The notes under the pieces were generated by a model. It did not search any database and had not been told where the DNA came from. It worked only from the letters and a program-made list of their open reading frames with translations. From Acholeplasma sp. OttesenSCG-928-E16 (GTDB lineage: Bacteria > Bacillota_I > Bacilli_A > Acholeplasmatales > Acholeplasmataceae), in contig JAJDIT010000003.1 in the NCBI GenBank assembly GCA_030266845.1, positions 1 to 64,000 on the forward strand: DNA of 64,000 nt, given 5' to 3'. Positions 1 to 64,000 of this stretch are shown piece by piece. How positions within the stretch are numbered: the first letter of the stretch is position 1; each line of letters opens with the position of its first letter. The translations under genes were made by a program, and so were the position numbers.

Positions 1-338
1 CCATTAAGTCCTTTAATCGTTACCTTTTCTAAATTAGCGAAATCTGGATTATCTGATTCTAAAACCTCGATTTTCATTCCATCATCACTAAATAGGAAAT
101 CTTCAATCATTGGGATGAACCTTTCTAGTTCGACTTTTTCTTCTATTTCACCGGTTACATTAGAGCTTCTTCTTCCGCTTAAGTTTGAATCATCCATTAA
201 GCTTACTCCTGTAACTGCACTGAATGCAAAGACTTCTTTATCTGATTTAAAATTTAATAAACCATCACCAGTTTTCCCACAGCCTACCATTGCAGCAATT
301 GCTGCCAAACTTAATAATGTAAATACTATTTTTTTCAT
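1..338 (-). CDS. putative lipoprotein, N-terminal part (cut by window edge)
   Basis: A start ATG at 338 follows a clear AAAGGAG ribosome site. The first 112 codons are present and the gene runs off the left edge. The N-terminus is a lipoprotein signal: Lys-Lys, a hydrophobic stretch, then Met-Val-Gly-Cys with the lipid-accepting Cys at residue 20. After it comes a Gly/Asp linker and a mixed polar region rich in Glu, Asp and Ser. No family is recognised in the visible part. It is probably exported and anchored on the outer face of the membrane. The plus-strand reading frame over the same bases is a shadow, since the minus frame alone has a start, a ribosome site and a signal peptide. Confidence 0.8.
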   Translation of the reverse strand, partial: MKKIVFTLLSLAAIAAMVGCGKTGDGLLNFKSDKEVFAFSAVTGVSLMDDSNLSGRRSSNVTGEIEEKVELERFIPMIEDFLFSDDGMKIEVLESDNPDFANLEKVTIKGLN

Positions 339-424
339 TTTAATACTCTCCTTTTTTTGATTTACACCATATATACGAATCAAACCTCGTTTTTATTGGT
401 AAAAAAATAATTTTATCGAATTAA

Positions 425-449
425 AAGAAAAAATACTCAGAAGAGTATC
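425..449 (-). terminator. intrinsic terminator after the small membrane protein gene
   Basis: A stem ATACTC/GAGTAT with a four-base loop (433-448) is followed on the minus strand by a run of T. It separates the gene ending at 502 from the lipoprotein gene below. Confidence 0.65.
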
Positions 450-501
450 TGAATACTTTATTATTTTTATTTAATAATTCTATACTATTTATTTTGATAT
501 T

Positions 502-753
502 TTAAGTATAAAAACCAATAAAACCCATTCCTATGCATAAAAATAGTAAGACAATATATGTGCTAAATTGAAAGGGTATTTTTTTTATTCCTATTTTTTT
601 AATGGTTATTATAAGTGGTATCAATAAGAGAAGCCATAAAATGAAAAATAACCAACTAATGTAAATAAGACCAATAGAGGTCCAGGCACTAGGAATTCCA
701 TCAAATCCTTGTAGTTCAACAAAAAACTTTCCGATTACAAAAATTCCTATCAT
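502..753 (-). CDS. small membrane protein of unknown function
   Basis: From the first ATG the product is 83 aa with three hydrophobic segments (about residues 1-12, 26-52 and 62-82) and a short Lys-rich loop. No family is recognised. The ATG at 753 has no ribosome site and would cut into the first membrane segment. The frame stays open upstream to a strong AAGGAG at 808-813. Six bases after that is a TTA codon (801) that would give a natural N-terminus starting Lys-Lys-Ile-Glu-Lys before the first membrane span. The true protein is therefore probably about 99 aa with a non-standard start. It lies 13 bases after the GH20 gene stop (to 801) and is probably co-transcribed with it. Confidence 0.6.
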   Translation of the reverse strand: MIGIFVIGKFFVELQGFDGIPSAWTSIGLIYISWLFFILWLLLLIPLIITIKKIGIKKIPFQFSTYIVLLFLCIGMGFIGFYT

Positions 754-814
754 TATTATAAATGTTTGAATAAAACCAAGTGTCTTTTCTATTTTTTTTA
801 ACTTGTTCTCCTTG

Positions 815-2554
815 TTAGACTAATACATCTACTATTTTTGAGGAGGAATAGATGTTTGAGAAACGGTGGCTTAGTATTTGATGAATAGTTGGAAGCTCTT
901 CTAATTCATCAATTTTATCAATTCTTCCTTCTTGATAATCCTTAATTCTATTAATACATTCTTTAGTTCTGCCTATTAAATAAAGATATCTGCCTTCTAA
1001 TACTTCAAATCCAAAAACTTTATTCCTTTCATACCATTGTTCCTTATGAGATGCTAATAGTTTTTTTAGCAGCTTTTCTTGTTTTAAAAGGCTTGGAATA
1101 AGTTCATCTAAAGATTCCTTGTTTTGATATTTTTTTATTAGATTATATCTATTTTTAAGCTTAAGATAAATTAATTCTTTAATAATCTTGTGGTGATTAT
1201 TTCCACTTACCTTGTATGATTCTAATAATGAAAGATCACTAATAATTCTTTCATCACCCAGTGTCATCTCATTATTAATATATACTGCTAAAAGTGGATC
1301 ATCCCATAAAATACCAATTGGTGGAATATTCATCTCATTTATTTTACAGTTTAGTAAATCCTTGTTATATTTTCTATTAAAGATGAGTTCATAGACTTTT
1401 TTAGGTAATTTATTTGTTGTAATATGATTGGACACCATATCAAAAAGACCAACAAAAGATGTTTCAAAATCACAGTATGCTCCATCATCATTCCATAGAG
1501 TAAAAATAATATCCTTAATGTTTTCCTTTTTAATTGCTTTAAAATGGGCTTTAGTAGTTTGATTTGATTTTTTGTAATCATAAGCTAGTTTAGTCCAAAT
1601 CCAAAGTCCAGAGGCAAAAGTTACATTATTAGATAATAAATAATGTTTTTTTAGCATTGCAGATATCTTTTTTTCATCTGTATTGTAATAATCCCAATAA
1701 ACCAAGTTTACATTGCTTGGAATATCGTTCTTATAGTTTTTAGGGATTTCTATATTTATATCATAATAACTATTTGTCTTCGATAAATTTCTAAAAAACA
1801 TATCTGACCACATCAACACTTCATTAAAACCATGTTTAAGACAAATATCATTAACCTTGCTTAGATGTTTTATGAATAGTAGATATTGATCTACATATCC
1901 ATATTTCTTAAAAAATCTACCAAAGCCAAAACCAAAGGCTTCATCTAGTCCAATATGTATTTTATCCGTTTGAAAAACTTCTTTAAAAAAAATAATCATT
2001 CTTTCAATTAGTTGATAGGTGTTTTCATTATCAATCATTAAGATCGATAATTGATCAGCATATTTATTTTGGGCATATGGCCATCTTAAGAATTGATGCA
2101 TATGACCTAATGTTTGGATACAAGGTACTAAGCGAACTCCTAATGTGTTTGCAACCTCTACGATTTCCATGAATTCAAACTTTGAATATTTCCCTCTTAA
2201 GTATCCAAAATAAGGTTCATTAATATCAAAGACATCTTCTAAATACAACCATATTTCATTAACTCCTTGCATTGCGCTTCTTTCAATAATACTTTTAATA
2301 TATTCTACTTTATAGCACGCATTGCGAGATAAATCTAGCATTGTTCCAAATGTCTTAAATGGTTTGTTAATTGTTATTTTATTATCTAAAACACTATTAA
2401 TTACTACAAGTAGTGCTTCTGGAATATCTTTATAGTAAAGGATATTTCCCTCAATATATGTGCTTTCACTTTCAATGAAATCTTGGAAAATGCAATTATT
2501 GAAAAACGGATATTTATTTGATAAATAATTAATCGCCTTATTTACTTTATTCAT
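815..2554 (-). CDS. cytoplasmic GH20-type beta-N-acetylhexosaminidase
   Basis: This 579-aa protein resembles glycoside hydrolase family 20. It has an N-terminal alpha/beta domain (about 1-60) and a TIM-barrel core. The barrel carries the family's Asp-Glu catalytic pair in His-Ile-Gly-Leu-Asp-Glu (residues 200-205) and a Thr-Leu-Gly-His-Met-His loop near 148. In the family, substrate-assisted catalysis uses the Asp-Glu pair to release terminal GlcNAc or GalNAc. There is no signal peptide, so it should act in the cytosol on imported amino-sugar oligosaccharides, like the cytoplasmic GH20 enzymes of streptococci. The C-terminal third is helical and less familiar. It lies 17 bases after dnaB. The substrate is not determined by sequence. 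Confidence 0.8.
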   Translation of the reverse strand: MNKVNKAINYLSNKYPFFNNCIFQDFIESESTYIEGNILYYKDIPEALLVVINSVLDNKITINKPFKTFGTMLDLSRNACYKVEYIKSIIERSAMQGVNEIWLYLEDVFDINEPYFGYLRGKYSKFEFMEIVEVANTLGVRLVPCIQTLGHMHQFLRWPYAQNKYADQLSILMIDNENTYQLIERMIIFFKEVFQTDKIHIGLDEAFGFGFGRFFKKYGYVDQYLLFIKHLSKVNDICLKHGFNEVLMWSDMFFRNLSKTNSYYDINIEIPKNYKNDIPSNVNLVYWDYYNTDEKKISAMLKKHYLLSNNVTFASGLWIWTKLAYDYKKSNQTTKAHFKAIKKENIKDIIFTLWNDDGAYCDFETSFVGLFDMVSNHITTNKLPKKVYELIFNRKYNKDLLNCKINEMNIPPIGILWDDPLLAVYINNEMTLGDERIISDLSLLESYKVSGNNHHKIIKELIYLKLKNRYNLIKKYQNKESLDELIPSLLKQEKLLKKLLASHKEQWYERNKVFGFEVLEGRYLYLIGRTKECINRIKDYQEGRIDKIDELEELPTIHQILSHRFSNIYSSSKIVDVLV

Positions 2555-2571
2555 TTTATTACCAGCCTTTA

Positions 2572-3939
2572 TTAGTCTTCTTCCTCTTCGCCATATTCAG
2601 TAAATCTGCTGACCGGCAAGATAAAATTATACTTAAGATTTACTCCAGATACCCCTTGTCTATTTTTAGCAATATTCAATTCAGTAACTGATGTTACTAT
2701 TGGTTCTTCTGGTTTTTTAGCGGCATAATAATCTTCACGATATAAAAACATTACAATATCAGCATCTTGCTCGATACTTCCAGACTCTCTTAAATCTGCT
2801 AGTGTAGGTCTGTTTTTATTTTCTTTTCTTTGTTCTACGGCTCTAGAAAGTTGAGCTAAGGCTAAGATTGGAATTTTTAACTCTCTTGCCATTTGTTTTA
2901 ATCCACGAGATATATTAGCTACCTCTTCTTGTCTGTTACCTATCCGATCGTTCCCTTTAATAAGTTGTAGGTAATCGATAACCACAAAATCTAGTCCCTC
3001 GCTTTGGGCTAATTGCCGACATTTTGCTCTAATATCTGAAACAGTAACGGCTGCTGAATCATCAAATACGATGTTTAGCTTTGCAAGTGATTCGGTTGCT
3101 GCATTAACTTGAACCCATTCTTTTGGTTCTAGTGAACCGTTTCTAATTTTTTTATTGTTTACGTCCGCCTCAGCACTTAGCATTCTTGCAGCTAATTGCT
3201 CATTACTCATTTCTAATGAGAAAATAGCGACAGTAGCTTTATTCTTTTTATTAAACTGACTATTATTCCTTTTGGCTACGTTGATTGCTACATTCATGGC
3301 AAAAGCTGATTTACCCATCGCTGGCCTTGCTGCTAGAATAATTAATTCTTCTCTTTGGAATCCTAAAGTAATTCTATCTAAATTATGAAATCCGGTTTCT
3401 AAACCAATTACTTCGTTTTTATTATTTTGGTGAAATTCTGTTCTTTCCTTAACGTCTCTTACGACATCGGCTATTTCTTTAAATCCGCTCGTTTTTCTTT
3501 TTTGAGCAAGGGCAAAGACTTCTTCTTCAGCTAATGTTAAAAAGTCATCAGCGCTGATGTCTTCAGTATAACCTCTTTCTAAGATATCGCTAGCCACTTC
3601 TATTACTTGCCTTTTTAAAGCGGCATCCTTAACTAATCCAATATAGGTATCTAAATGGGCTGCTGTTGGAACAGAATCCCCTAAGGCAATTATGTAATCT
3701 AAATCTGCATGTTTTGATAAGTTCATATCATTTAATTTTTCAATGATACTAGTATAGTCAATTTGTAAGTTATCTTTATATAAGTCTTTCATCGCTTTAT
3801 AAATTGCGGTATTTCTTTGACTATAAAAATCATCATCAAAAACCCTGTCCATGATAGCAGGCAATTTATTTGGTTCGATTAATATTATCCCTAAAATAGC
3901 ACTTTCAGCATTAGGGTAATTTGGCATAGTTTTCGGCAT
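2572..3939 (-). CDS. dnaB: replicative DNA helicase DnaB (DnaC in Bacillus)
   Basis: At 455 aa this is the normal length for the hexameric helicase that unwinds DNA at the replication fork. The N-terminal DnaB domain covers about 1-110. The RecA-like C-terminal domain has Walker A Ala-Arg-Pro-Ala-Met-Gly-Lys-Ser at about 204-211 and Walker B Val-Val-Ile-Asp-Tyr-Leu-Gln-Leu near 320. The DRESGSIEQDAD-type motif and the C-terminal DNA-binding loops follow. The ATG at 3939 has an AGGG ribosome site that overlaps the end of the upstream gene. The order gdpP-rplI-dnaB is the same as in Bacillus, where it lies near oriC. Confidence 0.97.
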   Translation of the reverse strand: MPKTMPNYPNAESAILGIILIEPNKLPAIMDRVFDDDFYSQRNTAIYKAMKDLYKDNLQIDYTSIIEKLNDMNLSKHADLDYIIALGDSVPTAAHLDTYIGLVKDAALKRQVIEVASDILERGYTEDISADDFLTLAEEEVFALAQKRKTSGFKEIADVVRDVKERTEFHQNNKNEVIGLETGFHNLDRITLGFQREELIILAARPAMGKSAFAMNVAINVAKRNNSQFNKKNKATVAIFSLEMSNEQLAARMLSAEADVNNKKIRNGSLEPKEWVQVNAATESLAKLNIVFDDSAAVTVSDIRAKCRQLAQSEGLDFVVIDYLQLIKGNDRIGNRQEEVANISRGLKQMARELKIPILALAQLSRAVEQRKENKNRPTLADLRESGSIEQDADIVMFLYREDYYAAKKPEEPIVTSVTELNIAKNRQGVSGVNLKYNFILPVSRFTEYGEEEED

Positions 3940-3948
3940 AATCGATCC

Positions 3949-6375
3949 CTACTTTTCTACAATATTTATTTCAAATTGAGCTTTTATTCCCTTATATAGA
4001 TCAACTGTAGCGCTATATATTCCTAGTGAGTTGATATCACTGCTAAGATTAACCTTTTTCTTATCGATTTTTATTCCATATTCGTTTTCAAATTCTTCAA
4101 CGATTTGTTTAGTAGTTACTGAACCAAATAATTTATCATCTTTTCCAATTTGAATTCCTATTGTAATTGATTTACCATCAATCTCTGATTTGATTTTTTG
4201 CATTACCTCAACATGTTTTAATTCAGCTTCTTCTTCCTGTTGTTTTTTTAAACTTAAATTTTTAAGATTTTCATCTGAGGCAGCTAGTGCCTGTTTGTTA
4301 TTGATCAAAAATTGCCCATATCCGTTAGCAACTTCTATCACATCATCTTTCTTGCCTTTTCCTTTAACGTCTAATAATAAGATAACTTTCATAAACTCTT
4401 TTTTCCCTCCCCCATATTCAACATCAATTAAATCCTTAACTCGATCATATATCTCATCAATGTTGCTGTTTTCTATTTGAGCAGCCGCACTTTGCAAGTG
4501 CCCTCCGCCTCCTAATTCTTCCATTAAGACTTGAACGTTAATTGGAGCAAAAGACCTTGCGCTCACCCCAACCATTGTATCTGATATTTTCGCAATCGTT
4601 ATTGCTGCATCAACTCCATCAATTTCAAGCATCTGATCAGATACTTGAGCTAAAAAAACTCGATCATCGTACACTTTGTTGGTCTTTACAATCGCAAAAT
4701 GTTCTTTATATATTTCGATTTGATTTAATAATCTATTTATTTCTAAGGTTCTTACAAGGTCTCTTCTTAACCAAATCTTAACAAGTGTCGCATCTGCATC
4801 TAATTCTACTAATTTGCCAGCAACCTCAAATGTCCTCGGACTAGTTCTTGCTGTAAAATCGTTCGTATCAATAATTAATCCCGCATACATTACAGTAGCT
4901 TCTATTGGACTTATTTCAATATCTTTATTAAAAAATTGAAGTAATTCAAAACATAATTCAACACTTGAAGAAGCAGCCGTTTCAATATAGCTAAATTCTG
5001 CTTCGATGGTAGAGTCACCTGTTCTATGATGATCTAAAACGGCAATGTGCTCCACCTTAGATAGTATTTCTTTTGAATGCACTATATTTGGATTTTGAGT
5101 GTCAACAATTACTAATAAGGTATCATTGTTAATCTTTTTTAAAGCTTCCGCTGTTGATATTACATCATGAATAATTGTTTTATCTGTCTCATTGATTTGT
5201 TTTAGAGTTGCTGAAACGGTTTTATCAATTCTATCAGGGTCCAAAATCATGAAGCTCTTCTTATTCATACTCCATACGATTCTATTGATGATTAACATTG
5301 CCCCAAAAGCATCGACATCGGTATCAACATGGCCCATAATTAATACATTAGAGGCCTCTTCGATCAAATCTTTTAGTCTTTGTGCATTAACCCGTGCCTC
5401 AACCTTTGATGATTTTGATAACGTATCCGTCTTACCACCGAAGTATTCGATTTTTTGGTCTTGGATATTAACAACCACTTGATCGCCACCACGTTTTTCA
5501 GCCAGTTCGATCGCGCTTTGTGAATAGCTCTCTAAATCCTCTAAATTAACATCCCATGAAGCGACTCCCATTGAAACCGAAACCTTAATGGAGTGTCTTT
5601 GCGATATTTCTCTAACCTTATCAAGGATAGAAAAACGTTCTTCCGTCATTTGGTACAATTTTTCTCTACTAGTGACTAGCATTAACCGATCTTCCGATAG
5701 AGGTTTTAATAATGCTTCATACCTAGACGCCCAATCTGATATAGCAGTTAAATATTCGGTTTTTAATGCTGATTGTTCCGAAAAATCATATGCCAATAGC
5801 GCTTCTTCCAAATTATCAAAATTAATGAATCCTAGGGTTGGAATAGAATTAAAGTATTTTTCAGATATTTCCTCTTGCTTAGTAACGTCAAATAAATAGA
5901 TAGCTTGGTTCTCATTCTTATAGGTACCTTCAAACTTTCCTTTAGCGGTAGTTATTAAGAATGTCTTCTTATTTGAAATATTTTCAAACCCTTTAGAAAT
6001 GTCAACTAAATTTTGGCCTATTAGATTAGGACCTAATATTTCCTTAGCATACTGATTAACCCATCTTATTATTTGATTTTCATCTATTACTAATACACCA
6101 ACTGGTAGTTCATTAATTACCTCATCTCCAACTTGGTTAACATGGTAGGAAAGATTACTCCACATATCTAATCTTTTTTGTAAAATTGATGATTTCCTAC
6201 TATAATATTTTCTAATCGTCAATATAGTGAAAAAAACAACCAACACTAAAGAGACAATTAAGGCTATCAACAAGATTGTCTCCGCAGTTCCGCTGGTGTC
6301 TATTCTCAAAAAAAAGAACACTGATGTTAAAACAAGACCTATTAATGATATTATTAGAAAAACTAAACTTAGCAT
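3949..6375 (-). CDS. gdpP: fusion: GdpP cyclic-di-AMP phosphodiesterase + ribosomal protein bL9
   Basis: One open frame of 808 aa joins two proteins that are separate genes in Bacillus. Residues 1-55 hold two membrane spans, 75-170 a PAS-like domain and 175-305 a degenerate GGDEF domain. Residues 340-655 hold the DHH/DHHA1 phosphodiesterase: Gly-His-Val-Asp-Thr-Asp-Val-Asp-Ala near 348, Asp-His-His at 448-450 and Gly-Gly-Gly-Gly-His near 622. From Met-662 a complete 147-aa bL9 follows, opening Met-Lys-Val-Ile-Leu-Leu. GdpP cleaves c-di-AMP at the membrane; bL9 binds 23S rRNA at the L1 stalk base. The start at 6375 has an AAGGTG site 6 bases upstream; earlier in-frame codons lack one. A GGGGGAGGG run lies 10 to 12 bases before the internal ATG at 4392, so free bL9 could also be made by internal initiation. 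Confidence 0.93.
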   Translation of the reverse strand: MLSLVFLIISLIGLVLTSVFFFLRIDTSGTAETILLIALIVSLVLVVFFTILTIRKYYSRKSSILQKRLDMWSNLSYHVNQVGDEVINELPVGVLVIDENQIIRWVNQYAKEILGPNLIGQNLVDISKGFENISNKKTFLITTAKGKFEGTYKNENQAIYLFDVTKQEEISEKYFNSIPTLGFINFDNLEEALLAYDFSEQSALKTEYLTAISDWASRYEALLKPLSEDRLMLVTSREKLYQMTEERFSILDKVREISQRHSIKVSVSMGVASWDVNLEDLESYSQSAIELAEKRGGDQVVVNIQDQKIEYFGGKTDTLSKSSKVEARVNAQRLKDLIEEASNVLIMGHVDTDVDAFGAMLIINRIVWSMNKKSFMILDPDRIDKTVSATLKQINETDKTIIHDVISTAEALKKINNDTLLVIVDTQNPNIVHSKEILSKVEHIAVLDHHRTGDSTIEAEFSYIETAASSSVELCFELLQFFNKDIEISPIEATVMYAGLIIDTNDFTARTSPRTFEVAGKLVELDADATLVKIWLRRDLVRTLEINRLLNQIEIYKEHFAIVKTNKVYDDRVFLAQVSDQMLEIDGVDAAITIAKISDTMVGVSARSFAPINVQVLMEELGGGGHLQSAAAQIENSNIDEIYDRVKDLIDVEYGGGKKEFMKVILLLDVKGKGKKDDVIEVANGYGQFLINNKQALAASDENLKNLSLKKQQEEEAELKHVEVMQKIKSEIDGKSITIGIQIGKDDKLFGSVTTKQIVEEFENEYGIKIDKKKVNLSSDINSLGIYSATVDLYKGIKAQFEINIVEK

Positions 6376-6394
6376 ATCTACACCTTCATTCTTG

Positions 6395-6423
6395 ATTATA
6401 TCAAAAAGATATAATCTTAACAA
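6395..6423 (-). promoter_or_regulatory. sigma-A type promoter for gdpP::rplI-dnaB
   Basis: On the minus strand TTGTTA (6418-6423), a 17-base spacer and a perfect TATAAT (6395-6400) precede the gdpP start by about 20 bases, which leaves a very short leader. Confidence 0.75.
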
Positions 6424-6469
6424 GATTTTAAATATTTAGAAAAAATGCAAAAATAGAGTTATAGATAAG

Positions 6470-6494
6470 AAAAATCCATATCGATGATATGGAT
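6470..6494 (-). terminator. intrinsic terminator of rpsF-ssb-rpsR
   Basis: A nine-base-pair stem ATCCATATC/GATATGGAT (6474-6494) with a three-base loop is followed by T's on the minus strand, directly after the rpsR stop. Confidence 0.85.
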
Positions 6495-6506
6495 TAATCA
6501 CAATTA

Positions 6507-6752
6507 TTATTCTTTTACGAATGGTAATAATGCCATATGACGAGCGCGTTTGACAGCAACTGCCAATGGACGTTGCCATTTCGCACTAGTACCAGTTACT
6601 CTTCTTGGTAAAATCTTACCTCTGTCTGTTACAAACTTTCTTAATAGTTCAGTATCTTTCCAGTCAATATGAGTAACTTTATTTTGAGTGAAGTAGCAAA
6701 CTTTTTTTCTTCTTTTAAAGCCGCCACCACTGTTTCTTTTTTGTTGGTGCAT
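6507..6752 (-). CDS. rpsR: 30S ribosomal protein bS18
   Basis: This 81-aa basic protein matches bS18 over its full length: an Arg/Lys-rich N-terminus, the conserved Cys-Tyr-Phe segment, Asp-Trp-Lys-Asp, [11 protein letters not shown], and the [10 protein letters not shown] end. It pairs with bS6 on the platform of the small subunit. It is the third gene of rpsF-ssb-rpsR, with AAGGAG seven bases before the ATG. Confidence 0.98.
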
Positions 6753-6772
6753 ATTATTTCTCCTTATCTAAA

Positions 6773-7189
6773 TTAAAATGGTAGATCATCTTCAGCAGCT
6801 AGTTTTTTTGACGTTTCATAAAATTCATCATTTTCCTCTGCTTGATAATCGTTTTTGGATGCCACTCCATCCCCTTTTGATTCTAAAAATTGGACTGAGT
6901 CACATACAACTTCAGTAGTATATCTCATACCACCTTCTGCTTCATATTGGCCGGTTTGAATTCTACCTTCTACACCAATTAAAGCTCCCTTTTTAATGAA
7001 TTGACCTAACAATTCTGCTTGTTTACGCCAAGCCACACAGGTAATAAAGTCAGCTTGTCTTTCTCCATTAGCATCAGAAAACTGACGATTAACGGCTAAT
7101 GTGAAGCGACAAACAGCTATATTTGATTGTGTCATTTTCACTTCTGGGTCTTTAGTTATTCTTCCGACTAAGACAGCTCTGTTCATCAT
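6773..7189 (-). CDS. ssb: single-stranded DNA-binding protein
   Basis: An OB fold (residues 2 to about 105) with the typical Met-Asn-Arg-Ala-Val-Leu-Val-Gly-Arg opening is followed by a polar linker and the acidic tip Asp-Asp-Leu-Pro-Phe. In SSB that tip recruits DNA repair and replication partners. The ATG at 7189 is chosen because AAGGAG lies six bases upstream inside the end of rpsF; a second ATG follows directly at 7186. Longer in-frame upstream sequence has no ribosome site and overlaps rpsF. The length of 138 aa is slightly shorter than usual because the linker is short. Confidence 0.97.
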
Positions 7190-7190
7190 A

Positions 7191-7478
7191 TTATTCTCCT
7201 TCTTTAACAACAATATGGCGAAGCACATCTTCGGTAATATTTACGACACGGTTGAATTCAGCAATCGATTCACTATTAGCTTCAACTAATAACCATACGT
7301 AATAACCCTTAGTAAAATGTTGAATCTCGTAAGCCAAATCCTTTAATCCGATTTCCTTTAATTCAAGAACCTTTGAATTTCTTGAAACAAAGATCTCATT
7401 AAAATCGGCAACGATTTTTTTAACACCTTCTGATTCTAGATTAGGGCGCACGATGTACATTACTTCGTATTTTTTCAT
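7191..7478 (-). CDS. rpsF: 30S ribosomal protein bS6
   Basis: This 95-aa protein starts [12 protein letters not shown] and keeps the bS6 segments Asp-Leu-Ala-Tyr-Glu-Ile, Gly-Tyr-Tyr-Val and [12 protein letters not shown]. It forms a dimer with bS18 on the 30S platform. AGGAGG precedes the ATG. Its last codons contain the ribosome site of ssb, which couples the two genes. Confidence 0.98.
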
Positions 7479-7489
7479 TTTTTCCTCCT

Positions 7490-7540
7490 TCTGGTCTATT
7501 GGCTTTACTTTAAGTAAAGCAAGGACGCTTGCGCGTGCTT
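7490..7540 (-). ncRNA. structured leader of rpsF (candidate S6:S18 control element)
   Basis: Between promoter and rpsF the RNA can form two hairpins. One is ACGC-GCAA-GCGT with a GNRA tetraloop (7525-7536). The other is the near-perfect GCTTTACTT/AAGTAAAGC pair (7502-7520). Leaders that bind S6:S18 are known upstream of rpsF in many bacteria. The position fits, but the specific consensus was not confirmed by eye. Confidence 0.4.
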
Positions 7541-7544
7541 CTAA

Positions 7545-7573
7545 ATTATATCATATCAACCCTTAATAAACAA
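7545..7573 (-). promoter_or_regulatory. sigma-A type promoter for rpsF-ssb-rpsR
   Basis: TTGTTT (7568-7573), a 17-base spacer and a perfect TATAAT (7545-7550) lie on the minus strand, at the 3' side of the pncC gene. Confidence 0.8.
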
Positions 7574-7579
7574 GTTAAT

Positions 7580-8041
7580 TTAAAGTAAAATCTCTGTTAG
7601 TTTTTCGTATACATAAATGACTGTTTTTTCTATCGCTTCTTTTCTTTTTAATCCAAATAATGAAAAACGATACTTATATTCTTCTTCATTATAATAAATT
7701 CCAATACACGCAACATAATCCTCTGTTCCAGATTGTAGTGTTGGTCCAGCATTTCCAGTTATACCAACCCCAATGTCTGCGTTGCATTTTAAGGAAACAG
7801 CTTTTGCCATTTTAATAGCTATCTCTTCTGAAACAATCGAGTATTTTTTTATATCTGCTGGGTCTATATCTAAAAGTTCTGTTTTCGATTCGTTGCTGTA
7901 TGTTATAAATGAAGCTTTTAAAACCTTAGAAGCTCCCGGATTTTGAATCAATGAATAGGCAGCATATCCACCGGTCATACTTTCTGCAAAAGCGATTGTT
8001 AAGCCATTATCCTCCAAAAAATCAATAATATCTTTTATCAT
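7580..8041 (-). CDS. pncC: CinA C-terminal-type nicotinamide-nucleotide amidase
   Basis: This 153-aa stand-alone CinA C-terminal domain has the family signature Ala-Glu-Ser-Met-Thr-Gly-Gly near residue 19, with the catalytic Ser, and Gly-Ile-Thr-Gly-Asn-Ala-Gly-Pro near 93. The family deamidates NMN to nicotinate mononucleotide in pyridine nucleotide recycling. Its ATG overlaps the tatD stop by four bases (ATGA), so the two are translationally coupled. The N-terminal MoCF-like domain found in longer CinA proteins is absent. The activity is inferred from the family. Confidence 0.88.
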   Translation of the reverse strand: MIKDIIDFLEDNGLTIAFAESMTGGYAAYSLIQNPGASKVLKASFITYSNESKTELLDIDPADIKKYSIVSEEIAIKMAKAVSLKCNADIGVGITGNAGPTLQSGTEDYVACIGIYYNEEEYKYRFSLFGLKRKEAIEKTVIYVYEKLTEILL

Positions 8042-8817
8042 ATAATTTCCTCTTTACTATTTACTTTATTTAGCTTGAAAAGCCTTGTGGCATTTTCATT
8101 TGTTATTTTATTGATCTCTTTTATATCTATATTCTTTATTTTAGAAATCTCATCTATAATATATTTTAAATACTTTGGCTCATTCCTCTGCCCACGGTAT
8201 GGAGTGGGGGCTAAATATGGACAATCCGTCTCTAGCAATATATTTTTAAGATCAACATTTTCAACTATTTTTTTAAGTTCTTTGGCATTCTTAAAAGTTA
8301 TAACCCCACCTATTCCAAGAACAAAGCCAAGATCAATTGCCATTAATGCTTCTTCTAAGTTCCCACTAAAACAATGAAATACTCCCTTTATCTTTCCTTT
8401 ATATGGCAATAACGCATTATATGTTTCTAAAAACGAATTTCTAAAATGGATAATTAATGGTAATTGATACTTAATTGACAACTCTACTTGTTTAATAAAT
8501 ACCGCTAACTGTTGCTTAATATTATCTTTTACCCAATAAAGGTCTATTCCACATTCACCTATTGCATATATTTTTTCATTCCTAATTATTCTTTCTAGTT
8601 CAACAAAATCGGCTTTATCTACTTCGCTTGGATGAATCCCTGCCGTAGGATATAGACATTCATACCTTTTTGATAATTCGATCGCTTTATGTGCTGACTT
8701 AGTATCGATAGCAACTACGATCATCTGATCAACACCATTTGACTTAGCGCTTTTAATTACTTCATCTAAATCATTATCATAGTCTATTAAATTAAGATGA
8801 GTATGTGTATCTATCAT
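8038..8817 (-). CDS. tatD: TatD family metal-dependent DNase
   Basis: At 259 aa it has all TatD landmarks: Asp-Thr-His-Thr-His at residues 3-7, Gly-Glu-Cys-Gly-Ile-Asp near 91, Ile-His-Phe-Arg, Phe-His-Cys-Phe-Ser-Gly and Leu-Glu-Thr-Asp-Cys-Pro-Tyr-Leu-Ala-Pro. These supply the His, Glu and Asp ligands of the two-metal site in the TIM barrel. Family members are 3'-5' DNases with roles in DNA repair and turnover. It is the first gene of a two-gene unit with pncC. A TATAAT-like -10 box lies on the minus strand at 8842-8847, directly after the tuf terminator region. Confidence 0.93.
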   Translation of the reverse strand: MIDTHTHLNLIDYDNDLDEVIKSAKSNGVDQMIVVAIDTKSAHKAIELSKRYECLYPTAGIHPSEVDKADFVELERIIRNEKIYAIGECGIDLYWVKDNIKQQLAVFIKQVELSIKYQLPLIIHFRNSFLETYNALLPYKGKIKGVFHCFSGNLEEALMAIDLGFVLGIGGVITFKNAKELKKIVENVDLKNILLETDCPYLAPTPYRGQRNEPKYLKYIIDEISKIKNIDIKEINKITNENATRLFKLNKVNSKEEII

Positions 8818-8859
8818 TATAGCCGCCCTTCTTTTGGTTTTATTATATCATTACATGAT

Positions 8860-8887
8860 AAAAAAAGGGAAGCAAGTTTGCTTCCCT
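8860..8887 (-). terminator. intrinsic terminator after tuf
   Basis: A nine-base-pair stem GGGAAGCAA/TTGCTTCCC (8867-8886) with a two-base centre is followed by seven T's on the minus strand. It ends the str operon. Confidence 0.92.
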
Positions 8888-8910
8888 TATTTATCTTATT
8901 TTATTATTAA

Positions 8911-10095
8911 TTACTTAATAATAGAAACAACTGAACCAGCGCCTACTGTACGTCCACCTTCACGAATAGAGAATCTTGTTCCTTCTTCGATTGCGATTGG
9001 ATGAATTAAGTCAACTGTCATAGTTGTATTATCACCAGGCATAACCATTTCTACACCTTCGTCTAGTGTAATAACACCAGTAACGTCAGTAGTTGTGAAA
9101 TAGAATTGTGGACGATAATTTGAGAAGAATGGAGTATGACGTCCGCCTTCTTCTTTTGATAATACGTATACTTGTGCAACGAACACAGTATGAGGTTTAA
9201 CTGAACCTGGTTTTGCTAGTACTTGACCGCGTTCAACGTCTTTTCTATCAACACCACGTAATAATGCACCAATGTTGTCTCCAGCTTCTGCATAGTCTAG
9301 TAATTTTCTAAACATTTCAACACCAGTAACAACTGTTTCTCTTGTTGGTCTGATACCAACGATTTCAACTTTGTCATTAACTTTAACAGCGCCTCTATCT
9401 ACTCTACCAGTAACAACTGTTCCACGACCAGTAATAGTCATAGTATCTTCGATAGGCATTAAGAATGGTTTGTCAGTTGGACGAACTGGTGTATCAATGT
9501 ATGTATCTACTGCTTCCATTAATTCCTTAATAGCTGCTTGATAACCTTCATCACCATTTAATGCTTGAACCGCTGAACCTTTGATAATTGGAATTTCATC
9601 TCCTGGGAAGTTATATTCAGAAAGTAATTCTCTTACTTCCATTTCTACTAATTCGATTAATTCATCATCATCAACTAAGTCACATTTGTTTAAGAATACA
9701 ACCATCTTAGGTACACCAACTTGGCGAGACAATAAGATATGTTCTCTTGTTTGAGGCATAGGGCCGTCTGCTGCAGAAACTACTAAAATAGCTCCATCCA
9801 TTTGTGCAGCACCAGTAATCATGTTTTTGACGTAGTCAGCATGTCCTGGGCAGTCAACGTGTGCATAGTGACGATTAGTTGTTTCATACTCAACGTGAGC
9901 TGTATTAATTGTAATACCTCTTTCTTTTTCTTCTGGTGCGCTGTCGATTGAAGCATAATCTTTGATTTGCGCGAATCCATCTTTAGCTAATACAGTTGTA
10001 ATAGCTGCAGTTAATGTTGTTTTACCATGGTCAACGTGTCCGATTGTACCAATGTTAACATGTGGTTTTGTTCTTTCAAACTTTTGCTTTGCCAT
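8911..10095 (-). CDS. tuf: elongation factor Tu
   Basis: At 394 aa it is the standard EF-Tu that delivers aminoacyl-tRNA to the ribosome. The GTPase domain has Gly-His-Val-Asp-His-Gly-Lys-Thr at 19-26, the switch II segment Asp-Cys-Pro-Gly-His and Asn-Lys-Cys-Asp. Domains 2 and 3 follow and the end is the usual Gly-Ala-Gly-Ser-Val-Val. AGGAGG lies upstream of the ATG. It is the last gene of rpsL-rpsG-fusA-tuf and has its own candidate promoter in the 85-base gap after fusA. Confidence 0.99.
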
Positions 10096-10138
10096 TTTTT
10101 ATATTTCCTCCTAATTGTTTTAATAATTATCCTTATTC

Positions 10139-10167
10139 ATTTTATACCATTTAATTTCTTTTTGCAA
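10139..10167 (-). promoter_or_regulatory. candidate internal promoter for tuf
   Basis: TTGCAA (10162-10167), 17 bases and TAAAAT (10139-10144) lie on the minus strand, with TGG before an overlapping TATAAA. An extra tuf promoter within the str operon is common in bacteria. Confidence 0.5.
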
Positions 10168-10180
10168 GAGATACTCTATT

Positions 10181-12253
10181 TTATAGAGATCCCCTTCTTT
10201 TGATTATTTCATCAGCAATTGTCTTTGGAGTTTTTTCATAGTGATTAAATTGCATAATGAACGTTGCTCTTCCTTGTGTGTTTGAACGAAGCGCTGTTGC
10301 ATATCCAAACATTTCAGATAGTGGTACAAATGCTCTAATAGCAACTGCATTCCCTCTACCTTCTTGTGATTCTAAGCGTCCACGACGACTTGTTAAATCT
10401 CCAATTACGTTTCCTACGTAGTCATTTGGTGTTACTACTTCAACATCCATAATTGGTTCTAATATTGCCGGAACACATTTATTTTTAGTTTCTTTTAAAG
10501 CCATCGATGCGGCAATTTTAAATGCCATTTCAGATGAGTCAACATCGTGATAAGAACCAAATGTTAGGGTAGCCTTTAAATCAACGATTGGATATCCAGC
10601 GATAATCCCATTGTTTAATGCTTCTTCTAAACCTTTTTGAACTGCTGGAATATATTCTCTTGGAATAACTCCACCAACAATCTTATCAACAAATTCAAAT
10701 CCCTTACCAGGGTTTGGTTCAAACTTAATAACAACATGTCCGTATTGACCACGACCGCCTGATTGTCTAACAAACTTGCCTTCTATTTCAGCAGGAGCGG
10801 TAATAGTTTCACGATATGAAACTTGCGGTTCAGCGACATTGGCTTCAACCTTGAACTCTCTTTTCATTCTATCAACAATGATATCCAAATGGAGTTCTCC
10901 CATTCCAGCGATAATAGTTTGTCCAGTTTCCTTATCAGTATATGCTTTAAAAGTTGGATCTTCTTCTGAAAGTTTTTGTAGGGCAACTGACATTTTGTCT
11001 TGGTCATTCTTTGTTTTTGGCTCAATTGCGATATTTATAACTGGTTCAGGGAAATTCATAGACTCTAAAATAATATCGTCATTAACTCCCGCTAGTGTAT
11101 CACCGGTTGTTGTATCTTTTAAACCAACTACAGCCGCTATTTCTCCAGCGAAAACTTCTTTAATCTCTTCTCTGTGATTAGCGTGCATCTGCAAGATTCT
11201 ACCAAATCTTTCTCTTTCTCCCTTAGTAGTATTTTTAACATATGATCCAGAAGTGACCTTTCCAGAGTAAACTCTAAAGAATGTTAGCCTTCCAACATAA
11301 GGGTCAGTCATAACCTTAAAAGCTAAAGCGGTAAATGGCTCATCATCACTAGGATGTCTTATAACTTCTACACCCTTTGAATTTTCACCAATAACAGCGG
11401 CAATATCAGTCGGTGCAGGTAAATAATCTATTGCAGCATCTAATACTAGCTTGACCCCTTTATTTTTAAAGGCAGAACCAACTAACACTGGGAAGAATTC
11501 AACATTTAGTGTTCCTTTTCTAATTGCATTTTTGATCATTGCTGTTGGAACTTCTTCACCTTCTAGATATAGCATCATTAGTTCTTCATCAAAATCAGCA
11601 ATTGCCTCTATCAATTCAGTTCTTTTCTTTTCTACTATATCTTTTAATTCAGATGGGATTTCGATTTCTTCGTAATTCTCATCAGCATTACCATCAAAAT
11701 GATAGGCTTTTCTTTCAATAATATCTATGATTCCATTGAATCCTGACTCTGCACCAATTGGCCATTGAATTGGGTATGCTTTTACTCCCAATCGATTATG
11801 GATTGTTTGAATTGCGTGTTCAAAGTCAGCACCGATTTTATCCATTTTGTTAACAAAGACTATTCTTGGAACCATATATTCTGTCGCTTGACGCCAAACC
11901 GTTTCAGTTTGTGGCTCAACACCAGCTTGTGCATCTAAAACTGTAACCGCTCCATCTAGAACTCTTAATGATCTAGACACTTCAACAGTGAAGTCTACGT
12001 GACCGGGAGTGTCAATAATATTAACTCGATAATCCTTCCAGTAGGCAGTTGTAGCGGCCGAGGTAATTGTAATACCTCTTTCTTGTTCTTGTTCCATCCA
12101 GTCCATTTGAGCGGACCCATCATGGGTTTCACCAATCTTATGGATTTTACCAGTGTGATATAGTATTCGCTCTGTAGTTGTTGTTTTACCGGCATCGATG
12201 TGTGCCATGATCCCGATATTACGTACTTTATTTAGTGGTATATCACGAGGCAT
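10181..12253 (-). CDS. fusA: elongation factor G
   Basis: At 690 aa it has the five-domain EF-G layout and drives translocation of tRNA and mRNA. G motifs are Ala-His-Ile-Asp-Ala-Gly-Lys-Thr (about 17-24), Asp-Thr-Pro-Gly-His-Val-Asp (about 81-87) and Asn-Lys-Met-Asp (about 135-138). Domain IV contains Gly-Arg-Gly-Gln-Tyr-Gly-His-Val. AAGGAG lies ahead of the ATG. It follows rpsG by 22 bases in the conserved str order. Confidence 0.99.
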
Positions 12254-12275
12254 ATTTTTTTATTCTCCTTATTAA

Positions 12276-12746
12276 TTAAAAACGATAATGAGCGAACGCT
12301 TTATTAGCTTCTGCCATTCTATGTACATCATCACGTTTTTTCACTGCTGAACCTGTTCCGTTTGCAGCATCCATTATTTCTTTAGCTAGTCTATCTTCCA
12401 TTGTTTTTTCATGGCGAAGTCTAGCATATTGAATTAACCATCTTAAACCTAAAGTTTGTTTTCTTTCTGGTCTAACTTCTACTGGTACTTGATAGTTTTG
12501 ACCACCGATTCTTCTTGATCTAACTTCTAATACCGGCATAATGTTATTCATCGCTTCATTAAATACATCAATTGGTTCGCGTCCACTAGCTTCTCTGATC
12601 TTCTCAAACGCACCATAAAGAATTGATTGAGCAGTTCCTCTTTTACCATCTAACATAATTGTGTTAATAACACGTGTCACTAATTTAGAATGATAAATTG
12701 GATCTGGTAATACATCTCTTTTTGCAACATGTCCTTTTCTAGGCAT
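12276..12746 (-). CDS. rpsG: 30S ribosomal protein uS7
   Basis: This 156-aa protein matches uS7 from Met-Pro-Arg-Lys-Gly to the C-terminal Ala-Phe-Ala-His-Tyr-Arg-Phe, with [14 protein letters not shown] in the middle. It is the primary rRNA binder that nucleates the 30S head. A GGAAGGTG ribosome site lies in the 31-base gap after rpsL. Confidence 0.98.
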
Positions 12747-12777
12747 GAGTATTCACCTTCCTTTTTATATTTTTAAA

Positions 12778-13188
12778 TTATTTAGGGCGTTTTGCGCCAT
12801 ATTTTGATCTTGCTTGTTTTCTATTAGCAACACCGGTAGTATCTAAGGTTCCACGAATAATATGATATCTAACTCCTGGCAAATCCTTAACACGTCCTCC
12901 ACGGATTAACACAACGCTATGTTCTTGTAAGCTGTGTCCAATACCTGGGATATACGCTGTAACTTCAGTTCCGTTTGATAATCTAACTCTCGCATATTTT
13001 CTTAATGCTGAATTAGGTTTTTTAGGTGTCATAGTTGTAACACGAGTACATACACCACGCTTTTGCGGAGAATTGAAACTACTTTGTCTTTTTTTAAGTG
13101 TATTTAATCCATATCCTAATGCTGGTGATTTAGATTTATACCCTTTGTCAGTTCTTCCTTTTCTTACTAATTGTTCTATCGTTGGCAT
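12778..13188 (-). CDS. rpsL: 30S ribosomal protein uS12
   Basis: This 136-aa protein is uS12, which lies at the decoding centre and helps control accuracy. The segments [10 protein letters not shown] and [10 protein letters not shown] carry Lys at both positions where streptomycin-resistance changes usually occur, so the sensitive form is seen. It is the first gene of the str operon, with its own consensus promoter and a leader of about 100 bases. Confidence 0.98.
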
Positions 13189-13260
13189 CTTCTTTCCTTT
13201 CTAACACACATCCTGGTGTTTCTTTTTTATTATTTTGGCTTAGTAAAGCCACCTTTTCTC

Positions 13261-13293
13261 AATAAAAATATGCTGTTTTTCTTCGCAGCATAT
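13261..13293 (-). terminator. terminator of the surface-protein operon, overlapping the str promoter
   Basis: An eight-base-pair stem ATATGCTG/CAGCATAT with a ten-base loop (13268-13293) is followed on the minus strand by TTTTATT. The str transcript should start near 13289, inside this stem, so the hairpin would form only in RNA coming from the upstream surface operon. Confidence 0.75.
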
Positions 13294-13295
13294 TC

Positions 13296-13324
13296 ATTAT
13301 ATATTTTTTTATTTTTAATGTCAA
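13296..13324 (-). promoter_or_regulatory. consensus sigma-A promoter for rpsL-rpsG-fusA-tuf
   Basis: A perfect TTGACA (13319-13324), 17 bases of A/T and a perfect TATAAT (13296-13301) lie on the minus strand. This makes the str operon independent of the genes inserted upstream. The leader can form GGCTT/AAGCC and AACAC/GTGTT hairpins of unknown role. Confidence 0.9.
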
Positions 13325-13341
13325 TAATTAAATAATTATTT

Positions 13342-14070
13342 TTAGGTTTGCGGGGCATCACTAGATAAAATAACCTTAACAAATTCTAGTTGACTATAGC
13401 TTTTTCCTTGAAGGGATTGATATTCATCATAAGTTATTAAAACTCCATTTTCTATCAAATTATCGAAAGTTTCAAATTCAAATCTTATAAAATAGTCTCT
13501 TTTGATTTTATGATCTGGGGTTTGGTTTAAAGGTGAATAAACAATATCTTCATAGGTTCCACCAAAAATGATATTATCTTCTAGCGGATCAAGTGGTGGG
13601 ATTAGATTTCCTAAATAAAGTTTAGAGGAATATCCGTTATTGTCACTTCTATCAAAAGTAACGCTTAATGTCTTTACGAATAATTCAGATAAAAGCGAAC
13701 TATCTAAATAACCTATTGTATATCCATCAACATCCCCAAGGTTTTCTATTTCAATTTTCCATGTGAATATTTCTGTTGGCATCATATCTATGAAATTCAG
13801 TTTTAAATTTTTATTATTTCCTTCTTCATCTTGTTCTTGCTGAACTAACGTGAAAACTCTAGTACCGTTTACAATGTCTAGGTAACCATCTTTATTTTTA
13901 TCATTTCCTTTATATAAAGTAATTCTTGACTCCACTCTAGCGGTTTCAAAATATACCGGGTTTGTATTTATCGTTGTAACGAAGGTGAACCAAGCAAAAA
14001 CAAGTGAAAAAAGACTTAGCGCTATTAATACACAAGATGAAATTATCGTTGGTATGTTTTTCTTTGTCAT
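13342..14070 (-). CDS. surface protein with SipW-type-like signal segment (242 aa)
   Basis: The N-terminus has Lys-Lys, a hydrophobic run (about residues 8-28) and the motif Phe-Ala-Trp-Phe-Thr at its outer end. This resembles the signal of TasA/camelysin proteins cut by the SipW peptidase. The rest is polar and predicted mostly beta. It includes an Asp/Lys calcium-loop-like stretch (Asn-Lys-Asp-Gly-Tyr-Leu-Asp, near 60) and Glu-Ile-Glu-Asn-Leu-Gly-Asp-Val near 108, like the N..G segments of camelysin-type beta-sandwiches. It is the last of four genes and its ATG overlaps the previous stop (ATGA). It may be a structural subunit outside the membrane. The family is not firmly identified. Confidence 0.7.
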   Translation of the reverse strand: MTKKNIPTIISSCVLIALSLFSLVFAWFTFVTTINTNPVYFETARVESRITLYKGNDKNKDGYLDIVNGTRVFTLVQQEQDEEGNNKNLKLNFIDMMPTEIFTWKIEIENLGDVDGYTIGYLDSSLLSELFVKTLSVTFDRSDNNGYSSKLYLGNLIPPLDPLEDNIIFGGTYEDIVYSPLNQTPDHKIKRDYFIRFEFETFDNLIENGVLITYDEYQSLQGKSYSQLEFVKVILSSDAPQT

Positions 14071-14825
14071 GATATCCTTTCCGCAGTAATCATAATACTT
14101 TCAACATGAAATGTTTTGTGTGATAAAACATTAATTGGAATATCGACATTTTGTAATCCAGTAAAAGTTAACGCAAATATGAAAGTAACTTCTCTTTGCC
14201 TTATATCTTTTGGGTTCCAATTATCATATCCAACTATTTTTGTTAGTGGGGCAATCATAGAGTCTTCGCCTTTGACAAATATTCCATTTCCTTCTGATAG
14301 ATTATTTTCATCAGGATCTATTGAAGTTCCTTTTTCATTAAAATAACATTCAATAAAAGAAACTCTAAAGGCGTCACACATATTAAACTTCTTACCATCA
14401 ATAACGTAGTCATTCCCTTCTACTATATCACCGTTTTCATCAATTGACTGTTCCTTGAAAAAAGGCCCTCCATTAAAATTTCTAATCTTAATCTCGAGGT
14501 TTTTGGATTCATCTGTTGCCGCACTTAGCGTTACAACAAAATATATTTTTTCACCTAATAATAAACCAATAATGGAATCTTCAATCGTAATTGGGACATT
14601 TGGCCCAGTCCCTCTTTGATATTCAAAAAGTGGATCGCTATCCAGTTCATTTCGATATACAATAAATTCGTCGACATAAATCGACTCATCATTATACACG
14701 CTTAAAGATACTGAGGCACTTGTATTATCATCAAGCGACATCCATGCGAAAACAGCCGTTAATAAAATAACTAGCGTAAATAATGTTGATAAAAATGCCG
14801 TTATTAACGTTCCTTTATTTCTCAT
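14067..14825 (-). CDS. surface protein with SipW-type-like signal segment (252 aa)
   Basis: A basic start, a hydrophobic segment (about 7-27) and Phe-Ala-Trp-Met-Ser-Leu-Asp-Asp form an export or anchor signal like that of its downstream neighbour. The remaining 220 residues alternate short hydrophobic and charged stretches, as in a secreted beta-sandwich. One Cys is visible near 141 and another near 151. The protein overlaps both neighbours by ATGA, so it should be made in step with them. It resembles the 242-aa protein in layout more than in sequence. The function is unknown; a minor fibre subunit or adaptor is a guess. Confidence 0.7.
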   Translation of the reverse strand: MRNKGTLITAFLSTLFTLVILLTAVFAWMSLDDNTSASVSLSVYNDESIYVDEFIVYRNELDSDPLFEYQRGTGPNVPITIEDSIIGLLLGEKIYFVVTLSAATDESKNLEIKIRNFNGGPFFKEQSIDENGDIVEGNDYVIDGKKFNMCDAFRVSFIECYFNEKGTSIDPDENNLSEGNGIFVKGEDSMIAPLTKIVGYDNWNPKDIRQREVTFIFALTFTGLQNVDIPINVLSHKTFHVESIMITAERIS

Positions 14826-17800
14826 GCTAAATACCTACTAACTTTATATTCGATAATATAATCTATATTTTGGGTTTGTATTGATGAAAAAATTGATTCA
14901 CGGTAAGCAAAAACATATGTAAACTTAACATAAAAGGATTCCGTAGAATATATATCATCGCCATCATAATAGCCAAATGTTAGTGTATCTGTTCCGGTGA
15001 AACTACCAAGAGTATTTGATTTTTGTGTAATACCATAATCTGATGGGGTAGTACTAAAGCTTTCATAAACGCTGGTAATTGAAACTCCATAGGCAAGTCG
15101 CTCCTGGTATTCAATTGACATTAATGAAGATACAATAGCATCTGTTGCTGATGCTCCGCTATAGCCATCGGTGGCATTAACGTCTCTAACAATTACGGAT
15201 GCTCCATGTAATATCGCAAAAGTAGCTCGATTAAGTGCCCCCTTAGTTCCATATATCTCATTGACGATACCAGTAAATAAGTTATTAATCTCATCTCTAA
15301 TAAATGATGGTAGAGAAGTTATATTGACTACAAATTCATTATTATAAACATGAACCTCTTTTAAAGATGGAAAATCATCCAATCCATCGAATCGATAGAT
15401 TTGATTATCATTTAATAATAATACCTCTAAGTTTGATAGTTCACTTAAAGTAACAATGAAATTATTATTACCATTTGGGAATCCAAAATCACTAACTGAT
15501 ACCGCATCTCTCAATCCATTAAATGATAAATCTAAATATTTCAATCCGTTCATTTTACTAATATATTGCATATCATTAATAGTAATTCCCGAATTTTTCA
15601 TATAAAGCTTTTCAACTCCGGTTAAATACTCTAATCCTTTATATGGAATCATCGAACTATCATTTTCAAACATCAGGCTTTCTGTATATCTACTTAATCT
15701 AGATGTGATAATAAAAGTCTCTTGTGGGGAATATGTTTCATCGCTATGATAGATTCCAAAAATATACTGATATAAAGAATGACTTGTAAATGCTTCATTA
15801 TTACCATATCTTAAAATTCCTGGAACGATAATTTTTGATGAAAATGGCTCCTCTTGAAAGGTTGTAAGGTTAATATTATTGTCCTTTTCAAAGTAGTGAT
15901 CATATTTAAAAGTTACATATGAATCTTTTACCGGGATTTTTGTTTGATCTATATCAATAAACCACAAACCAGATCCACCATATATTAAGTCATACAAATC
16001 AGTGGCTTCTCTTTGTTCATTAGATGCTAATCCGTTATATTCATCAACTGCCATATTAAAGTCAGAAATACTATTAAAAATGATTGTGTTATTTTTCACT
16101 ACCCTTAGTGTAATAAAGGTATTTTCAACCTCGTTTCCGTCTTCATCTATAATATCTATTGAAAAGCGATAAATCGGAAAATCAGCCCCATAGGTAAATG
16201 GGATATAAAAATCATTATATGTATAGCCGTTAGTCCTAGTCACTATTTCTCTATTAAAGTAAGAATAGTAAGGTTGAAAACGCGATACACCGACTGGATT
16301 ATTCTCATTTTCAATATACCTAATTGGAACACTAACTGTTACGTTTGCTGGTGTATAGGCATTTTCAAAATAACAGGTAACATTTAAAAAAACCTTTTGT
16401 AAAATGTCTGGTCCATCCAATCGATTCGGATTAACTTTTAATACATTATTATCAATATAATATGTTTTTTCTGAATTGTTAATAATTTCATATGACAACC
16501 CAACCAACCCATATGAAGAATGTTTTAAAGAATTAATTGGTAGTTCAACCGAACTAAATTCGTTTTCTACCCCAACTTCTTTTGTTAACCTACTTATTTC
16601 TATAACACTATTAAACAAATCGGCAACTATTAAATTAGCATATGTGAAATTATCAACAATCGATTCTTCTGATTTACCAACAACCGGTATATCTATCCAT
16701 TCGGTTTTGTTATTGTAATAAACTCTTATTATTTCAACGCTTTTATTTAGATATAAGATATAACCTAAACTGATAGTTGAGGTCTCGCTTTGATAGTACA
16801 TATCCTCAAAAAGTACTTTATCGGTATCACTTGAGGATTCTAATTCAACCCCATCTTTATCTAAGAGGGTGTATTCAAAAACACTATTAAAGTAATCATT
16901 TTTATAGGGTAGCATAAACGCACCATTAATGGCGTATGCTTTCCTTGTTTCATTAGTTTGTTCATCAATAACCACTTCACTAAATGAATACTTTTCAAAA
17001 GATTCAGCGACCACTGCCGCACCAGCTTTATGGTAATCAGTATCCGCAACAACAAATACATCATAGGTCCTACTTTCTATGGTCCCTTGATATTCAACAG
17101 TCACCTCTAAACTCACCTTAAGTGTCTCGTCGACTTGGGCTACTTTCCCATCGTTTGATACAACGCTTTGATTGCTAGATGAGTAACTATATAACACTTC
17201 GTGATTATAAAAATTAAGCGGAAAATCTAAATCGTCATAAACATATAAACAGTTTCTTTTTTCAATGAATTGATCACTGTAAAAAGGTGAAAAACGACCT
17301 ATTAGTATCTGATAATTTTTATCTAATAAAATCGTATTTATGTCTGCCATTTTTACATTAGAGGCTTTTATTTCAAAAAGTCTGAAAGCCAATTCAAAAA
17401 CCGTTGACGAATCACTCGATTGGGTGTTTATTGAAACATTATCCAAAGTCAAGGTCTCTGATAAAACAATCACAGCATTAGGAGTATTGATATCAATTAC
17501 GTTTTCATTTAAATCGGTTATCGTTCCATTATAGATCGCATGTGTTCCAATATAATTATGGTAGATTGAAAACTTAAAACCATTTAGGTTAAATTGATGC
17601 TCGTTTAGATTAATGTGATAGTCACTTTTCATAACCAAATCATTAGTTAATTTTAAATCCGCCATCAACTTAAGAGTTTTTCTTTCTTCACTGACTAATT
17701 CAGGGTTATTAAAGGAGTTTGTATCTATCATATAATAAGCAAATTCTTCAATAGAATTAATTTCTATATATGTTTTTTCACTTGAATCATATTCAATATT

Positions 17801-17908
17801 AGAAGAAATTCTACCCGCTATATCTTGAAAGTATGCGTAAAAAACAGTTCCAAAAAACACAATATGCAAGACTATTAAAATAGAAATCAAAAATCTCCTT
17901 TGTTTCAT
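14822..17908 (-). CDS. large surface protein with beta-solenoid, Ig-like and leucine-rich regions (1028 aa)
   Basis: A membrane segment (about 7-27) ends in Tyr-Ala-Tyr-Phe-Gln-Asp, the closest match in this locus to the SipW-substrate pattern A-Y-F-x-D. Residues 45-180 look like a right-handed beta-solenoid with an Asn-Leu-Asn-Gly rung. Near 240-290 there is an Ig-like unit with Ser-Ser-Ser-Asn-Gln-Ser-Val-Val. Residues about 755-860 hold four or five leucine-rich repeats (Leu-Lys-Tyr-Leu-Asp-Leu-Ser-Phe-Asn and Leu-Glu-Val-Leu-Leu-Leu-Asn-Asp-Asn). There is no C-terminal anchor. GGAGG lies ahead of the ATG, 14 bases after the 1641-aa gene. The domain mix suggests adhesion or matrix building outside the cell. 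Confidence 0.75.
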   Translation of the reverse strand: MKQRRFLISILIVLHIVFFGTVFYAYFQDIAGRISSNIEYDSSEKTYIEINSIEEFAYYMIDTNSFNNPELVSEERKTLKLMADLKLTNDLVMKSDYHINLNEHQFNLNGFKFSIYHNYIGTHAIYNGTITDLNENVIDINTPNAVIVLSETLTLDNVSINTQSSDSSTVFELAFRLFEIKASNVKMADINTILLDKNYQILIGRFSPFYSDQFIEKRNCLYVYDDLDFPLNFYNHEVLYSYSSSNQSVVSNDGKVAQVDETLKVSLEVTVEYQGTIESRTYDVFVVADTDYHKAGAAVVAESFEKYSFSEVVIDEQTNETRKAYAINGAFMLPYKNDYFNSVFEYTLLDKDGVELESSSDTDKVLFEDMYYQSETSTISLGYILYLNKSVEIIRVYYNNKTEWIDIPVVGKSEESIVDNFTYANLIVADLFNSVIEISRLTKEVGVENEFSSVELPINSLKHSSYGLVGLSYEIINNSEKTYYIDNNVLKVNPNRLDGPDILQKVFLNVTCYFENAYTPANVTVSVPIRYIENENNPVGVSRFQPYYSYFNREIVTRTNGYTYNDFYIPFTYGADFPIYRFSIDIIDEDGNEVENTFITLRVVKNNTIIFNSISDFNMAVDEYNGLASNEQREATDLYDLIYGGSGLWFIDIDQTKIPVKDSYVTFKYDHYFEKDNNINLTTFQEEPFSSKIIVPGILRYGNNEAFTSHSLYQYIFGIYHSDETYSPQETFIITSRLSRYTESLMFENDSSMIPYKGLEYLTGVEKLYMKNSGITINDMQYISKMNGLKYLDLSFNGLRDAVSVSDFGFPNGNNNFIVTLSELSNLEVLLLNDNQIYRFDGLDDFPSLKEVHVYNNEFVVNITSLPSFIRDEINNLFTGIVNEIYGTKGALNRATFAILHGASVIVRDVNATDGYSGASATDAIVSSLMSIEYQERLAYGVSITSVYESFSTTPSDYGITQKSNTLGSFTGTDTLTFGYYDGDDIYSTESFYVKFTYVFAYRESIFSSIQTQNIDYIIEYKVSRYLA

Positions 17909-17922
17909 TAATCCTCCACTTT

Positions 17923-20900
17923 TTAAATAACAGGTAACTTAACTGTAAAGTATCTCGTATAGGTGCCCCCGTTATAATTAACTGTTACCGAAATGATTCC
18001 CTCTCCTTCTTCATTTGTATCTGTTCTTTCAATCCGATAACCATTTGCTCCAGATGGTATAATTCTAATTTTTCCAGACTCAACATTCCAAGATAAGGTT
18101 ATCCTTTCGGCATCGTCTGTAATAATATTAGTAGGTAATTGTAGATATTTAGAAGAAATGGTATTTATTTCTTTTAACAAGAAACAAAGCGTTAAGGCAT
18201 CTATATCGATCTCATCAATATCTGGTTCATATATAAATTCATAACCGTTAAATTCATATAAATAAGTTGGCAGTAAGTTTTTGTTGTTTTTGTAGGCAAA
18301 ATAAAGTCTAGCAAAAATCGGTTGATTATAGTAAAACTCAATGCCTGTTCCCGTGATGTTTAGATATTGCAAGATCCCAGAATTAATTTTTAACAGTTCC
18401 GTCATCTCATTGACTTTTGGATTACCTCTAATATCTAAGTATTTTAAATTGATGAGTCTTTCCACTTCTAAGATATTCGAAATGTTAGTATATTTAAACT
18501 CTAACTTTTCAATCGTTTCAGACAAATATCTAGCAACTATATTTAACGTTTTATCGCCAGAATCATTAGCAAACAAATCATTAGCGCTATTTCCGATTGC
18601 CGAAAACTCTCTTAGGTTTACAAAATAACTAAGAATTAATAATGGATTTTCAGTTGAAAAATCTAGTTTATCTACTGGTAAATAAAAGAAACTATCCTCT
18701 TCTTCTCCTAAAATGTTATAACTTAATATTCTTTCCAAATATTCGATAATTAAGCAATACTCACATTTATTTATTTCTAAATCATCGTGTTCATCTAAGG
18801 TTCGATCATAATTACTTAAATTTAAAACGTTACTTAGTTCAGCTATCACGTCATCATCACCCTCAAAAAATTTAAGGATTGCCTTATATTCCTGTGAACT
18901 TATCGTATATAATCCATCTGAAACATTATTGAAAACCGATGGATCTATATTGCTAATGATATCGCCGATTTTGATAGATGAATTTATCTGTCCAACCCCT
19001 CTTGCCCAATCAAAAATCAGTGTAAACTCATCTAGATTCTCAACAAAAGTATAAATCAAAGCTTTTTCAGCAACCCCTTGACTATCAAAAGAACCACTTA
19101 TCGTCATATCGACTGTCTTAATAAGTGTTGATAAAGAACTCTCAAAATAACTTTGATAAGCGGTGTTATTATATCGTGCACTAGTATTTAAGTAGTGATA
19201 AATAACCGTATATTCAGTATAAGAAATCGTGGATGAACCATCAGATATTTTGGTATTCATACCTTCAAAAAGACCACCAGTTTGAAACAAATACGAATTA
19301 GCACCATATACATCTTCAAAATAGACGATCTGTCCGTTATTGTTTTGCGCCCACCCTAAAATGGTATTTAAATCACTTAATATTGATACCGCATCATACC
19401 CATCATGGATTGTACGATATGTGTTAATCGAGGCGATCATTGCATTTCTTACAGTATCACTTAGATTGTATGAATTTGTAAAAATCCCCACTTTTACTAA
19501 ATTATCTGCAAAATAATCCACGTTATAGGTCGTATCATATCCATTACTTGCAATGTAGGCAGCTATTACTTGTTGTTCTGTTGTTGCAAAAGAACCGACC
19601 GCCGACCCAAAAGTTGGACTAAACCATTCATTTTTTGTTTCTGAGTAGCTATCAAGACCAATTGATCCTAAAAAAGACATCATCGAATCATTAGAGAGTG
19701 CTGAAAGTCCCAAACCAGACTTTAAGTAAGAAATTAAGGAAGTCCCTTGTGTTTGTTGTCCACCTGTTCCTTTGGAACCAATATGAACTGCCCATGCCCA
19801 TAGCTGATTAAAGATTGGATCTGTCGAAGTTGTTGTTCCATTACTAGTTGAATATGTAAATTGATAGGTTAGTTTCATGGTTTCTAAGAGATTGTCATTT
19901 TTTGTGATTATTGTTTGCCAAACCGGGTAATAATCCATATAGCCCATTGACCAAACATACGCCAAAATCACCTCTTCTTCCAAAGAAGAAATCGATGAGG
20001 TTCCATCTGAAACATTTGATGAATAGTATTGATAATAATTTTCGTTTGAACTAGGAATAACTGAATTTTCTACTAAAGTATTAGCTGCAACCGCCGTGTT
20101 GGACTTTGCCCAAGCGATTATTTTGGCGTAATTGCTGTCTAAAAACACACTTTCTAGACTAGTAATATCACTATCAGAAAGGAGATTATCTTCTACAAAT
20201 ACGTACTTTCTAAATTCCGCTTCAAAAGCTGGATATTTTTCACAGTATTTTAAAATAACCGCAATCTCTCCATCGCTAAATGTTTCTGATCCATCTGATG
20301 TAATCCAAGAAACGCTATCATCTATATAACTAACACTACTTACTGGTGTCTTTATTTCAGACCCCTTCGCCCATGCAATAAGATTAATAAAGTCGGTAAG
20401 GGATTGTGAATCAATATAAAAATCACTGTTCCCTAATTCTAAAATTAATTTTTTGCACATATTTATATCATGCATAAGAATATAATCATCCAATGCGTAA
20501 ACATCGGTTGAAACCAATTCAAATATTTCCTTTCTAACCCCACTTATAATTGAATACGCCGGTTTTGGTGTTACCTGTTGCATTACTTGAATCTTGATAG
20601 TATAAAACAACTCATTAAAATTATTAAAGCTTGAATTACTCTTTGTTACTGCTGCCGGTGTATCAAAATATAAAATCTTATACCCCAGCCTACCTACATC
20701 CTCTTCACTTGATAAATATAATTCTACTCCAATTGGTATTCTTTCTTCATTTGTTGTAAGGTTGCTTAAATTAACAATCGCCTTGTTCCCATTTTCAATG
20801 CTAGATAATATTTCCTTATCATCAACTAATACTCCGGTATCATCATATCTTAAGAAATATTTGATTGTATATCCCATATAATCCGTGATTAATGAAAAAT

Positions 20901-22848
20901 CGCCATTTTCCATCGAAAAACCATGTTCAGCCCTAGTAGCTAAAACATTTGCTAAAATATCCACTTCATCAAGGTTCATCTGTAGATAATCATAAATTCG
21001 ATTTAGAAGATCCTCGTTATTTGATAGATTGATTTGAATCGGAATAACCCCCTCTTTGGTGTTTCCAGATTCAAAAGTCACCTTTATATTAACCTCCGCA
21101 TAAGTCATAAAAGTAATATCACTTAATGCGACGATCGGTACGTTAACTGAATCATTTAAAAGTTGTGAAACAAAAATATAATAATATGAGGTATCGTAAC
21201 TGTATTCAATCTCCTCAATCATCAGATCCTTACCGGCTGTGTATAGAGATGAACGATAGTCATATTGATGGCCATAATGAACAATTGGAAGATACTCATG
21301 ACTCTTTGAAATATCTGTATTAGGAGTTCCATCAAAAATATCGTTTAAATGAATTGTTCCAATTCTTGCTAGTAGGTATTGAAACTTCATATCCTCATTT
21401 TGTTTTAAAACCTTGATTAAAAATGATTCCACATAGACTGCCCCATTTACAGATATTTCAGCAACTAGTGTAATCTCTCCTTGCGCCGCATCAGATAAAA
21501 CACCATTATTATCCATTTGAGATCCATCTGAAGACCACCAAGAAATTATTGTATTTTTTCCTTTTATTACGGTTGGTAAAAATAAGTCGAAAGTGACCTC
21601 TGGTTTTATTCCTTCTGTTAATGTACTATAAAAAACAATGTGCTTTAATTCATTATCTAAAATATCTGAAATAATTGTGTAGTCATCACGCCCAATAACT
21701 TTAAGTGGATGAAGATACTCATCCGTTTCATTGCTAATTATTATTTCTAAAATATAGGTTTTATCAACACTTGCAATATTTTCTAAGAGATAGTTAGTTG
21801 TAGTTATTCCATCAACTGAAATATCAACAAAATCTTTATATAAATAATATTCACCAAGTAAATCGATTTTTTCTGTGGACCCGCTTTTGATTTTAGGGAA
21901 ATTATCCACTCGTTTTGATATTCTATCTATTAAAACATCTTCATTAAAAACAGTCACATCAACATAATCGCCATATGATAATACATTATCTCCTAAAGTT
22001 AAAAAAGCTGATTCATCTGATAGACTAATTGCCCCAAGACCAGTGTAAATTACTTCTTTATTAGAGCTATTTATTCTTAAATCGCCCTCAACATTCACCG
22101 TAAATCCATTTAAATCAAGAGTATTACCCATAAGTTCAAGTTCACATCCACAGGAAATGGTAACATCTTTGTCTAGCAAGATGCTATCAGATAATAAAAT
22201 AGTCTTATCAACTTGATAATAATTAATCTCCTCGATTGCTTCATGAAAATCTGTTAAATCCTCTACGATTGAATATTTTTGAGCGTTAATATTTTGTTGG
22301 TAGCAAATCATATTAAGCTTAATCTCTGAAGCCTGATATTCATTATCTAAAATAGCGTTATGCAACTCAAACCTAATATCATAGGTTTCTAATTTCTCAT
22401 TTTCTAAGGTGGAATTATCGATTAAAAACTCCATGTCTATTTTTGTTTCAACGAAATTTCCCTCATAGTCTTTATCCATGAAATTACTTAAAGTTCCAAT
22501 AAATTGTCCATTAACATATATTAAGATACAATCTTCAAAATGAGCAACTTTGTTACTATCTTTTAAGACATCTAAAATATCAATTGAAAAATAGTAAACT
22601 AGTGGCTTATCTGAAGAGTTTTTGATTATAAATGAATACTCCTGGTAATCACCAGGGTTAATTAAAGGAACATTAAGTTCGGTAATTTGATTTTCTATTT
22701 CACCTGAGTTTAATATTTCAATATAATTAAACTGTCCATCTAAGTCAGTCTTAAAAGTGAACCCTGATGCATACAAAACAAACATCGACATCAAAGCGGC
22801 TATACTTACTTTTAATAAAATCACTCTAAAACTATATCGTAGTTTCAT
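17923..22848 (-). CDS. giant camelysin-like surface protein with Trp-Ala repeats, Ig-like and leucine-rich regions (1641 aa)
   Basis: The start at 22848 has AGGAA about six bases upstream; an earlier codon at 22872 has none. After a membrane segment (about 8-28), residues 30-190 look like TasA/camelysin: Asn-Pro-Gly-Asp, then a beta-sandwich with Ile-Ile-Lys-Asn-Ser-Ser. Residues 205-280 resemble a beta-solenoid (Asp-Leu-Asn-Gly), and 400-485 an atypical bacterial Ig domain with Ile-Ser-Trp-Trp-Ser-Ser. From 815 to 1340 there are five degenerate helical repeats built on a hydrophobic-Trp-Ala segment followed by Asp-Gly-x-x-x-x-Ser-x-x-Glu. Leucine-rich repeats follow (1400-1525), then a C-terminal Ig-like domain (1575-1641). 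It is first in a four-gene operon. Function is unknown; an extracellular scaffold is likely. Confidence 0.75.
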   Translation of the reverse strand: MKLRYSFRVILLKVSIAALMSMFVLYASGFTFKTDLDGQFNYIEILNSGEIENQITELNVPLINPGDYQEYSFIIKNSSDKPLVYYFSIDILDVLKDSNKVAHFEDCILIYVNGQFIGTLSNFMDKDYEGNFVETKIDMEFLIDNSTLENEKLETYDIRFELHNAILDNEYQASEIKLNMICYQQNINAQKYSIVEDLTDFHEAIEEINYYQVDKTILLSDSILLDKDVTISCGCELELMGNTLDLNGFTVNVEGDLRINSSNKEVIYTGLGAISLSDESAFLTLGDNVLSYGDYVDVTVFNEDVLIDRISKRVDNFPKIKSGSTEKIDLLGEYYLYKDFVDISVDGITTTNYLLENIASVDKTYILEIIISNETDEYLHPLKVIGRDDYTIISDILDNELKHIVFYSTLTEGIKPEVTFDLFLPTVIKGKNTIISWWSSDGSQMDNNGVLSDAAQGEITLVAEISVNGAVYVESFLIKVLKQNEDMKFQYLLARIGTIHLNDIFDGTPNTDISKSHEYLPIVHYGHQYDYRSSLYTAGKDLMIEEIEYSYDTSYYYIFVSQLLNDSVNVPIVALSDITFMTYAEVNIKVTFESGNTKEGVIPIQINLSNNEDLLNRIYDYLQMNLDEVDILANVLATRAEHGFSMENGDFSLITDYMGYTIKYFLRYDDTGVLVDDKEILSSIENGNKAIVNLSNLTTNEERIPIGVELYLSSEEDVGRLGYKILYFDTPAAVTKSNSSFNNFNELFYTIKIQVMQQVTPKPAYSIISGVRKEIFELVSTDVYALDDYILMHDINMCKKLILELGNSDFYIDSQSLTDFINLIAWAKGSEIKTPVSSVSYIDDSVSWITSDGSETFSDGEIAVILKYCEKYPAFEAEFRKYVFVEDNLLSDSDITSLESVFLDSNYAKIIAWAKSNTAVAANTLVENSVIPSSNENYYQYYSSNVSDGTSSISSLEEEVILAYVWSMGYMDYYPVWQTIITKNDNLLETMKLTYQFTYSTSNGTTTSTDPIFNQLWAWAVHIGSKGTGGQQTQGTSLISYLKSGLGLSALSNDSMMSFLGSIGLDSYSETKNEWFSPTFGSAVGSFATTEQQVIAAYIASNGYDTTYNVDYFADNLVKVGIFTNSYNLSDTVRNAMIASINTYRTIHDGYDAVSILSDLNTILGWAQNNNGQIVYFEDVYGANSYLFQTGGLFEGMNTKISDGSSTISYTEYTVIYHYLNTSARYNNTAYQSYFESSLSTLIKTVDMTISGSFDSQGVAEKALIYTFVENLDEFTLIFDWARGVGQINSSIKIGDIISNIDPSVFNNVSDGLYTISSQEYKAILKFFEGDDDVIAELSNVLNLSNYDRTLDEHDDLEINKCEYCLIIEYLERILSYNILGEEEDSFFYLPVDKLDFSTENPLLILSYFVNLREFSAIGNSANDLFANDSGDKTLNIVARYLSETIEKLEFKYTNISNILEVERLINLKYLDIRGNPKVNEMTELLKINSGILQYLNITGTGIEFYYNQPIFARLYFAYKNNKNLLPTYLYEFNGYEFIYEPDIDEIDIDALTLCFLLKEINTISSKYLQLPTNIITDDAERITLSWNVESGKIRIIPSGANGYRIERTDTNEEGEGIISVTVNYNGGTYTRYFTVKLPVI

Positions 22849-22872
22849 TACTTTCCTACTTTCAAAAATCAA

Positions 22873-22959
22873 AAACAGGTCGCAAATAACTGCAACTGTT
22901 TCTCGTTATAGCAACAATCCTCAAGCTTTGCACGACAATTATCTATAATTGTCAAGCTC
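22873..22959 (-). ncRNA. structured 5' leader of the surface-protein operon
   Basis: RNA starting near 22959 can fold into two strong elements. The first is GAGCTT/AAGCTT (22954-22959 with 22923-22928) stacked under the perfect arms GACAATTAT/ATAATTGTC (22934-22953), with a GTGCA bulge. The second is GTTGC-AUAAC paired with GUUAU-GCGAC (22879-22915), around a 14-base loop. Together they fill almost all of the leader. The motif GTGCAAAGCTTGAGG slightly recalls the 3' half of class I c-di-GMP riboswitches, but the GGCAAAC half and the GAAA loop are missing. The role is unknown. Confidence 0.4.
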
Positions 22960-22965
22960 CAAGTA

Positions 22966-22994
22966 ATTTTACTACATATAATTTTCACTGTCAA
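22966..22994 (-). promoter_or_regulatory. sigma-A promoter of the four-gene surface operon
   Basis: Perfect TTGACA (22989-22994), a 17-base spacer and TAAAAT (22966-22971) lie on the minus strand, about 118 bases before the first ATG. Confidence 0.85.
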
Positions 22995-22999
22995 TTTTT

Positions 23000-23017
23000 T
23001 CACTATTATAATAGTGA
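23000..23017. promoter_or_regulatory. 18-bp perfect palindrome beside the -35 box
   Basis: TCACTATTA/TAATAGTGA is perfectly symmetric and ends five bases upstream of the -35 box of the minus-strand promoter. The position suits a dimeric activator or repressor. No matching regulator gene is in the window. Confidence 0.5.
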
Positions 23018-23065
23018 GTAATTATTACACATTCTTTATTACTTAACAATCATTTCATCCATCGT

Positions 23066-23113
23066 GATAGCGTAAAATGGGGTTAATAAGGGCTATTTCG
23101 CATTTTAACTATC
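23066..23113. repeat. interrupted inverted repeat in the divergent control region
   Basis: GATAG-CG-TAAAATG (23066-23079) is mirrored by CATTTTA-A-CTATC (23101-23113) across a 21-base spacer: twelve pairs with one mismatch zone. The rest of the roughly 420-base gap between the divergent genes holds the two promoters, the leader, the attenuator and a 14-bp palindrome GTTTTTATAAAAAC at 23150-23163. No gene is seen in it. Confidence 0.5.
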
Positions 23114-23185
23114 TCAAAGAATAACCTGATTCTCCTAATTCGTGAAAACGTTTTTATAAAAACATCCTAAATTTTCCCATATTAT

Positions 23186-23213
23186 TTGAATCCTTTGTTT
23201 TTAATGGTAAAAT
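23186..23213 (+). promoter_or_regulatory. promoter of the plus-strand surface genes
   Basis: TTGAAT (23186-23191), 16 bases and TAAAAT (23208-23213) preceded by TGG form an extended -10 promoter. Transcription should start near 23220. Confidence 0.65.
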
Positions 23214-23228
23214 AGAAGATATTTTTTT

Positions 23229-23255
23229 ATGTATAAGTACTTATACATTTTTTTA
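23229..23255 (+). terminator. attenuator-like hairpin before the plus-strand genes
   Basis: A 20-base perfect palindrome ATGTATAAGT/ACTTATACAT (23229-23248) is followed directly by a run of T and then by the ribosome site AAAGGGG. It lies about nine bases after the expected transcript start. It could act as a transcription attenuator or as a DNA operator; the sequence does not decide which. Confidence 0.5.
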
Positions 23256-23270
23256 AAGGGGTATTATTAA

Positions 23271-23968
23271 ATGTTAGGTGAAAATAATAAAAAAAATAAA
23301 ATATTACCAACACTTATCGCACTAGTTCTATCTATATCTAGTATTTTTATTTCTGTGATGGCATGGATGACATTATCTGGTGTATCTTCGGCTGACCCCA
23401 TTATTATAGGTACTACCTCAAAAGAGATTACTATAGAACGATCTTTCATTGTTAATGCTACTTACACTTCATATAACACCCAATATGATGTTAACTTAAA
23501 AGATTATGATCCATATATCATGGCAAACAATGTTGACTCTAACGCAATAATGTTTATAGAAATAAGCGTTAGTGAAATTGAACGACTTTATTTAAGTTTG
23601 ATACCAAAATCAATATTAGAAGATGAGATTGGTTTGACGGATGTATGTTATATGCAAATATTTAAAGGGATCTTGCAGTACCACTGACAAGTAATCTCTT
23701 TTCGTATTACTCTACACTATTTGCTAATATAAATGACTATCCTATTATCCATGACTTTACATTAATTGATGGGAAACTTGGAAACACTATCGATTTTGGA
23801 ACTTTTGACCCTAATACTAAAACTACTTTTTGGATTGTAATTAACATTGATTATTATGTTGATAAGATTGCCAATTTCATTGATACATCAAGCAGTTCTC
23901 ACAATCTATCAGATGTCAATAACTGGGACTTTAGGAGCAATTTTATCCTCACCCTATATGGAGGTTAA
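23271..23968 (+). pseudogene. surface protein with SipW-type-like signal, one-base frameshift (about 232 aa)
   Basis: The frame opens with ATG at 23271 after AAAGGGG. It has a Lys/Asn-rich start, a hydrophobic segment and Val-Met-Ala-Trp-Met-Thr, as in the two small proteins of the divergent operon. It reaches a TGA at 23685. From about 23669 the -1 frame is open to TAA at 23966-23968 and continues the same kind of sequence (Leu-Ala-Val-Pro-Leu, later Trp-Ile-Val-Ile-Asn-Ile), ending just before the next gene. One base appears to be missing in the TTTAAAGGG stretch (23661-23669). This may be a true mutation, an assembly error or frameshifting. No classical slippery heptamer in the right phase is seen. 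Confidence 0.7.
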
Positions 23969-23969
23969 G

Positions 23970-25964
23970 GTGCGTAAATTCATACGGATATTAAAAATAT
24001 CTACCCTTGTTATAATTAATTTATTTGTAATCTATACCTTTATTGGCTTAAACGGGTATGTTTTTGGTTGGTTTGCTCCAGCTATTAATCAAGATTCCAA
24101 CATCGACGGGAAAACAACTGACCCTTATTTCCATCGTGGAGATGGTTCTTATACTGATCCTTTTACGATTACTAGACCTGTTCACTTATATAACCTAGCT
24201 AAACTACAGGAAGCCGGAGCATTTGGTAATCATAGTTATTATTTTCAACTTGGGATCGAGGTGTTAAATAACCAAATAGTAGCTGACCCAATCTATACTA
24301 TGGATGAAAACGGAGTTGTTAGGCCAGGTGAAAATTATTCATATTATGTATATGGGAATAATGAAGATTTTCCTTCCTCTACTGTTTTAGATATGACAGA
24401 TTTTATTAAAAACGGCGAGGATTTTATTATCCCAATTGGTGGCTCATTAATTACAAAAGGGGTAGATGGTCTTGATTTATTACCTGAAAATTACTATCCT
24501 TCTGAATTTTTAGGATACTTTGAAGGTAATCGAATAACAATCAAAAACCTAAAAATTCAAGCTAATGAAGATTTTTGCCATGTTGGGCTATTTGGAATAA
24601 TTGGGGCCCCTTCTTTAGTTCAAAATTTTATTTTAGATTCACCAACAATAACAACCACTTCTACTACTCCTTTACAAATGACTACCGAACATTTAGCTAC
24701 CACAGATCCTGATTTTCATAATTTTATTGGATTCTTATCCGGATACACAGCAGGAGGTATGTTTAATATTGGAGTCTATAAGGGAGATATGGTATTATCG
24801 TCTGTTTTATATCACTCAAGGTTTTCTTGGGTAGGAAGTGCCGCTGCTGAGCTTAGCAATAACGGGGATGTTTCTGGTAATATTTTAGATACCATCATCG
24901 AATGGGGTTCTCTAGTTACAATTATGGGAGTTGTCGGGCAAACTTGGAATAATTGGAAGAGTTCTACTGATAAAATTTTATCTACCGATTATAGCACTAC
25001 CTTAAGTAACTGTTTCACAGATTCTAATCTTACAAATGATCCTTATAATAAAGATGTCTTTGAAATAGTAGCACCGATAGTGATGCAAAAAATTAACTCT
25101 GCCGGATTCACTTCAAATGGCTCATATAATTTTCCTATGATGTCATATGATTTATCAGGAGCCAAAACAAATGAAATAGTTTTAGCTAGTGCTCCACCAA
25201 AATATGATGAAACCATAACTACTAACCACGTTTACCCAAACGGTAATTCTCTATCAACTGTTTTCCAAGCTACGGGTGATTCTAATACTTTAGCTTCTGG
25301 TAAAGGCGGAGTCCGATTTACAGTTGATTATGCCGGGGACCTTCTGCTAACTTATTCTTCTCCAAAAGCATCAACACTTGGGATTTATAAAATGAACACT
25401 AACGGTACTACATATTCTCCTTATCCAAACGCTGACTGGACTTTTGGAACTGGAAAAGTAGCAAATCCAGTTTTAAGTAATGTTCGATTTGTTGATAATT
25501 CAGCAACTGCTACTGCCCAACCATACTCTCCAACCACTAACAATGGCTCAGTAGTTACTTGTGTCGTTAGAGTTAAAGAAGCCGGTACTTACATTATTGG
25601 TACTTACTCAGGTGAACCGATTGCCTTTGGTTATACTAGATTTATTATTGATAGTTCCCAAGGAAATACATCCGGAACATCAGATTCAGGTAGCGTTGAT
25701 TCTATATATTCAGTTGATTTTACGTATTTATTAAATAATGAACTTGTTTTTCCTAGTTCAACAACTTTTGCATTATCAAGAGTAAACGTATATTTTCCAA
25801 ACACTTCAACTGGTGTTACTGTACCAATAACCCTTTATTATAGGCGAGAGGCGATTAATTCTATTGCGGTCTTTAATCTCTATGCACCAAGATTTAATTT
25901 AGTATATTACACTTCAAAATACGGAAATGGTACTCTAAATATGCTAAATGATCCTCCAACATAA
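23970..25964 (+). CDS. GLUG-like surface protein (664 aa)
   Basis: The start is a GTG at 23970 with GGAGG five bases upstream; the longer in-frame reading from 23847 overlaps the previous gene and lacks a ribosome site. Residues 8-32 are hydrophobic and end in Phe-Gly-Trp-Phe-Ala-Pro, a variant of the locus's signal motif. Next comes a GLUG-type region (about 55-240): Asp-Pro-Phe-Thr-Ile, Tyr-Phe-Gln-Leu, Gly-Tyr-Phe-Glu-Gly-Asn-Arg-Ile-Thr-Ile-Lys-Asn-Leu and Gly-Leu-Phe-Gly-Ile-Ile-Gly. The rest is Thr/Ser/Asn-rich with probable beta-sandwich parts. GLUG repeats occur in secreted adhesins. It is second in a two-gene plus-strand unit and ends before a terminator shared with rpoC. Confidence 0.78.
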   Translation: MRKFIRILKISTLVIINLFVIYTFIGLNGYVFGWFAPAINQDSNIDGKTTDPYFHRGDGSYTDPFTITRPVHLYNLAKLQEAGAFGNHSYYFQLGIEVLNNQIVADPIYTMDENGVVRPGENYSYYVYGNNEDFPSSTVLDMTDFIKNGEDFIIPIGGSLITKGVDGLDLLPENYYPSEFLGYFEGNRITIKNLKIQANEDFCHVGLFGIIGAPSLVQNFILDSPTITTTSTTPLQMTTEHLATTDPDFHNFIGFLSGYTAGGMFNIGVYKGDMVLSSVLYHSRFSWVGSAAAELSNNGDVSGNILDTIIEWGSLVTIMGVVGQTWNNWKSSTDKILSTDYSTTLSNCFTDSNLTNDPYNKDVFEIVAPIVMQKINSAGFTSNGSYNFPMMSYDLSGAKTNEIVLASAPPKYDETITTNHVYPNGNSLSTVFQATGDSNTLASGKGGVRFTVDYAGDLLLTYSSPKASTLGIYKMNTNGTTYSPYPNADWTFGTGKVANPVLSNVRFVDNSATATAQPYSPTTNNGSVVTCVVRVKEAGTYIIGTYSGEPIAFGYTRFIIDSSQGNTSGTSDSGSVDSIYSVDFTYLLNNELVFPSSTTFALSRVNVYFPNTSTGVTVPITLYYRREAINSIAVFNLYAPRFNLVYYTSKYGNGTLNMLNDPPT

Positions 25965-25986
25965 CTTAAGTAATAAGTAAGATAAC

Positions 25987-26021
25987 AAAAAAGATGTAAG
26001 GTGAACCCTCACATCTTTTTT
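25987..26021. terminator. bidirectional terminator between convergent genes
   Basis: Arms AAAAAAGATGT and ACATCTTTTTT flank a GGT/ACC-containing loop. The A and T runs on both sides let it work for the plus-strand surface gene and for rpoC on the minus strand. Confidence 0.9.
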
Positions 26022-26029
26022 AATTATCT

Positions 26030-29000
26030 TTAGTATTGATAATCGTTATAAAAATTATCATCCTCTAGTTCTTCTATCTCAGCGTCTACTTCATCATAGT
26101 TAAAGTATTTATCCGATAGAATACCTGTACCGGCTGGAATTAAGCCACCGATAATAACGTTCTCTTTTAGTCCGTGTAATTCATCCACCTTACCTCTAAT
26201 AGCAGCATCTGTTAAAATTCTAGTTGTTTCTTGGAATGATGCAGCTGATAAGAATGAGTCTGATCTCAATGAAGCTCTCGTAATACCAAGTAATAATGGT
26301 TTACCAACTGCTAGTTTGCCGCCATTTTTAAAGGCTTGACGGTTTGCTTCCTTAAACTCAGCAATTGAAACTTCAGTTCCTGGCAGTAATGTTGTATCTC
26401 CTTCTGATAAGACTGTTATTCTTCTTAACATTTGGCGAACTATTACTTCGATGTGTTTATCAGATATTTCAACCCCTTGAGCACGATAGACTTTTTGAAC
26501 TTCTTCTAATACATATTTTTCCGAAGCTTCAGCTCCTAAGACCCTTAGTAATTCTTTTGGATTGATAGAACCAACTGTTAGCTTTTGACCAGCTTTTACC
26601 ATTGCCTTATTCTCGATTAAAATCTCAACATTAGCATCAATTGAATACTTATGTTCAATTCCTTTATTATCGGTAATGATTATTCTGTCTCTTGTCTTAG
26701 GAATAGATGCTCTACCTTCATATTCAGTAATGACTGCTGCTCCTTTTGGATTACGAGATTCAAATAACTCTTGGATACGAGGAAGCCCTTGTGTGATATC
26801 TGAAGTTGATGCCACCCCACCAGTGTGGAACGTTCTCATCGTTAACTGCGTACCTGGTTCACCAATTGATTGAGCAGCGATAACACCAACTGCTTCACCA
26901 ACTTCAACCGCTTCGTTAGTAGCAAGGTTTCTTCCATAACACTTAGCACAAACACCATGGTCTGAATTACATGTTAATACGCTTCTAATTTCAACTTCTT
27001 TAATGCCTATTACCTTTATTCTATCAGCCATATCTTCATCAACTAATTGATCTTTTAATCCGATTATTTCTCCAGTGTTTGGATCAACTACATTTTTGTT
27101 TAAATAACGACCAACGATTCTATCATATAAAGGTACAACAATTTTTTCGCCATCTTTAATAGCTTGCATCACAACACCCTTATCAGTGTTACAATCATCC
27201 TCAACAATAATCACATCTTGAGAAACGTCAACTAATCTTCTTGTTAGGTAACCAGATTCAGCTGTCTTTAAGGCTGTATCGGTTGAACCTTTTCTCGCAC
27301 CATGGGTCGAGATAAAGAATTCAGAAACCGTTAGTCCTTCTCTAAATGAAGCTAATACTGGCACTTCAATAATATCCCCTTTAGGGTTATTCATTAATCC
27401 ACGCATTCCAGACAACTGAGCAAAGTTTGATGTTTTACCACGGGCACCTGATTTAGACATGATGTATAAGTCATTGTCTTTACCAAATTCATCCATAATG
27501 TGATCAGAAATATTCTTGTGGACCTGTTGCCACTTAGAAATAACTAATTTCTTTCTTTCTTCTTCGGTGATCATTCCCATTTCAAACCACTCTTCAATTT
27601 CAGCTATTTGATCTTCTGTGGCTTTAATTAATTCCTTTTTCTTAGAATATACATTAATATCAGCAGCTGATACCGTAATACCAGAAACAGTGGAATACTT
27701 GAAACCTAAATCCTTTAGTTTATCAAGCATCTTAGATGTTTCACTGATGTGTAAATCCTTAAATACTTGAGCAATAATCATTGATAGGAATTTATTGTTA
27801 AATGGCTCAGGTATCGGAATATTCTCTAATTCAAGATAAGGATTAGATCCTTTTTTAATGAAGTAAATGTCAGGTGTTCCATCACTTAGATTTTTAGCTG
27901 TTGGTTCTTGAAGATATGGAAATGAATCTGGTAGGATTCGATTAAATATCATCTTTCCTAAGGTAGTTACTAAGTATTTATTTTCTTGATCTTCAGTAAA
28001 GGCATCACCCAAACATTTTGGATCAATAATAATTCTTGTATGTAATCCAATTTCTTCTTGATCTAATGCCAATTCAGCTTCTTCAAAACTTGAGAAGAAC
28101 TTACCTTGGTTTCTATTGATATAGGCATTACTTTCGTTTTTCTCGATTGCGTCAATACCATAAAACTTAGCATCTTTTGAAGCTTCAATTGTTAAGTAAT
28201 AATTACCTAAAACCATATCTTGAGATGGCGTAACAACTGGTTTTCCATCCTTAGGATTTAGAATATTATTTGATGCAAGCATCAATAATCTAGCTTCTGC
28301 TTGTGCTTCGTTTGATAGTGGAACGTGAACTGCCATTTGGTCACCATCAAAGTCAGCGTTAAACGCTGGGGTAACTAATGGATGAAGACGAATTGCTTTT
28401 CCATCAATTAATTTAGGTTCAAATGCTTGAATACCTAGTCTATGTAGTGTTGGGGCACGATTTAATAATACTGGATGTTCCTTAACAACCTTCTCTAAAG
28501 CTTGCCATACATCATCACCCATTTTTTCATATCTGTTATTAGCATTTTTCTTATCTTTGCCTGAATCTCTTTGAAGTTCTCTTAAAACAAATGGTTTAAA
28601 TAACGTAACCGCCATTTCTCTTGGAATTCCACATTGATACATCTCTAAATCTGGTCCAACAATAATAACTGAACGACCAGAATAGTCGACACGTTTTCCA
28701 AGTAAGTTTTGACGGAAACGACCTTGTTTCCCTCTTAACATATCTGATAATGATTTTAAGTGTCTATTTCTTTCAACAACTGCTTTTTTACCACGTTTAG
28801 CATTATCAAATAAAGAATCTACCGCTTCTTGAAGCATACGTTTCTCATTTTTAATAATTAATCTAGGTGCCAATTGTTCTTTTTGTTTTTTCAAACGGTT
28901 GTTTCTATTTAAGATTCTACGATATAAATCATTTAAGTCAGTAGTTGCGAAACGACCACCATCAAGCGGAACCATCGGTCTTAAATCTGGTGGAATAACT

Positions 29001-30181
29001 GGAATTACATCCATAACCATCCATTCAGGTTTATTATCGGAGTTATTGAAAGCTTCAACGACTTCTAACCTCTTGATAATTTGATCTCTTTTTTGTTTTG
29101 GAGCTTTCTTTAATTTTCTTCTTAAGTTTTTTACTTCATTATCTAAATCTAAGTCTTGAAGTAATTTCTTTACTGCCTCTGCTCCGGTTAATGCTTTAAA
29201 TTTTGAACCATACTCTTCTGTTAGAATTGAAAAATCTTGTTCTGACAATATTTGTTTTTTCTGAAGAGGTGCCGTTCCTGGATCAATTACTATGTAAGAA
29301 GCATGATAAACTACCTCTTCTAAAGACTTAGCTTTAATTCCTAGTAGAATCGCTAATCTTGATGGAGAGTTTTTTAAATACCAAGTATGGACTACTGGTG
29401 CTTCTAGTTCAATATGTCCCATTCTTTCTCTTCTGACTTTTGATTCAGTTATTTCAATTCCGCACTTAGGACAAATTTGTCCTTTATTTCCTGTTTGTTT
29501 TTTCCCGCAGGCACATTGGTAATCTCTAACTGGTCCAAAGATTCTCTCACAAAATAATCCGCCTGGTTCTGGTTTTGAAGTACGGTAGTTAATTGTTTCA
29601 TGATTTTTAACTTCCCCATAACTCCATTGTCTAATTTCATCAGGAGAGGCTATTCTAATCTTAAAATGAGTATATGCTCTACTACCATATCCTTTTCTAA
29701 CTGATTTGATTTTTTTATCAATTCTTTCTTTAACATTTACTCTTGTTGGTTCATCTGGTACATATTCAAAAGAATCGAGATTACTTTTTAAGGTAATATC
29801 TGTTTCGTTTAATCCTGCACGTTCATAGAAATTTAGTAATTCATTGATTTCCGATAGTAATTCTTCATTATCTTTTAAAATTTCATATAACTTTCCGCGA
29901 TTATCAAAAATTCCAGAAAGAGAATTGATGTCTGCTGTAGCGATTGTATTGTTTAAATCCTCAGATAAATCTAAATTTTCTAATGAATCTGGAAGGTTAT
30001 ACTTTTTTAGTACTGGAACTAATTCTTCGTATAAATCATTACCTAATATCATCTTGTATTGACTAAAACTAAAAGTATCAATTTCTGATAAAATCGCGAT
30101 TCCTGAAGAATATAATTTATCGACTAACTCTTGTGATAAACCTAAGTCTTGAATTTTCATATTCAATTTATCTTTTGCCAT
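26030..30181 (-). CDS. rpoC: RNA polymerase subunit beta'
   Basis: At 1383 aa it carries the N-terminal zinc site (Cys-Ala-Cys-Gly and Cys-Pro-Lys-Cys-Gly, about 180-200). The catalytic Asn-Ala-Asp-Phe-Asp-Gly-Asp-Gln binds the active-site magnesium. The trigger-loop and bridge-helix region includes Ser-Gly-Ala-Arg-Gly-Lys, and the second zinc site is Cys-Asn-Ser-Asp-His-Gly-Val-Cys with Cys-x-x-Cys. It starts four bases after the rpoB stop, with the GGGGG site inside the rpoB end. The N-terminal 130 residues before the usual beta' opening form an extra helical segment. The next minus-strand gene would normally be rpsL, but a surface locus lies between. Confidence 0.99.
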
Positions 30182-30184
30182 AAA

Positions 30185-33100
30185 TTACAGACCCCCTTTA
30201 AAGCGATTTGTAGTATTATCAACTAATGATTTAATTGCTTCGTTTTCACCGGTCTTACTGTCAACTAACTCAACGTAAAGACCAAGTGCTTGTAGTTCCT
30301 TAGTTAATACTCTAAATGATTCTGGAATGCTTGCTTGTGGGATGGTATTTCCTCTTGTAATTGCACTATATGCTTTGTTTCTACCAATCATGTCATCTGA
30401 CTTAATTGTAAGCATTTCTTGTAATGTATGAGCTGCCCCATATGCATAAAGTGCCCACACTTCCATTTCCCCGAATCTTTGTCCACCATTTTGAGCTTTA
30501 CCACCCATCGGTTGTTGTGTTACTAAAGTATAAGGCCCTACTGATCTTGCATGGAGTTTATCATCAACCATGTGAGAAAGCTTAATCATATACATAATAC
30601 CAACTGAAATTCTTCCATCAAAAGGTTTCCCTGATCTTCCATCATATAAAGTGACTTTTCCATCTTCTGGAAACTCAACAGTTCCACCATTTGCAATAAC
30701 TGTATTATCTTTGTTGTCTCTAACAAGTTTATTAGCATCCTCAGTGATTTGTTTTAAGTCTGCATCCTTCACACCATCAAACACTGGTGTTGCTATTTTA
30801 ATACCTAGCCTCTTAGCTGCAATACCTAAATGAACCTCTAATACTTGTCCAATATTCATACGTGAAGGAACCCCTAGTGGGTTTAACATGATATCTATTG
30901 TTGTTCCATCTTCCATGTATGGCATATCTTCTCTTGGTAACACCTTAGAGATAACCCCTTTGTTTCCATGTCGACCTGCCATCTTATCGCCTTCAGTAAT
31001 CTTTCTCTTCTTAGCAACATAAACGATAATCTTTTCGTTTACTCCAGGAGGTAAAACATCTCCTTGTTTCTTAGAAAAATATTGAATTCCTTGAACGACT
31101 CCACCACCACCGTGTGGTACTCTTAATGATGAATCACGATATTCTCTGGCTTTATCACCAATAATGGCGTGAATTAATCTTTCAGATGGGCTTGGTTCAG
31201 CTCCACCCTTTGGAGTAATCTTACCGACTAAAATATCGCCTTCTTTTACTTCTAATCCCGGAATAACAATTCCGTATTCATCAAGATTCTTTAAAGCTTC
31301 GTTAGAAGCATTAGGAACTTCACGAGTAATTTCTTCTTTTCCAGTTCCAGTTCCCTTTAGTTCTCTTGTTTCAATCTCATACTCATCAATATGAACCGAT
31401 GTGTAAATATCGTTTTTAACTAAATCTTCATTAATAATGATCGCATCCTCGTAGTTATATCCTTCCCAAGTCATGAAAGCGACCGTTACATTTCTTCCTA
31501 GTGCTAATTCGCCATTCTTTGTTGATGGACCATCAGCCAATACTTCACCAGCCTCAACCCATTCGCCACATTCAACGATTGGCTTTTGTAAAATACAAGT
31601 ATCTTGGTTTGATCTAAAGAAATTAATTAAGCTATAAGATTCTCCAGATGCTAATCCTAAATCGTAGAGATTTTTAGCTATATCAAATGTAAAATCAACA
31701 CCAATATCATAAATAGTCTTCTTACCAGCGGTAATTTTTTCTTGTGGCTTTGAAACAACTAATATTTTATTAGCATCAACATAAACTACATATCCAGCTT
31801 CCTTATTAACAACCACGGCTCCTGAATCTTTTGCGGCACGATATTCAATACCAGTACCTACAATAGGGGACTCCGGTTGTAATAAAGGAACCGCTTGACG
31901 TTGCATGTTAGCACCCATGAGTGCTCTAGATGCATCGTCGTGCTCCAAGAAAGGAATCGTTGCCGTTGCAACTGATACAATTTGCTTTGGAGAAACGTCC
32001 ATATATGATATTTCGTGTCTTTCAAAGAAGCTTGTTTCACCATTTAGACGTCCAACAACCTTATCTTCAAGGAAATATCCTTCTTTATCTAATTCAGATG
32101 CTGCAGAAGCAATTACCTCATCGGTCTCTTCGGTTGCGGTTAAGTAGCGGTATTCACTTGTCACTTTTGGTTTTACAATTCCATTTACAACTTCGTTTCT
32201 ATCAACCACTAAAAATGGCGTTTGAATGAAACCGTATTGATCAACCTTAGCATAAGAAGCTAAAGATGAAATCAAACCGATAGATTGTCCTTCTGGTGTT
32301 TCAATCGGACAGATTCTACCATAATGCGAGTTATGAACGTCACGAACCTCAACTCCAGCTCTATCTCTTGCTAAACCGCCAGTTCCTAAGGCAGATACTC
32401 TTCTTTTTTGTGTTAATTCAGCAAGTGGATTAATTTGATCCATGAATTGTGAAAGTTGGGATGACCCAAAGAATGATTTGATCGCCCCAGCTAATGGAGT
32501 AACGTTAATTATATTAGCAACCGTTGCTTCTTCAAAGTTAACGGTAGACATTTTATCTTTAATATTCTTTTCCGCTCTTGCAAGACCGATTCTAAATTGA
32601 TTTTTTAGAAGTTCTCCAATTAATCTTAAACGACGATTCCCAAGATTATCGATATCATCGGTTGATCCTAACCCCTCATATAAATTCAAATAGTAGCTCA
32701 TACTTGCAAAAACATCCGATAAAGTAATGTATTCTTTTGTTTCTCTTTGATCGTTACCGACCACTTTAACTGGATAAATGCGATTAGTCTCTTTATCTTT
32801 AACAGTTATTTCGATTGTTTCTACGATAACGCCTTTACGTTCGCGTTCTTTTTCATATGGATCTTTTTCTAAAAAGTACTTAATTACTTTTTCATCAAGT
32901 GATTGTCTATTTCTTCTTAAAACTAAGAAAGCATCTTCATCGAGCGGAGTACCTTTTGATAATAAGACTTCACCGGTTCTATTATTTAGAATATTTTCCT
33001 TGATATAAAGCATATCTAAAGAACTATCAGGTAGATTAACTGCTAAGATATCTTCTGGAGACTCATTTTGTAGCGACTCTTCTTTAGAAATGATCTCTTT

Positions 33101-34081
33101 TCTTAGTGCTCCCCTATTAGCTCTTAATTTTTTGATTACCTCTTTAGTTATTTCAATACCGCCCTTAACAATAACTTCGTTTGTTTCAGGGTCAATAATA
33201 TCAGCTGCCGTATATTGACCTAACACTCGATTTAAAACATCGAGTTTTTTATTAAATTTATAACGACCAACAGATGCAAGATCATATCTTCTACGTTCAA
33301 ATAAACGCATTCTAATAAATTCTTTTGCCGCTTCTGGTGGAACTTTTTCGCCTTGTCTTAGCTTTTCATATACTGCAACAATTGCTTCATTAGTGTTGCT
33401 GGTTTCATCTTTATCTAATGTTGATGAGATTAGAGGGTTTTTGCCAAATAAATCAAAAATGTTTTTATTTTTAGATAAACCGAAAGCTCTCATCATAGTA
33501 GTCATTGGGATTTTCTTAGAACGATCAAGTTTTGAATATAATACATCCTTTGATCCCATCTCATATTCCAACCATGCTCCACGAGTAGGAATAACTTGCG
33601 CAGAATATTTAATTTGACCGGCTTTTTTGTCTAGTTCGCTAGTGTAATAAACACCCGATGAACGAATGATTTGCGAAACAACAACCCGCTCTGCCCCGTT
33701 TATAACAAACGTTCCAGATGGAGTCATAAAAGGAATTTCGCATAACAAAATAGTCGACTCTTTGACAACACCAGTTATTACATTTTCTAACTTAACTACT
33801 GCAAACAATTGTTTTGCATAGTTAACGTCTCTTTTCTTAGATTCTAAAATATCGTATTTAGGACCTTCCAAATAATGGTCTTCAAAATATAATCTTAAAT
33901 CACCATTATGTCCTTCAATTGGAGAGATGTCACGTAATAGTTCTCTAATTCCTTGGTCTATAAACCACTTAAAAGATTCGGTTTGAATCTCAATCAAATT
34001 AGGAAGTTCAACATCATATCTCATTCCAGAGTAATTTCTTCGCTCTGCTTTTTTTCCGTATTTAACGGTTTTGTAACCCAT
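30185..34081 (-). CDS. rpoB: RNA polymerase subunit beta
   Basis: From the ATG at 34081 (AGGAG upstream; an earlier in-frame TTG at 34105 lacks spacing) the product is 1298 aa with the full beta subunit order. The rifampicin region reads Ser-Gln-Phe-Met-Asp-Gln, then Glu-Leu-Thr-Gln-Lys-Arg-Arg-Val-Ser-Ala-Leu-Gly-Thr-Gly-Gly. The residue matching E. coli His-526 is Gln (codon at 32408-32410) and the usual Pro in Leu-Gly-Pro-Gly-Gly is Thr. His-526 changes are well-known rifampicin-resistance positions and Mollicutes carry Asn there, so natural insensitivity is likely. It has its own promoter in the end of ybxB. Confidence 0.99.
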   Translation of the reverse strand: MGYKTVKYGKKAERRNYSGMRYDVELPNLIEIQTESFKWFIDQGIRELLRDISPIEGHNGDLRLYFEDHYLEGPKYDILESKKRDVNYAKQLFAVVKLENVITGVVKESTILLCEIPFMTPSGTFVINGAERVVVSQIIRSSGVYYTSELDKKAGQIKYSAQVIPTRGAWLEYEMGSKDVLYSKLDRSKKIPMTTMMRAFGLSKNKNIFDLFGKNPLISSTLDKDETSNTNEAIVAVYEKLRQGEKVPPEAAKEFIRMRLFERRRYDLASVGRYKFNKKLDVLNRVLGQYTAADIIDPETNEVIVKGGIEITKEVIKKLRANRGALRKEIISKEESLQNESPEDILAVNLPDSSLDMLYIKENILNNRTGEVLLSKGTPLDEDAFLVLRRNRQSLDEKVIKYFLEKDPYEKERERKGVIVETIEITVKDKETNRIYPVKVVGNDQRETKEYITLSDVFASMSYYLNLYEGLGSTDDIDNLGNRRLRLIGELLKNQFRIGLARAEKNIKDKMSTVNFEEATVANIINVTPLAGAIKSFFGSSQLSQFMDQINPLAELTQKRRVSALGTGGLARDRAGVEVRDVHNSHYGRICPIETPEGQSIGLISSLASYAKVDQYGFIQTPFLVVDRNEVVNGIVKPKVTSEYRYLTATEETDEVIASAASELDKEGYFLEDKVVGRLNGETSFFERHEISYMDVSPKQIVSVATATIPFLEHDDASRALMGANMQRQAVPLLQPESPIVGTGIEYRAAKDSGAVVVNKEAGYVVYVDANKILVVSKPQEKITAGKKTIYDIGVDFTFDIAKNLYDLGLASGESYSLINFFRSNQDTCILQKPIVECGEWVEAGEVLADGPSTKNGELALGRNVTVAFMTWEGYNYEDAIIINEDLVKNDIYTSVHIDEYEIETRELKGTGTGKEEITREVPNASNEALKNLDEYGIVIPGLEVKEGDILVGKITPKGGAEPSPSERLIHAIIGDKAREYRDSSLRVPHGGGGVVQGIQYFSKKQGDVLPPGVNEKIIVYVAKKRKITEGDKMAGRHGNKGVISKVLPREDMPYMEDGTTIDIMLNPLGVPSRMNIGQVLEVHLGIAAKRLGIKIATPVFDGVKDADLKQITEDANKLVRDNKDNTVIANGGTVEFPEDGKVTLYDGRSGKPFDGRISVGIMYMIKLSHMVDDKLHARSVGPYTLVTQQPMGGKAQNGGQRFGEMEVWALYAYGAAHTLQEMLTIKSDDMIGRNKAYSAITRGNTIPQASIPESFRVLTKELQALGLYVELVDSKTGENEAIKSLVDNTTNRFKGGL

Positions 34082-34161
34082 AAATTTACACTCTCCTATT
34101 TCCAATATTCATTTTTATATGTATATATAAAGTCCAAAATTACCTATTTACGCATTTTAAA

Positions 34162-34190
34162 ATAATATCATATTGTTAACAATATGTCAA
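34162..34190 (-). promoter_or_regulatory. consensus promoter of rpoBC with a palindromic spacer
   Basis: Perfect TTGACA (34185-34190), 17 bases and TATTAT (34162-34167) lie on the minus strand. The spacer is almost filled by an 18-bp perfect palindrome CATATTGTT/AACAATATG (34169-34186). The TGA stop of ybxB lies inside the -35 box. Confidence 0.85.
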
Positions 34191-34789
34191 TACATTTTAG
34201 GAAACTTTGCCTGAATAATTTGGTATCCTTTGCTTCTATCAATTATCTTTACCTCATCAAAAAGGGTTTCAAGATACGCAAAGCTTGACAACGCACCTTG
34301 TTTTTTTTGTATTACGATCATTAGTATTCCGTTTTTCTTAAGATGATCTCTTGATTCATCATAAATAGAAAAAACGACTTTTTTTCCGGCTCTAATTGGT
34401 GGATTAGTTACAATTAAATCCGCCTTAAAGTCGCATTTTTCAAAACGATCAGAAAGAATAGCGATTGCGTTATCAATAAGGTTATTTTTAATGTTCTTAT
34501 CGATAAGTTCAATAGCTCTTTCATTAATATCAAATAATGTCACCTTTGAATCAGTATATTTTTTCGCTAGAAACAAACCAATAACGCCGTATCCTGCGCC
34601 CATATCAATTATTGTTTTGGGGCTTTTTAAGGCGATATTCTCTAAAAGTAACTTTGAGCCAAAATCAATACCTCGCTTAGAAAAAACTCCATTGTCAGTG
34701 GTTAGTTTTAATGTAATCCCAAGACAAGAAAAATCAATCTCTTTTTGATTACTTTTTAACGATTTATCATTGATATAATAGTGACTCAT
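34187..34789 (-). CDS. ybxB: RsmC-like class I methyltransferase (YbxB)
   Basis: This 200-aa Rossmann-fold protein has a SAM-binding loop (Asp-Met-Gly-Ala-Gly-Tyr-Gly-Val-Ile-Gly, about 61-70) and the catalytic Asn-Pro-Pro-Ile-Arg-Ala-Gly-Lys motif (about 131-138) of N-methyltransferases that modify exocyclic amines. It resembles RsmC, the 16S rRNA guanine-N2 methyltransferase. Its place between rplL and rpoB is that of ybxB in Bacillus. The rRNA target is inferred from the family. Confidence 0.88.
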   Translation of the reverse strand: MSHYYINDKSLKSNQKEIDFSCLGITLKLTTDNGVFSKRGIDFGSKLLLENIALKSPKTIIDMGAGYGVIGLFLAKKYTDSKVTLFDINERAIELIDKNIKNNLIDNAIAILSDRFEKCDFKADLIVTNPPIRAGKKVVFSIYDESRDHLKKNGILMIVIQKKQGALSSFAYLETLFDEVKIIDRSKGYQIIQAKFPKMY

Positions 34790-34811
34790 TTTACCTCACT
34801 TATAAACAGTC

Positions 34812-34842
34812 AAAAAACCCGAGAGTTTCTTCCTCAGGTTTT
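34812..34842 (-). terminator. imperfect terminator after rplL
   Basis: On the minus strand AAACCTGAG pairs with CTCTCGGGTTT, with a small mismatch, and is followed by T's. It may be partly bypassed to express ybxB. Confidence 0.65.
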
Positions 34843-34876
34843 GATATTGAATTAACCTAGTATTATTTTATTAATA

Positions 34877-35251
34877 CTATTTAAGTTCAACAGTAGCACC
34901 AGCTTCTTCAAACTTAGCTTTAATTGCTTCTGCGTCTTCCTTCTTAGCGTTTTCTTTAATTACTGCATCTGGTGTTTCAACCATAGTCTTAGCTTCTGCT
35001 AATCCTAATCCAGTAACTTCTCTTGCAACTTTAATAACAGAAATCTTGTTAGCTCCGAAGCTCTTTAAGATTACGTTAAAATCTGTTTTTTCTTCTGCTG
35101 CTTCACTTGCTCCTGCAACAGGTCCAGCAACTGCAACTGCACTTGGATCAATACCGAATTCTTCTTTTAATCCATCAACCAATTCTTTAATCTCTAATAA
35201 AGACATTTCTTTTAAGGCTTCTACGAAAGCCGCTTTTGTTAATTTAGCCAT
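34877..35251 (-). CDS. rplL: 50S ribosomal protein bL7/L12
   Basis: This 124-aa acidic stalk protein has an N-terminal dimerisation helix, an Ala/Gly/Val hinge (about 40-52) and the conserved C-terminal domain with Lys-x-Ile-x-Val-Ile-Lys-Val-Ala-Arg-Glu and Gly-Leu-Gly-Leu-Ala-Glu-Ala-Lys. The C-terminal domain recruits translation GTPases to the ribosome. It follows rplJ by 23 bases. Confidence 0.98.
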
Positions 35252-35274
35252 TATATTTTTTCCTCCTAAATATT

Positions 35275-35763
35275 TTATTTTTCTGTTAACATGTTTAGCC
35301 CGATAGCTAACTCTCTAATTGGACTTAATAACCCAACTGCAAGTTGAGTGAGAAGTCCCTCTCTTGATGGTAACGTCGCTAATGCCATAATTGCATTTAC
35401 ATCCGCAACTACACCTTCAATAACTCCTGCTCCTATTTTAACTTCTTTGTGAGCTTTAGAAAAATCGTAAACTACTTTTGCTGGTGCCACAACATCTGTT
35501 GCGCTTGATGCGATTGCCTTAGCACCCACTAATGTGTCAGCTAAATCATCGTATCCAGCAACTACAGCTGCTCTTTGTGAAATATTGTTTTTATAAACCT
35601 TAACTTCACATCCAGCTTCTCTTAGTTTATTACGAAGTTCCATGAAGCTAGCAACAGTTAACCCAGGATAGTCAAATGACACAATTGTTTTTGCTTCTTT
35701 AAATTTAGTCGCTAAATCATTAACTGCATCAATTTTCTTTTGAATACTTGGTTTCGTTTGCAT
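35275..35763 (-). CDS. rplJ: 50S ribosomal protein uL10
   Basis: This 162-aa protein anchors the L12 dimers to 23S rRNA. It has an RNA-binding N-terminal domain (Phe-Asp-Tyr-Pro-Gly-Leu-Thr-Val, about 30-37, and Glu-Val-Lys-Val-Tyr-Lys-Asn) and a C-terminal helix (about 130-162) that holds L12. A typical L10 leader precedes it, so L10-L12 should control its own synthesis. Confidence 0.98.
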
Positions 35764-35785
35764 AACTGCCTCCTTCTTAAAATAA

Positions 35786-35872
35786 AATCTCTTTCATCCA
35801 AAGACAAAAGAGATTATAAAAGTAATATTTATTCCTCGGTAGGATTTTTAAATTGCTCCCTACTGTCTTTGG
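35786..35872 (-). ncRNA. L10 ribosomal leader with attenuator
   Basis: The RNA contains CCAAAGAC-AGUAGGG and CCUACC-GAGG, the conserved kink-turn stem of the L10 leader (Rfam family L10_leader). The outer arm CCAAAGAC (35865-35872) pairs with GTCTTTGG (35798-35805). Next to it an intrinsic terminator AATCTCTTT/AAAGAGATT (35786-35815) is followed by a T-rich run. Its loop contains the GTCTTTGG arm, so the two structures compete. Binding of L10-L12 should shift the balance and stop rplJ-rplL transcription. Confidence 0.9.
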
Positions 35873-35896
35873 TTATTATTTAAATTATTTTTTTTA

Positions 35897-36589
35897 TTAA
35901 GATTTTAATGAATCCTCATTAATCTTAACACCAGGTCCCATTGTTGAAGTTACTGTAATGTTTTTTACATAAGTACCTTTAACTGTCACTGGTTTGATTC
36001 TAATCATTTGCAGATATAAAGTATGAATGTTTTCAAATAGTTGATCAGTAGTAAATGAAACCTTACCAACTGAAGCGTGAATGTTTCCAACCTTATCTAC
36101 ACGGTATTCAATTTTACCGTTTTTAATTTCTGATACAGCCTTTGCAACATCGTTTGTTACTGTACCTGTCTTAGGATTAGGCATTAACCCTTTTGGCCCT
36201 AAAACGCGCCCTAACTTACCTAATTGTGCCATCATGTCTGGTGTTGCAACCATAACATCGAATTCAAACCATCCGCCTGCTATCTTTTGAATTAACTCTG
36301 CATCTCCAACATGATCAGCTCCTGCTGCTTCAGCTTCTTTAGCCTTATCACCTTGAGCAATAACAACAACTCTTGATACTTTACCGGTTCCGTGTGGCAA
36401 TACGATTGCCCCTCTTAGATTTTGTTCCGCTTTTCTTGGATCTAAGTTCAGACGGAACGCAACTTCAACTGTAGCATCAAATTTAGCGATTGAAGTCTTC
36501 TTAACTAAATCAATTGCATCTTTAGCAGCATATTTTTCTAATTTGTTAAATGTCTTTGCCGCATCAAGATATTTCTTTCCTCTTTTCAT
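35897..36589 (-). CDS. rplA: 50S ribosomal protein uL1
   Basis: This 230-aa two-domain protein binds the L1 stalk of 23S rRNA and its own mRNA. Seen are [12 protein letters not shown], Leu-Pro-His-Gly-Thr-Gly and [14 protein letters not shown]. A C-terminal Ser-Thr-Met-Gly-Pro-Gly-Val segment follows. It follows rplK, with an L1-type RNA site in the gap. Confidence 0.98.
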
Positions 36590-36604
36590 TTTTTCCTCCT
36601 AAAA

Positions 36605-36632
36605 TGTGGTTATAGCGGGAATTCCTCCCACA
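36605..36632 (-). ncRNA. L1 binding site between rplK and rplA
   Basis: On the minus strand the RNA TGTGG-GAGG-N-ACCACA forms a stem TGTGG/CCACA with the asymmetric GAGG bulge typical of the L1 target, which mimics the 23S L1 stalk. It lies about 16 bases before the rplA ATG and could let L1 block its own translation. Confidence 0.65.
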
Positions 36633-36656
36633 GTTTTAGATAGACCTTTTATTTTA

Positions 36657-37082
36657 TTAGTCTTCTACAGTGATGCCCATGTTTCGCGCAGTACCTTCAA
36701 TGATCTTCATTGCAGCTTCTACGGTATTTGCATTCAAGTCTGGCATCTTCATTTCGGCGATTTCTCTAACTTTTGCACGTTTGATTGTCGCAACTTTAAT
36801 TTTTTTCGCATTTCCGCTACCTGAATTAATATTAGCAGCCTTTTTCAATAGGTCACTAGCAGGTGGGGTTTTAGTAACAAACGAAAAACTTCTATCGTCA
36901 TATACAGATATTACTACCGGAACGATAAAGCCCATTTTGTCTTTTGTCACTTCATTAAATTGCGAACAAAATTGTGGTATGTTAACTTGCGCTTGCCCTA
37001 ATGCAGGACCTACAGGTGGTGCTGGAGTTGCTTTTCCAGCTGCAATTTGCAATTTAACTACTTTTACTACTTTTTTTGCCAT
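36657..37082 (-). CDS. rplK: 50S ribosomal protein uL11
   Basis: This 141-aa protein of the GTPase centre starts Met-Ala-Lys-Lys-Val. It has the conserved [15 protein letters not shown] segment (about 16-30) and the C-terminal rRNA-binding domain ending Ala-Arg-Asn-Met-Gly-Ile. It is first in rplK-rplA, with AAGGAGG upstream and its own promoter. Confidence 0.98.
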
Positions 37083-37110
37083 AACACAGCCTCCTTCTTT
37101 AATGATAGTA

Positions 37111-37136
37111 TGTGGTCACGAATTATATTCTCCCAC
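37111..37136 (-). ncRNA. L1 binding-like hairpin in the rplK leader
   Basis: GTGGGAG-N-GTGACCACA on the minus strand forms the GTGG/CCAC stem with the GAG bulge. It closely resembles the site before rplA. It lies in the leader about 29 bases before the rplK ATG. Confidence 0.6.
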
Positions 37137-37162
37137 TACGGTGTGTTTATACACGCTTTATT

Positions 37163-37191
37163 ATATTATCATTAGATAATAAAAAAGTCAA
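37163..37191 (-). promoter_or_regulatory. sigma-A promoter of rplK-rplA
   Basis: TTGACT (37186-37191), a 17-base spacer and TAATAT (37163-37168) lie on the minus strand and give a leader of about 70 bases. Confidence 0.85.
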
Positions 37192-37233
37192 ACAGAAAAT
37201 GATATGTTTTAAGGATAAATGTTTCTTTACATA

Positions 37234-38076
37234 TTATTCTTCTCTAATCTTAGTAACCCCTTTGTATTCAACTTTGTAATATATAGACTTTGTCTTATAT
37301 TTTTCAAAGTCATTTGCAACATTAGTAGCTAGATCTGAGTTGTCCAAATCCAATCCATTTATAATGAAATCATCGGCATCGTTATTTAGGATAAATACGT
37401 GATATATAGTCGTGTATTTTTTATCATCTTTTACATATGCTAAACCGGCATAATCTAAAAAATACCTCTCATCAATAAACAGTTCTTCCTGTTTCTCTTT
37501 TTTTAATAAATCCTTTTTATAAACCCTTTTTTCGTTTCTTCCAATAATTAATAAAACCTTATCATTTTTGTATTTTAGAATTAGGAATACTACTATTGAA
37601 GCAACCATAATCGATCCAGAAATTATCAAATACATTATTTCCAAATTGCCCCAAATATTAGTTAGTTTTAATACTAAAAAAGTAGTGAACGCCAATAATG
37701 AAACACCTGAGATTGTTAACAAAATCAATTTTCTTTGCTTGGCTATTGGTTTTACATATCCTGATTCCTTTGTCTTTGCCTTATGTTTAAACTTCATTCC
37801 TCTTAAATTGATATTGAATAACCCAAATTTTCGAACCATTAAAATCAAAAAGAAAACGTGCGGAATAAACATTAAAGCTCCCATTACAATTGGATAGTAA
37901 ATAGGAATGCCATCTATTAACCATCCTACAACCTCGAAAATCGTCCTTCCAAGAGTAATGAACAGATAAATAATAAATGGAATTTTACCATTTGAATTAC
38001 CAAATATCAGTATTAAAATATAATATAGAAATAGTGCACTTAAGACGCTATTTACTGCCGTATATAAAAAATCCAT
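37234..38076 (-). CDS. multi-pass membrane protein of unknown function
   Basis: This 280-aa protein has about five hydrophobic segments (near 5-25, 33-52, 60-82, 118-138 and 147-168). A C-terminal cytoplasmic domain of about 110 residues follows, rich in Lys, Asp and Tyr. A Lys-rich stretch (about 90-115) splits the membrane part. No catalytic motif or family is recognised. The gene lies 21 bases after the hydrolase gene and GGAAGG precedes its ATG. It is one of three genes placed between nusG and rplK, which are adjacent in Bacillus. Confidence 0.75.
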   Translation of the reverse strand: MDFLYTAVNSVLSALFLYYILILIFGNSNGKIPFIIYLFITLGRTIFEVVGWLIDGIPIYYPIVMGALMFIPHVFFLILMVRKFGLFNINLRGMKFKHKAKTKESGYVKPIAKQRKLILLTISGVSLLAFTTFLVLKLTNIWGNLEIMYLIISGSIMVASIVVFLILKYKNDKVLLIIGRNEKRVYKKDLLKKEKQEELFIDERYFLDYAGLAYVKDDKKYTTIYHVFILNNDADDFIINGLDLDNSDLATNVANDFEKYKTKSIYYKVEYKGVTKIREE

Positions 38077-38097
38077 ATTTTTATTCCTTCCTTCTTT

Positions 38098-39123
38098 TTA
38101 AGCCTCAAACATCATAATTGATTCTTCCATAAGTTCATCATTAGGTTCATTTATCATCACTTTGTTTTCACTATTATAAAGAGCATCTAATTCTTCTTTT
38201 GGAACATTGTTCTGATATTTTTCGTTTAGCATCCTCTTTTTCTTATCAAACTCAGCCAATAATGCTCTTGCAGACTCTGATAATAAAAGGTTATTATGTC
38301 CTAGGTTTTCTCTTAAAATGAACTTAACCTTTTTATTTTTTGAATCATCTTTCTTAGCATAAACTGCATCCTTATCTGCCTTAACGGTTTGATCCATTCC
38401 GCCTTGATATATTAGGGCTTTAACATCACTTTTATTTAACCCCTTAATTGCATCATTATTTAACTTTCTACCAAATAACATATATTGATATAACAACATA
38501 TATGGTTCTTGAAGATAACCATAGCACTTTATAATAGCAAACATTCTTTCAAAGAAACGTTCTTTAGCGCTATTATAACCACAGATACTAACTGCACTAT
38601 CAATGTCTTTTCTTACATTTAATACACTTAAAACGGCATATCCACCCCAACTGTGTCCAAATAAATACAGTTTGTTATCTTTTAGGGTTTTGTCATTCCT
38701 AACAAATTCGATTGCACTATTTAAATCAATGGCAGATTGTACTAAACCGACAACCGATTTACCTTCACTTATTCCGCTTCCGGTATTGTCAAATCCTAAG
38801 ACTTGATAACCTTTTTGAACAAAATAGTTAATATGAGAAAGGTATTTTTCATGACTTGCACCAATACCATGGCTAATAATAACTAGTCCTTTTTTGGATT
38901 CTCCTCCATATAAATAACCAGTCAATCTTTTTTTCTTTGATAAGAAAGATACCTGTGTTCTTTCCAATCCTTGATAATCATCTATACTTGGAAACAAAGA
39001 ATGCTCGTATTTAAATCTCTTGAATTGCTTATTATAAATTTTCACACAAACAAAAAATGAAATGATACTATAAGGTAATACCAATATTAAAATATAACCA
39101 AGAATTCTTAAAAATGTTTTCAT
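38098..39123 (-). CDS. membrane-anchored alpha/beta hydrolase
   Basis: This 341-aa protein has an N-terminal membrane segment (about 7-28), then an alpha/beta hydrolase fold like the YqkD/DUF1749-type serine hydrolases. The oxyanion region is Ser-His-Gly-Ile-Gly, the nucleophile lies in Gly-His-Ser-Trp-Gly-Gly (about 156-161), the likely acid in Gly-Gly-Met-Asp-Gln and the His in Leu-Gly-His-Asn. A Lys/Asp-rich tail follows. It is probably an esterase or peptidase-like enzyme at the outer membrane face; the substrate is unknown. The ATG at 39123 has only a weak GGCGG ribosome site. Confidence 0.82.
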   Translation of the reverse strand: MKTFLRILGYILILVLPYSIISFFVCVKIYNKQFKRFKYEHSLFPSIDDYQGLERTQVSFLSKKKRLTGYLYGGESKKGLVIISHGIGASHEKYLSHINYFVQKGYQVLGFDNTGSGISEGKSVVGLVQSAIDLNSAIEFVRNDKTLKDNKLYLFGHSWGGYAVLSVLNVRKDIDSAVSICGYNSAKERFFERMFAIIKCYGYLQEPYMLLYQYMLFGRKLNNDAIKGLNKSDVKALIYQGGMDQTVKADKDAVYAKKDDSKNKKVKFILRENLGHNNLLLSESARALLAEFDKKKRMLNEKYQNNVPKEELDALYNSENKVMINEPNDELMEESIMMFEA

Positions 39124-39141
39124 TTTTCCGCCTTTAAGTAA

Positions 39142-39167
39142 AATTCCCTAACGGCAGTTAGGGAATT
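39142..39167 (-). terminator. strong hairpin between two membrane-protein genes
   Basis: A perfect 11-base-pair stem AATTCCCTAAC/GTTAGGGAATT with a four-base loop. On the minus strand only four T's follow, so termination may be partial; it could also be an RNA-processing or stability element. Confidence 0.55.
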
Positions 39168-39219
39168 AACTATTTTTAGTTTATTTTGCCGTTACCACAA
39201 ACAAGATAAGACGTTAACA

Positions 39220-39897
39220 TTAATTATCAGAATCTTTTGAGTCGTTGTTTTCATCTTGTGATTCTAATACTTCTTTATCCTCATTGTTATCTGGTTGATA
39301 ATACTCTTCGGCAAAAACTCTTTCAATTTTTTGTCCAAGGTATGCTTCTAGTAAATCTTGATTAATAATTTCGTTTGGAAACATTTCGCAAGCTTCTTTG
39401 ATTTTAGATTTTTCTTTATCATCTAAGAATAAAGCGTAATAATCATCGCTATCTCCTTTTAATAAGAAGAATAATAATTTATTATCATCATCAAAGTATA
39501 CTTGACCTATTTTTTCATAGTCTACTCTAATAACGCCTTTTTTTGCTCGCAATGGACTATCAATAGCTAGATGTTCAGAATTGAAATCTATTTGGGCAGC
39601 TAATTCTTCGTCGCTATTTTCCTCTTGGAATTTAACTAGTTTCTTTTGATTTAATTTAAACTTAACCATATCATGAAAGAAATTTAAATAGACTACCAAT
39701 ACTAACATCAAGCACAATATGATATAAACAAGCGGTCCTTCTAGTGCACCTAATACAAGGGCAAGTACTAAAAATGCAATTAATAATACGCCATAAATGA
39801 TCGCCCATACAATTTTTGTTTTCTTAGTTCTTTTTTTTAATATGTTATATGCGATTTGTTCTTTTTCAAGTGTTAATTTTTCCTTAAAATTTACCAT
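39220..39897 (-). CDS. two-span membrane protein of unknown function
   Basis: This 225-aa protein has a charged N-terminal segment, two adjacent membrane spans (about 28-48 and 52-72) and a cytoplasmic acidic domain. The domain includes Asp-Tyr-Glu-Lys-Ile-Gly-Gln-Val-Tyr-Phe-Asp near 125, reminiscent of YcxB-like or PH-like folds. The tail is very rich in Asp, Asn, Glu and Ser. No firm family is assigned. It follows nusG after a terminator and is the first of the three genes that separate nusG from rplK. Confidence 0.75.
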   Translation of the reverse strand: MVNFKEKLTLEKEQIAYNILKKRTKKTKIVWAIIYGVLLIAFLVLALVLGALEGPLVYIILCLMLVLVVYLNFFHDMVKFKLNQKKLVKFQEENSDEELAAQIDFNSEHLAIDSPLRAKKGVIRVDYEKIGQVYFDDDNKLLFFLLKGDSDDYYALFLDDKEKSKIKEACEMFPNEIINQDLLEAYLGQKIERVFAEEYYQPDNNEDKEVLESQDENNDSKDSDN

Positions 39898-39916
39898 TTT
39901 ATCCTCCTTATAATCT

Positions 39917-39941
39917 AAAAAATCTCAGGTTTGCTGAGATT
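39917..39941 (-). terminator. intrinsic terminator after nusG
   Basis: A stem AATCTCAG/CTGAGATT with a five-base loop (39921-39941) is followed by T's on the minus strand, a few bases after the nusG stop. Confidence 0.9.
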
Positions 39942-39946
39942 GTTTA

Positions 39947-40498
39947 TTATTCTACTTCTTTAATTGTAAGTACGCTAACTTCAGTTGGAGTTGCCCTACC
40001 AAACATCTCGACATCAACCGTCACTAATTCGCGGTCATCATCCACTGAAGAAACAACACCAGTTTGATTTTCAAACGGCCCAGCTGTTATCAAAACAGTT
40101 TTGCCTAAGTAATGTTGATATGAAGGCTTATTAATAATACCCACTTTGAGTAAAATATTGTTGATTTCGTTTTCTTCTAGAGGAACTGGTTTGGTACCGC
40201 CACCGCTAGATCCTAAGAATCCTGTTACTTTAGGTGTGTTTCTAACAACAAACCATGATTCGTCAGTTACAATCATTTCAACAAAAACGTAACCTGGAAA
40301 AATTTGTTTAATTTTTTCTTTTTCTTTACCGTCGGCCTTTTTTTCAATTATCTTTTCTTCTGGAACGATGATTGAAAAAATAAAATCTTGCATACCGAGC
40401 GACTCAACACGACGTGCCAAGTCTTCTCTAACGGCATTTTCATATCCTGAGTATGTTTGTACTATGTACCATCTCTTTTTAGGAATCCTTGTAGCCAT
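39947..40498 (-). CDS. nusG: transcription termination/antitermination factor NusG
   Basis: The ATG at 40498 has AGGTG six bases upstream; the in-frame GTG at 40507 lies inside that site. The 183-aa product has the NGN domain (Arg-Trp-Tyr-Ile-Val-Gln-Thr-Tyr-Ser-Gly-Tyr-Glu, then Phe-Pro-Gly-Tyr-Val) and the C-terminal KOW domain (Val-Leu-Ile-Thr-Ala-Gly-Pro-Phe). NusG binds RNA polymerase and couples it to ribosomes or Rho. It lies just after secE, as in most bacteria. Confidence 0.98.
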   Translation of the reverse strand: MATRIPKKRWYIVQTYSGYENAVREDLARRVESLGMQDFIFSIIVPEEKIIEKKADGKEKEKIKQIFPGYVFVEMIVTDESWFVVRNTPKVTGFLGSSGGGTKPVPLEENEINNILLKVGIINKPSYQHYLGKTVLITAGPFENQTGVVSSVDDDRELVTVDVEMFGRATPTEVSVLTIKEVE

Positions 40499-40510
40499 CA
40501 ATATCACCTA

Positions 40511-40927
40511 TTATCCTTGGATTCTTTGAAATAGACCAATAACCGCCATATCAAAGAAATAAAGAACAAGTGTTAAGAATGCCGTGAAAAATAAGACCTT
40601 TAACGCGTTTTCTAGAAATACTTTCCATTTTGGCCAAGATATTTTCTTCATTTCTGGCCATGCAGGTGCGAAGAACGGATATAAAACTAATACTAATCCA
40701 AACAACGAAACACCAAGTAAGACACTAGCGAATATTTTATCACCAGGAGATGTTCCTAAAACTGGGAATGTTGGATCAATCGTTAGGTTTCCAGTTAAAA
40801 TCATTACTGATAAAACCATCGCGACAATCGCAAGTAATCCTAATAATAGATTTTCCCATTTGTATTCTTTCGTTAAAATGTATTTTAACTTACTTTGTTG
40901 AATTTCTTCTTTTTGTTTTATCGCCAT
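40511..40927 (-). CDS. secE: preprotein translocase subunit SecE, extended form
   Basis: The conserved SecE core is present: Trp-Pro-Glu-Met-Lys-Lys-Ile-Ser-Trp-Pro-Lys-Trp, then the final membrane span. Two further spans precede it (about 27-47 and 66-88), as in E. coli SecE, whereas Bacillus SecE has one. SecE clamps SecY in the protein-export channel. Two ATG codons are possible; the one at 40927 is nine bases from AGGAGG, while that at 40933 is only three bases away. AGGAGG overlaps the rpmG stop region. Confidence 0.95.
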   Translation of the reverse strand: MAIKQKEEIQQSKLKYILTKEYKWENLLLGLLAIVAMVLSVMILTGNLTIDPTFPVLGTSPGDKIFASVLLGVSLFGLVLVLYPFFAPAWPEMKKISWPKWKVFLENALKVLFFTAFLTLVLYFFDMAVIGLFQRIQG

Positions 40928-40940
40928 TGCCATAAACCTC

Positions 40941-41090
40941 CTATTTACTTTCCTTATGAATAGTATGCTTGTTACATTTTGGACAGAACTTTGAAAGCTC
41001 TAGCCTTTCTTTTTGAGTAGTCTTATTTTTGGTTGTTGTATAATTTCTACTCAAACATTCTGAACAAATTAATATTACTTTTTCTCTCAT
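40941..41090 (-). CDS. rpmG: 50S ribosomal protein bL33 (zinc form)
   Basis: A short frame of 49 codons starts at the ATG at 41090, after AAGGTGG, and ends in TAG at 40941. The product opens [12 protein letters not shown]. It has Asn-Tyr-Thr-Thr-Thr-Lys-Asn-Lys and a second pair Phe-Cys-Pro-Lys-Cys, then His-Thr-Ile-His-Lys-Glu-Ser. This is the four-Cys zinc-ribbon form of bL33. Position before secE-nusG agrees with Bacillus. Confidence 0.96.
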
Positions 41091-41122
41091 TTTAAAAAAC
41101 CACCTTTGTGGCTCGCTTTATA

Positions 41123-41151
41123 ATTTTAACACCGAGCCTGTTATTAGTCAA
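41123..41151 (-). promoter_or_regulatory. sigma-A promoter of rpmG-secE-nusG
   Basis: TTGACT (41146-41151), a 17-base spacer and TAAAAT (41123-41128) lie on the minus strand immediately after the sigH stop. Confidence 0.85.
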
Positions 41152-41154
41152 TAT

Positions 41155-41664
41155 TTATATTGAATCTTTTATTTTTTTCTTTACTCTAAAAATTGCATTA
41201 TACACTTGTTTTTCTGTTAGTTTTAACTCAAGCGCTATTGTATTTATTCTTTCTCTTTTTAGAAAATATTTTGTATACACCGTGTTTTCTAGCTTTGTTT
41301 TAAACGAAAATGATAATTCTTCCTCTTCTACAATATATTCATTACCCGCAATTAAATCAAGATTTTCATAATAAAGTGTTTTTGGAGACTTGTTTTTTAG
41401 GTAAATAATATGTCTTCTGACAATTAACTCAAAATATCTTGTAAAGGTCTTATTATACCTTTCGCTAAACAACAAAATTGCTTTATTTAATAAAATTAAT
41501 CCTTCTTGGAAAAAATCATCTTTATCTTTTTCATCAACCTGAAATAAGATAATGTATTTCCAAATCATTCTTTCATATTTTTTGAACATGTACTCTAAAG
41601 CGACCCCATCTTGATGACTTTGAACTAAATAGATTAGCTCATAATCATTAGTCGCTTTATTCAT
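41155..41664 (-). CDS. sigH: SigH-like RNA polymerase sigma factor
   Basis: This 169-aa sigma-70-family protein has region 2 (Asp-Tyr-Glu-Leu-Ile-Tyr-Leu-Val and Phe-Lys-Lys-Tyr-Glu-Arg-Met-Ile-Trp-Lys-Tyr, then Asp-Asp-Phe-Phe-Gln-Glu-Gly). A C-terminal helix-turn-helix of region 4 follows (Ile-Ala-Leu-Glu-Leu-Lys-Leu-Thr-Glu-Lys-Gln-Val, about 142-153). The position between rlmB and rpmG is that of sigH in Bacillus, where it controls competence and early stationary-phase genes. It is shorter and more divergent than Bacillus SigH. The regulon here is unknown; GGAG lies before the ATG. Confidence 0.85.
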   Translation of the reverse strand: MNKATNDYELIYLVQSHQDGVALEYMFKKYERMIWKYIILFQVDEKDKDDFFQEGLILLNKAILLFSERYNKTFTRYFELIVRRHIIYLKNKSPKTLYYENLDLIAGNEYIVEEEELSFSFKTKLENTVYTKYFLKRERINTIALELKLTEKQVYNAIFRVKKKIKDSI

Positions 41665-41675
41665 AGTTAATCTCC

Positions 41676-42377
41676 TTATTTTTTGAAATACTGCATGTAC
41701 ATCATTAAGGCAGCTGCAACCGATACATTTAGGGAGTTTATTTTTCCTTTCATCGGAATTTTTACCAGCATATCACAATTTTGTTTAACTAGTGGCCTGA
41801 TCCCTTGACCTTCGCTACCCAAAACGATTGCTGATCTGCCAAAATTTTCAATGTCGGTGAATTCTTTTTCTGTATTGCCGTCTGTTCCAATAACAAAAAC
41901 GTTATTTTGTTTAAGTTTATCAATTGTTTGATTAATATTACCAACCAAAAAAACTTTAACATGTTCGATTGCTCCACTTGAAACTTTGGCTACGGTTGCG
42001 TTTAATTTTACCTGTTGTTTATTAGATAAAATTATCCCATCTAAATTGACCGCTTCTGCTGTTCTTAATATAGCGCCAAGATTGTGTGGATCTGATAACT
42101 CATCTAATATTAGAAGCCTTAGTTCTTTTTTACTTTTTAATAATTCATCCAAATCAAAATATTGATAATCCATAACATCGGCAACAATACCTTGATGTAG
42201 GGCATTGTCAGTTATCTCGTTTAGGTAATCTTTTCCTTTATATTCAAAATCAACATTTTTATCTTTTAAAAAGGAGATTAATTTGGAGTCATTATGGTTT
42301 TTATCTAGATATAAATGGTATATCTTCCTATTGGCGAATATCGCCTCTTTAACCGGATTTTTGCCGTATATAATCAT
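41676..42377 (-). CDS. rlmB: 23S rRNA (guanosine-2'-O)-methyltransferase RlmB
   Basis: This 233-aa SPOUT-family enzyme has an N-terminal substrate-binding domain (opening Met-Ile-Ile-Tyr-Gly-Lys-Asn-Pro-Val). The knotted domain carries Asp-Glu-Leu-Ser-Asp-Pro-His-Asn-Leu-Gly-Ala-Ile-Leu-Arg-Thr-Ala, Val-Leu-Gly-Ser-Glu-Gly-Gln-Gly-Ile-Arg and a final Ser-Leu-Asn-Val-Ser-Val-Ala-Ala. It methylates G2251 (E. coli number) in the peptidyl-transferase centre. The ATG shares one base with the stop of the P-type ATPase (TAATG). Confidence 0.96.
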   Translation of the reverse strand: MIIYGKNPVKEAIFANRKIYHLYLDKNHNDSKLISFLKDKNVDFEYKGKDYLNEITDNALHQGIVADVMDYQYFDLDELLKSKKELRLLILDELSDPHNLGAILRTAEAVNLDGIILSNKQQVKLNATVAKVSSGAIEHVKVFLVGNINQTIDKLKQNNVFVIGTDGNTEKEFTDIENFGRSAIVLGSEGQGIRPLVKQNCDMLVKIPMKGKINSLNVSVAAALMMYMQYFKK

Positions 42378-45300
42378 TATTCCATGCTACCTATTTTCTT
42401 TAGCAACCATGATACTCCGTTTTTTATCCATGTTGGTATAGTTGAGATAATATACATTAGCGGATAGGCCGCTTGGATTAAACAGAATAAAAGTAGTATT
42501 TGTGGTGTTTCCAATGGAATAGACGCCTCCGTTCCTGAATATCCAGGAAAGTCAAAGAATGGTCTAAAATTGAATAAATTCGGCATCGCGATTGAAGCAA
42601 TTAAGCAAGCAATCGCCGCTACTGCAAATAGCCATTTTCTAAGCGTGTTAAATGGTTTACAAACATTAAATAATACTCCTAAACAGGTGAAGGTCGCCGC
42701 TAAAACAATTAACGTTGAAGTAGCATAATTATCCATATTCAGTGCGTCTTGAAAAGCATAGACAATTAAACTATTAATCGCAACCACTAAAGCACCTGGT
42801 AATGATTTTTTAATGACATTCCACAAGAAATTACCTTTAACGTGAGTATCATTTGATTCGAATGAAATCAAGAAAGTTGGAATAGCGATAATGAAGTATT
42901 CAATCATTAATAATTGACTAGTCTCGATTGGATAATACCCTTTAATGATTCCAATAATCGATAGTACAACGGAAAATAATGTTTTAGTAATGAAAAGTGT
43001 TGCAGCTTTTTGGACATTATTAATAACTCTTCTTCCTTCGCTTACTACTTTTGGCATTGAAGAGAAATTCGAATTTAGTAATACCAAATGCGAAACATTT
43101 GTTGCTGCTTCTGACCCAGAGGCCATTGCTATTGAGCAATCTGCTTCCCGAAGAGCCAAGATATCGTTAACTCCATCTCCAGTCATCGCTACTGTTCTTC
43201 CTTGAGCTTTTAAAGCTTGAATTAAAGTTTTCTTTTGTTGAGGAGAAACTCTTCCAAAAACCGTATATCTTTCGGCGGCTCTGATTACTTCCTTTTCTGA
43301 TAAGCCCTCTAGACTAATAAATTTGTCAGCATCTTTTATCCCTGCTCTTGCGGCCACTCTTGAAGCCGTTATTGGGTTGTCCCCTGAAATAACTCTTATA
43401 TCAACATTTGAATCCTTAAAATACTGAATTGTTTGAATAGCATCTGCCCTAATAGTATCTTCAATCATTATTAAGGCAAGTGGAATTACTTTACCCTCAA
43501 TTTTTTGATTATCAATTATTGCCCCAGGTGAATAACCCACCACAATAACTCTATATCCTTCTAGTGCTTGTTTTTCAACATCTCTTGCAATTATTTCATA
43601 ATTTTCTTTGATAACGTATTCTGGAGCCCCAATGACAAAAGACCCATATTTTTCAAATTGAACGGCACTAAATTTTCTCGAACTAGAAAAAGGAATAATA
43701 TTTGAATGAGTGATTCGTTTAGCTGTTCCGAATCGTTCTATTAATGCTGCAGTTGTTACATTATTATCTTGTTGAGCATTAATCATTGCCGGAATGATTT
43801 GTTTTATGTTTAGTTTGGTTGGATTGTTATATTCGATAATACCTCTAACTGTCATCGTTCCATCTGTGATCGTTCCGGTTTTATCTAAACAAAGAGTATC
43901 CACTCTAGCTAACATCTCAATACAGTAAAGTTCTTGAACTAGTGTTTTATTTTGTGAAAGCCTAATTACTCCTACTGAAAGTGAAATACTCGTTAATAGT
44001 ATTAACCCAGCAGGAATCATACCAACCAAAGCGCCTGATACTTTAATAACTGTTTGGGCATAGTTTAAGGTTCCCTTTTCAATGAAGGTATCTCCACCAT
44101 ACATCGATAAGAATAGGAATACTCCAATAGGAACAATAATCACCCCTATAACGACCATTAAAATTCTTATTGAACTTAATAAGCTCGATTTAGGCTTCTT
44201 ATAAACCTTGGCTTGCTCGGTTAAGCTATTTATATAAATATCCTTACCAACCGCTGTTGTTTGAGCTTGGCAATATCCAGATACGATATATGATCCAGAA
44301 TATAAAATATCTCCCGCTCTTTTGATTATGGCATCAGATTCTCCAGTCAATAGTGATTCATTTACTTCTACCATTCCATTTCTTACTACGCAGTCAGCAG
44401 GTACTTGTTTCCCATTACTTAATAAAATAATATCATCAATAACAATCTCGCTTAGGGTAATCTCCTGTTCCTCAGAATCTCTTAACACGTGAACTACTGG
44501 AGCATTTAAAATTGATAATTTATCGATTGTTTTTTTAGCGTTTATTTCTTGAATTAATCCAAATGCAATATTGAAAATCACTGGAATAATGAATAACAAG
44601 TTCATAAAGTTGGCACCAACAGTTATTTGCCATACAAATATTCCGACCATCAATAAATTGAAGAAACTAAGTAGGTTGTTAGCTAATATAGCGCCTATAC
44701 TTTTTGTAGAACCAACTTTAGTATAGTTAACCATGTTAGCATTCACTCTATCTTCAACATCATCTTGGGTCAAACCAATAGTCACTTCTGGATTATATCT
44801 TTTTACTAAATCCTCTGGTTTTGGAGGTTTTTCTTTTGGTTGTTTTTTTACTTTTCCTACTTTAAGTGGATCAATGCCTTTATCGTTAAACGGTACTAAC
44901 ACATCCGTAGTTTTAGTTTCTGGAACATCAAAAAGAGTTGGCTCTTCTATTACTTCCTCTTTTTGGACAACTTCTTTAATTATTTTTTGTTTTTTTGGTT
45001 TTGATGCATTTTTACTTGCTTCAAGTGGTACCTGAGTAGTCTTTGGTGCTACCTCTTTATCTAAAGCCTTATTTTCTTTGATAATAGTCTTATCATCAAC
45101 TTTTATTGCAGGCTTTTTTTCTTTAACGGGTGTTTCGTTTGTTTTCTTAGGTGTTGCTTCAGTAGCTTTCTTAGTGGTTGTTTTTTTGTTTTCTACCGGT
45201 TTTATTTCTTCTTTTACCTTTTCTCCCTCTTTTTTTGTGGTGGTCTTTTTGGAAGTGGTTGGTTTAGAAACTAAAACACTCTCATTTTCTTTAAGAGTTT

Positions 45301-45415
45301 TCGTATTAGGTTCCTTTTTACTAACAACTTTCTTCACTTCCTCAACTTTAGGGGTTGTTGTTGGTTTAGGGGTTGCCGCTTTTTTAGTTGTGGGTGTTTC
45401 CTTTTTTTCAGCCAT
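42377..45415 (-). CDS. P-type cation ATPase with long Lys/Thr-rich N-terminal extension
   Basis: Of 1012 residues the first 190-200 are low-complexity, rich in Lys, Thr, Pro and Glu, with Pro-Lys and Thr-Thr-Lys-Lys runs. The rest is a standard P-type ATPase: Leu-Thr-Gly-Glu-Ser in the actuator domain, Asp-Lys-Thr-Gly-Thr (Asp near 510) for phosphorylation, Thr-Gly-Asp-Gly-Val-Asn-Asp in the P domain, and about ten membrane spans. Membrane helix 4 has Gly-Met-Ile-Pro-Ala-Gly, as in the Exp7-like cation pumps of Firmicutes. The ion is not certain; Ca2+ or Mg2+ is possible. The ATG at 45415 has GAAGGA upstream. The gene overlaps mrnC by eight bases and is inserted between mrnC and rlmB. Confidence 0.9.
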   Translation of the reverse strand: MAEKKETPTTKKAATPKPTTTPKVEEVKKVVSKKEPNTKTLKENESVLVSKPTTSKKTTTKKEGEKVKEEIKPVENKKTTTKKATEATPKKTNETPVKEKKPAIKVDDKTIIKENKALDKEVAPKTTQVPLEASKNASKPKKQKIIKEVVQKEEVIEEPTLFDVPETKTTDVLVPFNDKGIDPLKVGKVKKQPKEKPPKPEDLVKRYNPEVTIGLTQDDVEDRVNANMVNYTKVGSTKSIGAILANNLLSFFNLLMVGIFVWQITVGANFMNLLFIIPVIFNIAFGLIQEINAKKTIDKLSILNAPVVHVLRDSEEQEITLSEIVIDDIILLSNGKQVPADCVVRNGMVEVNESLLTGESDAIIKRAGDILYSGSYIVSGYCQAQTTAVGKDIYINSLTEQAKVYKKPKSSLLSSIRILMVVIGVIIVPIGVFLFLSMYGGDTFIEKGTLNYAQTVIKVSGALVGMIPAGLILLTSISLSVGVIRLSQNKTLVQELYCIEMLARVDTLCLDKTGTITDGTMTVRGIIEYNNPTKLNIKQIIPAMINAQQDNNVTTAALIERFGTAKRITHSNIIPFSSSRKFSAVQFEKYGSFVIGAPEYVIKENYEIIARDVEKQALEGYRVIVVGYSPGAIIDNQKIEGKVIPLALIMIEDTIRADAIQTIQYFKDSNVDIRVISGDNPITASRVAARAGIKDADKFISLEGLSEKEVIRAAERYTVFGRVSPQQKKTLIQALKAQGRTVAMTGDGVNDILALREADCSIAMASGSEAATNVSHLVLLNSNFSSMPKVVSEGRRVINNVQKAATLFITKTLFSVVLSIIGIIKGYYPIETSQLLMIEYFIIAIPTFLISFESNDTHVKGNFLWNVIKKSLPGALVVAINSLIVYAFQDALNMDNYATSTLIVLAATFTCLGVLFNVCKPFNTLRKWLFAVAAIACLIASIAMPNLFNFRPFFDFPGYSGTEASIPLETPQILLLFCLIQAAYPLMYIISTIPTWIKNGVSWLLKKIGSME

Positions 45416-45797
45416 CAATTTGTTCCTTCTTTATATAGATTATCGCTAGTTCAATCAATTCATCAGCCCTCTTTTTATCATTAAGGTATAAGTACCCTAT
45501 TAATGACTCAAAACCGGTAGCTTGATGATATTCTTGTAGGGATAAATTTTTTCTAGAAATGCCAGTAACATTTCTCCCTTTTTTATATGCATCAATCTCT
45601 TTTTCGCTTAGTAAATCATTTTCAAGAAAATTCATTATTATTCTTGATTGTGCTTTCCCTGAAGTGAACTTAACTGCCATTTGATGAAGATCGTTTCCCT
45701 TAGTAACTCCGAGCGAAATAATATAATCTCTAATTCTTAGCTCATAATACCCATCACCAATATAAGCCAATGTTGTCCCGTTCAATATTATATCCAT
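45408..45797 (-). CDS. mrnC: Mini-ribonuclease III
   Basis: This 129-aa protein is an RNase III catalytic domain without the double-stranded RNA-binding domain. It has Leu-Ala-Tyr-Ile-Gly-Asp-Gly-Tyr-Tyr-Glu near 11, then a basic middle and the second acidic site in Ala-Thr-Gly-Phe-Glu-Ser-Leu-Ile-Gly-Tyr-Leu. Mini-III matures 23S rRNA ends in Bacillus. It overlaps cysS by 10 bases, as expected for cysS-mrnC. AAAGGG lies directly before the ATG, so a TTG four codons later is a possible alternative start. Confidence 0.92.
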   Translation of the reverse strand: MDIILNGTTLAYIGDGYYELRIRDYIISLGVTKGNDLHQMAVKFTSGKAQSRIIMNFLENDLLSEKEIDAYKKGRNVTGISRKNLSLQEYHQATGFESLIGYLYLNDKKRADELIELAIIYIKKEQIDG

Positions 45798-47098
45798 CCC
45801 TTTAATGATAATCTTTGACGAAGGATGTCTGCTTTTTGATAATCTTTATTATCTCTAGCTGTTAACCAGTCGCGGTATTCTATCAAATCTATTTCCTCTA
45901 CCTTAAAGTCTTCTTTTAAATTTAAAATTTCTAAAATTACAATTAAATCATTATATAGTTCATTTAACTTTGATAACTCTTTAGTCTTGTTAATTTCCTT
46001 AATCAATTCATAAACTACAGATAGCGCATTTGGGGTATTAAAGTCATTATTCATTTCGTTTTTAAACTTATCTAAATAGTGGCCTTTTGTTTCTAACAAA
46101 GATTTATTAAATAGCAACGTAAAAAATGTTTTCTTTACTGTTTTAAATATTTTATCATACTCTTTGGTAAATTGCACAAGAAGCTCATCGGAATAACTAA
46201 TTGGTTGTCTGTAATTAGTTGATAAGATAAGGAGAATATATGGTTTTATTTGATCATTTTTAATGATATCTTTTACATAAACAACATTTCCCAATGACTT
46301 ACTCATCTTGGTGGTTCCCATCCTTAAATGACCAACATGCATCCAATATTTTGCCAAGTGATGATGATCCATTGCCTCGGTTTGGGCTATTTCGTTTTCA
46401 TGATGAGGAAACTTTAAACCTACTCCACCGCCATGGATGTCTATTTGCCCATTAAAGATTTTTTTATTCATAACAGCACATTCAGTATGCCAACCAGGAC
46501 GTCCCTTTCCAAATGGACTATCAAAAGTAATTCCTATTTTGGTATTTTTCCACAAGTTAAAGTCTTTAGGATCTTCCTTTTCATCATCTACATCTATTCT
46601 AAAACCCTCTTCTAACTCTTCAAGTTCCTGATTAGATAACAAGCCGTAGTCCTTGATTTTATGAACTCTAAAATAAACCCCTTTTTCATTTTTGTAGGCA
46701 TATCCTAAATTCACTAATTCGCCGATGTAATGGACCATATCATCAATGTATTCGGTTGCCTTGGGTGTTTTATCAGGCAGTTCATTCACTAACGCTTTTG
46801 TGACAGAAAAAAGTCTTTTCGTATATTCTTCAGCGATCTCTTTTTCGGTTTTGTTTTCTAAAATAGCTTTGTTGATGATTCGATCATCAATATCTGTGAT
46901 GTTAGAAACATATAGACACTCATATCCTAAAAACTGAAAGTATCTTTTAACCATTTCAAAAAATACGATCGGCCTCGCATTTCCAATATGGATATCATTA
47001 TAAGTGGTTGCACCACATACATACATGTTCACTTTGTTAACATGAATAGGTTTAAATTCTTCAATTTTATTAGTTAATGAATTATATATCTTAAGCAT
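45788..47098 (-). CDS. cysS: cysteinyl-tRNA synthetase
   Basis: This 436-aa class I synthetase has the HIGH-type motif His-Ile-Gly-Asn-Ala-Arg after Cys-Gly-Ala-Thr-Thr-Tyr, zinc ligands including Cys near 28 and His-His-Glu-Asn-Glu, and Lys-Met-Ser-Lys-Ser in the KMSKS loop. The ATG at 47098 is seven bases after GAAGGG; the upstream in-frame TTG has no site. The C-terminal anticodon-binding domain is somewhat short. Confidence 0.97.
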   Translation of the reverse strand: MLKIYNSLTNKIEEFKPIHVNKVNMYVCGATTYNDIHIGNARPIVFFEMVKRYFQFLGYECLYVSNITDIDDRIINKAILENKTEKEIAEEYTKRLFSVTKALVNELPDKTPKATEYIDDMVHYIGELVNLGYAYKNEKGVYFRVHKIKDYGLLSNQELEELEEGFRIDVDDEKEDPKDFNLWKNTKIGITFDSPFGKGRPGWHTECAVMNKKIFNGQIDIHGGGVGLKFPHHENEIAQTEAMDHHHLAKYWMHVGHLRMGTTKMSKSLGNVVYVKDIIKNDQIKPYILLILSTNYRQPISYSDELLVQFTKEYDKIFKTVKKTFFTLLFNKSLLETKGHYLDKFKNEMNNDFNTPNALSVVYELIKEINKTKELSKLNELYNDLIVILEILNLKEDFKVEEIDLIEYRDWLTARDNKDYQKADILRQRLSLKGWI

Positions 47099-47119
47099 TT
47101 TCTTTCCCTTCAAGTATAT

Positions 47120-47147
47120 ATTATAGCAAAACGCCTTAAAATAACAA
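47120..47147 (-). promoter_or_regulatory. promoter of cysS-mrnC-ATPase-rlmB-sigH
   Basis: TTGTTA (47142-47147), 16 bases and perfect TATAAT (47120-47125) lie on the minus strand. The -35 box sits in a small AT-rich hairpin AAAATAAC/GTTATTTT at the end of the gene before. Confidence 0.75.
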
Positions 47148-47153
47148 GTTATT

Positions 47154-48962
47154 TTATAAAACCATCCTTCTTAATCCCCACAGTATTTCAACCATTGCCC
47201 AAGTATCTTGTTTACAATATTCAAGTAAATCATTGTAGGCTTTATTGAATGTTTCTTGATCCATTAGAGGAAAGTTTGCATAAGTCGCAAGGGCTTCTGT
47301 GCCGTTTCCAACCGCCATTCCTTGATAAGTAAGATCTGTAAATATCGGAAGAACTTTTTTTATTGAGTATGAACCATTTAGGTCTTCATGATAATATTTG
47401 ATGATTGAATCTTCTTCACTAAAACCAAGATTACTAAAGAATTTCTTATTTCCCCTAAGCAGATGCATCAAATCAAAGATTCTATCGTTAATATCTTCTA
47501 GTCTTTCTTTATATTCAGGGTAAAGTATCGCAAGTTCCTTAATCCTTGTTTTCTCAAATGATTGGTTATAAACAATAACATGCCCAGAATCTGGTTTTAT
47601 TATTTCAATCATTTTTTCTACTAGTTCTCTTCTAGGGTCACTATCATTTTTTGCCAAAAAGGAATAATTATCTTTTTCTTTGTCGCAACTAAATGGGGTT
47701 TCTTCTACATGTATTGAAAACTGAAATAAAGACTGAGTGTACGGTTTTTCTCCTTTTAGTCTTGGTAAAGGGCAAGGAAAAGATTCAAAATCTAAATGGT
47801 AAAGCGGAAATCTTAAAGCTTCAATTCCTTTTTTTATTTTTTCTTTATCAATATATATTTTTTTACTTAAAACAACCTCTTTTTGAATGACGTTATTTCG
47901 CCTTACTAACCATTCGTCCGGAACATCGACCATGTTGACCAATCCATCATTGATCATCTCATATCTTTCATTTCCATTAAAGCCGAAATGGCTGCCAAGA
48001 TAAGTAAATATGCTGTTTTTTTCTGGAACTTTTTTTATCCTTTTACTGCAATATGGATAAAAGTTACATTCCTTCAAATCTTTTCTTTGGCAATATTTTC
48101 CTATTTTTATATGGTCTGGATTGGCATCCATCTCATCAAGATAACTATTGACAAGTGCTATATCATGATCAAGTATTTTCATATATTCTTTTGTAAGGGC
48201 TGTTAAATCAATCAGTTTAATTATATCTTCATCATAGATAGGAATATTATTGTCATCCACATTGCCATCATAGATGTAATCGCAGTTTAAAACACCTAGA
48301 TAGTATTTCACTTCCTTACTTGTTTTAGTACCAAGCTCAAATATTTTTCTTTGGTAAGCTAAGTCATAAATGTATCTGCCGATATCTGAAAACCTATCAA
48401 ATAATTTATCTCTTTTGTTTTCTTCTTTTAAGAACTCTTCGTTAAATATCAAGATGCCATCAGGTGATAATTGAAACACATTAGCCTTAGGTCCCTCCTC
48501 TAAAACATATGAGAGATCTTGAAACTTCTTTGAAGTTGTAGCTTTTGATTCGATTATTCTAATGTATTTATCGTCTTCTTGAAAACCATCTAAAAAGCAA
48601 AAATAGTCATACCCGTCGATATTGGTTTGGATATATTTTTGTTTGAAAGTGTTTTGGCTATAAATAATATTCCCGCCAAATTGTTTTTTTATTTTGTTTG
48701 CGGAAAGCTCTTCTATTTTATTGTAATAAGGCATTAGAGTTTCTGTTTGTTTATCTAGCTTTTTAACCGTTATGTCTTCTTGATCATCATCAAACATATC
48801 TGAAAAGATGAGTTTTTTCTTTTCATTGTTTTCATAACTCATTATTTCTTCTAACTCATCTAAAGCGACAATTGCCTTTTCTTTTTTTTCATGGATTTCA
48901 TTTAAGGCACAATAATTACGGCACCTAAGAAAATTAGTAAATTTTGTTTTAGATATTTTCAT
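47154..48962 (-). CDS. DUF2779 protein: PD-(D/E)XK nuclease plus DEDD-type exonuclease domain
   Basis: This 602-aa protein has two nuclease-like halves. In the N-terminal half, Asp-Gly-Phe ... Ile-Ile-Glu-Ser-Lys-Ala (about 133-150) is a PD-(D/E)XK core. Cys pairs near the start (Cys-Arg-Asn-Tyr-Cys) and at about 290-310 (Tyr-Cys ... Glu-Cys ... Tyr-Cys) could bind an Fe-S cluster, as in Cas4/AddB nucleases. In the C-terminal half, Leu-Asp-Phe-Glu-Ser (about 394), Tyr-Asn-Gln-Ser-Phe-Glu-Lys and Tyr-Cys-Lys-Gln-Asp-Thr fit a DnaQ-like 3'-5' exonuclease; this region is DUF2779, common in Mollicutes. The cellular role is unknown; DNA repair or defence are possible. Confidence 0.85.
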   Translation of the reverse strand: MKISKTKFTNFLRCRNYCALNEIHEKKEKAIVALDELEEIMSYENNEKKKLIFSDMFDDDQEDITVKKLDKQTETLMPYYNKIEELSANKIKKQFGGNIIYSQNTFKQKYIQTNIDGYDYFCFLDGFQEDDKYIRIIESKATTSKKFQDLSYVLEEGPKANVFQLSPDGILIFNEEFLKEENKRDKLFDRFSDIGRYIYDLAYQRKIFELGTKTSKEVKYYLGVLNCDYIYDGNVDDNNIPIYDEDIIKLIDLTALTKEYMKILDHDIALVNSYLDEMDANPDHIKIGKYCQRKDLKECNFYPYCSKRIKKVPEKNSIFTYLGSHFGFNGNERYEMINDGLVNMVDVPDEWLVRRNNVIQKEVVLSKKIYIDKEKIKKGIEALRFPLYHLDFESFPCPLPRLKGEKPYTQSLFQFSIHVEETPFSCDKEKDNYSFLAKNDSDPRRELVEKMIEIIKPDSGHVIVYNQSFEKTRIKELAILYPEYKERLEDINDRIFDLMHLLRGNKKFFSNLGFSEEDSIIKYYHEDLNGSYSIKKVLPIFTDLTYQGMAVGNGTEALATYANFPLMDQETFNKAYNDLLEYCKQDTWAMVEILWGLRRMVL

Positions 48963-48974
48963 AATATCACCTTT

Positions 48975-49006
48975 AAAAAATTAGCATCCGTTTTACTGGA
49001 TGCTAA
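48975..49006 (-). terminator. intrinsic terminator after the GLUG lipoprotein gene
   Basis: A nine-base-pair stem TTAGCATCC/GGATGCTAA (48981-49006) is followed by six T's on the minus strand. Confidence 0.92.
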
Positions 49007-49012
49007 TAAAAA

Positions 49013-51751
49013 TTATTTTATTGATAATGATACTGCCTGTTCTCCAATAACAACAGTCACACCATTTATCACCGCTGTTATTCTTATTGTTACAACAGCT
49101 TTTGATTTTAAATTAGTAAATTCGATAACTGTAGTATCATCAACATAATCAACTGGAGTTTTTCCGATTTTCCCGTTGTACCACAATTCTACTTTAACAC
49201 CCGTTGCATCACCACTTGGATCAACTAACCCAACTGTAAATGTCAAGTCAACTGTATTAGCGGTTGCTGCATTTTGAATGTTTATTGAGCCCTCATTAAT
49301 ACTAGCGGTAATTCCTAATGTTTGATAACTTCCATCTCCAACAACGCCAATAATAACGTCAGCTACACCATCAACGGTAGCTCTTAAGACTAAACGATAA
49401 ACTGTATTAATCGATAATCCATCGAAACTTACTTCTTGTGGAGTTGCTGTATTGTTAGTGAACTCTTTTGCTTCAATTAATGTGTTGTTTTGATATATCG
49501 CCGCTTTTAGTGTTTGGTAGTTAATTTTTGTTTCAGCATTTTCAACCAGTGAAGGTTTAAAAGTTATTTTCGTTGCGCCGATAGTTACCGGTGCAGCTAA
49601 GTTTACGCTCACTAAATCTTGAGTGCTTATTTCAAACGAATCTAAGGCTACTTTTTCTACTTCATTTACTGTTGCTGTCACTATAACGTTGTAATTAGTA
49701 CCAGCAGTTAGTGCGTCATAATTGATTGTTTTATTATCTGTAGCTTTGCTCGATTTTACGAAAACGCCGTTTTGATAAATTGATGCTTCTAGTGTATTCT
49801 CTTTTACTAATGTGTTTGCATCAGCTAAAGTTATATCAAAACCAAGTTTGCTAAATCCTCTTGTTTCATTAGCGTATGAAATACCAACACTTAGTGTATT
49901 AATTTTTAGTTCGTCTACGATATCAGTTCCATTTAGGACTCTAATTGTGTATTCCTTATCGATTGATAATCCGCTAAATGATCCGGTGAATTGGTCTAGT
50001 TTGACTCCTTGAACCTTTGTATTGCCATCATAAACCGCTACCTCGATGTTGGCTAAGTTATATTCTGACTTAACATCAGATACTCTAACTTCAAATGCTA
50101 CTTTATGTGAATATGCTAAAGCATGATTTATGTAAACATTTTTATTCGCAGATACTTCGGTTAAAAACTCACTATTTAATACTGCTATTCCATCACCTGG
50201 TGTTATTGTAGAAGGCGCTTGGGCAATGCCGTTAACCTTATAATTAGATGCTCCATATACTTTGCTTTCATCGCTACTGATTATCTTTGCGTCACCTGCA
50301 AATGCATCAACGTCAGATACTAAGATCATTGGTTGGTTAGTACTTTGAGTATTAACAGTGATTGTCTTACCAGTTCCGATTCTTGATAAGTTACTAACAT
50401 CGATTGTATCGTTAGCTCTTGCGATTAGTCCAGATACTATAACTTCTTCGATTCTTCCAAAATCATCAGAAGAGTTTACATAAATTGATCCTGAATAAAA
50501 TCCTTTGCTAATTTGATAATTAGAAGATACTTCTCCAATCAAACCGCCAACTCTTATTGAATCATTAATTCGTTTATAATTATCGGTAATTTCCGTTTCT
50601 CTTGAAATGTATTTGAAGTCATTAACATTAATATCTACGTTACTACCGATTTCCATCGCTTGCTTGTGAATATTAAAATTCCCGATTGCACCACCGATGT
50701 TAATAATTGTAGCTTTTGCTTGTGTTGAAGTGATATAACCATTAAAATTAATGTTTCCATCAGAACTAATTCTTTCTAATACTTTCGGATTAGAGCTATG
50801 ATATACATAGCCGATTGCCCCACCGATATTGATGGAGTTTAACCCAACATGGTGTACGTTAACATCAACATTACTAGTAACTACATCTTGTGCTTTACCT
50901 TCTAAGTGACCGATAGCTCCACCAATATTAGATGATGTTTGAGAATTCCCCTCTGTTTTCAATTGAATTCTACTATTAATAACCTTAACATTTGATATAG
51001 TTGAGGTATTTGATACTCTACCTGCTAAAATACCCGCATGTACTGTTCCGTAATATGTAGTATTCAAAATATTTACATTGTCTATGACTAAATCTTTAAT
51101 GGTTTCTTCTTCTCTTGAGGAATCACCATTAACATAGCCAAATAATCCTAAGTATTGTGGTTTTGAAGAAGAAGTTAGGTTTAAGTTCTTAATAGAAAAA
51201 CCACCACCATCAAGATTTCCTTTAAACGCTGAACTAGATGAAGAGGTCCCAAAGAAGTCTTCAGCTTTTATTGTTCTTCCTTCAAAGTCAATATCATTTT
51301 TTAAAACAAAATATGAACTAGGTGAATCTTGGATATCTAAGAATTCCTCTGGTGTTGAAACACTTATTGAATCGTCCTTAGTCGCTCCCTCAGCTTTTGT
51401 AGTAAATGATTTAGAATCAAATTCTACTTGTTCATCGCCGACTGTACCATAAATTTTAACAACATAGGTTGTATCATATGTCAATCCACCAACCTTAAAA
51501 CGATATGTGTTATCTTTATCCTCTACTTCATCGTATGTTTTTTGTTCAGATTTTTGACTGCCATCCAAAAAAGCTTTTGCCACCAAGCTGCCAGAAACTA
51601 AGGCGTTTCCTTTATCGGTGACTTTAACATCAATAATAATCGTCTCTGAAGTAGTATTAACTAGAGATATCGATGCCTTAACGCTTGATCCACAAGCTAC
51701 TAATGCAAAGATTGCTACTATTGATAATAAAAATGCTGTGATTTTTTTCAT
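49013..51751 (-). CDS. large GLUG-like surface lipoprotein (912 aa)
   Basis: The signal Leu-Val-Ala-Cys places the lipidated Cys at residue 20. Residues 25-120 form a fibronectin-like unit. Residues 130-500 hold GLUG-type beta-solenoid repeats: Asp-Ile-Asp-Phe-Glu-Gly, Phe-Lys-Gly-Asn-Leu-Asp-Gly-Gly-Gly-Phe-Ser-Ile-Lys-Asn-Leu, Gly-Leu-Phe-Gly-Tyr-Val, and several Ile-Gly-Gly-Ala-Ile-Gly. The last 400 residues hold three or four tandem beta-sandwich repeats of about 95 residues, each with a Thr-Tyr-Asn/Arg-Val/Leu strand and a Tyr-Gln-Asn-Gly/Asn turn. It is probably an adhesin or matrix protein. The ATG overlaps the gltX stop by four bases, an odd partner for a housekeeping gene. Confidence 0.85.
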   Translation of the reverse strand: MKKITAFLLSIVAIFALVACGSSVKASISLVNTTSETIIIDVKVTDKGNALVSGSLVAKAFLDGSQKSEQKTYDEVEDKDNTYRFKVGGLTYDTTYVVKIYGTVGDEQVEFDSKSFTTKAEGATKDDSISVSTPEEFLDIQDSPSSYFVLKNDIDFEGRTIKAEDFFGTSSSSSAFKGNLDGGGFSIKNLNLTSSSKPQYLGLFGYVNGDSSREEETIKDLVIDNVNILNTTYYGTVHAGILAGRVSNTSTISNVKVINSRIQLKTEGNSQTSSNIGGAIGHLEGKAQDVVTSNVDVNVHHVGLNSINIGGAIGYVYHSSNPKVLERISSDGNINFNGYITSTQAKATIINIGGAIGNFNIHKQAMEIGSNVDINVNDFKYISRETEITDNYKRINDSIRVGGLIGEVSSNYQISKGFYSGSIYVNSSDDFGRIEEVIVSGLIARANDTIDVSNLSRIGTGKTITVNTQSTNQPMILVSDVDAFAGDAKIISSDESKVYGASNYKVNGIAQAPSTITPGDGIAVLNSEFLTEVSANKNVYINHALAYSHKVAFEVRVSDVKSEYNLANIEVAVYDGNTKVQGVKLDQFTGSFSGLSIDKEYTIRVLNGTDIVDELKINTLSVGISYANETRGFSKLGFDITLADANTLVKENTLEASIYQNGVFVKSSKATDNKTINYDALTAGTNYNVIVTATVNEVEKVALDSFEISTQDLVSVNLAAPVTIGATKITFKPSLVENAETKINYQTLKAAIYQNNTLIEAKEFTNNTATPQEVSFDGLSINTVYRLVLRATVDGVADVIIGVVGDGSYQTLGITASINEGSINIQNAATANTVDLTFTVGLVDPSGDATGVKVELWYNGKIGKTPVDYVDDTTVIEFTNLKSKAVVTIRITAVINGVTVVIGEQAVSLSIK

Positions 51752-53091
51752 TGTTTGTTCTCCATCCTTATAATTGTTTCGTTAATTCTTTTTAAAACTA
51801 GGTCCTTCCCCAATAATGACAATTGAATTGGCAAACTAGGTCCATGCATATCTCCTGTTGTTGCAATTCTTGCTGGCATGAATAATAGTTTACCCTTGAC
51901 ATTGGCGGATAGTCCAACATTTTTGATGGCCTCTTCTATTAGTTGAGATTCAAAAACGGTTTTTATCAATTCCTCTTTTAATGCTTTAATAGTATTCAAA
52001 CAATCGTTTTCTACTATAAATTGGTAGGCTTCATCAGAAATGAAGAAGTCTTCGTGAAAAAATTCTTCATACAGTTTGATAATTTCTGCCCCGTATGTTA
52101 GTCTGTCCCTTAGTACACTAACTAAATCCCTTAACCATGATTCGCTTTTTATCTTAATGTTAGCTTTGGTTAGAAATTTTTTGCAAAAGAGAGTAATTTC
52201 CTCTAAATCCATCTTTTTTAAATGTTTACTGTTAATAAATCTTAGTTTATCTTGGTCAAAAAAAGAAGGTGCTTTTGATAATCTATCATCGTTAAATAAT
52301 TCAATGATTTGATTTGGTTCTAATATTTCTTCATTGGTTGGCGAACTCCATCCTAGAAGACTAATAAAATTAAACATTGCATTAGGTAAATATCCTAATT
52401 CCTCATATTGAGAGATAAATTGCATAACATTCCCATCACGCTTGCTTAATTTCTTGCCGTGTTCATTTACGATAAGCGTCATGTGCCCAAAAGTTGGCGG
52501 AATCCATTCAAATGCTTCATATATCATGATTTGCTTAGGAGTGTTTGTGATATGTTCTTCTCCCCTTAATACATGAGATATCTCCATCATATGGTCATCA
52601 ATGACAACCGCGAAGTTATATGTTGGAATGCCATTATCCTTTACAATTATCCAATCCTCGACATCTTTTGATTCAAAGCGGAGCTCTCCTCTTACCATAT
52701 CTTTAAAAGTAAAAGTTTTATCTTTTGGAACTTTAAATCTTATGGCGAAGTGTTCGCTATCGTCTCTATATTCTTTATATGCTAATCCTCTACTTAAAAG
52801 ATCATCAGCATATTTACTATAAATATCTAGTCTTTGAAGTTGACGATAAGGTCCATACTTACCACCTTGATTTGGTGATTCATCCGGATTGATCCCAAGC
52901 CAAGATAAATATCTTAGTTGAGATTCTTCTCCACCTTCTACATTCCTTAAAACATCAGTATCTTCAATTCTAATTACGAAGTCTCCATTGTTATGTTTTG
53001 CATATAGATAATTAAATAATGCAGTTCTTGCGTTTCCAATATGAAGTAATCCGGTAGGACTAGGTGCATATCTTACTCTAACCTTTTCCAT
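51748..53091 (-). CDS. gltX: glutamyl-tRNA synthetase
   Basis: This 447-aa class I synthetase opens Val-Arg-Tyr-Ala-Pro-Ser-Pro-Thr-Gly-Leu-Leu-His-Ile-Gly-Asn-Ala-Arg-Thr, which contains the HIGH-type motif. Arg-Ile-Glu-Asp-Thr-Asp follows, and Lys-Leu-Ser-Lys-Arg-Asp is the KMSKS motif near 240. The C-terminal anticodon-binding domain is somewhat shorter than in Bacillus. No zinc-binding Cys cluster is evident. It charges tRNA-Glu and, in most relatives lacking GlnRS, also tRNA-Gln. Confidence 0.97.
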   Translation of the reverse strand: MEKVRVRYAPSPTGLLHIGNARTALFNYLYAKHNNGDFVIRIEDTDVLRNVEGGEESQLRYLSWLGINPDESPNQGGKYGPYRQLQRLDIYSKYADDLLSRGLAYKEYRDDSEHFAIRFKVPKDKTFTFKDMVRGELRFESKDVEDWIIVKDNGIPTYNFAVVIDDHMMEISHVLRGEEHITNTPKQIMIYEAFEWIPPTFGHMTLIVNEHGKKLSKRDGNVMQFISQYEELGYLPNAMFNFISLLGWSSPTNEEILEPNQIIELFNDDRLSKAPSFFDQDKLRFINSKHLKKMDLEEITLFCKKFLTKANIKIKSESWLRDLVSVLRDRLTYGAEIIKLYEEFFHEDFFISDEAYQFIVENDCLNTIKALKEELIKTVFESQLIEEAIKNVGLSANVKGKLLFMPARIATTGDMHGPSLPIQLSLLGKDLVLKRINETIIRMENKQ

Positions 53092-53115
53092 ATTTCCTCC
53101 CTTTATGCCTTTATT

Positions 53116-53144
53116 ATTATACTTTATTTGTATTTATAATACAA
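53116..53144 (-). promoter_or_regulatory. promoter of gltX
   Basis: TTGTAT (53139-53144), 17 bases and TATAAT (53116-53121) lie on the minus strand; TTGTAT and ATACAA also form an inverted repeat inside. The rest of the 200-base gap to the ABC gene is A/T-rich with T runs and shows no gene. Confidence 0.75.
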
Positions 53145-53293
53145 GTTAATAATATAATTTACAACATTTGTGAATTTCCATATTTTTTTTGGTTTTTTTG
53201 GTATTTATTTGTTAATTTTTTTGAATCAAAAAACAAAGAAAGGAAGAGAAAAGTTAGTTCCATAATTTATTAGTTATTCATTATTTCATATAT

Positions 53294-54022
53294 TTATTCA
53301 ATATTTTTTTGTACCTTAAAGGTAACTAATTCAAATGTCAGTGCCACCATCACCAATAATGATGTCCAAGCAAAAACTAAATCATATCTTAGTGATACAC
53401 CGGCTTGATAAATTTCTTTTCCTATACCGTGCTTTATTTGTGAGACATATTCAGCCATGACAATAACCTTAATGCCTAACCCTAAACATTGAAGAATTGT
53501 CGTAAAAATGCTTCTTCTAATTAATGGCAAATAACAATAGAAAAATCCTTTTATGATACCATTATCTTCCAATTTATATATGTCTAGATATGTGTGATCT
53601 ATCGAAAGAATAGAATCTTGAATTTGTTGATATACTAATGGAAAAATTGTCAAAAAAGAAATCACATAAGGGGTACCATTAAAACCAAACACTATTAAGG
53701 CAATTACAATAATTGAAATTACGGGGATTGTTCTAAAAATAGTGACAATCGGTTTAAAAAATGTCCTAAATCCTTCGATTTTAGCTGACAATAAGCCACA
53801 GATTGTCCCTAACAGAAATGCTGATGCTAGCGAAACTAATAATCTTAAAAAGGTAAGTCCTATCGAAATATAACTATTTTCTTTCGTAAAAATGGAAAAA
53901 AAAGCTTTTATTACCTCGATAGGATTAGGAAATAAAAGCGGGTTAGATACTGCTAGATGGATGATTATCCACACTAGGAATATAAAAAATATAGATGTAG
54001 TAGTGATAATTGTTTTTTTCAA
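53294..54022 (-). CDS. ABC transporter permease, SsuC/TauC/ThiX type
   Basis: This 242-aa membrane protein has six hydrophobic spans and the coupling-helix region Leu-Gly-Leu-Gly-Ile-Lys-Val-Ile-Val-Met-Ala-Glu-Tyr near 175-187. This is typical of binding-protein-dependent importers of sulfonates, nitrate or thiamine precursors. The start is a TTG at 54022 with AGGGG nine bases upstream; no ATG is available. It follows the binding-protein gene by 15 bases. No ATPase gene lies beside it, so an ATPase elsewhere must be shared. The transported compound is unknown. Confidence 0.88.
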   Translation of the reverse strand: MKKTIITTTSIFFIFLVWIIIHLAVSNPLLFPNPIEVIKAFFSIFTKENSYISIGLTFLRLLVSLASAFLLGTICGLLSAKIEGFRTFFKPIVTIFRTIPVISIIVIALIVFGFNGTPYVISFLTIFPLVYQQIQDSILSIDHTYLDIYKLEDNGIIKGFFYCYLPLIRRSIFTTILQCLGLGIKVIVMAEYVSQIKHGIGKEIYQAGVSLRYDLVFAWTSLLVMVALTFELVTFKVQKNIE

Positions 54023-54037
54023 AAATTTAACCCCTAT

Positions 54038-54949
54038 CTAAATGTAAAAATCATCATCAGGTAGTTTGCCGCCCACAACATTTTCATCAAATTCTGCAAG
54101 AATGTTAAAGTATTCTTCAATTACTATTTTAGCATCGGATCCTGTTTTATAGCCTAGATTACTTAAGGGGATCGCTGATAATAAAACTGATTTAGGAAAT
54201 CCAAGATTTAATGATACAGCAATATCTGCTGCTTGAGAAGCATTTTCATTAGTTCTTTTAATAGAGTCTGCTAAATCTTTTTTTATCTTATTTATTTTAC
54301 TTTCTGGCAAATTATCTTTAACAAAAACGCTAGCCTGTGGGTACGAAGTATTGTTGGTTGCCTCTTCATACAAAACTTGCAGATCGATGATAGTCAAATT
54401 ATCTATCTTTTCTTTGACTAGAGAAACTTGTGGCTCAGCCAACAATACAACTTTGTTGTTGTCTTCTATAAGAGCATTTCTAGCGAGCAAGACACTATTA
54501 ACATACGAAATGATTGGATGTACTTGGTTTTTAGAAAATAAGTACTTACAGACATAATCGCTCGTACTATTTTCACCAAACAATAATACATCATTTCCAT
54601 TTAGGTCATTAAAATCTTTGATGTTTTGGTTTTTAGTAACCAAATAATAGTTCCCAAAAACGACTGAGGCTAATAATCGATACGTTGTGTTATTTAGATT
54701 ATATAACTTCGCGCCTAAGTTTGTCGGTGCTAAAATAACATCGTGACTCTTACTCCCAAATGCCGATTGTAGAGCACTAGGCCCATCAACTTGGGTAACA
54801 TCATAGCTGCTAGTTTCGTTTTGAAGATGCAAGATTGATAGTTGAGCGCTTCCTGATGGTGTAATGATTGTTATTTTTTCATTACTTTTACAAGCAATCA
54901 TGAAGATAACAAGCATTAGTGAAACAAAAAACAAAGTTACTTTTTTCAT
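54038..54949 (-). CDS. ABC transporter substrate-binding lipoprotein
   Basis: This 303-aa protein has a lipobox (Met-Ile-Ala-Cys, Cys at 20) and a periplasmic-binding fold of the NMT1/TauA/ThiY class. Examples are Ile-Thr-Pro-Ser-Gly-Ser near 32-37, the Pro-Thr-Asn-Leu-Gly segment and a Leu-Ala-Ser-Val-Val-Phe-Gly strand. Its ATG overlaps the hydA stop (ATGA), so it is translated with the hydrogenase operon. The ligand is not clear. Confidence 0.85.
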   Translation of the reverse strand: MKKVTLFFVSLMLVIFMIACKSNEKITIITPSGSAQLSILHLQNETSSYDVTQVDGPSALQSAFGSKSHDVILAPTNLGAKLYNLNNTTYRLLASVVFGNYYLVTKNQNIKDFNDLNGNDVLLFGENSTSDYVCKYLFSKNQVHPIISYVNSVLLARNALIEDNNKVVLLAEPQVSLVKEKIDNLTIIDLQVLYEEATNNTSYPQASVFVKDNLPESKINKIKKDLADSIKRTNENASQAADIAVSLNLGFPKSVLLSAIPLSNLGYKTGSDAKIVIEEYFNILAEFDENVVGGKLPDDDFYI

Positions 54950-56703
54950 TTGCTATATGGCTTTCTTTGATGATAATGAGTGTGCAATAAATCATGGATA
55001 GCATAATGCCCTTTTTTATTGAGATAATCATCATAAAGCTTCTTAACCGCTTCATTTTGATCAGACCTTCTAAAGGTTGCTTTTTGATCAGAAGTATATA
55101 AAGCACTAGATCTTTCTTTAATAACATCAACGTTTTGTAAATCAGTCGCTTTTACTATTGGTTGTCCGCCTCCATTTATACATCCGCCTTTACATCCCAT
55201 GAACTCAACAAAATGGTATTGTTTTTTTGAGGTTTCTAACATCTCTAAAAACTCTTTGATCGCTTTTCCGCCTTGGACAACAGCAACATTTAGTTTGTGT
55301 GGTCCAACTTGGTAAGTTGCCTCTTTGATGCCATCAGTACCTCTTATTTCTTTAAACTCTATTGGCGCAGATTTCCCAACAAGCATATGAGAAACAGTTC
55401 TAAGTGCTGCTTCCATAACACCGCCAGAGACTCCAAAAATAGATGCTGCTCCAGTATATTCTGCCAATTCTCCATATGGAGCAATTGGTTTTAGCTCCCT
55501 AAAATTGATTCCTCTTCTTCTAATTAGCCGAGCAAATTCTCTGGTTGTTAAGACGATATCGACATCTTGGTATCCGTCTCTACCCATCTCTTCTCGTTTA
55601 GCTTCCGCTTTTTTTGCAACACATGGCATGATAGAAACAGAAACGATGTTGTGTGGATCTATTCCTAGTTTTTCTGCATAATATGTTTTAATAAGTGCTC
55701 CTGCCATTTGTTGAGGAGACTTACATGTTGAAACGTTAGGAATATATTCTGGAAAATATTGTTCTACGTAATTAATCCAACCAGGTGAACATGAAGTGAA
55801 TAAAGGTAAAACTCCATCTTTTGAAATTCTTTCTAATAACTCTGAACCTTCTTCAATAATGGTTAGGTCAGCGGCAAAATTAGTGTCCATAATCTCATTA
55901 ACACCTAGTCTTTGAAGAGCAGCAAACATTTGACCTTCAACATTAGTTCCAACTGGATAGCCAAACTCTTCCCCTAAAGCAACTCTAACTGATGGAGCTA
56001 TTTGTACAATTACCGCTTTATTTGAATCATGAATCGCTTGTTCAAATCTTTTAATATCATCGTGTTCTCTAATTGCTCCTGTTGGACAAGCTTGAATACA
56101 TTTACCGCAATAAATACAGCCAGAATCTTCTAAAGCATGAAATAGTGCTGGTCCAACATATGTATCAGATCCTCTTTCATTGAAGTTTAAAATTCCCAGT
56201 GCAGTATTTTTTTCACAGGCAGAAACACATCTTCCACACAAAACACATTTTGATGAATCGATGTACATAGCTGGAGAAGAAATATTCATTCTCGTCTTTT
56301 TTTGTTTATATCCATATAAATCTGAGTATTCGTTAGAAATTGAATACCTTCTTAATAAATCTAAAAATTCGCAATTTTCTTCTCTTGAACAAGTGAAACA
56401 CTCAAAATGGTGATTAGCAGCCATAAGTTCTAATATGTTAACAACATGGTTATATGTTCTCATGTTTTCAGTGATAACACTCATTCCTTCATAACAGGTC
56501 GTCCTACAAGCTGGTTTTAAGTTAGGATTACCATCTACCTCAACTGAACATAAACGACAATTTCCTTCTTCATGGACTTCTTCTAAAAAGCAGAGTCTTG
56601 GAATAAAAACCCCTAAATCTTTTGCAACATCGAGGATTGTGGATCCTTCTTTTACTTTTCGCTTAACTCCATTAAATCTAATTTCAATGATTTTATCAGT
56701 CAT
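54946..56703 (-). CDS. hydA: [FeFe]-hydrogenase catalytic subunit HydA
   Basis: This 585-aa protein carries, in order, a plant-type [2Fe-2S] domain (Cys-x-Cys pairs near 36-65), a His-ligated [4Fe-4S] site (His-His-Phe-Glu-Cys-Phe-Thr-Cys, near 96-103) and two ferredoxin-type [4Fe-4S] clusters (about 140-200). The H-cluster domain has its three signatures: Thr-Ser-Cys-Ser-Pro-Gly-Trp, Met-Pro-Cys-Val-Ala-Lys-Lys and Glu-Phe-Met-Gly-Cys-Lys-Gly-Gly-Cys. The set matches the electron-bifurcating or NADH-linked group A. It makes or takes up H2 with NADH and ferredoxin. The maturases HydE, HydF and HydG are not in the window. It is coupled to hydB and to the ABC gene after it. Confidence 0.97.
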   Translation of the reverse strand: MTDKIIEIRFNGVKRKVKEGSTILDVAKDLGVFIPRLCFLEEVHEEGNCRLCSVEVDGNPNLKPACRTTCYEGMSVITENMRTYNHVVNILELMAANHHFECFTCSREENCEFLDLLRRYSISNEYSDLYGYKQKKTRMNISSPAMYIDSSKCVLCGRCVSACEKNTALGILNFNERGSDTYVGPALFHALEDSGCIYCGKCIQACPTGAIREHDDIKRFEQAIHDSNKAVIVQIAPSVRVALGEEFGYPVGTNVEGQMFAALQRLGVNEIMDTNFAADLTIIEEGSELLERISKDGVLPLFTSCSPGWINYVEQYFPEYIPNVSTCKSPQQMAGALIKTYYAEKLGIDPHNIVSVSIMPCVAKKAEAKREEMGRDGYQDVDIVLTTREFARLIRRRGINFRELKPIAPYGELAEYTGAASIFGVSGGVMEAALRTVSHMLVGKSAPIEFKEIRGTDGIKEATYQVGPHKLNVAVVQGGKAIKEFLEMLETSKKQYHFVEFMGCKGGCINGGGQPIVKATDLQNVDVIKERSSALYTSDQKATFRRSDQNEAVKKLYDDYLNKKGHYAIHDLLHTHYHQRKPYSK

Positions 56704-56705
56704 CT

Positions 56706-58508
56706 TTATACCTCCGCTGCAGGTCTAGTGGCGATTGCTCTAACTGGACATGCCTTTTTACAAGCACCACAAGATATACATATGTTTAAATCTATTTCAT
56801 GAAGAGACCTTGGCTCACCATTTATTGCTTGAACTGGACAATTTGTCTTGCATTTGCCACATCCAATACACTTATTATCAATATAATATTTGGTCAAATC
56901 GCGGCAAACTCCTGCTGGACAATACTTATGAAGAACGTGCGCCTCATATTCTTCTCTAAAGTGTTTAAGTGTTGATAATACTGGATTTGGAGCAGATTGT
57001 CCTAACCCACATAAAGAGGTTTCTTTAATGGTTTTCCCTAATTCTTCTAGACGATCCAAATCTGCTAGAGTTCCTTCCCCTTTACAAATTTTATCTAATA
57101 TTTCAACCATTTTTTTGGTACCTTCGCGACATGGAGTACACTTACCGCATGACTCTTCAACGGTAAAATCTAAATAAAATCTAGCCACATCGACCATACA
57201 ATTATCTTCATCCATAACGATCATTCCGCCAGAACCCATCATTGAATCCAGTTTTATTAAGTTATCAAAATCAATTTCAGTATCTAGGTGTTTTTCTGTT
57301 ATACATCCACCAGAAGGCCCTCCTGTTTGAACAGCCTTAAATTTTCTCTTGTTAGGAATTCCTCCCCCAATATCAAAAATTGCCTCTCTAAGTGTTGTTC
57401 CCATTGGAATTTCAATCAACCCAGTATTAACAATCTTACCTCCTAGAGCAAACACTTTTGTCCCACTAGATTTAGAGGTTCCAATTGATTTAAACCAGTC
57501 TGCCCCTTTTAAGAAAATAACTGGAACGTTAGCGAAAGTTTCAACATTGTTAACGTTAGTTGGTTTTCCCCATAATCCAGAAACTGCTGGGAATGGAGGT
57601 TTTAATCTAGGCATACCTCTTCCACCTTCAATTGAGGCAATTAATGCTGTTTCTTCCCCACAGACAAACGCTCCTGCTCCAAGTCTTAACTCAATATCAA
57701 AACTGAACTCGGAACCGAAAATATTTCGCCCTAATAGGCCATATTCTCGCGCTTGATCAATTGCGATATTTAGTCTATCGATGGCAACAGGATATTCTGC
57801 TCTAACATATATATACCCTTGATCAGCACCAATGGCATATCCACAAATTGCCATTGCTTCTAAAACAGAATGCGGGTCACCTTCTAATATTGCTCTATCC
57901 ATAAACGCACCTGGATCTCCCTCGTCTGCATTACATATTACATATTTTTTTTCAGAAACAGAGTTAGCGGCGAACTGCCATTTCAAGCCTGTTTGAAATC
58001 CTCCGCCGCCCCTTCCTCTAAGGCCAGAGGCTTTAACCTCATCAATTACTTGTTGAGGGGTCATCTCGGTTACCGCTTTACCTAAAGCGAGATAACCATC
58101 TTTAGCAATATACTCTTTGATATCCATTGGGTTAATCTTTCCACAATTCCTAAGAGCGATTCTTTTTTGTTTAGCATAAAAATTTAGATGGCTGAAGTTT
58201 TTAATTCTTCTTTTATCAATCGGATCCTTTACCATTAGTTTTTGAACAGGTCTTCCTTTTAAAACATGTTCTTCACAGATTTCTCTAACATTTTCCACTT
58301 TAACATGTGAATAAAAAGTTCCTTCTGGATAAATAATTACGACGGGACCTTTTTCACATAACCCAAAACATCCAGTAAAAACAGTTGATACATCATCAGA
58401 AAGTTGCATCTCTTTTAAAACTTTTTCAAACTCTTCCTTTATTTTTGCGGAGTTACTACTCATACAGCCGGTTCCACCGCAGATTATTATTTGCATTCTA
58501 TCTAACAT
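56706..58508 (-). CDS. hydB: hydrogenase NADH-oxidising subunit HydB (NuoF-like)
   Basis: This 600-aa protein has an N-terminal thioredoxin-like [2Fe-2S] domain (about 5-95), then the NuoF core. The NADH/FMN loop is Arg-Gly-Arg-Gly-Gly-Gly-Gly-Phe-Gln-Thr-Gly (about 165-175), with Cys-Gly-Glu-Glu-Thr-Ala following. The [4Fe-4S] site Ser-Cys-Gly-Lys-Cys-Thr-Pro-Cys comes next. Two C-terminal ferredoxin clusters (Cys-Ile-Gly-Cys-Gly-Lys-Cys and Cys-Ile-Ser-Cys-Gly-Ala-Cys) end it. It passes electrons between NADH and HydA. GGTGAT lies before the ATG, eight bases after the small [2Fe-2S] gene. Confidence 0.97.
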   Translation of the reverse strand: MLDRMQIIICGGTGCMSSNSAKIKEEFEKVLKEMQLSDDVSTVFTGCFGLCEKGPVVIIYPEGTFYSHVKVENVREICEEHVLKGRPVQKLMVKDPIDKRRIKNFSHLNFYAKQKRIALRNCGKINPMDIKEYIAKDGYLALGKAVTEMTPQQVIDEVKASGLRGRGGGGFQTGLKWQFAANSVSEKKYVICNADEGDPGAFMDRAILEGDPHSVLEAMAICGYAIGADQGYIYVRAEYPVAIDRLNIAIDQAREYGLLGRNIFGSEFSFDIELRLGAGAFVCGEETALIASIEGGRGMPRLKPPFPAVSGLWGKPTNVNNVETFANVPVIFLKGADWFKSIGTSKSSGTKVFALGGKIVNTGLIEIPMGTTLREAIFDIGGGIPNKRKFKAVQTGGPSGGCITEKHLDTEIDFDNLIKLDSMMGSGGMIVMDEDNCMVDVARFYLDFTVEESCGKCTPCREGTKKMVEILDKICKGEGTLADLDRLEELGKTIKETSLCGLGQSAPNPVLSTLKHFREEYEAHVLHKYCPAGVCRDLTKYYIDNKCIGCGKCKTNCPVQAINGEPRSLHEIDLNICISCGACKKACPVRAIATRPAAEV

Positions 58509-58516
58509 ATTATCAC

Positions 58517-58885
58517 CTATTTCTTTACTGAGTGTAAACTGTATTTTTCTAGTTTCTTACCATTAACTAAATGTGACTCTATTATCTCATTAACTTTTGT
58601 TTTATCTAGGTTGCAATAAATAATATTTGTTCCATCTGGTTCAATAACTTCCGCTATCGGTTCAAAAGCACATTCGCCCATGCATCCGACTTGAGTTACA
58701 GTTACATCCTTAATTCCGTTCTTATCTAGTTCCTCAATGAACTGATTTAAAATTTTTCTAGCTCCAGCAGCAATTCCGCAGGTCCCCATTCCTACTTGGA
58801 TTCTTCTACCGTTTTTAGAAATTCTGACATTCATTTTTTTTAACGTGTCATCTCTTAGTTTCTGTAATTCCGCTAATGTTTTCAT
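58517..58885 (-). CDS. thioredoxin-like [2Fe-2S] protein
   Basis: This 122-aa protein has the fold and Cys pattern of NuoE-like ferredoxins: Met-Gly-Thr-Cys-Gly near 34 and Val-Gly-Cys-Met-Gly-Glu-Cys near 71-77. Similar small genes stand before hydB in many Clostridia hydrogenase clusters. It probably carries electrons to HydB or aids its assembly. Confidence 0.9.
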   Translation of the reverse strand: MKTLAELQKLRDDTLKKMNVRISKNGRRIQVGMGTCGIAAGARKILNQFIEELDKNGIKDVTVTQVGCMGECAFEPIAEVIEPDGTNIIYCNLDKTKVNEIIESHLVNGKKLEKYSLHSVKK

Positions 58886-58889
58886 AATT

Positions 58890-59432
58890 CTACTCTCCTC
58901 GACCTAGTTTATTTAAATTAAAATCTATGTATTCTTTTAGGCTTTTTGCAATTTCTCCAATCATGAGCATTTCTCGTTCAATGAAAAGTTCTTTTTTGCT
59001 GATCTCAAATCTATCACTATCAGTTATATGAATATATTTAAATTCTTCCACCTCATCATTGATAAGAATTGAGTAAATCATTTCAGATAACTCCCCTAGT
59101 TTTGGCCTATCAATATGGTTTAAAGTTAATCTTGCTTTAATTTTTGTTCCTATGTTTATTTTTGAGCTAATATTGAATGTTCCATCCGTCTGTTCAGTAA
59201 TCATTTTAAAAAGTGATAACCCCAATCCTATTTTCCTTACTGTTTTTGTTGTATAAAACGGGTCTAGGGCTTTAGATATTTCCTCGTTAGTCATTCCAAT
59301 ACCATCATCCTCAATGATTATTTCTAAATAATTGTTTTTTTTGTTTTCTTCAACTAAAACAACTATATTTTTAGCTTTAGCCCTAATTGAATTTTCCACA
59401 ATATCAAATATTGTTAATGACAACTCATCCAT
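58890..59432 (-). CDS. histidine-kinase-type ATPase (no phosphoacceptor domain)
   Basis: The ATG at 59432 (Met-Asp-Glu-Leu-Ser) is chosen over an upstream TTG because it starts the ATPase domain. The domain has an N box (Asp-Ile-Val-Glu-Asn-Ser), Asp-Asp-Gly-Ile-Gly-Met (G1) and Gly-Leu-Gly-Leu-Ser-Leu (G2), but no His-containing dimerisation domain. A C-terminal helical part of about 60 residues follows. It overlaps the PHP gene by eight bases. Such proteins are common in [FeFe]-hydrogenase clusters of Firmicutes, but their function is not known. A regulatory role is likely. Confidence 0.88.
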   Translation of the reverse strand: MDELSLTIFDIVENSIRAKAKNIVVLVEENKKNNYLEIIIEDDGIGMTNEEISKALDPFYTTKTVRKIGLGLSLFKMITEQTDGTFNISSKINIGTKIKARLTLNHIDRPKLGELSEMIYSILINDEVEEFKYIHITDSDRFEISKKELFIEREMLMIGEIAKSLKEYIDFNLNKLGRGE

Positions 59433-60135
59433 TAAAGTACCTAAAGAAAGCCTCAACCGTTAGTTCTTCTAATTCTAGATAGTTATAACTTTCCCTTTCT
59501 TGGATTTCTACTATATTATGTGCATCCGAATTATATATGATTGGATATTTCATTAATTGATGTTTTTTGATAAAATCATCAGAGGTATCATTTTTTGTAA
59601 CTTCAACACCATTTATTTTTATATCATTAATATAATCTATTCCACTATCTTTATTTCTATTAACGTGGGCTAAAAAAATTAAGTGTCGATAACCTTTTAG
59701 TAATTCTATAACCTTTTTATAACCTATTGATATGGGAGCCGATAGTTTATAAGGGTACAACATTACAGTCTCATCGTAAATATCAGTTATCATTTGTTCG
59801 CCATATTTCTTAGTATCAAATGGCACTTTGACAATAAATTTTTCCAAAACACTATCGAATTTAATAGCATCATCAAACGAATAAAAGTAAACCACCATAT
59901 GAAATCTTTCAGCAACACTTATTTCAATCCCTGGAATTACTAAAAAATCATAACTTTTCCTTAATTCATTAATAACACTTAGTTGTTTTGCCGACCCATG
60001 ATCGGTAATGGCAATTATATCTAGTTTTTTAAGCATTGCCATATTTAAAATATTATTTGGAGTCATCAACTCATTAGCGCACGCCGATAAGCATGTGTGA
60101 ATATGAAGATCATAATAATATTTTTTTTTACTCAT
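59425..60135 (-). CDS. PHP domain metal-dependent phosphoesterase-like protein
   Basis: This 236-aa PHP domain has Tyr-Asp-Leu-His-Ile-His-Thr-Cys-Leu-Ser near 8-16, Ile-Thr-Asp-His-Gly-Ser near 43-48, Pro-Gly-Ile-Glu-Ile-Ser near 67-72 and a C-terminal Asn-Ser-Asp-Ala-His. These are the metal ligands of PHP phosphoesterases. It overlaps both neighbours by eight bases. PHP genes recur at this place in hydrogenase clusters. The substrate is unknown. Confidence 0.92.
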   Translation of the reverse strand: MSKKKYYYDLHIHTCLSACANELMTPNNILNMAMLKKLDIIAITDHGSAKQLSVINELRKSYDFLVIPGIEISVAERFHMVVYFYSFDDAIKFDSVLEKFIVKVPFDTKKYGEQMITDIYDETVMLYPYKLSAPISIGYKKVIELLKGYRHLIFLAHVNRNKDSGIDYINDIKINGVEVTKNDTSDDFIKKHQLMKYPIIYNSDAHNIVEIQERESYNYLELEELTVEAFFRYFNG

Positions 60136-60463
60136 ATAAACCTCTATTATATAAATCTAAAACTACTTCATATGACTTTAGTTTGGTTATAATCAAAACA
60201 ATGTCATTTTCATCTGCTTTTTTGATGATTTCTGGAACGACCACTTCACACTCTGATAATATGACAACTTTTATATCACACATTACTGCACAAGCAATCG
60301 TGTTTAAACTATTGATAAGTGTAATTAAGGCATTGTCGGGTTTGGAACTTTTGATAGCTGCACTCAAAAGATCAGTTTGATATATTCCATTGAAATGTTC
60401 ATTATTTATATCAAAACTTGTTAGTAGAGAGTATTTTTCATTGAGTATTTTCTTTATTTCCAT
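60128..60463 (-). CDS. DRTGG-like small protein
   Basis: This roughly 111-aa protein has the size and strand order of DRTGG domains, with a hydrophobic core Ala-Val-Met-Cys-Asp-Ile-Lys-Val-Val-Ile-Leu-Ser. The Asp-Arg-Thr-Gly-Gly motif itself is not kept. The ATG at 60463 has GGAG six bases upstream; an in-frame ATG at 60475 contains that site. It overlaps the ATPase gene before it by about 26 bases. It probably senses or binds a ligand. Confidence 0.7.
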   Translation of the reverse strand: MEIKKILNEKYSLLTSFDINNEHFNGIYQTDLLSAAIKSSKPDNALITLINSLNTIACAVMCDIKVVILSECEVVVPEIIKKADENDIVLIITKLKSYEVVLDLYNRGLYE

Positions 60464-60881
60464 CGTTTTCTCCATAGTAAAACCATAGTTTTATATGAGT
60501 CCCTTCTTTTGATGACTCAATTTGCATCGCATCGGCAGACTTTTTAATATTTGATAATCCCATCCCTGCTCCAAAACCGTTAACACGGGCTTCTTCATCA
60601 GCGGTGGAATACCCTTCTTGCATCGCAAACGATATATCGGCAATGCCGGGTCCTTCATCAATAAATGCCAAAAATATATATTTATCATCCATTAAGAAAT
60701 CAACATATCCTCCAACAGAATGAATAACGATGTTAATTTCGGCTTCATAAGCGGCGGCACTAACTCGTTTAATAAAATTTTTAGAAAGATTTTTTTTCTT
60801 TAGTGTTCTTTTGATTTGAATGGAGGCATCCCCCGCTAAATCAAATCTTCTAGGCAGAACAACATATCTTTCTTTAATCAT
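60438..60881 (-). CDS. RsbW-like ATPase (anti-sigma/serine kinase type)
   Basis: This 147-aa GHKL-fold protein has the N-box region Ala-Ala-Tyr-Glu-Ala-Glu-Ile-Asn-Ile, Asp-Glu-Gly-Pro-Gly-Ile (G1), and Gly-Phe-Gly-Ala-Gly-Met-Gly-Leu (G2). It has the size of anti-sigma-factor kinases such as RsbW or SpoIIAB. It overlaps the DRTGG gene before it by eight bases. No anti-anti-sigma gene is nearby. It recurs in Firmicutes hydrogenase clusters. Confidence 0.88.
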   Translation of the reverse strand: MIKERYVVLPRRFDLAGDASIQIKRTLKKKNLSKNFIKRVSAAAYEAEINIVIHSVGGYVDFLMDDKYIFLAFIDEGPGIADISFAMQEGYSTADEEARVNGFGAGMGLSNIKKSADAMQIESSKEGTHIKLWFYYGENDGNKENTQ

Positions 60882-61257
60882 GCTTTGTTAAGCCTCTTAC
60901 GTTTTTTTCGTAAAGCAAGCCATTGCTGTTGAACATTGTATGTTTAGTGCTTAGTAAAACAATACCCGCTTCAATCGCTTGATCAATCACTGTTTGAGCT
61001 GGAGTTTTACCACGAACCATCAATACAACACCAATATCTATTATTTCTGCTGATTTTATTGCCTGGTTAGTCGCAAGACCAGTAATAAGGATTGTTTCAT
61101 CTAATAAGTCTGAGTCGTTCATTCTATTTAGAATAAATAAAGTATCGCTCATGAGATCGGCGCTAAAAGCATACCTAATTGTTTTTTCTTCATCTAGATT
61201 CTCTGGAGTAAATACTTCACAATCCAATAGTTTAATTATTTCCTTTACTTTCAACAT
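60874..61257 (-). CDS. DRTGG domain protein
   Basis: The start at 61257 follows AGGAG by ten bases inside the end of hydC. The 127-aa protein is a DRTGG domain: Ile-Arg-Tyr-Ala-Phe-Ser-Ala-Asp-Leu-Met-Ser-Asp, Ile-Leu-Ile-Thr-Gly-Leu-Ala-Thr-Asn-Gln, and Arg-Gly-Lys-Thr-Pro near 84-88. Such domains occur beside CBS domains and in hydrogenase clusters and may sense nucleotides. It overlaps hydC by 26 bases. Confidence 0.85.
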   Translation of the reverse strand: MLKVKEIIKLLDCEVFTPENLDEEKTIRYAFSADLMSDTLFILNRMNDSDLLDETILITGLATNQAIKSAEIIDIGVVLMVRGKTPAQTVIDQAIEAGIVLLSTKHTMFNSNGLLYEKNVRGLTKHD

Positions 61258-61738
61258 TTTCTTTGAGCTCCTTGATAATCTCTTTAGTTTTTGAAACATC
61301 CGCATTACCATGAACTTCTCCATTGACAGTAAAAACTGGAGCTAGTCCACAAGCACCAATACATCTTGTTGTTTCAACGGTATAATTACCATCAGGAGAT
61401 GTTTCCCCCGATTTAGTTTTCAATTCATCGGTAATAGCATCTAAAATACCTTGCGAACCACGAACATAGCATGCAGTTCCTAAGCAAACACCTACACAGT
61501 TTTTCCCCTTTGGCTCAATAGAAAATTGGCTATAAAAGGTAACCACACTATTAATTTTAGCTATACTAATTCCGGTTTTTTCTGAAATCAATTTTTGAAC
61601 CACTATTGGAACGCAACCTAACCTTCTTTGTACATCGTGTAAAATCGGCATTAGTGGCCCTGTTGTGTCTTCATATTTTTTTACAGTCTCGTAAATAATG
61701 CTCTTTTTATCATCCGTAAGCACGAATTCTTTTCCCAT
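61232..61738 (-). CDS. hydC: hydrogenase subunit HydC (NuoE-like [2Fe-2S])
   Basis: This 168-aa NuoE-type protein has a helical N-terminal domain and the thioredoxin-like [2Fe-2S] domain with Cys-Leu-Gly-Thr-Ala-Cys near 84-89 and Cys-Ile-Gly-Ala-Cys-Gly-Leu-Ala-Pro near 127-135. It is the first gene of the operon, with AAGGGAG before the ATG. With HydB and HydA it forms the trimeric enzyme. Confidence 0.95.
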   Translation of the reverse strand: MGKEFVLTDDKKSIIYETVKKYEDTTGPLMPILHDVQRRLGCVPIVVQKLISEKTGISIAKINSVVTFYSQFSIEPKGKNCVGVCLGTACYVRGSQGILDAITDELKTKSGETSPDGNYTVETTRCIGACGLAPVFTVNGEVHGNADVSKTKEIIKELKENVESKGNN

Positions 61739-61782
61739 AAATAAAACTCCCTTGTATTGTATTAAAAAAACTTTTTTCGTTT

Positions 61783-61801
61783 TTATAATTACATTATAAC
61801 A
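61783..61801 (-). promoter_or_regulatory. extended -10 promoter and inverted repeat of the hydrogenase operon
   Basis: On the minus strand TGT-TATAAT (-10 at 61793-61798) gives an extended -10 promoter, with only a poor -35 (AATAAA). TTATAAT-GTA-ATTATAA (61783-61799) is a perfect 7-3-7 inverted repeat over the -10. A Rex-type TTGTGAA...TTCACAA site was looked for and not seen. Confidence 0.5.
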
Positions 61802-61905
61802 TAAGAATTTAAAGCTTTATTTTGAAAGCGGTTGCAGGTAAAAAATATGATACATTTAGAATAAAAGTAAACTATAGTTTTTTTGATATGTACTATTTTT
61901 TCCAA

Positions 61906-61940
61906 TAAAAAAATCACCTTATGATAAACATAAAGTGATT
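61906..61940 (-). terminator. intrinsic terminator after rpsI
   Basis: A twelve-pair stem AATCACYTTATG/CATAARGTGATT with a five-base loop (61912-61940) is followed by T's on the minus strand. Confidence 0.92.
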
Positions 61941-61955
61941 TTCTTAAAATCAATA

Positions 61956-62354
61956 TTAACGTTTTGAGAATTGAGGAGCACGACGTGCTTTTTTCAATCC
62001 ATATTTCTTTCTTTCTTTTGAGCGAGGATCGCGAGTGATTAACCCAGCAGGCTTTAAGATTTTTCTTAATTCAACATTAACTTCTAATAAAGCTCTGGTA
62101 ATACCATGACGGATTGCTCCCGCTTGACCAGAAATACCTCCACCATTTACATTAACTGTAATATCAAACTTACCTTCTGATTCAGTAAGTGTTAGTGGTT
62201 GTAAAACGTCTAGTCTAACTGCTGCTGAAGGAATGTATTCTTCAAATGGACGTCCATTAATTAAGAAAACTCCAGTTCCGGCAGTAAGAATAACTCTCGC
62301 CACTGAACTCTTACGACGTCCAGTACCTAAGTATTGTACTTTATTCTTTGCCAT
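61956..62354 (-). CDS. rpsI: 30S ribosomal protein uS9
   Basis: This 132-aa basic protein has [12 protein letters not shown], [16 protein letters not shown] and the C-terminal [11 protein letters not shown] tail that reaches the P-site tRNA. It is second in rplM-rpsI, four bases after rplM. Confidence 0.98.
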
Positions 62355-62358
62355 TTAC

Positions 62359-62787
62359 TTATACCTCCAAAACTTCAGGCTTTTGAGCAGCATGTTTGTG
62401 CTCTGGCCCTGCATATACGAATAACTTCTTAGCCATTTGTGATCCTAAGACTGTGTGAGGTAACATACCAATAATAGCTTTTTCAACTATTCTTGTTGGA
62501 TGTTTCTTCATTACTTCTTTAGCAGGTGTCGATTTTAAACCTCCACTATATCCTGAGTGGCTATAGTACATTTTATCTGACCATTTTTTACCTGTTAATT
62601 TAATTTTTTCTGCATTAATTACGACAACATAATCTCCGCAATCTACATGTGGGGTATAGATCGGTTTATGTTTACCTTTTAATACGCTTGCTACTTCTGT
62701 AGCTAGGCGACCCAATGTTTTACCATCAGCGTCAACTACAAACCATTTTCTTTCAATGGTTTCTTTTTTAGCCATGTATGTTTTCAT
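62359..62787 (-). CDS. rplM: 50S ribosomal protein uL13
   Basis: This 142-aa protein has the uL13 segments Arg-Lys-Trp-Phe-Val-Val-Asp-Ala, Leu-Gly-Arg-Leu-Ala, Tyr-Thr-Pro-His-Val-Asp-Cys-Gly-Asp and Gly-Met-Leu-Pro-His. The ATG at 62787 has GGAGAAGGA upstream; the in-frame Met at residue 5 would also allow a full-length family start. Confidence 0.98.
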
Positions 62788-62839
62788 TCTTTTCCTTCTC
62801 CTTATTGTGGTTATAAGGGCTATTGTGGAATTTTGTACC
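62788..62839 (-). ncRNA. candidate L13 leader of rplM-rpsI
   Basis: The leader has a hairpin CCTTAT/ATAAGG (62800-62818) whose 3' arm covers part of the ribosome site, and the octamer CCACAATA occurs twice. Leaders bound by L13 are known in Firmicutes; the match to that family is by position and hairpin only. Confidence 0.4.
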
Positions 62840-62845
62840 TATATC

Positions 62846-62874
62846 ATAATACACTAAGTGTATAATTTTGTCAA
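62846..62874 (-). promoter_or_regulatory. sigma-A promoter of rplM-rpsI
   Basis: Perfect TTGACA (62869-62874), 17 bases and TATTAT (62846-62851) lie on the minus strand. Bases 62881-63047 upstream show no gene or clear structure. Confidence 0.85.
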
Positions 62875-63047
62875 ATCAATTCCAACTCTTTTTTTGACTC
62901 CTCCTAATAACATTCACTAATATTGTTAGCTTACTCATTATGCTTTATCATCTCTTGACTTAAAATCTTACAAACAACAGTTTTATTGATTTAAAATAAA
63001 TGCAATTAGGATATAGTTTCATTTTCACTTTATAGAGCCATTTTCCT

Positions 63048-63815
63048 TTATATCAACTCAACGATATCTTCGCAGTATTTGACTAATTTTTCTCTAACAC
63101 CAACCTTATGTCTCCAGTCTCTACTATCCCATCGTTCCTTTGAGAGGTCGTCTCCGCTATAGATGATTGCTCCATATTTTACTTTTCTAAACTTAGCAAC
63201 AGCTAGTATTGAAGCTTGCTCCATTTCTACGATGATTGCACCCTCTTTTTTCCTTCTTTTAATTTTTTCTTCTGTTTCGCGATAGAAGGCATCCGTTGTC
63301 CAAGTTTTACCAATCACAAAGTCTTCTTTTTGATCTTCTAAGTATTTTTTAATTGTATTTACTATTTTGGAATCTGCGTTTACTTGTCGACCAGGTTTTA
63401 GATAATGGTAACTAACCCCTTCATCTCTAATGGCACTATCGATCACGATTACCTTTCCAACAGTGATACTTTTATCTAGAGAACCCGCTCCTCCGCAAAA
63501 CATGATTCTTTTTGCGCCAAAAGCAATCGCCTCTTCTACTTGTCCAATACAAGCTGGGGCGCCCACTGATCCATGAACAATCGCAATATCCTTATCCTTA
63601 TACTTGAAAAAATGATAGGAGTTTTCTCCATTAATCGTCAAGTATTCCTCTATTTTATTTTTAAAAAATAAGTCATTTATAACTTCCTTAAAAAAACAGA
63701 TAATCACATTTGCCGGAAAATCATGTACTCCATACTTATCTACTACATATGATGGTTTTATTTTCCCCTCACCTTTAAAATCAAACTCTAGGATTGGGTA
63801 TCTTCTCTTACTCAT
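63048..63815 (-). CDS. nucleoside phosphorylase (PNP/UDP family)
   Basis: This 255-aa protein has the phosphorylase-I fold: Val-His-Gly-Ser-Val-Gly-Ala-Pro near 79 (phosphate loop), Phe-Cys-Gly-Gly-Ala-Gly-Ser near 105, and Val-Glu-Met-Glu-Gln-Ala-Ser for the ribose. It resembles uridine phosphorylase-like enzymes of nucleoside salvage. The ATG at 63815 is nine bases from AAGGGG; the ATG at 63824 touches that site. It overlaps the gene before it by eight bases. The base preference is unclear. Confidence 0.88.
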   Translation of the reverse strand: MSKRRYPILEFDFKGEGKIKPSYVVDKYGVHDFPANVIICFFKEVINDLFFKNKIEEYLTINGENSYHFFKYKDKDIAIVHGSVGAPACIGQVEEAIAFGAKRIMFCGGAGSLDKSITVGKVIVIDSAIRDEGVSYHYLKPGRQVNADSKIVNTIKKYLEDQKEDFVIGKTWTTDAFYRETEEKIKRRKKEGAIIVEMEQASILAVAKFRKVKYGAIIYSGDDLSKERWDSRDWRHKVGVREKLVKYCEDIVELI

Positions 63816-64000
63816 CGATATCATCCCCTTGTGACTTTTTTTGGTTTTTTCTTTTATTCATTTCGCTTTTAATTAAGTTAAAAATATGAATTGGAATTAA
63901 TGCTCCATTTAGGATAATTACTGAAACCATACTGGCATCAGGAATTAGTGCTTGCACAATTATTGCATATATTAAATTTATAGTACAGCCAATAATATTG
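63808..64000 (-). CDS. small membrane protein, C-terminal part (cut by window edge)
   Basis: 64 codons (63 residues and a TAA stop at 63808) are visible. They hold a hydrophobic segment, then Asn-Gly-Ala-Leu-Ile-Pro-Ile-His-Ile-Phe-Asn-Leu and a Lys-rich tail. The Asn-x-x-Leu-Pro-Ile/Leu pattern recalls the end of YgjV-like small membrane proteins, but this is a weak match. It is probably co-transcribed with the phosphorylase gene. Confidence 0.6.
   Translation of the reverse strand, partial: NIIGCTINLIYAIIVQALIPDASMVSVIILNGALIPIHIFNLIKSEMNKRKNQKKSQGDDIDE

Follow-up and report, generated by a model that had tools for sequence, protein, structure and literature searches.

The six genes found between rpoC and rpsL in the 64,000-nucleotide window analysed here (positions 1 to 64,000 of contig JAJDIT010000003.1, Acholeplasma sp. 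OttesenSCG-928-E16) probably encode a TasA/camelysin-type surface assembly of several components, whose signal peptidase was not detected in the genome and whose proteins are probably tethered to the membrane. We give this reading a probability of roughly 0.6. The host is predicted to be wall-less: the order Acholeplasmatales is described as being without a peptidoglycan wall, with some Anaeroplasmataceae retaining mur genes (PMC10868615), in agreement with the initial annotation, which had supposed that this lineage could lack a wall. Genomes designated by G-numbers below belong to a sample of 160 genomes of the order, in which G000 is the genome of the window.

The gap between rpoC and rpsL spans 12.8 kb (13188 to 26030), against about 12.6 kb in the initial annotation, and holds six ORFs at the place where they had been annotated. 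The ORFs form two divergent sets, P4-P3-P2-P1 on the minus strand and P5-P6 on the plus strand, and are together designated the P-locus. The features are as follows.

13296..13324, minus strand: perfect sigma-70-like promoter (12/12, consensus match only) for rpsL-rpsG-fusA-tuf, apart from the P-locus.
13342..14070, minus strand: P1, 242 aa; N-terminal transmembrane (TM) segment ending VFAWF, DxNxxGxxD loop, predicted beta-sandwich, TasA-like.
14067..14825, minus strand: P2, 252 aa; N-terminal TM segment ending VFAWM, conserved LxPGE-like motif.
14822..17908, minus strand: P3, 1028 aa; TM segment ending FYAYF, beta-solenoid-like and Ig-like segments common with P4, leucine-rich repeats (LRR) at about 766-883.
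17923..22848, minus strand: P4, 1641 aa; TM segment without the aromatic motif, predicted TasA-like N-terminal domain (containing NPGD), further a beta-solenoid/Ig-like segment and a weak LRR.
22966..22994, minus strand: promoter-like site (11/12, consensus match only) upstream of the P4-P3-P2-P1 operon.
23271..23968, plus strand: P5, about 232 aa when restored to one frame; TM segment ending VMAWM, frameshifted in the assembly.
23958..25964, plus strand: P6, 668 aa; TM segment ending VFGWF, RGDGSYTDPFTI..HLYNLA..LQ region common with P6 of G119.
25986..26022, no strand assigned: terminator hairpin lying between P6 and rpoC and flanked on either side by runs of A and T.

The best start of P4 is the ATG at 22848, giving 1641 aa, and P6 starts at the ATG at 23958 rather than at the TTG at 23847. 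The overlaps between the genes are real, at 4 bp for both P3/P2 and P2/P1 and 11 bp between the restored end of P5 and the start of P6, and the P4-P3 spacing is 14 bp; the fixed stoichiometry once read from these overlaps does not follow from them. The first 138 residues of P5 are encoded by 23271-23687 and its second half lies in another frame, up to the TAA at 23966-23968, which places the frameshift between about 23666 and 23687. No canonical slippery heptamer was seen in the sequence, and an assembly error or a pseudogene is more likely than a programmed frameshift; a single-base assembly error could be the source of the break. The frameshift could also mean decay, which would count against the surface assembly proposed here. 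Within 12000-27000 there was no Rfam match.

The hairpin between P6 and rpoC is likely a bidirectional terminator. From this hairpin, the promoter-like site of P4 and the perfect promoter-like site of rpsL, the P-locus looks transcriptionally separate from both neighbours.

The proteins of the P-locus begin with a hydrophobic segment, and five of the six carry the signal of a SipW substrate, a Sec-type segment with an aromatic residue right after Ala or Gly at its end. The segments end in AWF (P1), AWM (P2 and P5), AYF (P3) and GWF (P6), that is, [AG][WY][FM], as the initial annotation had noted, but P4 departs from the pattern, its segment ending ASGFTF. It is known that the aromatic residue at the P2' position makes TasA a poor substrate of LepB and a substrate of SipW (PMC10269814). 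We then scanned the whole 102-kb contig of the window, together with loci from relatives, for ORFs having one N-terminal hydrophobic segment and for the motif [AGS][WY][FYMVLI] at its end. The motif was present in 48 of the 95 such ORFs, and all 48 were genes of the P-locus, their orthologs or genes beside SipW-type peptidases, with none elsewhere in the scan; P2 of the window, although it carries AWM, falls outside the single-TM filter. In the small genes beside SipW-type peptidases the motif is typically TYAWF or TYAWY. Because all the carriers fall into these groups, the pattern is not due to chance, and the suggestion of a TasA/SipW-type signal was borne out.

Predicted structures also point to TasA. 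The AlphaFold2 model of P1 is a helix plus a beta-sandwich (pLDDT 73.9), and its best match among 350,542 PDB chains was the TasA fibre 8aur (E 3.4e-3, probability 0.97, TM-score 0.32). The N-terminal domain of P4 contains the NPGD sequence, and its model is a beta-sandwich (pLDDT 68.3); against the same 350,542 chains TasA 5of2 came first and 5of1 chains were among the best, with probabilities of 0.99-1.00 and TM-scores of 0.35-0.47. The initial annotation had noted a camelysin-like domain in P4 and proposed a comparison with TasA and camelysin folds; TasA was the first match for both models. The models were built on alignments of 8-9 sequences with pLDDT of 68-74, and the TM-scores to TasA, 0.32-0.47, are all below 0.5. 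Owing to these low scores and shallow alignments, the modelled resemblance of P1 and the P4 N-terminal domain to the TasA fold falls short of proof. Common descent of P1, P2 and the P4 N-terminal domain was considered by comparison of sequence profiles and rejected, since at best the signal segments align. By the same result, the two models are two independent pointers to TasA. No TasA or camelysin model of Pfam or NCBIfam matched the P-locus proteins, and a PDB sequence search with the P1 and P2 profiles gave nothing useful. In P1, the outer D, the G and the final D of a D-x-[ND]-x-[DN]-G-x-x-D loop are invariant by eye, and the loop looks like a calcium site from its sequence.

Among the other regions that had been proposed, the LRR of P3 is solid (PF12799, 9e-10, 38.9 bits against a curated cut-off of 27). 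It matches internalin-type LRRs in the PDB by profile search, including those of internalins A, B and H. The LRR match of P4 reached only 15.1 bits (PF12799, cut-off 27), the Ig-like (aBig_2) matches of P3 and P4 fall under the curated cut-off, and no GLUG region was detected in the P-locus proteins. P3 and P4 have a beta-solenoid-like plus Ig-like segment in common (hhalign 96.6%, 7e-10), and P6 is homologous to P6 of G119 (3e-9). P3 is like internalins and other LRR adhesins in its LRR region only; unlike internalins it has an N-terminal membrane segment and no wall sorting, and it stands in another architecture and gene set.

The genes co-occur in relatives, as had been expected. With the P3 profile, full-length or long orthologs were found in nine other genomes of the 160 in the order, all of one other family, the Anaeroplasmataceae, and among 395 sampled genomes of the class none outside the order had one. 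The family name is based on an alignment search with two sequences, which matched an Anaeroplasmataceae MAG record (CALVBA010000011.1, G045). Short aBig_2-like matches, which made up most of a single-protein search of relatives, were not counted as orthologs. The window's genome belongs to a different family of the order, in which there is no other full-length P3 carrier, and carriers of the P-locus are a minority among relatives. The order P4-P3-P2-P1 is retained in G038, G119, G114, G132, G120 and G137 (with P4 split in G137), and partial cores remain in G145 (P3-P2-P1) and G045 (P4-P3-P1). The P5/P6 half varies: G119 and G114 have the divergent layout, with small AWY/GWY proteins and then a large P6-like gene, in G038 the P5/P6-like genes adjoin the core in a single direction, and in G132 and G137 unrelated genes occupy their place. 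From this variation, the core consists of four genes, with P5/P6 as an accessory half.

No signal peptidase lies inside the P-locus, as already annotated, and the one sought elsewhere in the genome was not found either. Neither TIGR02228 (SipW-type) nor PF10502 (LepB) had a match in the window's genome (86% complete, 34 contigs), and the SipW profile of the relatives gave only C-terminal, non-catalytic matches there. SipW processing is therefore unproven in this organism, and the proteins may stay anchored in the membrane. The nine relatives with the P-locus all have LepB, and eight of them have TIGR02228 over the cut-off, with the ER-type Ser/His positions kept. TIGR02228 was found in 143 of the 160 genomes of the order, and most SipW-bearing genomes are without the P-locus. 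The SipW genes of the relatives sit with an AAA+ protein (NKD motif, TM segment, coiled coil) and a DUF2357 protein. As judged from sequence, this cassette matches the description of CoCoPALM, McrBC-like GTPases associated with signal peptidases that are likely pilus assembly factors (PMC11090510). The likeness extends to the motif-bearing small proteins that accompany the SipW-type peptidases and the NxD-type AAA+ protein in Anaeroplasmataceae; unlike in CoCoPALM, the cassette was not found in the window's genome and is a separate locus in the relatives, so that its only ties to P1-P6 are the signal type and co-occurrence. The AAA+ gene is present in every P-locus genome of Anaeroplasmataceae except one, which is weak evidence because the gene is common in this family anyway. 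The cassette adjoins rplM-rpsI in G045 and G145 and lies about 7 kb off in G137; on the window's contig rplM-rpsI is intact, without the cassette, and the NxD-type AAA+ protein is absent from the 86% complete genome.

The closest known systems are TasA, encoded by tapA-sipW-tasA in B. subtilis, and the camelysins (CalY) of B. cereus; all are small surface proteins built on a beta-sandwich and carrying a SipW-type signal. The P-locus shares with them the aromatic residue just past the cleavage region, operons that encode several proteins, and overlapping genes, and with TasA the best matches of its two models. It differs in having no detectable sipW in the locus or the genome and no detectable sequence-family match, in its giant LRR/beta-solenoid/Ig-like partners and in a host expected to be without peptidoglycan. 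The P-locus would work like a TasA/SipW system, yet without a curated sequence match and without a peptidase in the genome. Our searches of the literature found no paper linking SipW or TasA with this group of bacteria.

By analogy with these systems, we infer the export, cleavage, assembly and fibre formation of P1-P6 and a role in adhesion or in a matrix. Each protein would be exported by Sec through its N-terminal hydrophobic segment, which is of the SipW-substrate type except in P4, where the motif is missing. P1 and the P4 N-terminal domain, and probably P2 and P5, would be the TasA-like beta-sandwich subunits that form the structural part, to which P3, P4 and P6 may add large adhesin-like regions with LRR, beta-solenoid and Ig-like parts. 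The segment is probably cut, in the Anaeroplasmataceae relatives, by a SipW-type (ER-type) peptidase whose gene lies outside the P-locus. TasA fibres assemble by donor-strand exchange, the exchanged strand being the one that directly follows the signal peptide (PMC9674648), and cleavage in the relatives would free a strand for such assembly. In the lineage of the window, the uncut segment probably anchors the proteins as a membrane-tethered coat, unless a peptidase is encoded in the 14% of the genome that the assembly lacks.

This exception leads to a variant of the assembly reading, in which a SipW-type peptidase, and probably the McrBC-like cassette too, was missed by the assembly and the locus works as in the relatives. 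The fragmented genome and the wide occurrence of TIGR02228 in the order make this a possibility, though we would not expect it, since LepB, SipW and the AAA+ partner are missing together, the intact rplM-rpsI is without the cassette that three relatives carry near there, and some nearly complete genomes of the window's own family are also without TIGR02228. That gaps alone hide all three proteins at 86% completeness is possible, but not the likeliest explanation. It is unlikely that P1-P6 are ordinary uncleaved, signal-anchored adhesins, with the motif as a feature of the membrane interface and a generic resemblance to TasA. The missing peptidases, the modest TM-scores, the adhesin-like LRR and Ig-like segments and the motif-less P4 would fit such proteins, but the motif is limited in the scanned loci to the P-locus and SipW-adjacent genes, two models unrelated by sequence both rank TasA first, and SipW-type peptidases occur in the relatives with the P-locus. 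A speculative extension of the assembly reading, to which we give little weight, is that P1-P6 of Anaeroplasmataceae are cargo of CoCoPALM, two SipW-type peptidases and a membrane GTPase processing and assembling TasA-like fibres, and that the window's lineage kept the cargo and lost the machine, leaving a membrane-anchored coat. Decay of the P-locus in this lineage, with the peptidase lost, P5 broken and the rest to follow, would account for the frameshift and the missing peptidase; it is quite improbable, given that the remaining five reading frames are unbroken across 11 kb, that the genes are closely spaced and have a promoter-like site, and that a one-base assembly error can explain the P5 break.

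A gene set conserved between rpoC and rpsL had been envisaged, but the P-clusters of the relatives lie at other sites, and the site upstream of rpsL is itself variable, with rpoC as the direct neighbour in G050, G024 and G030 and assorted other genes in the rest. The rpoC–rpsL placement is therefore incidental. The varying location, together with the patchy distribution and the window's genome as the sole full-length P3 carrier in its family, is also what the recent insertion of a mobile or defence island beside rpsL would give. This origin is nevertheless highly improbable: the GC3 of the P-locus is host-like, within the range of the neighbouring housekeeping genes, P3 has no plasmid or phage match, no tRNA or integrase-like gene was noticed in the window, and the P3 tree agrees with the host groups as far as it is resolved. 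In that tree the window groups with G045 and G137, and in a small ribosomal tree its genome stands on a deep branch with weak support. From the GC3 and the grouping in the P3 tree, the cluster did not arrive recently; the data fit both an old transfer and an old cluster that was lost many times.

The best-known TasA-type fibres are those of walled Bacillaceae. If a TasA-like gene set is conserved in an order for which no peptidoglycan is expected, it would show how assemblies of this type are held in place where there is no wall, and the P-locus is a candidate surface coat or adhesin system for Anaeroplasmataceae and their relatives. Its co-occurrence with SipW peptidases beside McrBC-like GTPases suggests a function for the CoCoPALM systems, for which there is so far a name but no explanation.

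Among the sampled Acholeplasmatales, the gene content 5' of rpsL differed when the DNA stretches L094-L107 were compared, and rpoC directly adjoins rpsL only in G050, G024 and G030. Giant genes adjoin the surface-protein locus in two Anaeroplasmataceae relatives, encoding 3934 aa in G038 (L012/L013/L058) and 3531 aa, with an AYF-type signal, in G120 (L055/L056). Additional AWY/GWY genes are also present in G120 (L055/L056).

Downstream of the signal, the orthologs of P1 (13342-14070 in the window, minus strand) carry a D-x-[ND]-x-[DN]-G-x-x-D loop, which by its sequence resembles a calcium-binding loop. The reading frame of P5 is broken at 23666-23687 of the window, where no canonical slippery heptamer was seen, and the break probably represents either a pseudogene or an assembly error. 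The P4 ortholog of G137 consists of two ORFs (L052, 13625-18495), reflecting either a split or a frameshift within this gene family. Elsewhere in the window, the genes at 54946-61738 resemble, as judged by eye, those for an NADH-linked [FeFe] hydrogenase (HydA-, NuoF- and NuoE-like), accompanied by a PHP-domain protein.

In the eight relatives G045, G137, G119, G145, G120, G114, G132 and G038 (L075-L082), the SipW-type peptidase genes are accompanied by genes for an AAA+ protein and a DUF2357 protein. These AAA+ proteins contain an NKD motif and are at least 60% identical, and several TYAWF/TYAWY surface genes often adjoin the cassette. The profile of the AAA+ protein was matched in 99 of the 160 genomes of the order, part of these matches probably being other McrB-like genes. 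The SipW/AAA+/DUF2357 gene group is described as a CoCoPALM-like cassette, resembling the McrBC-like GTPases linked to signal peptidases (PMC11090510).
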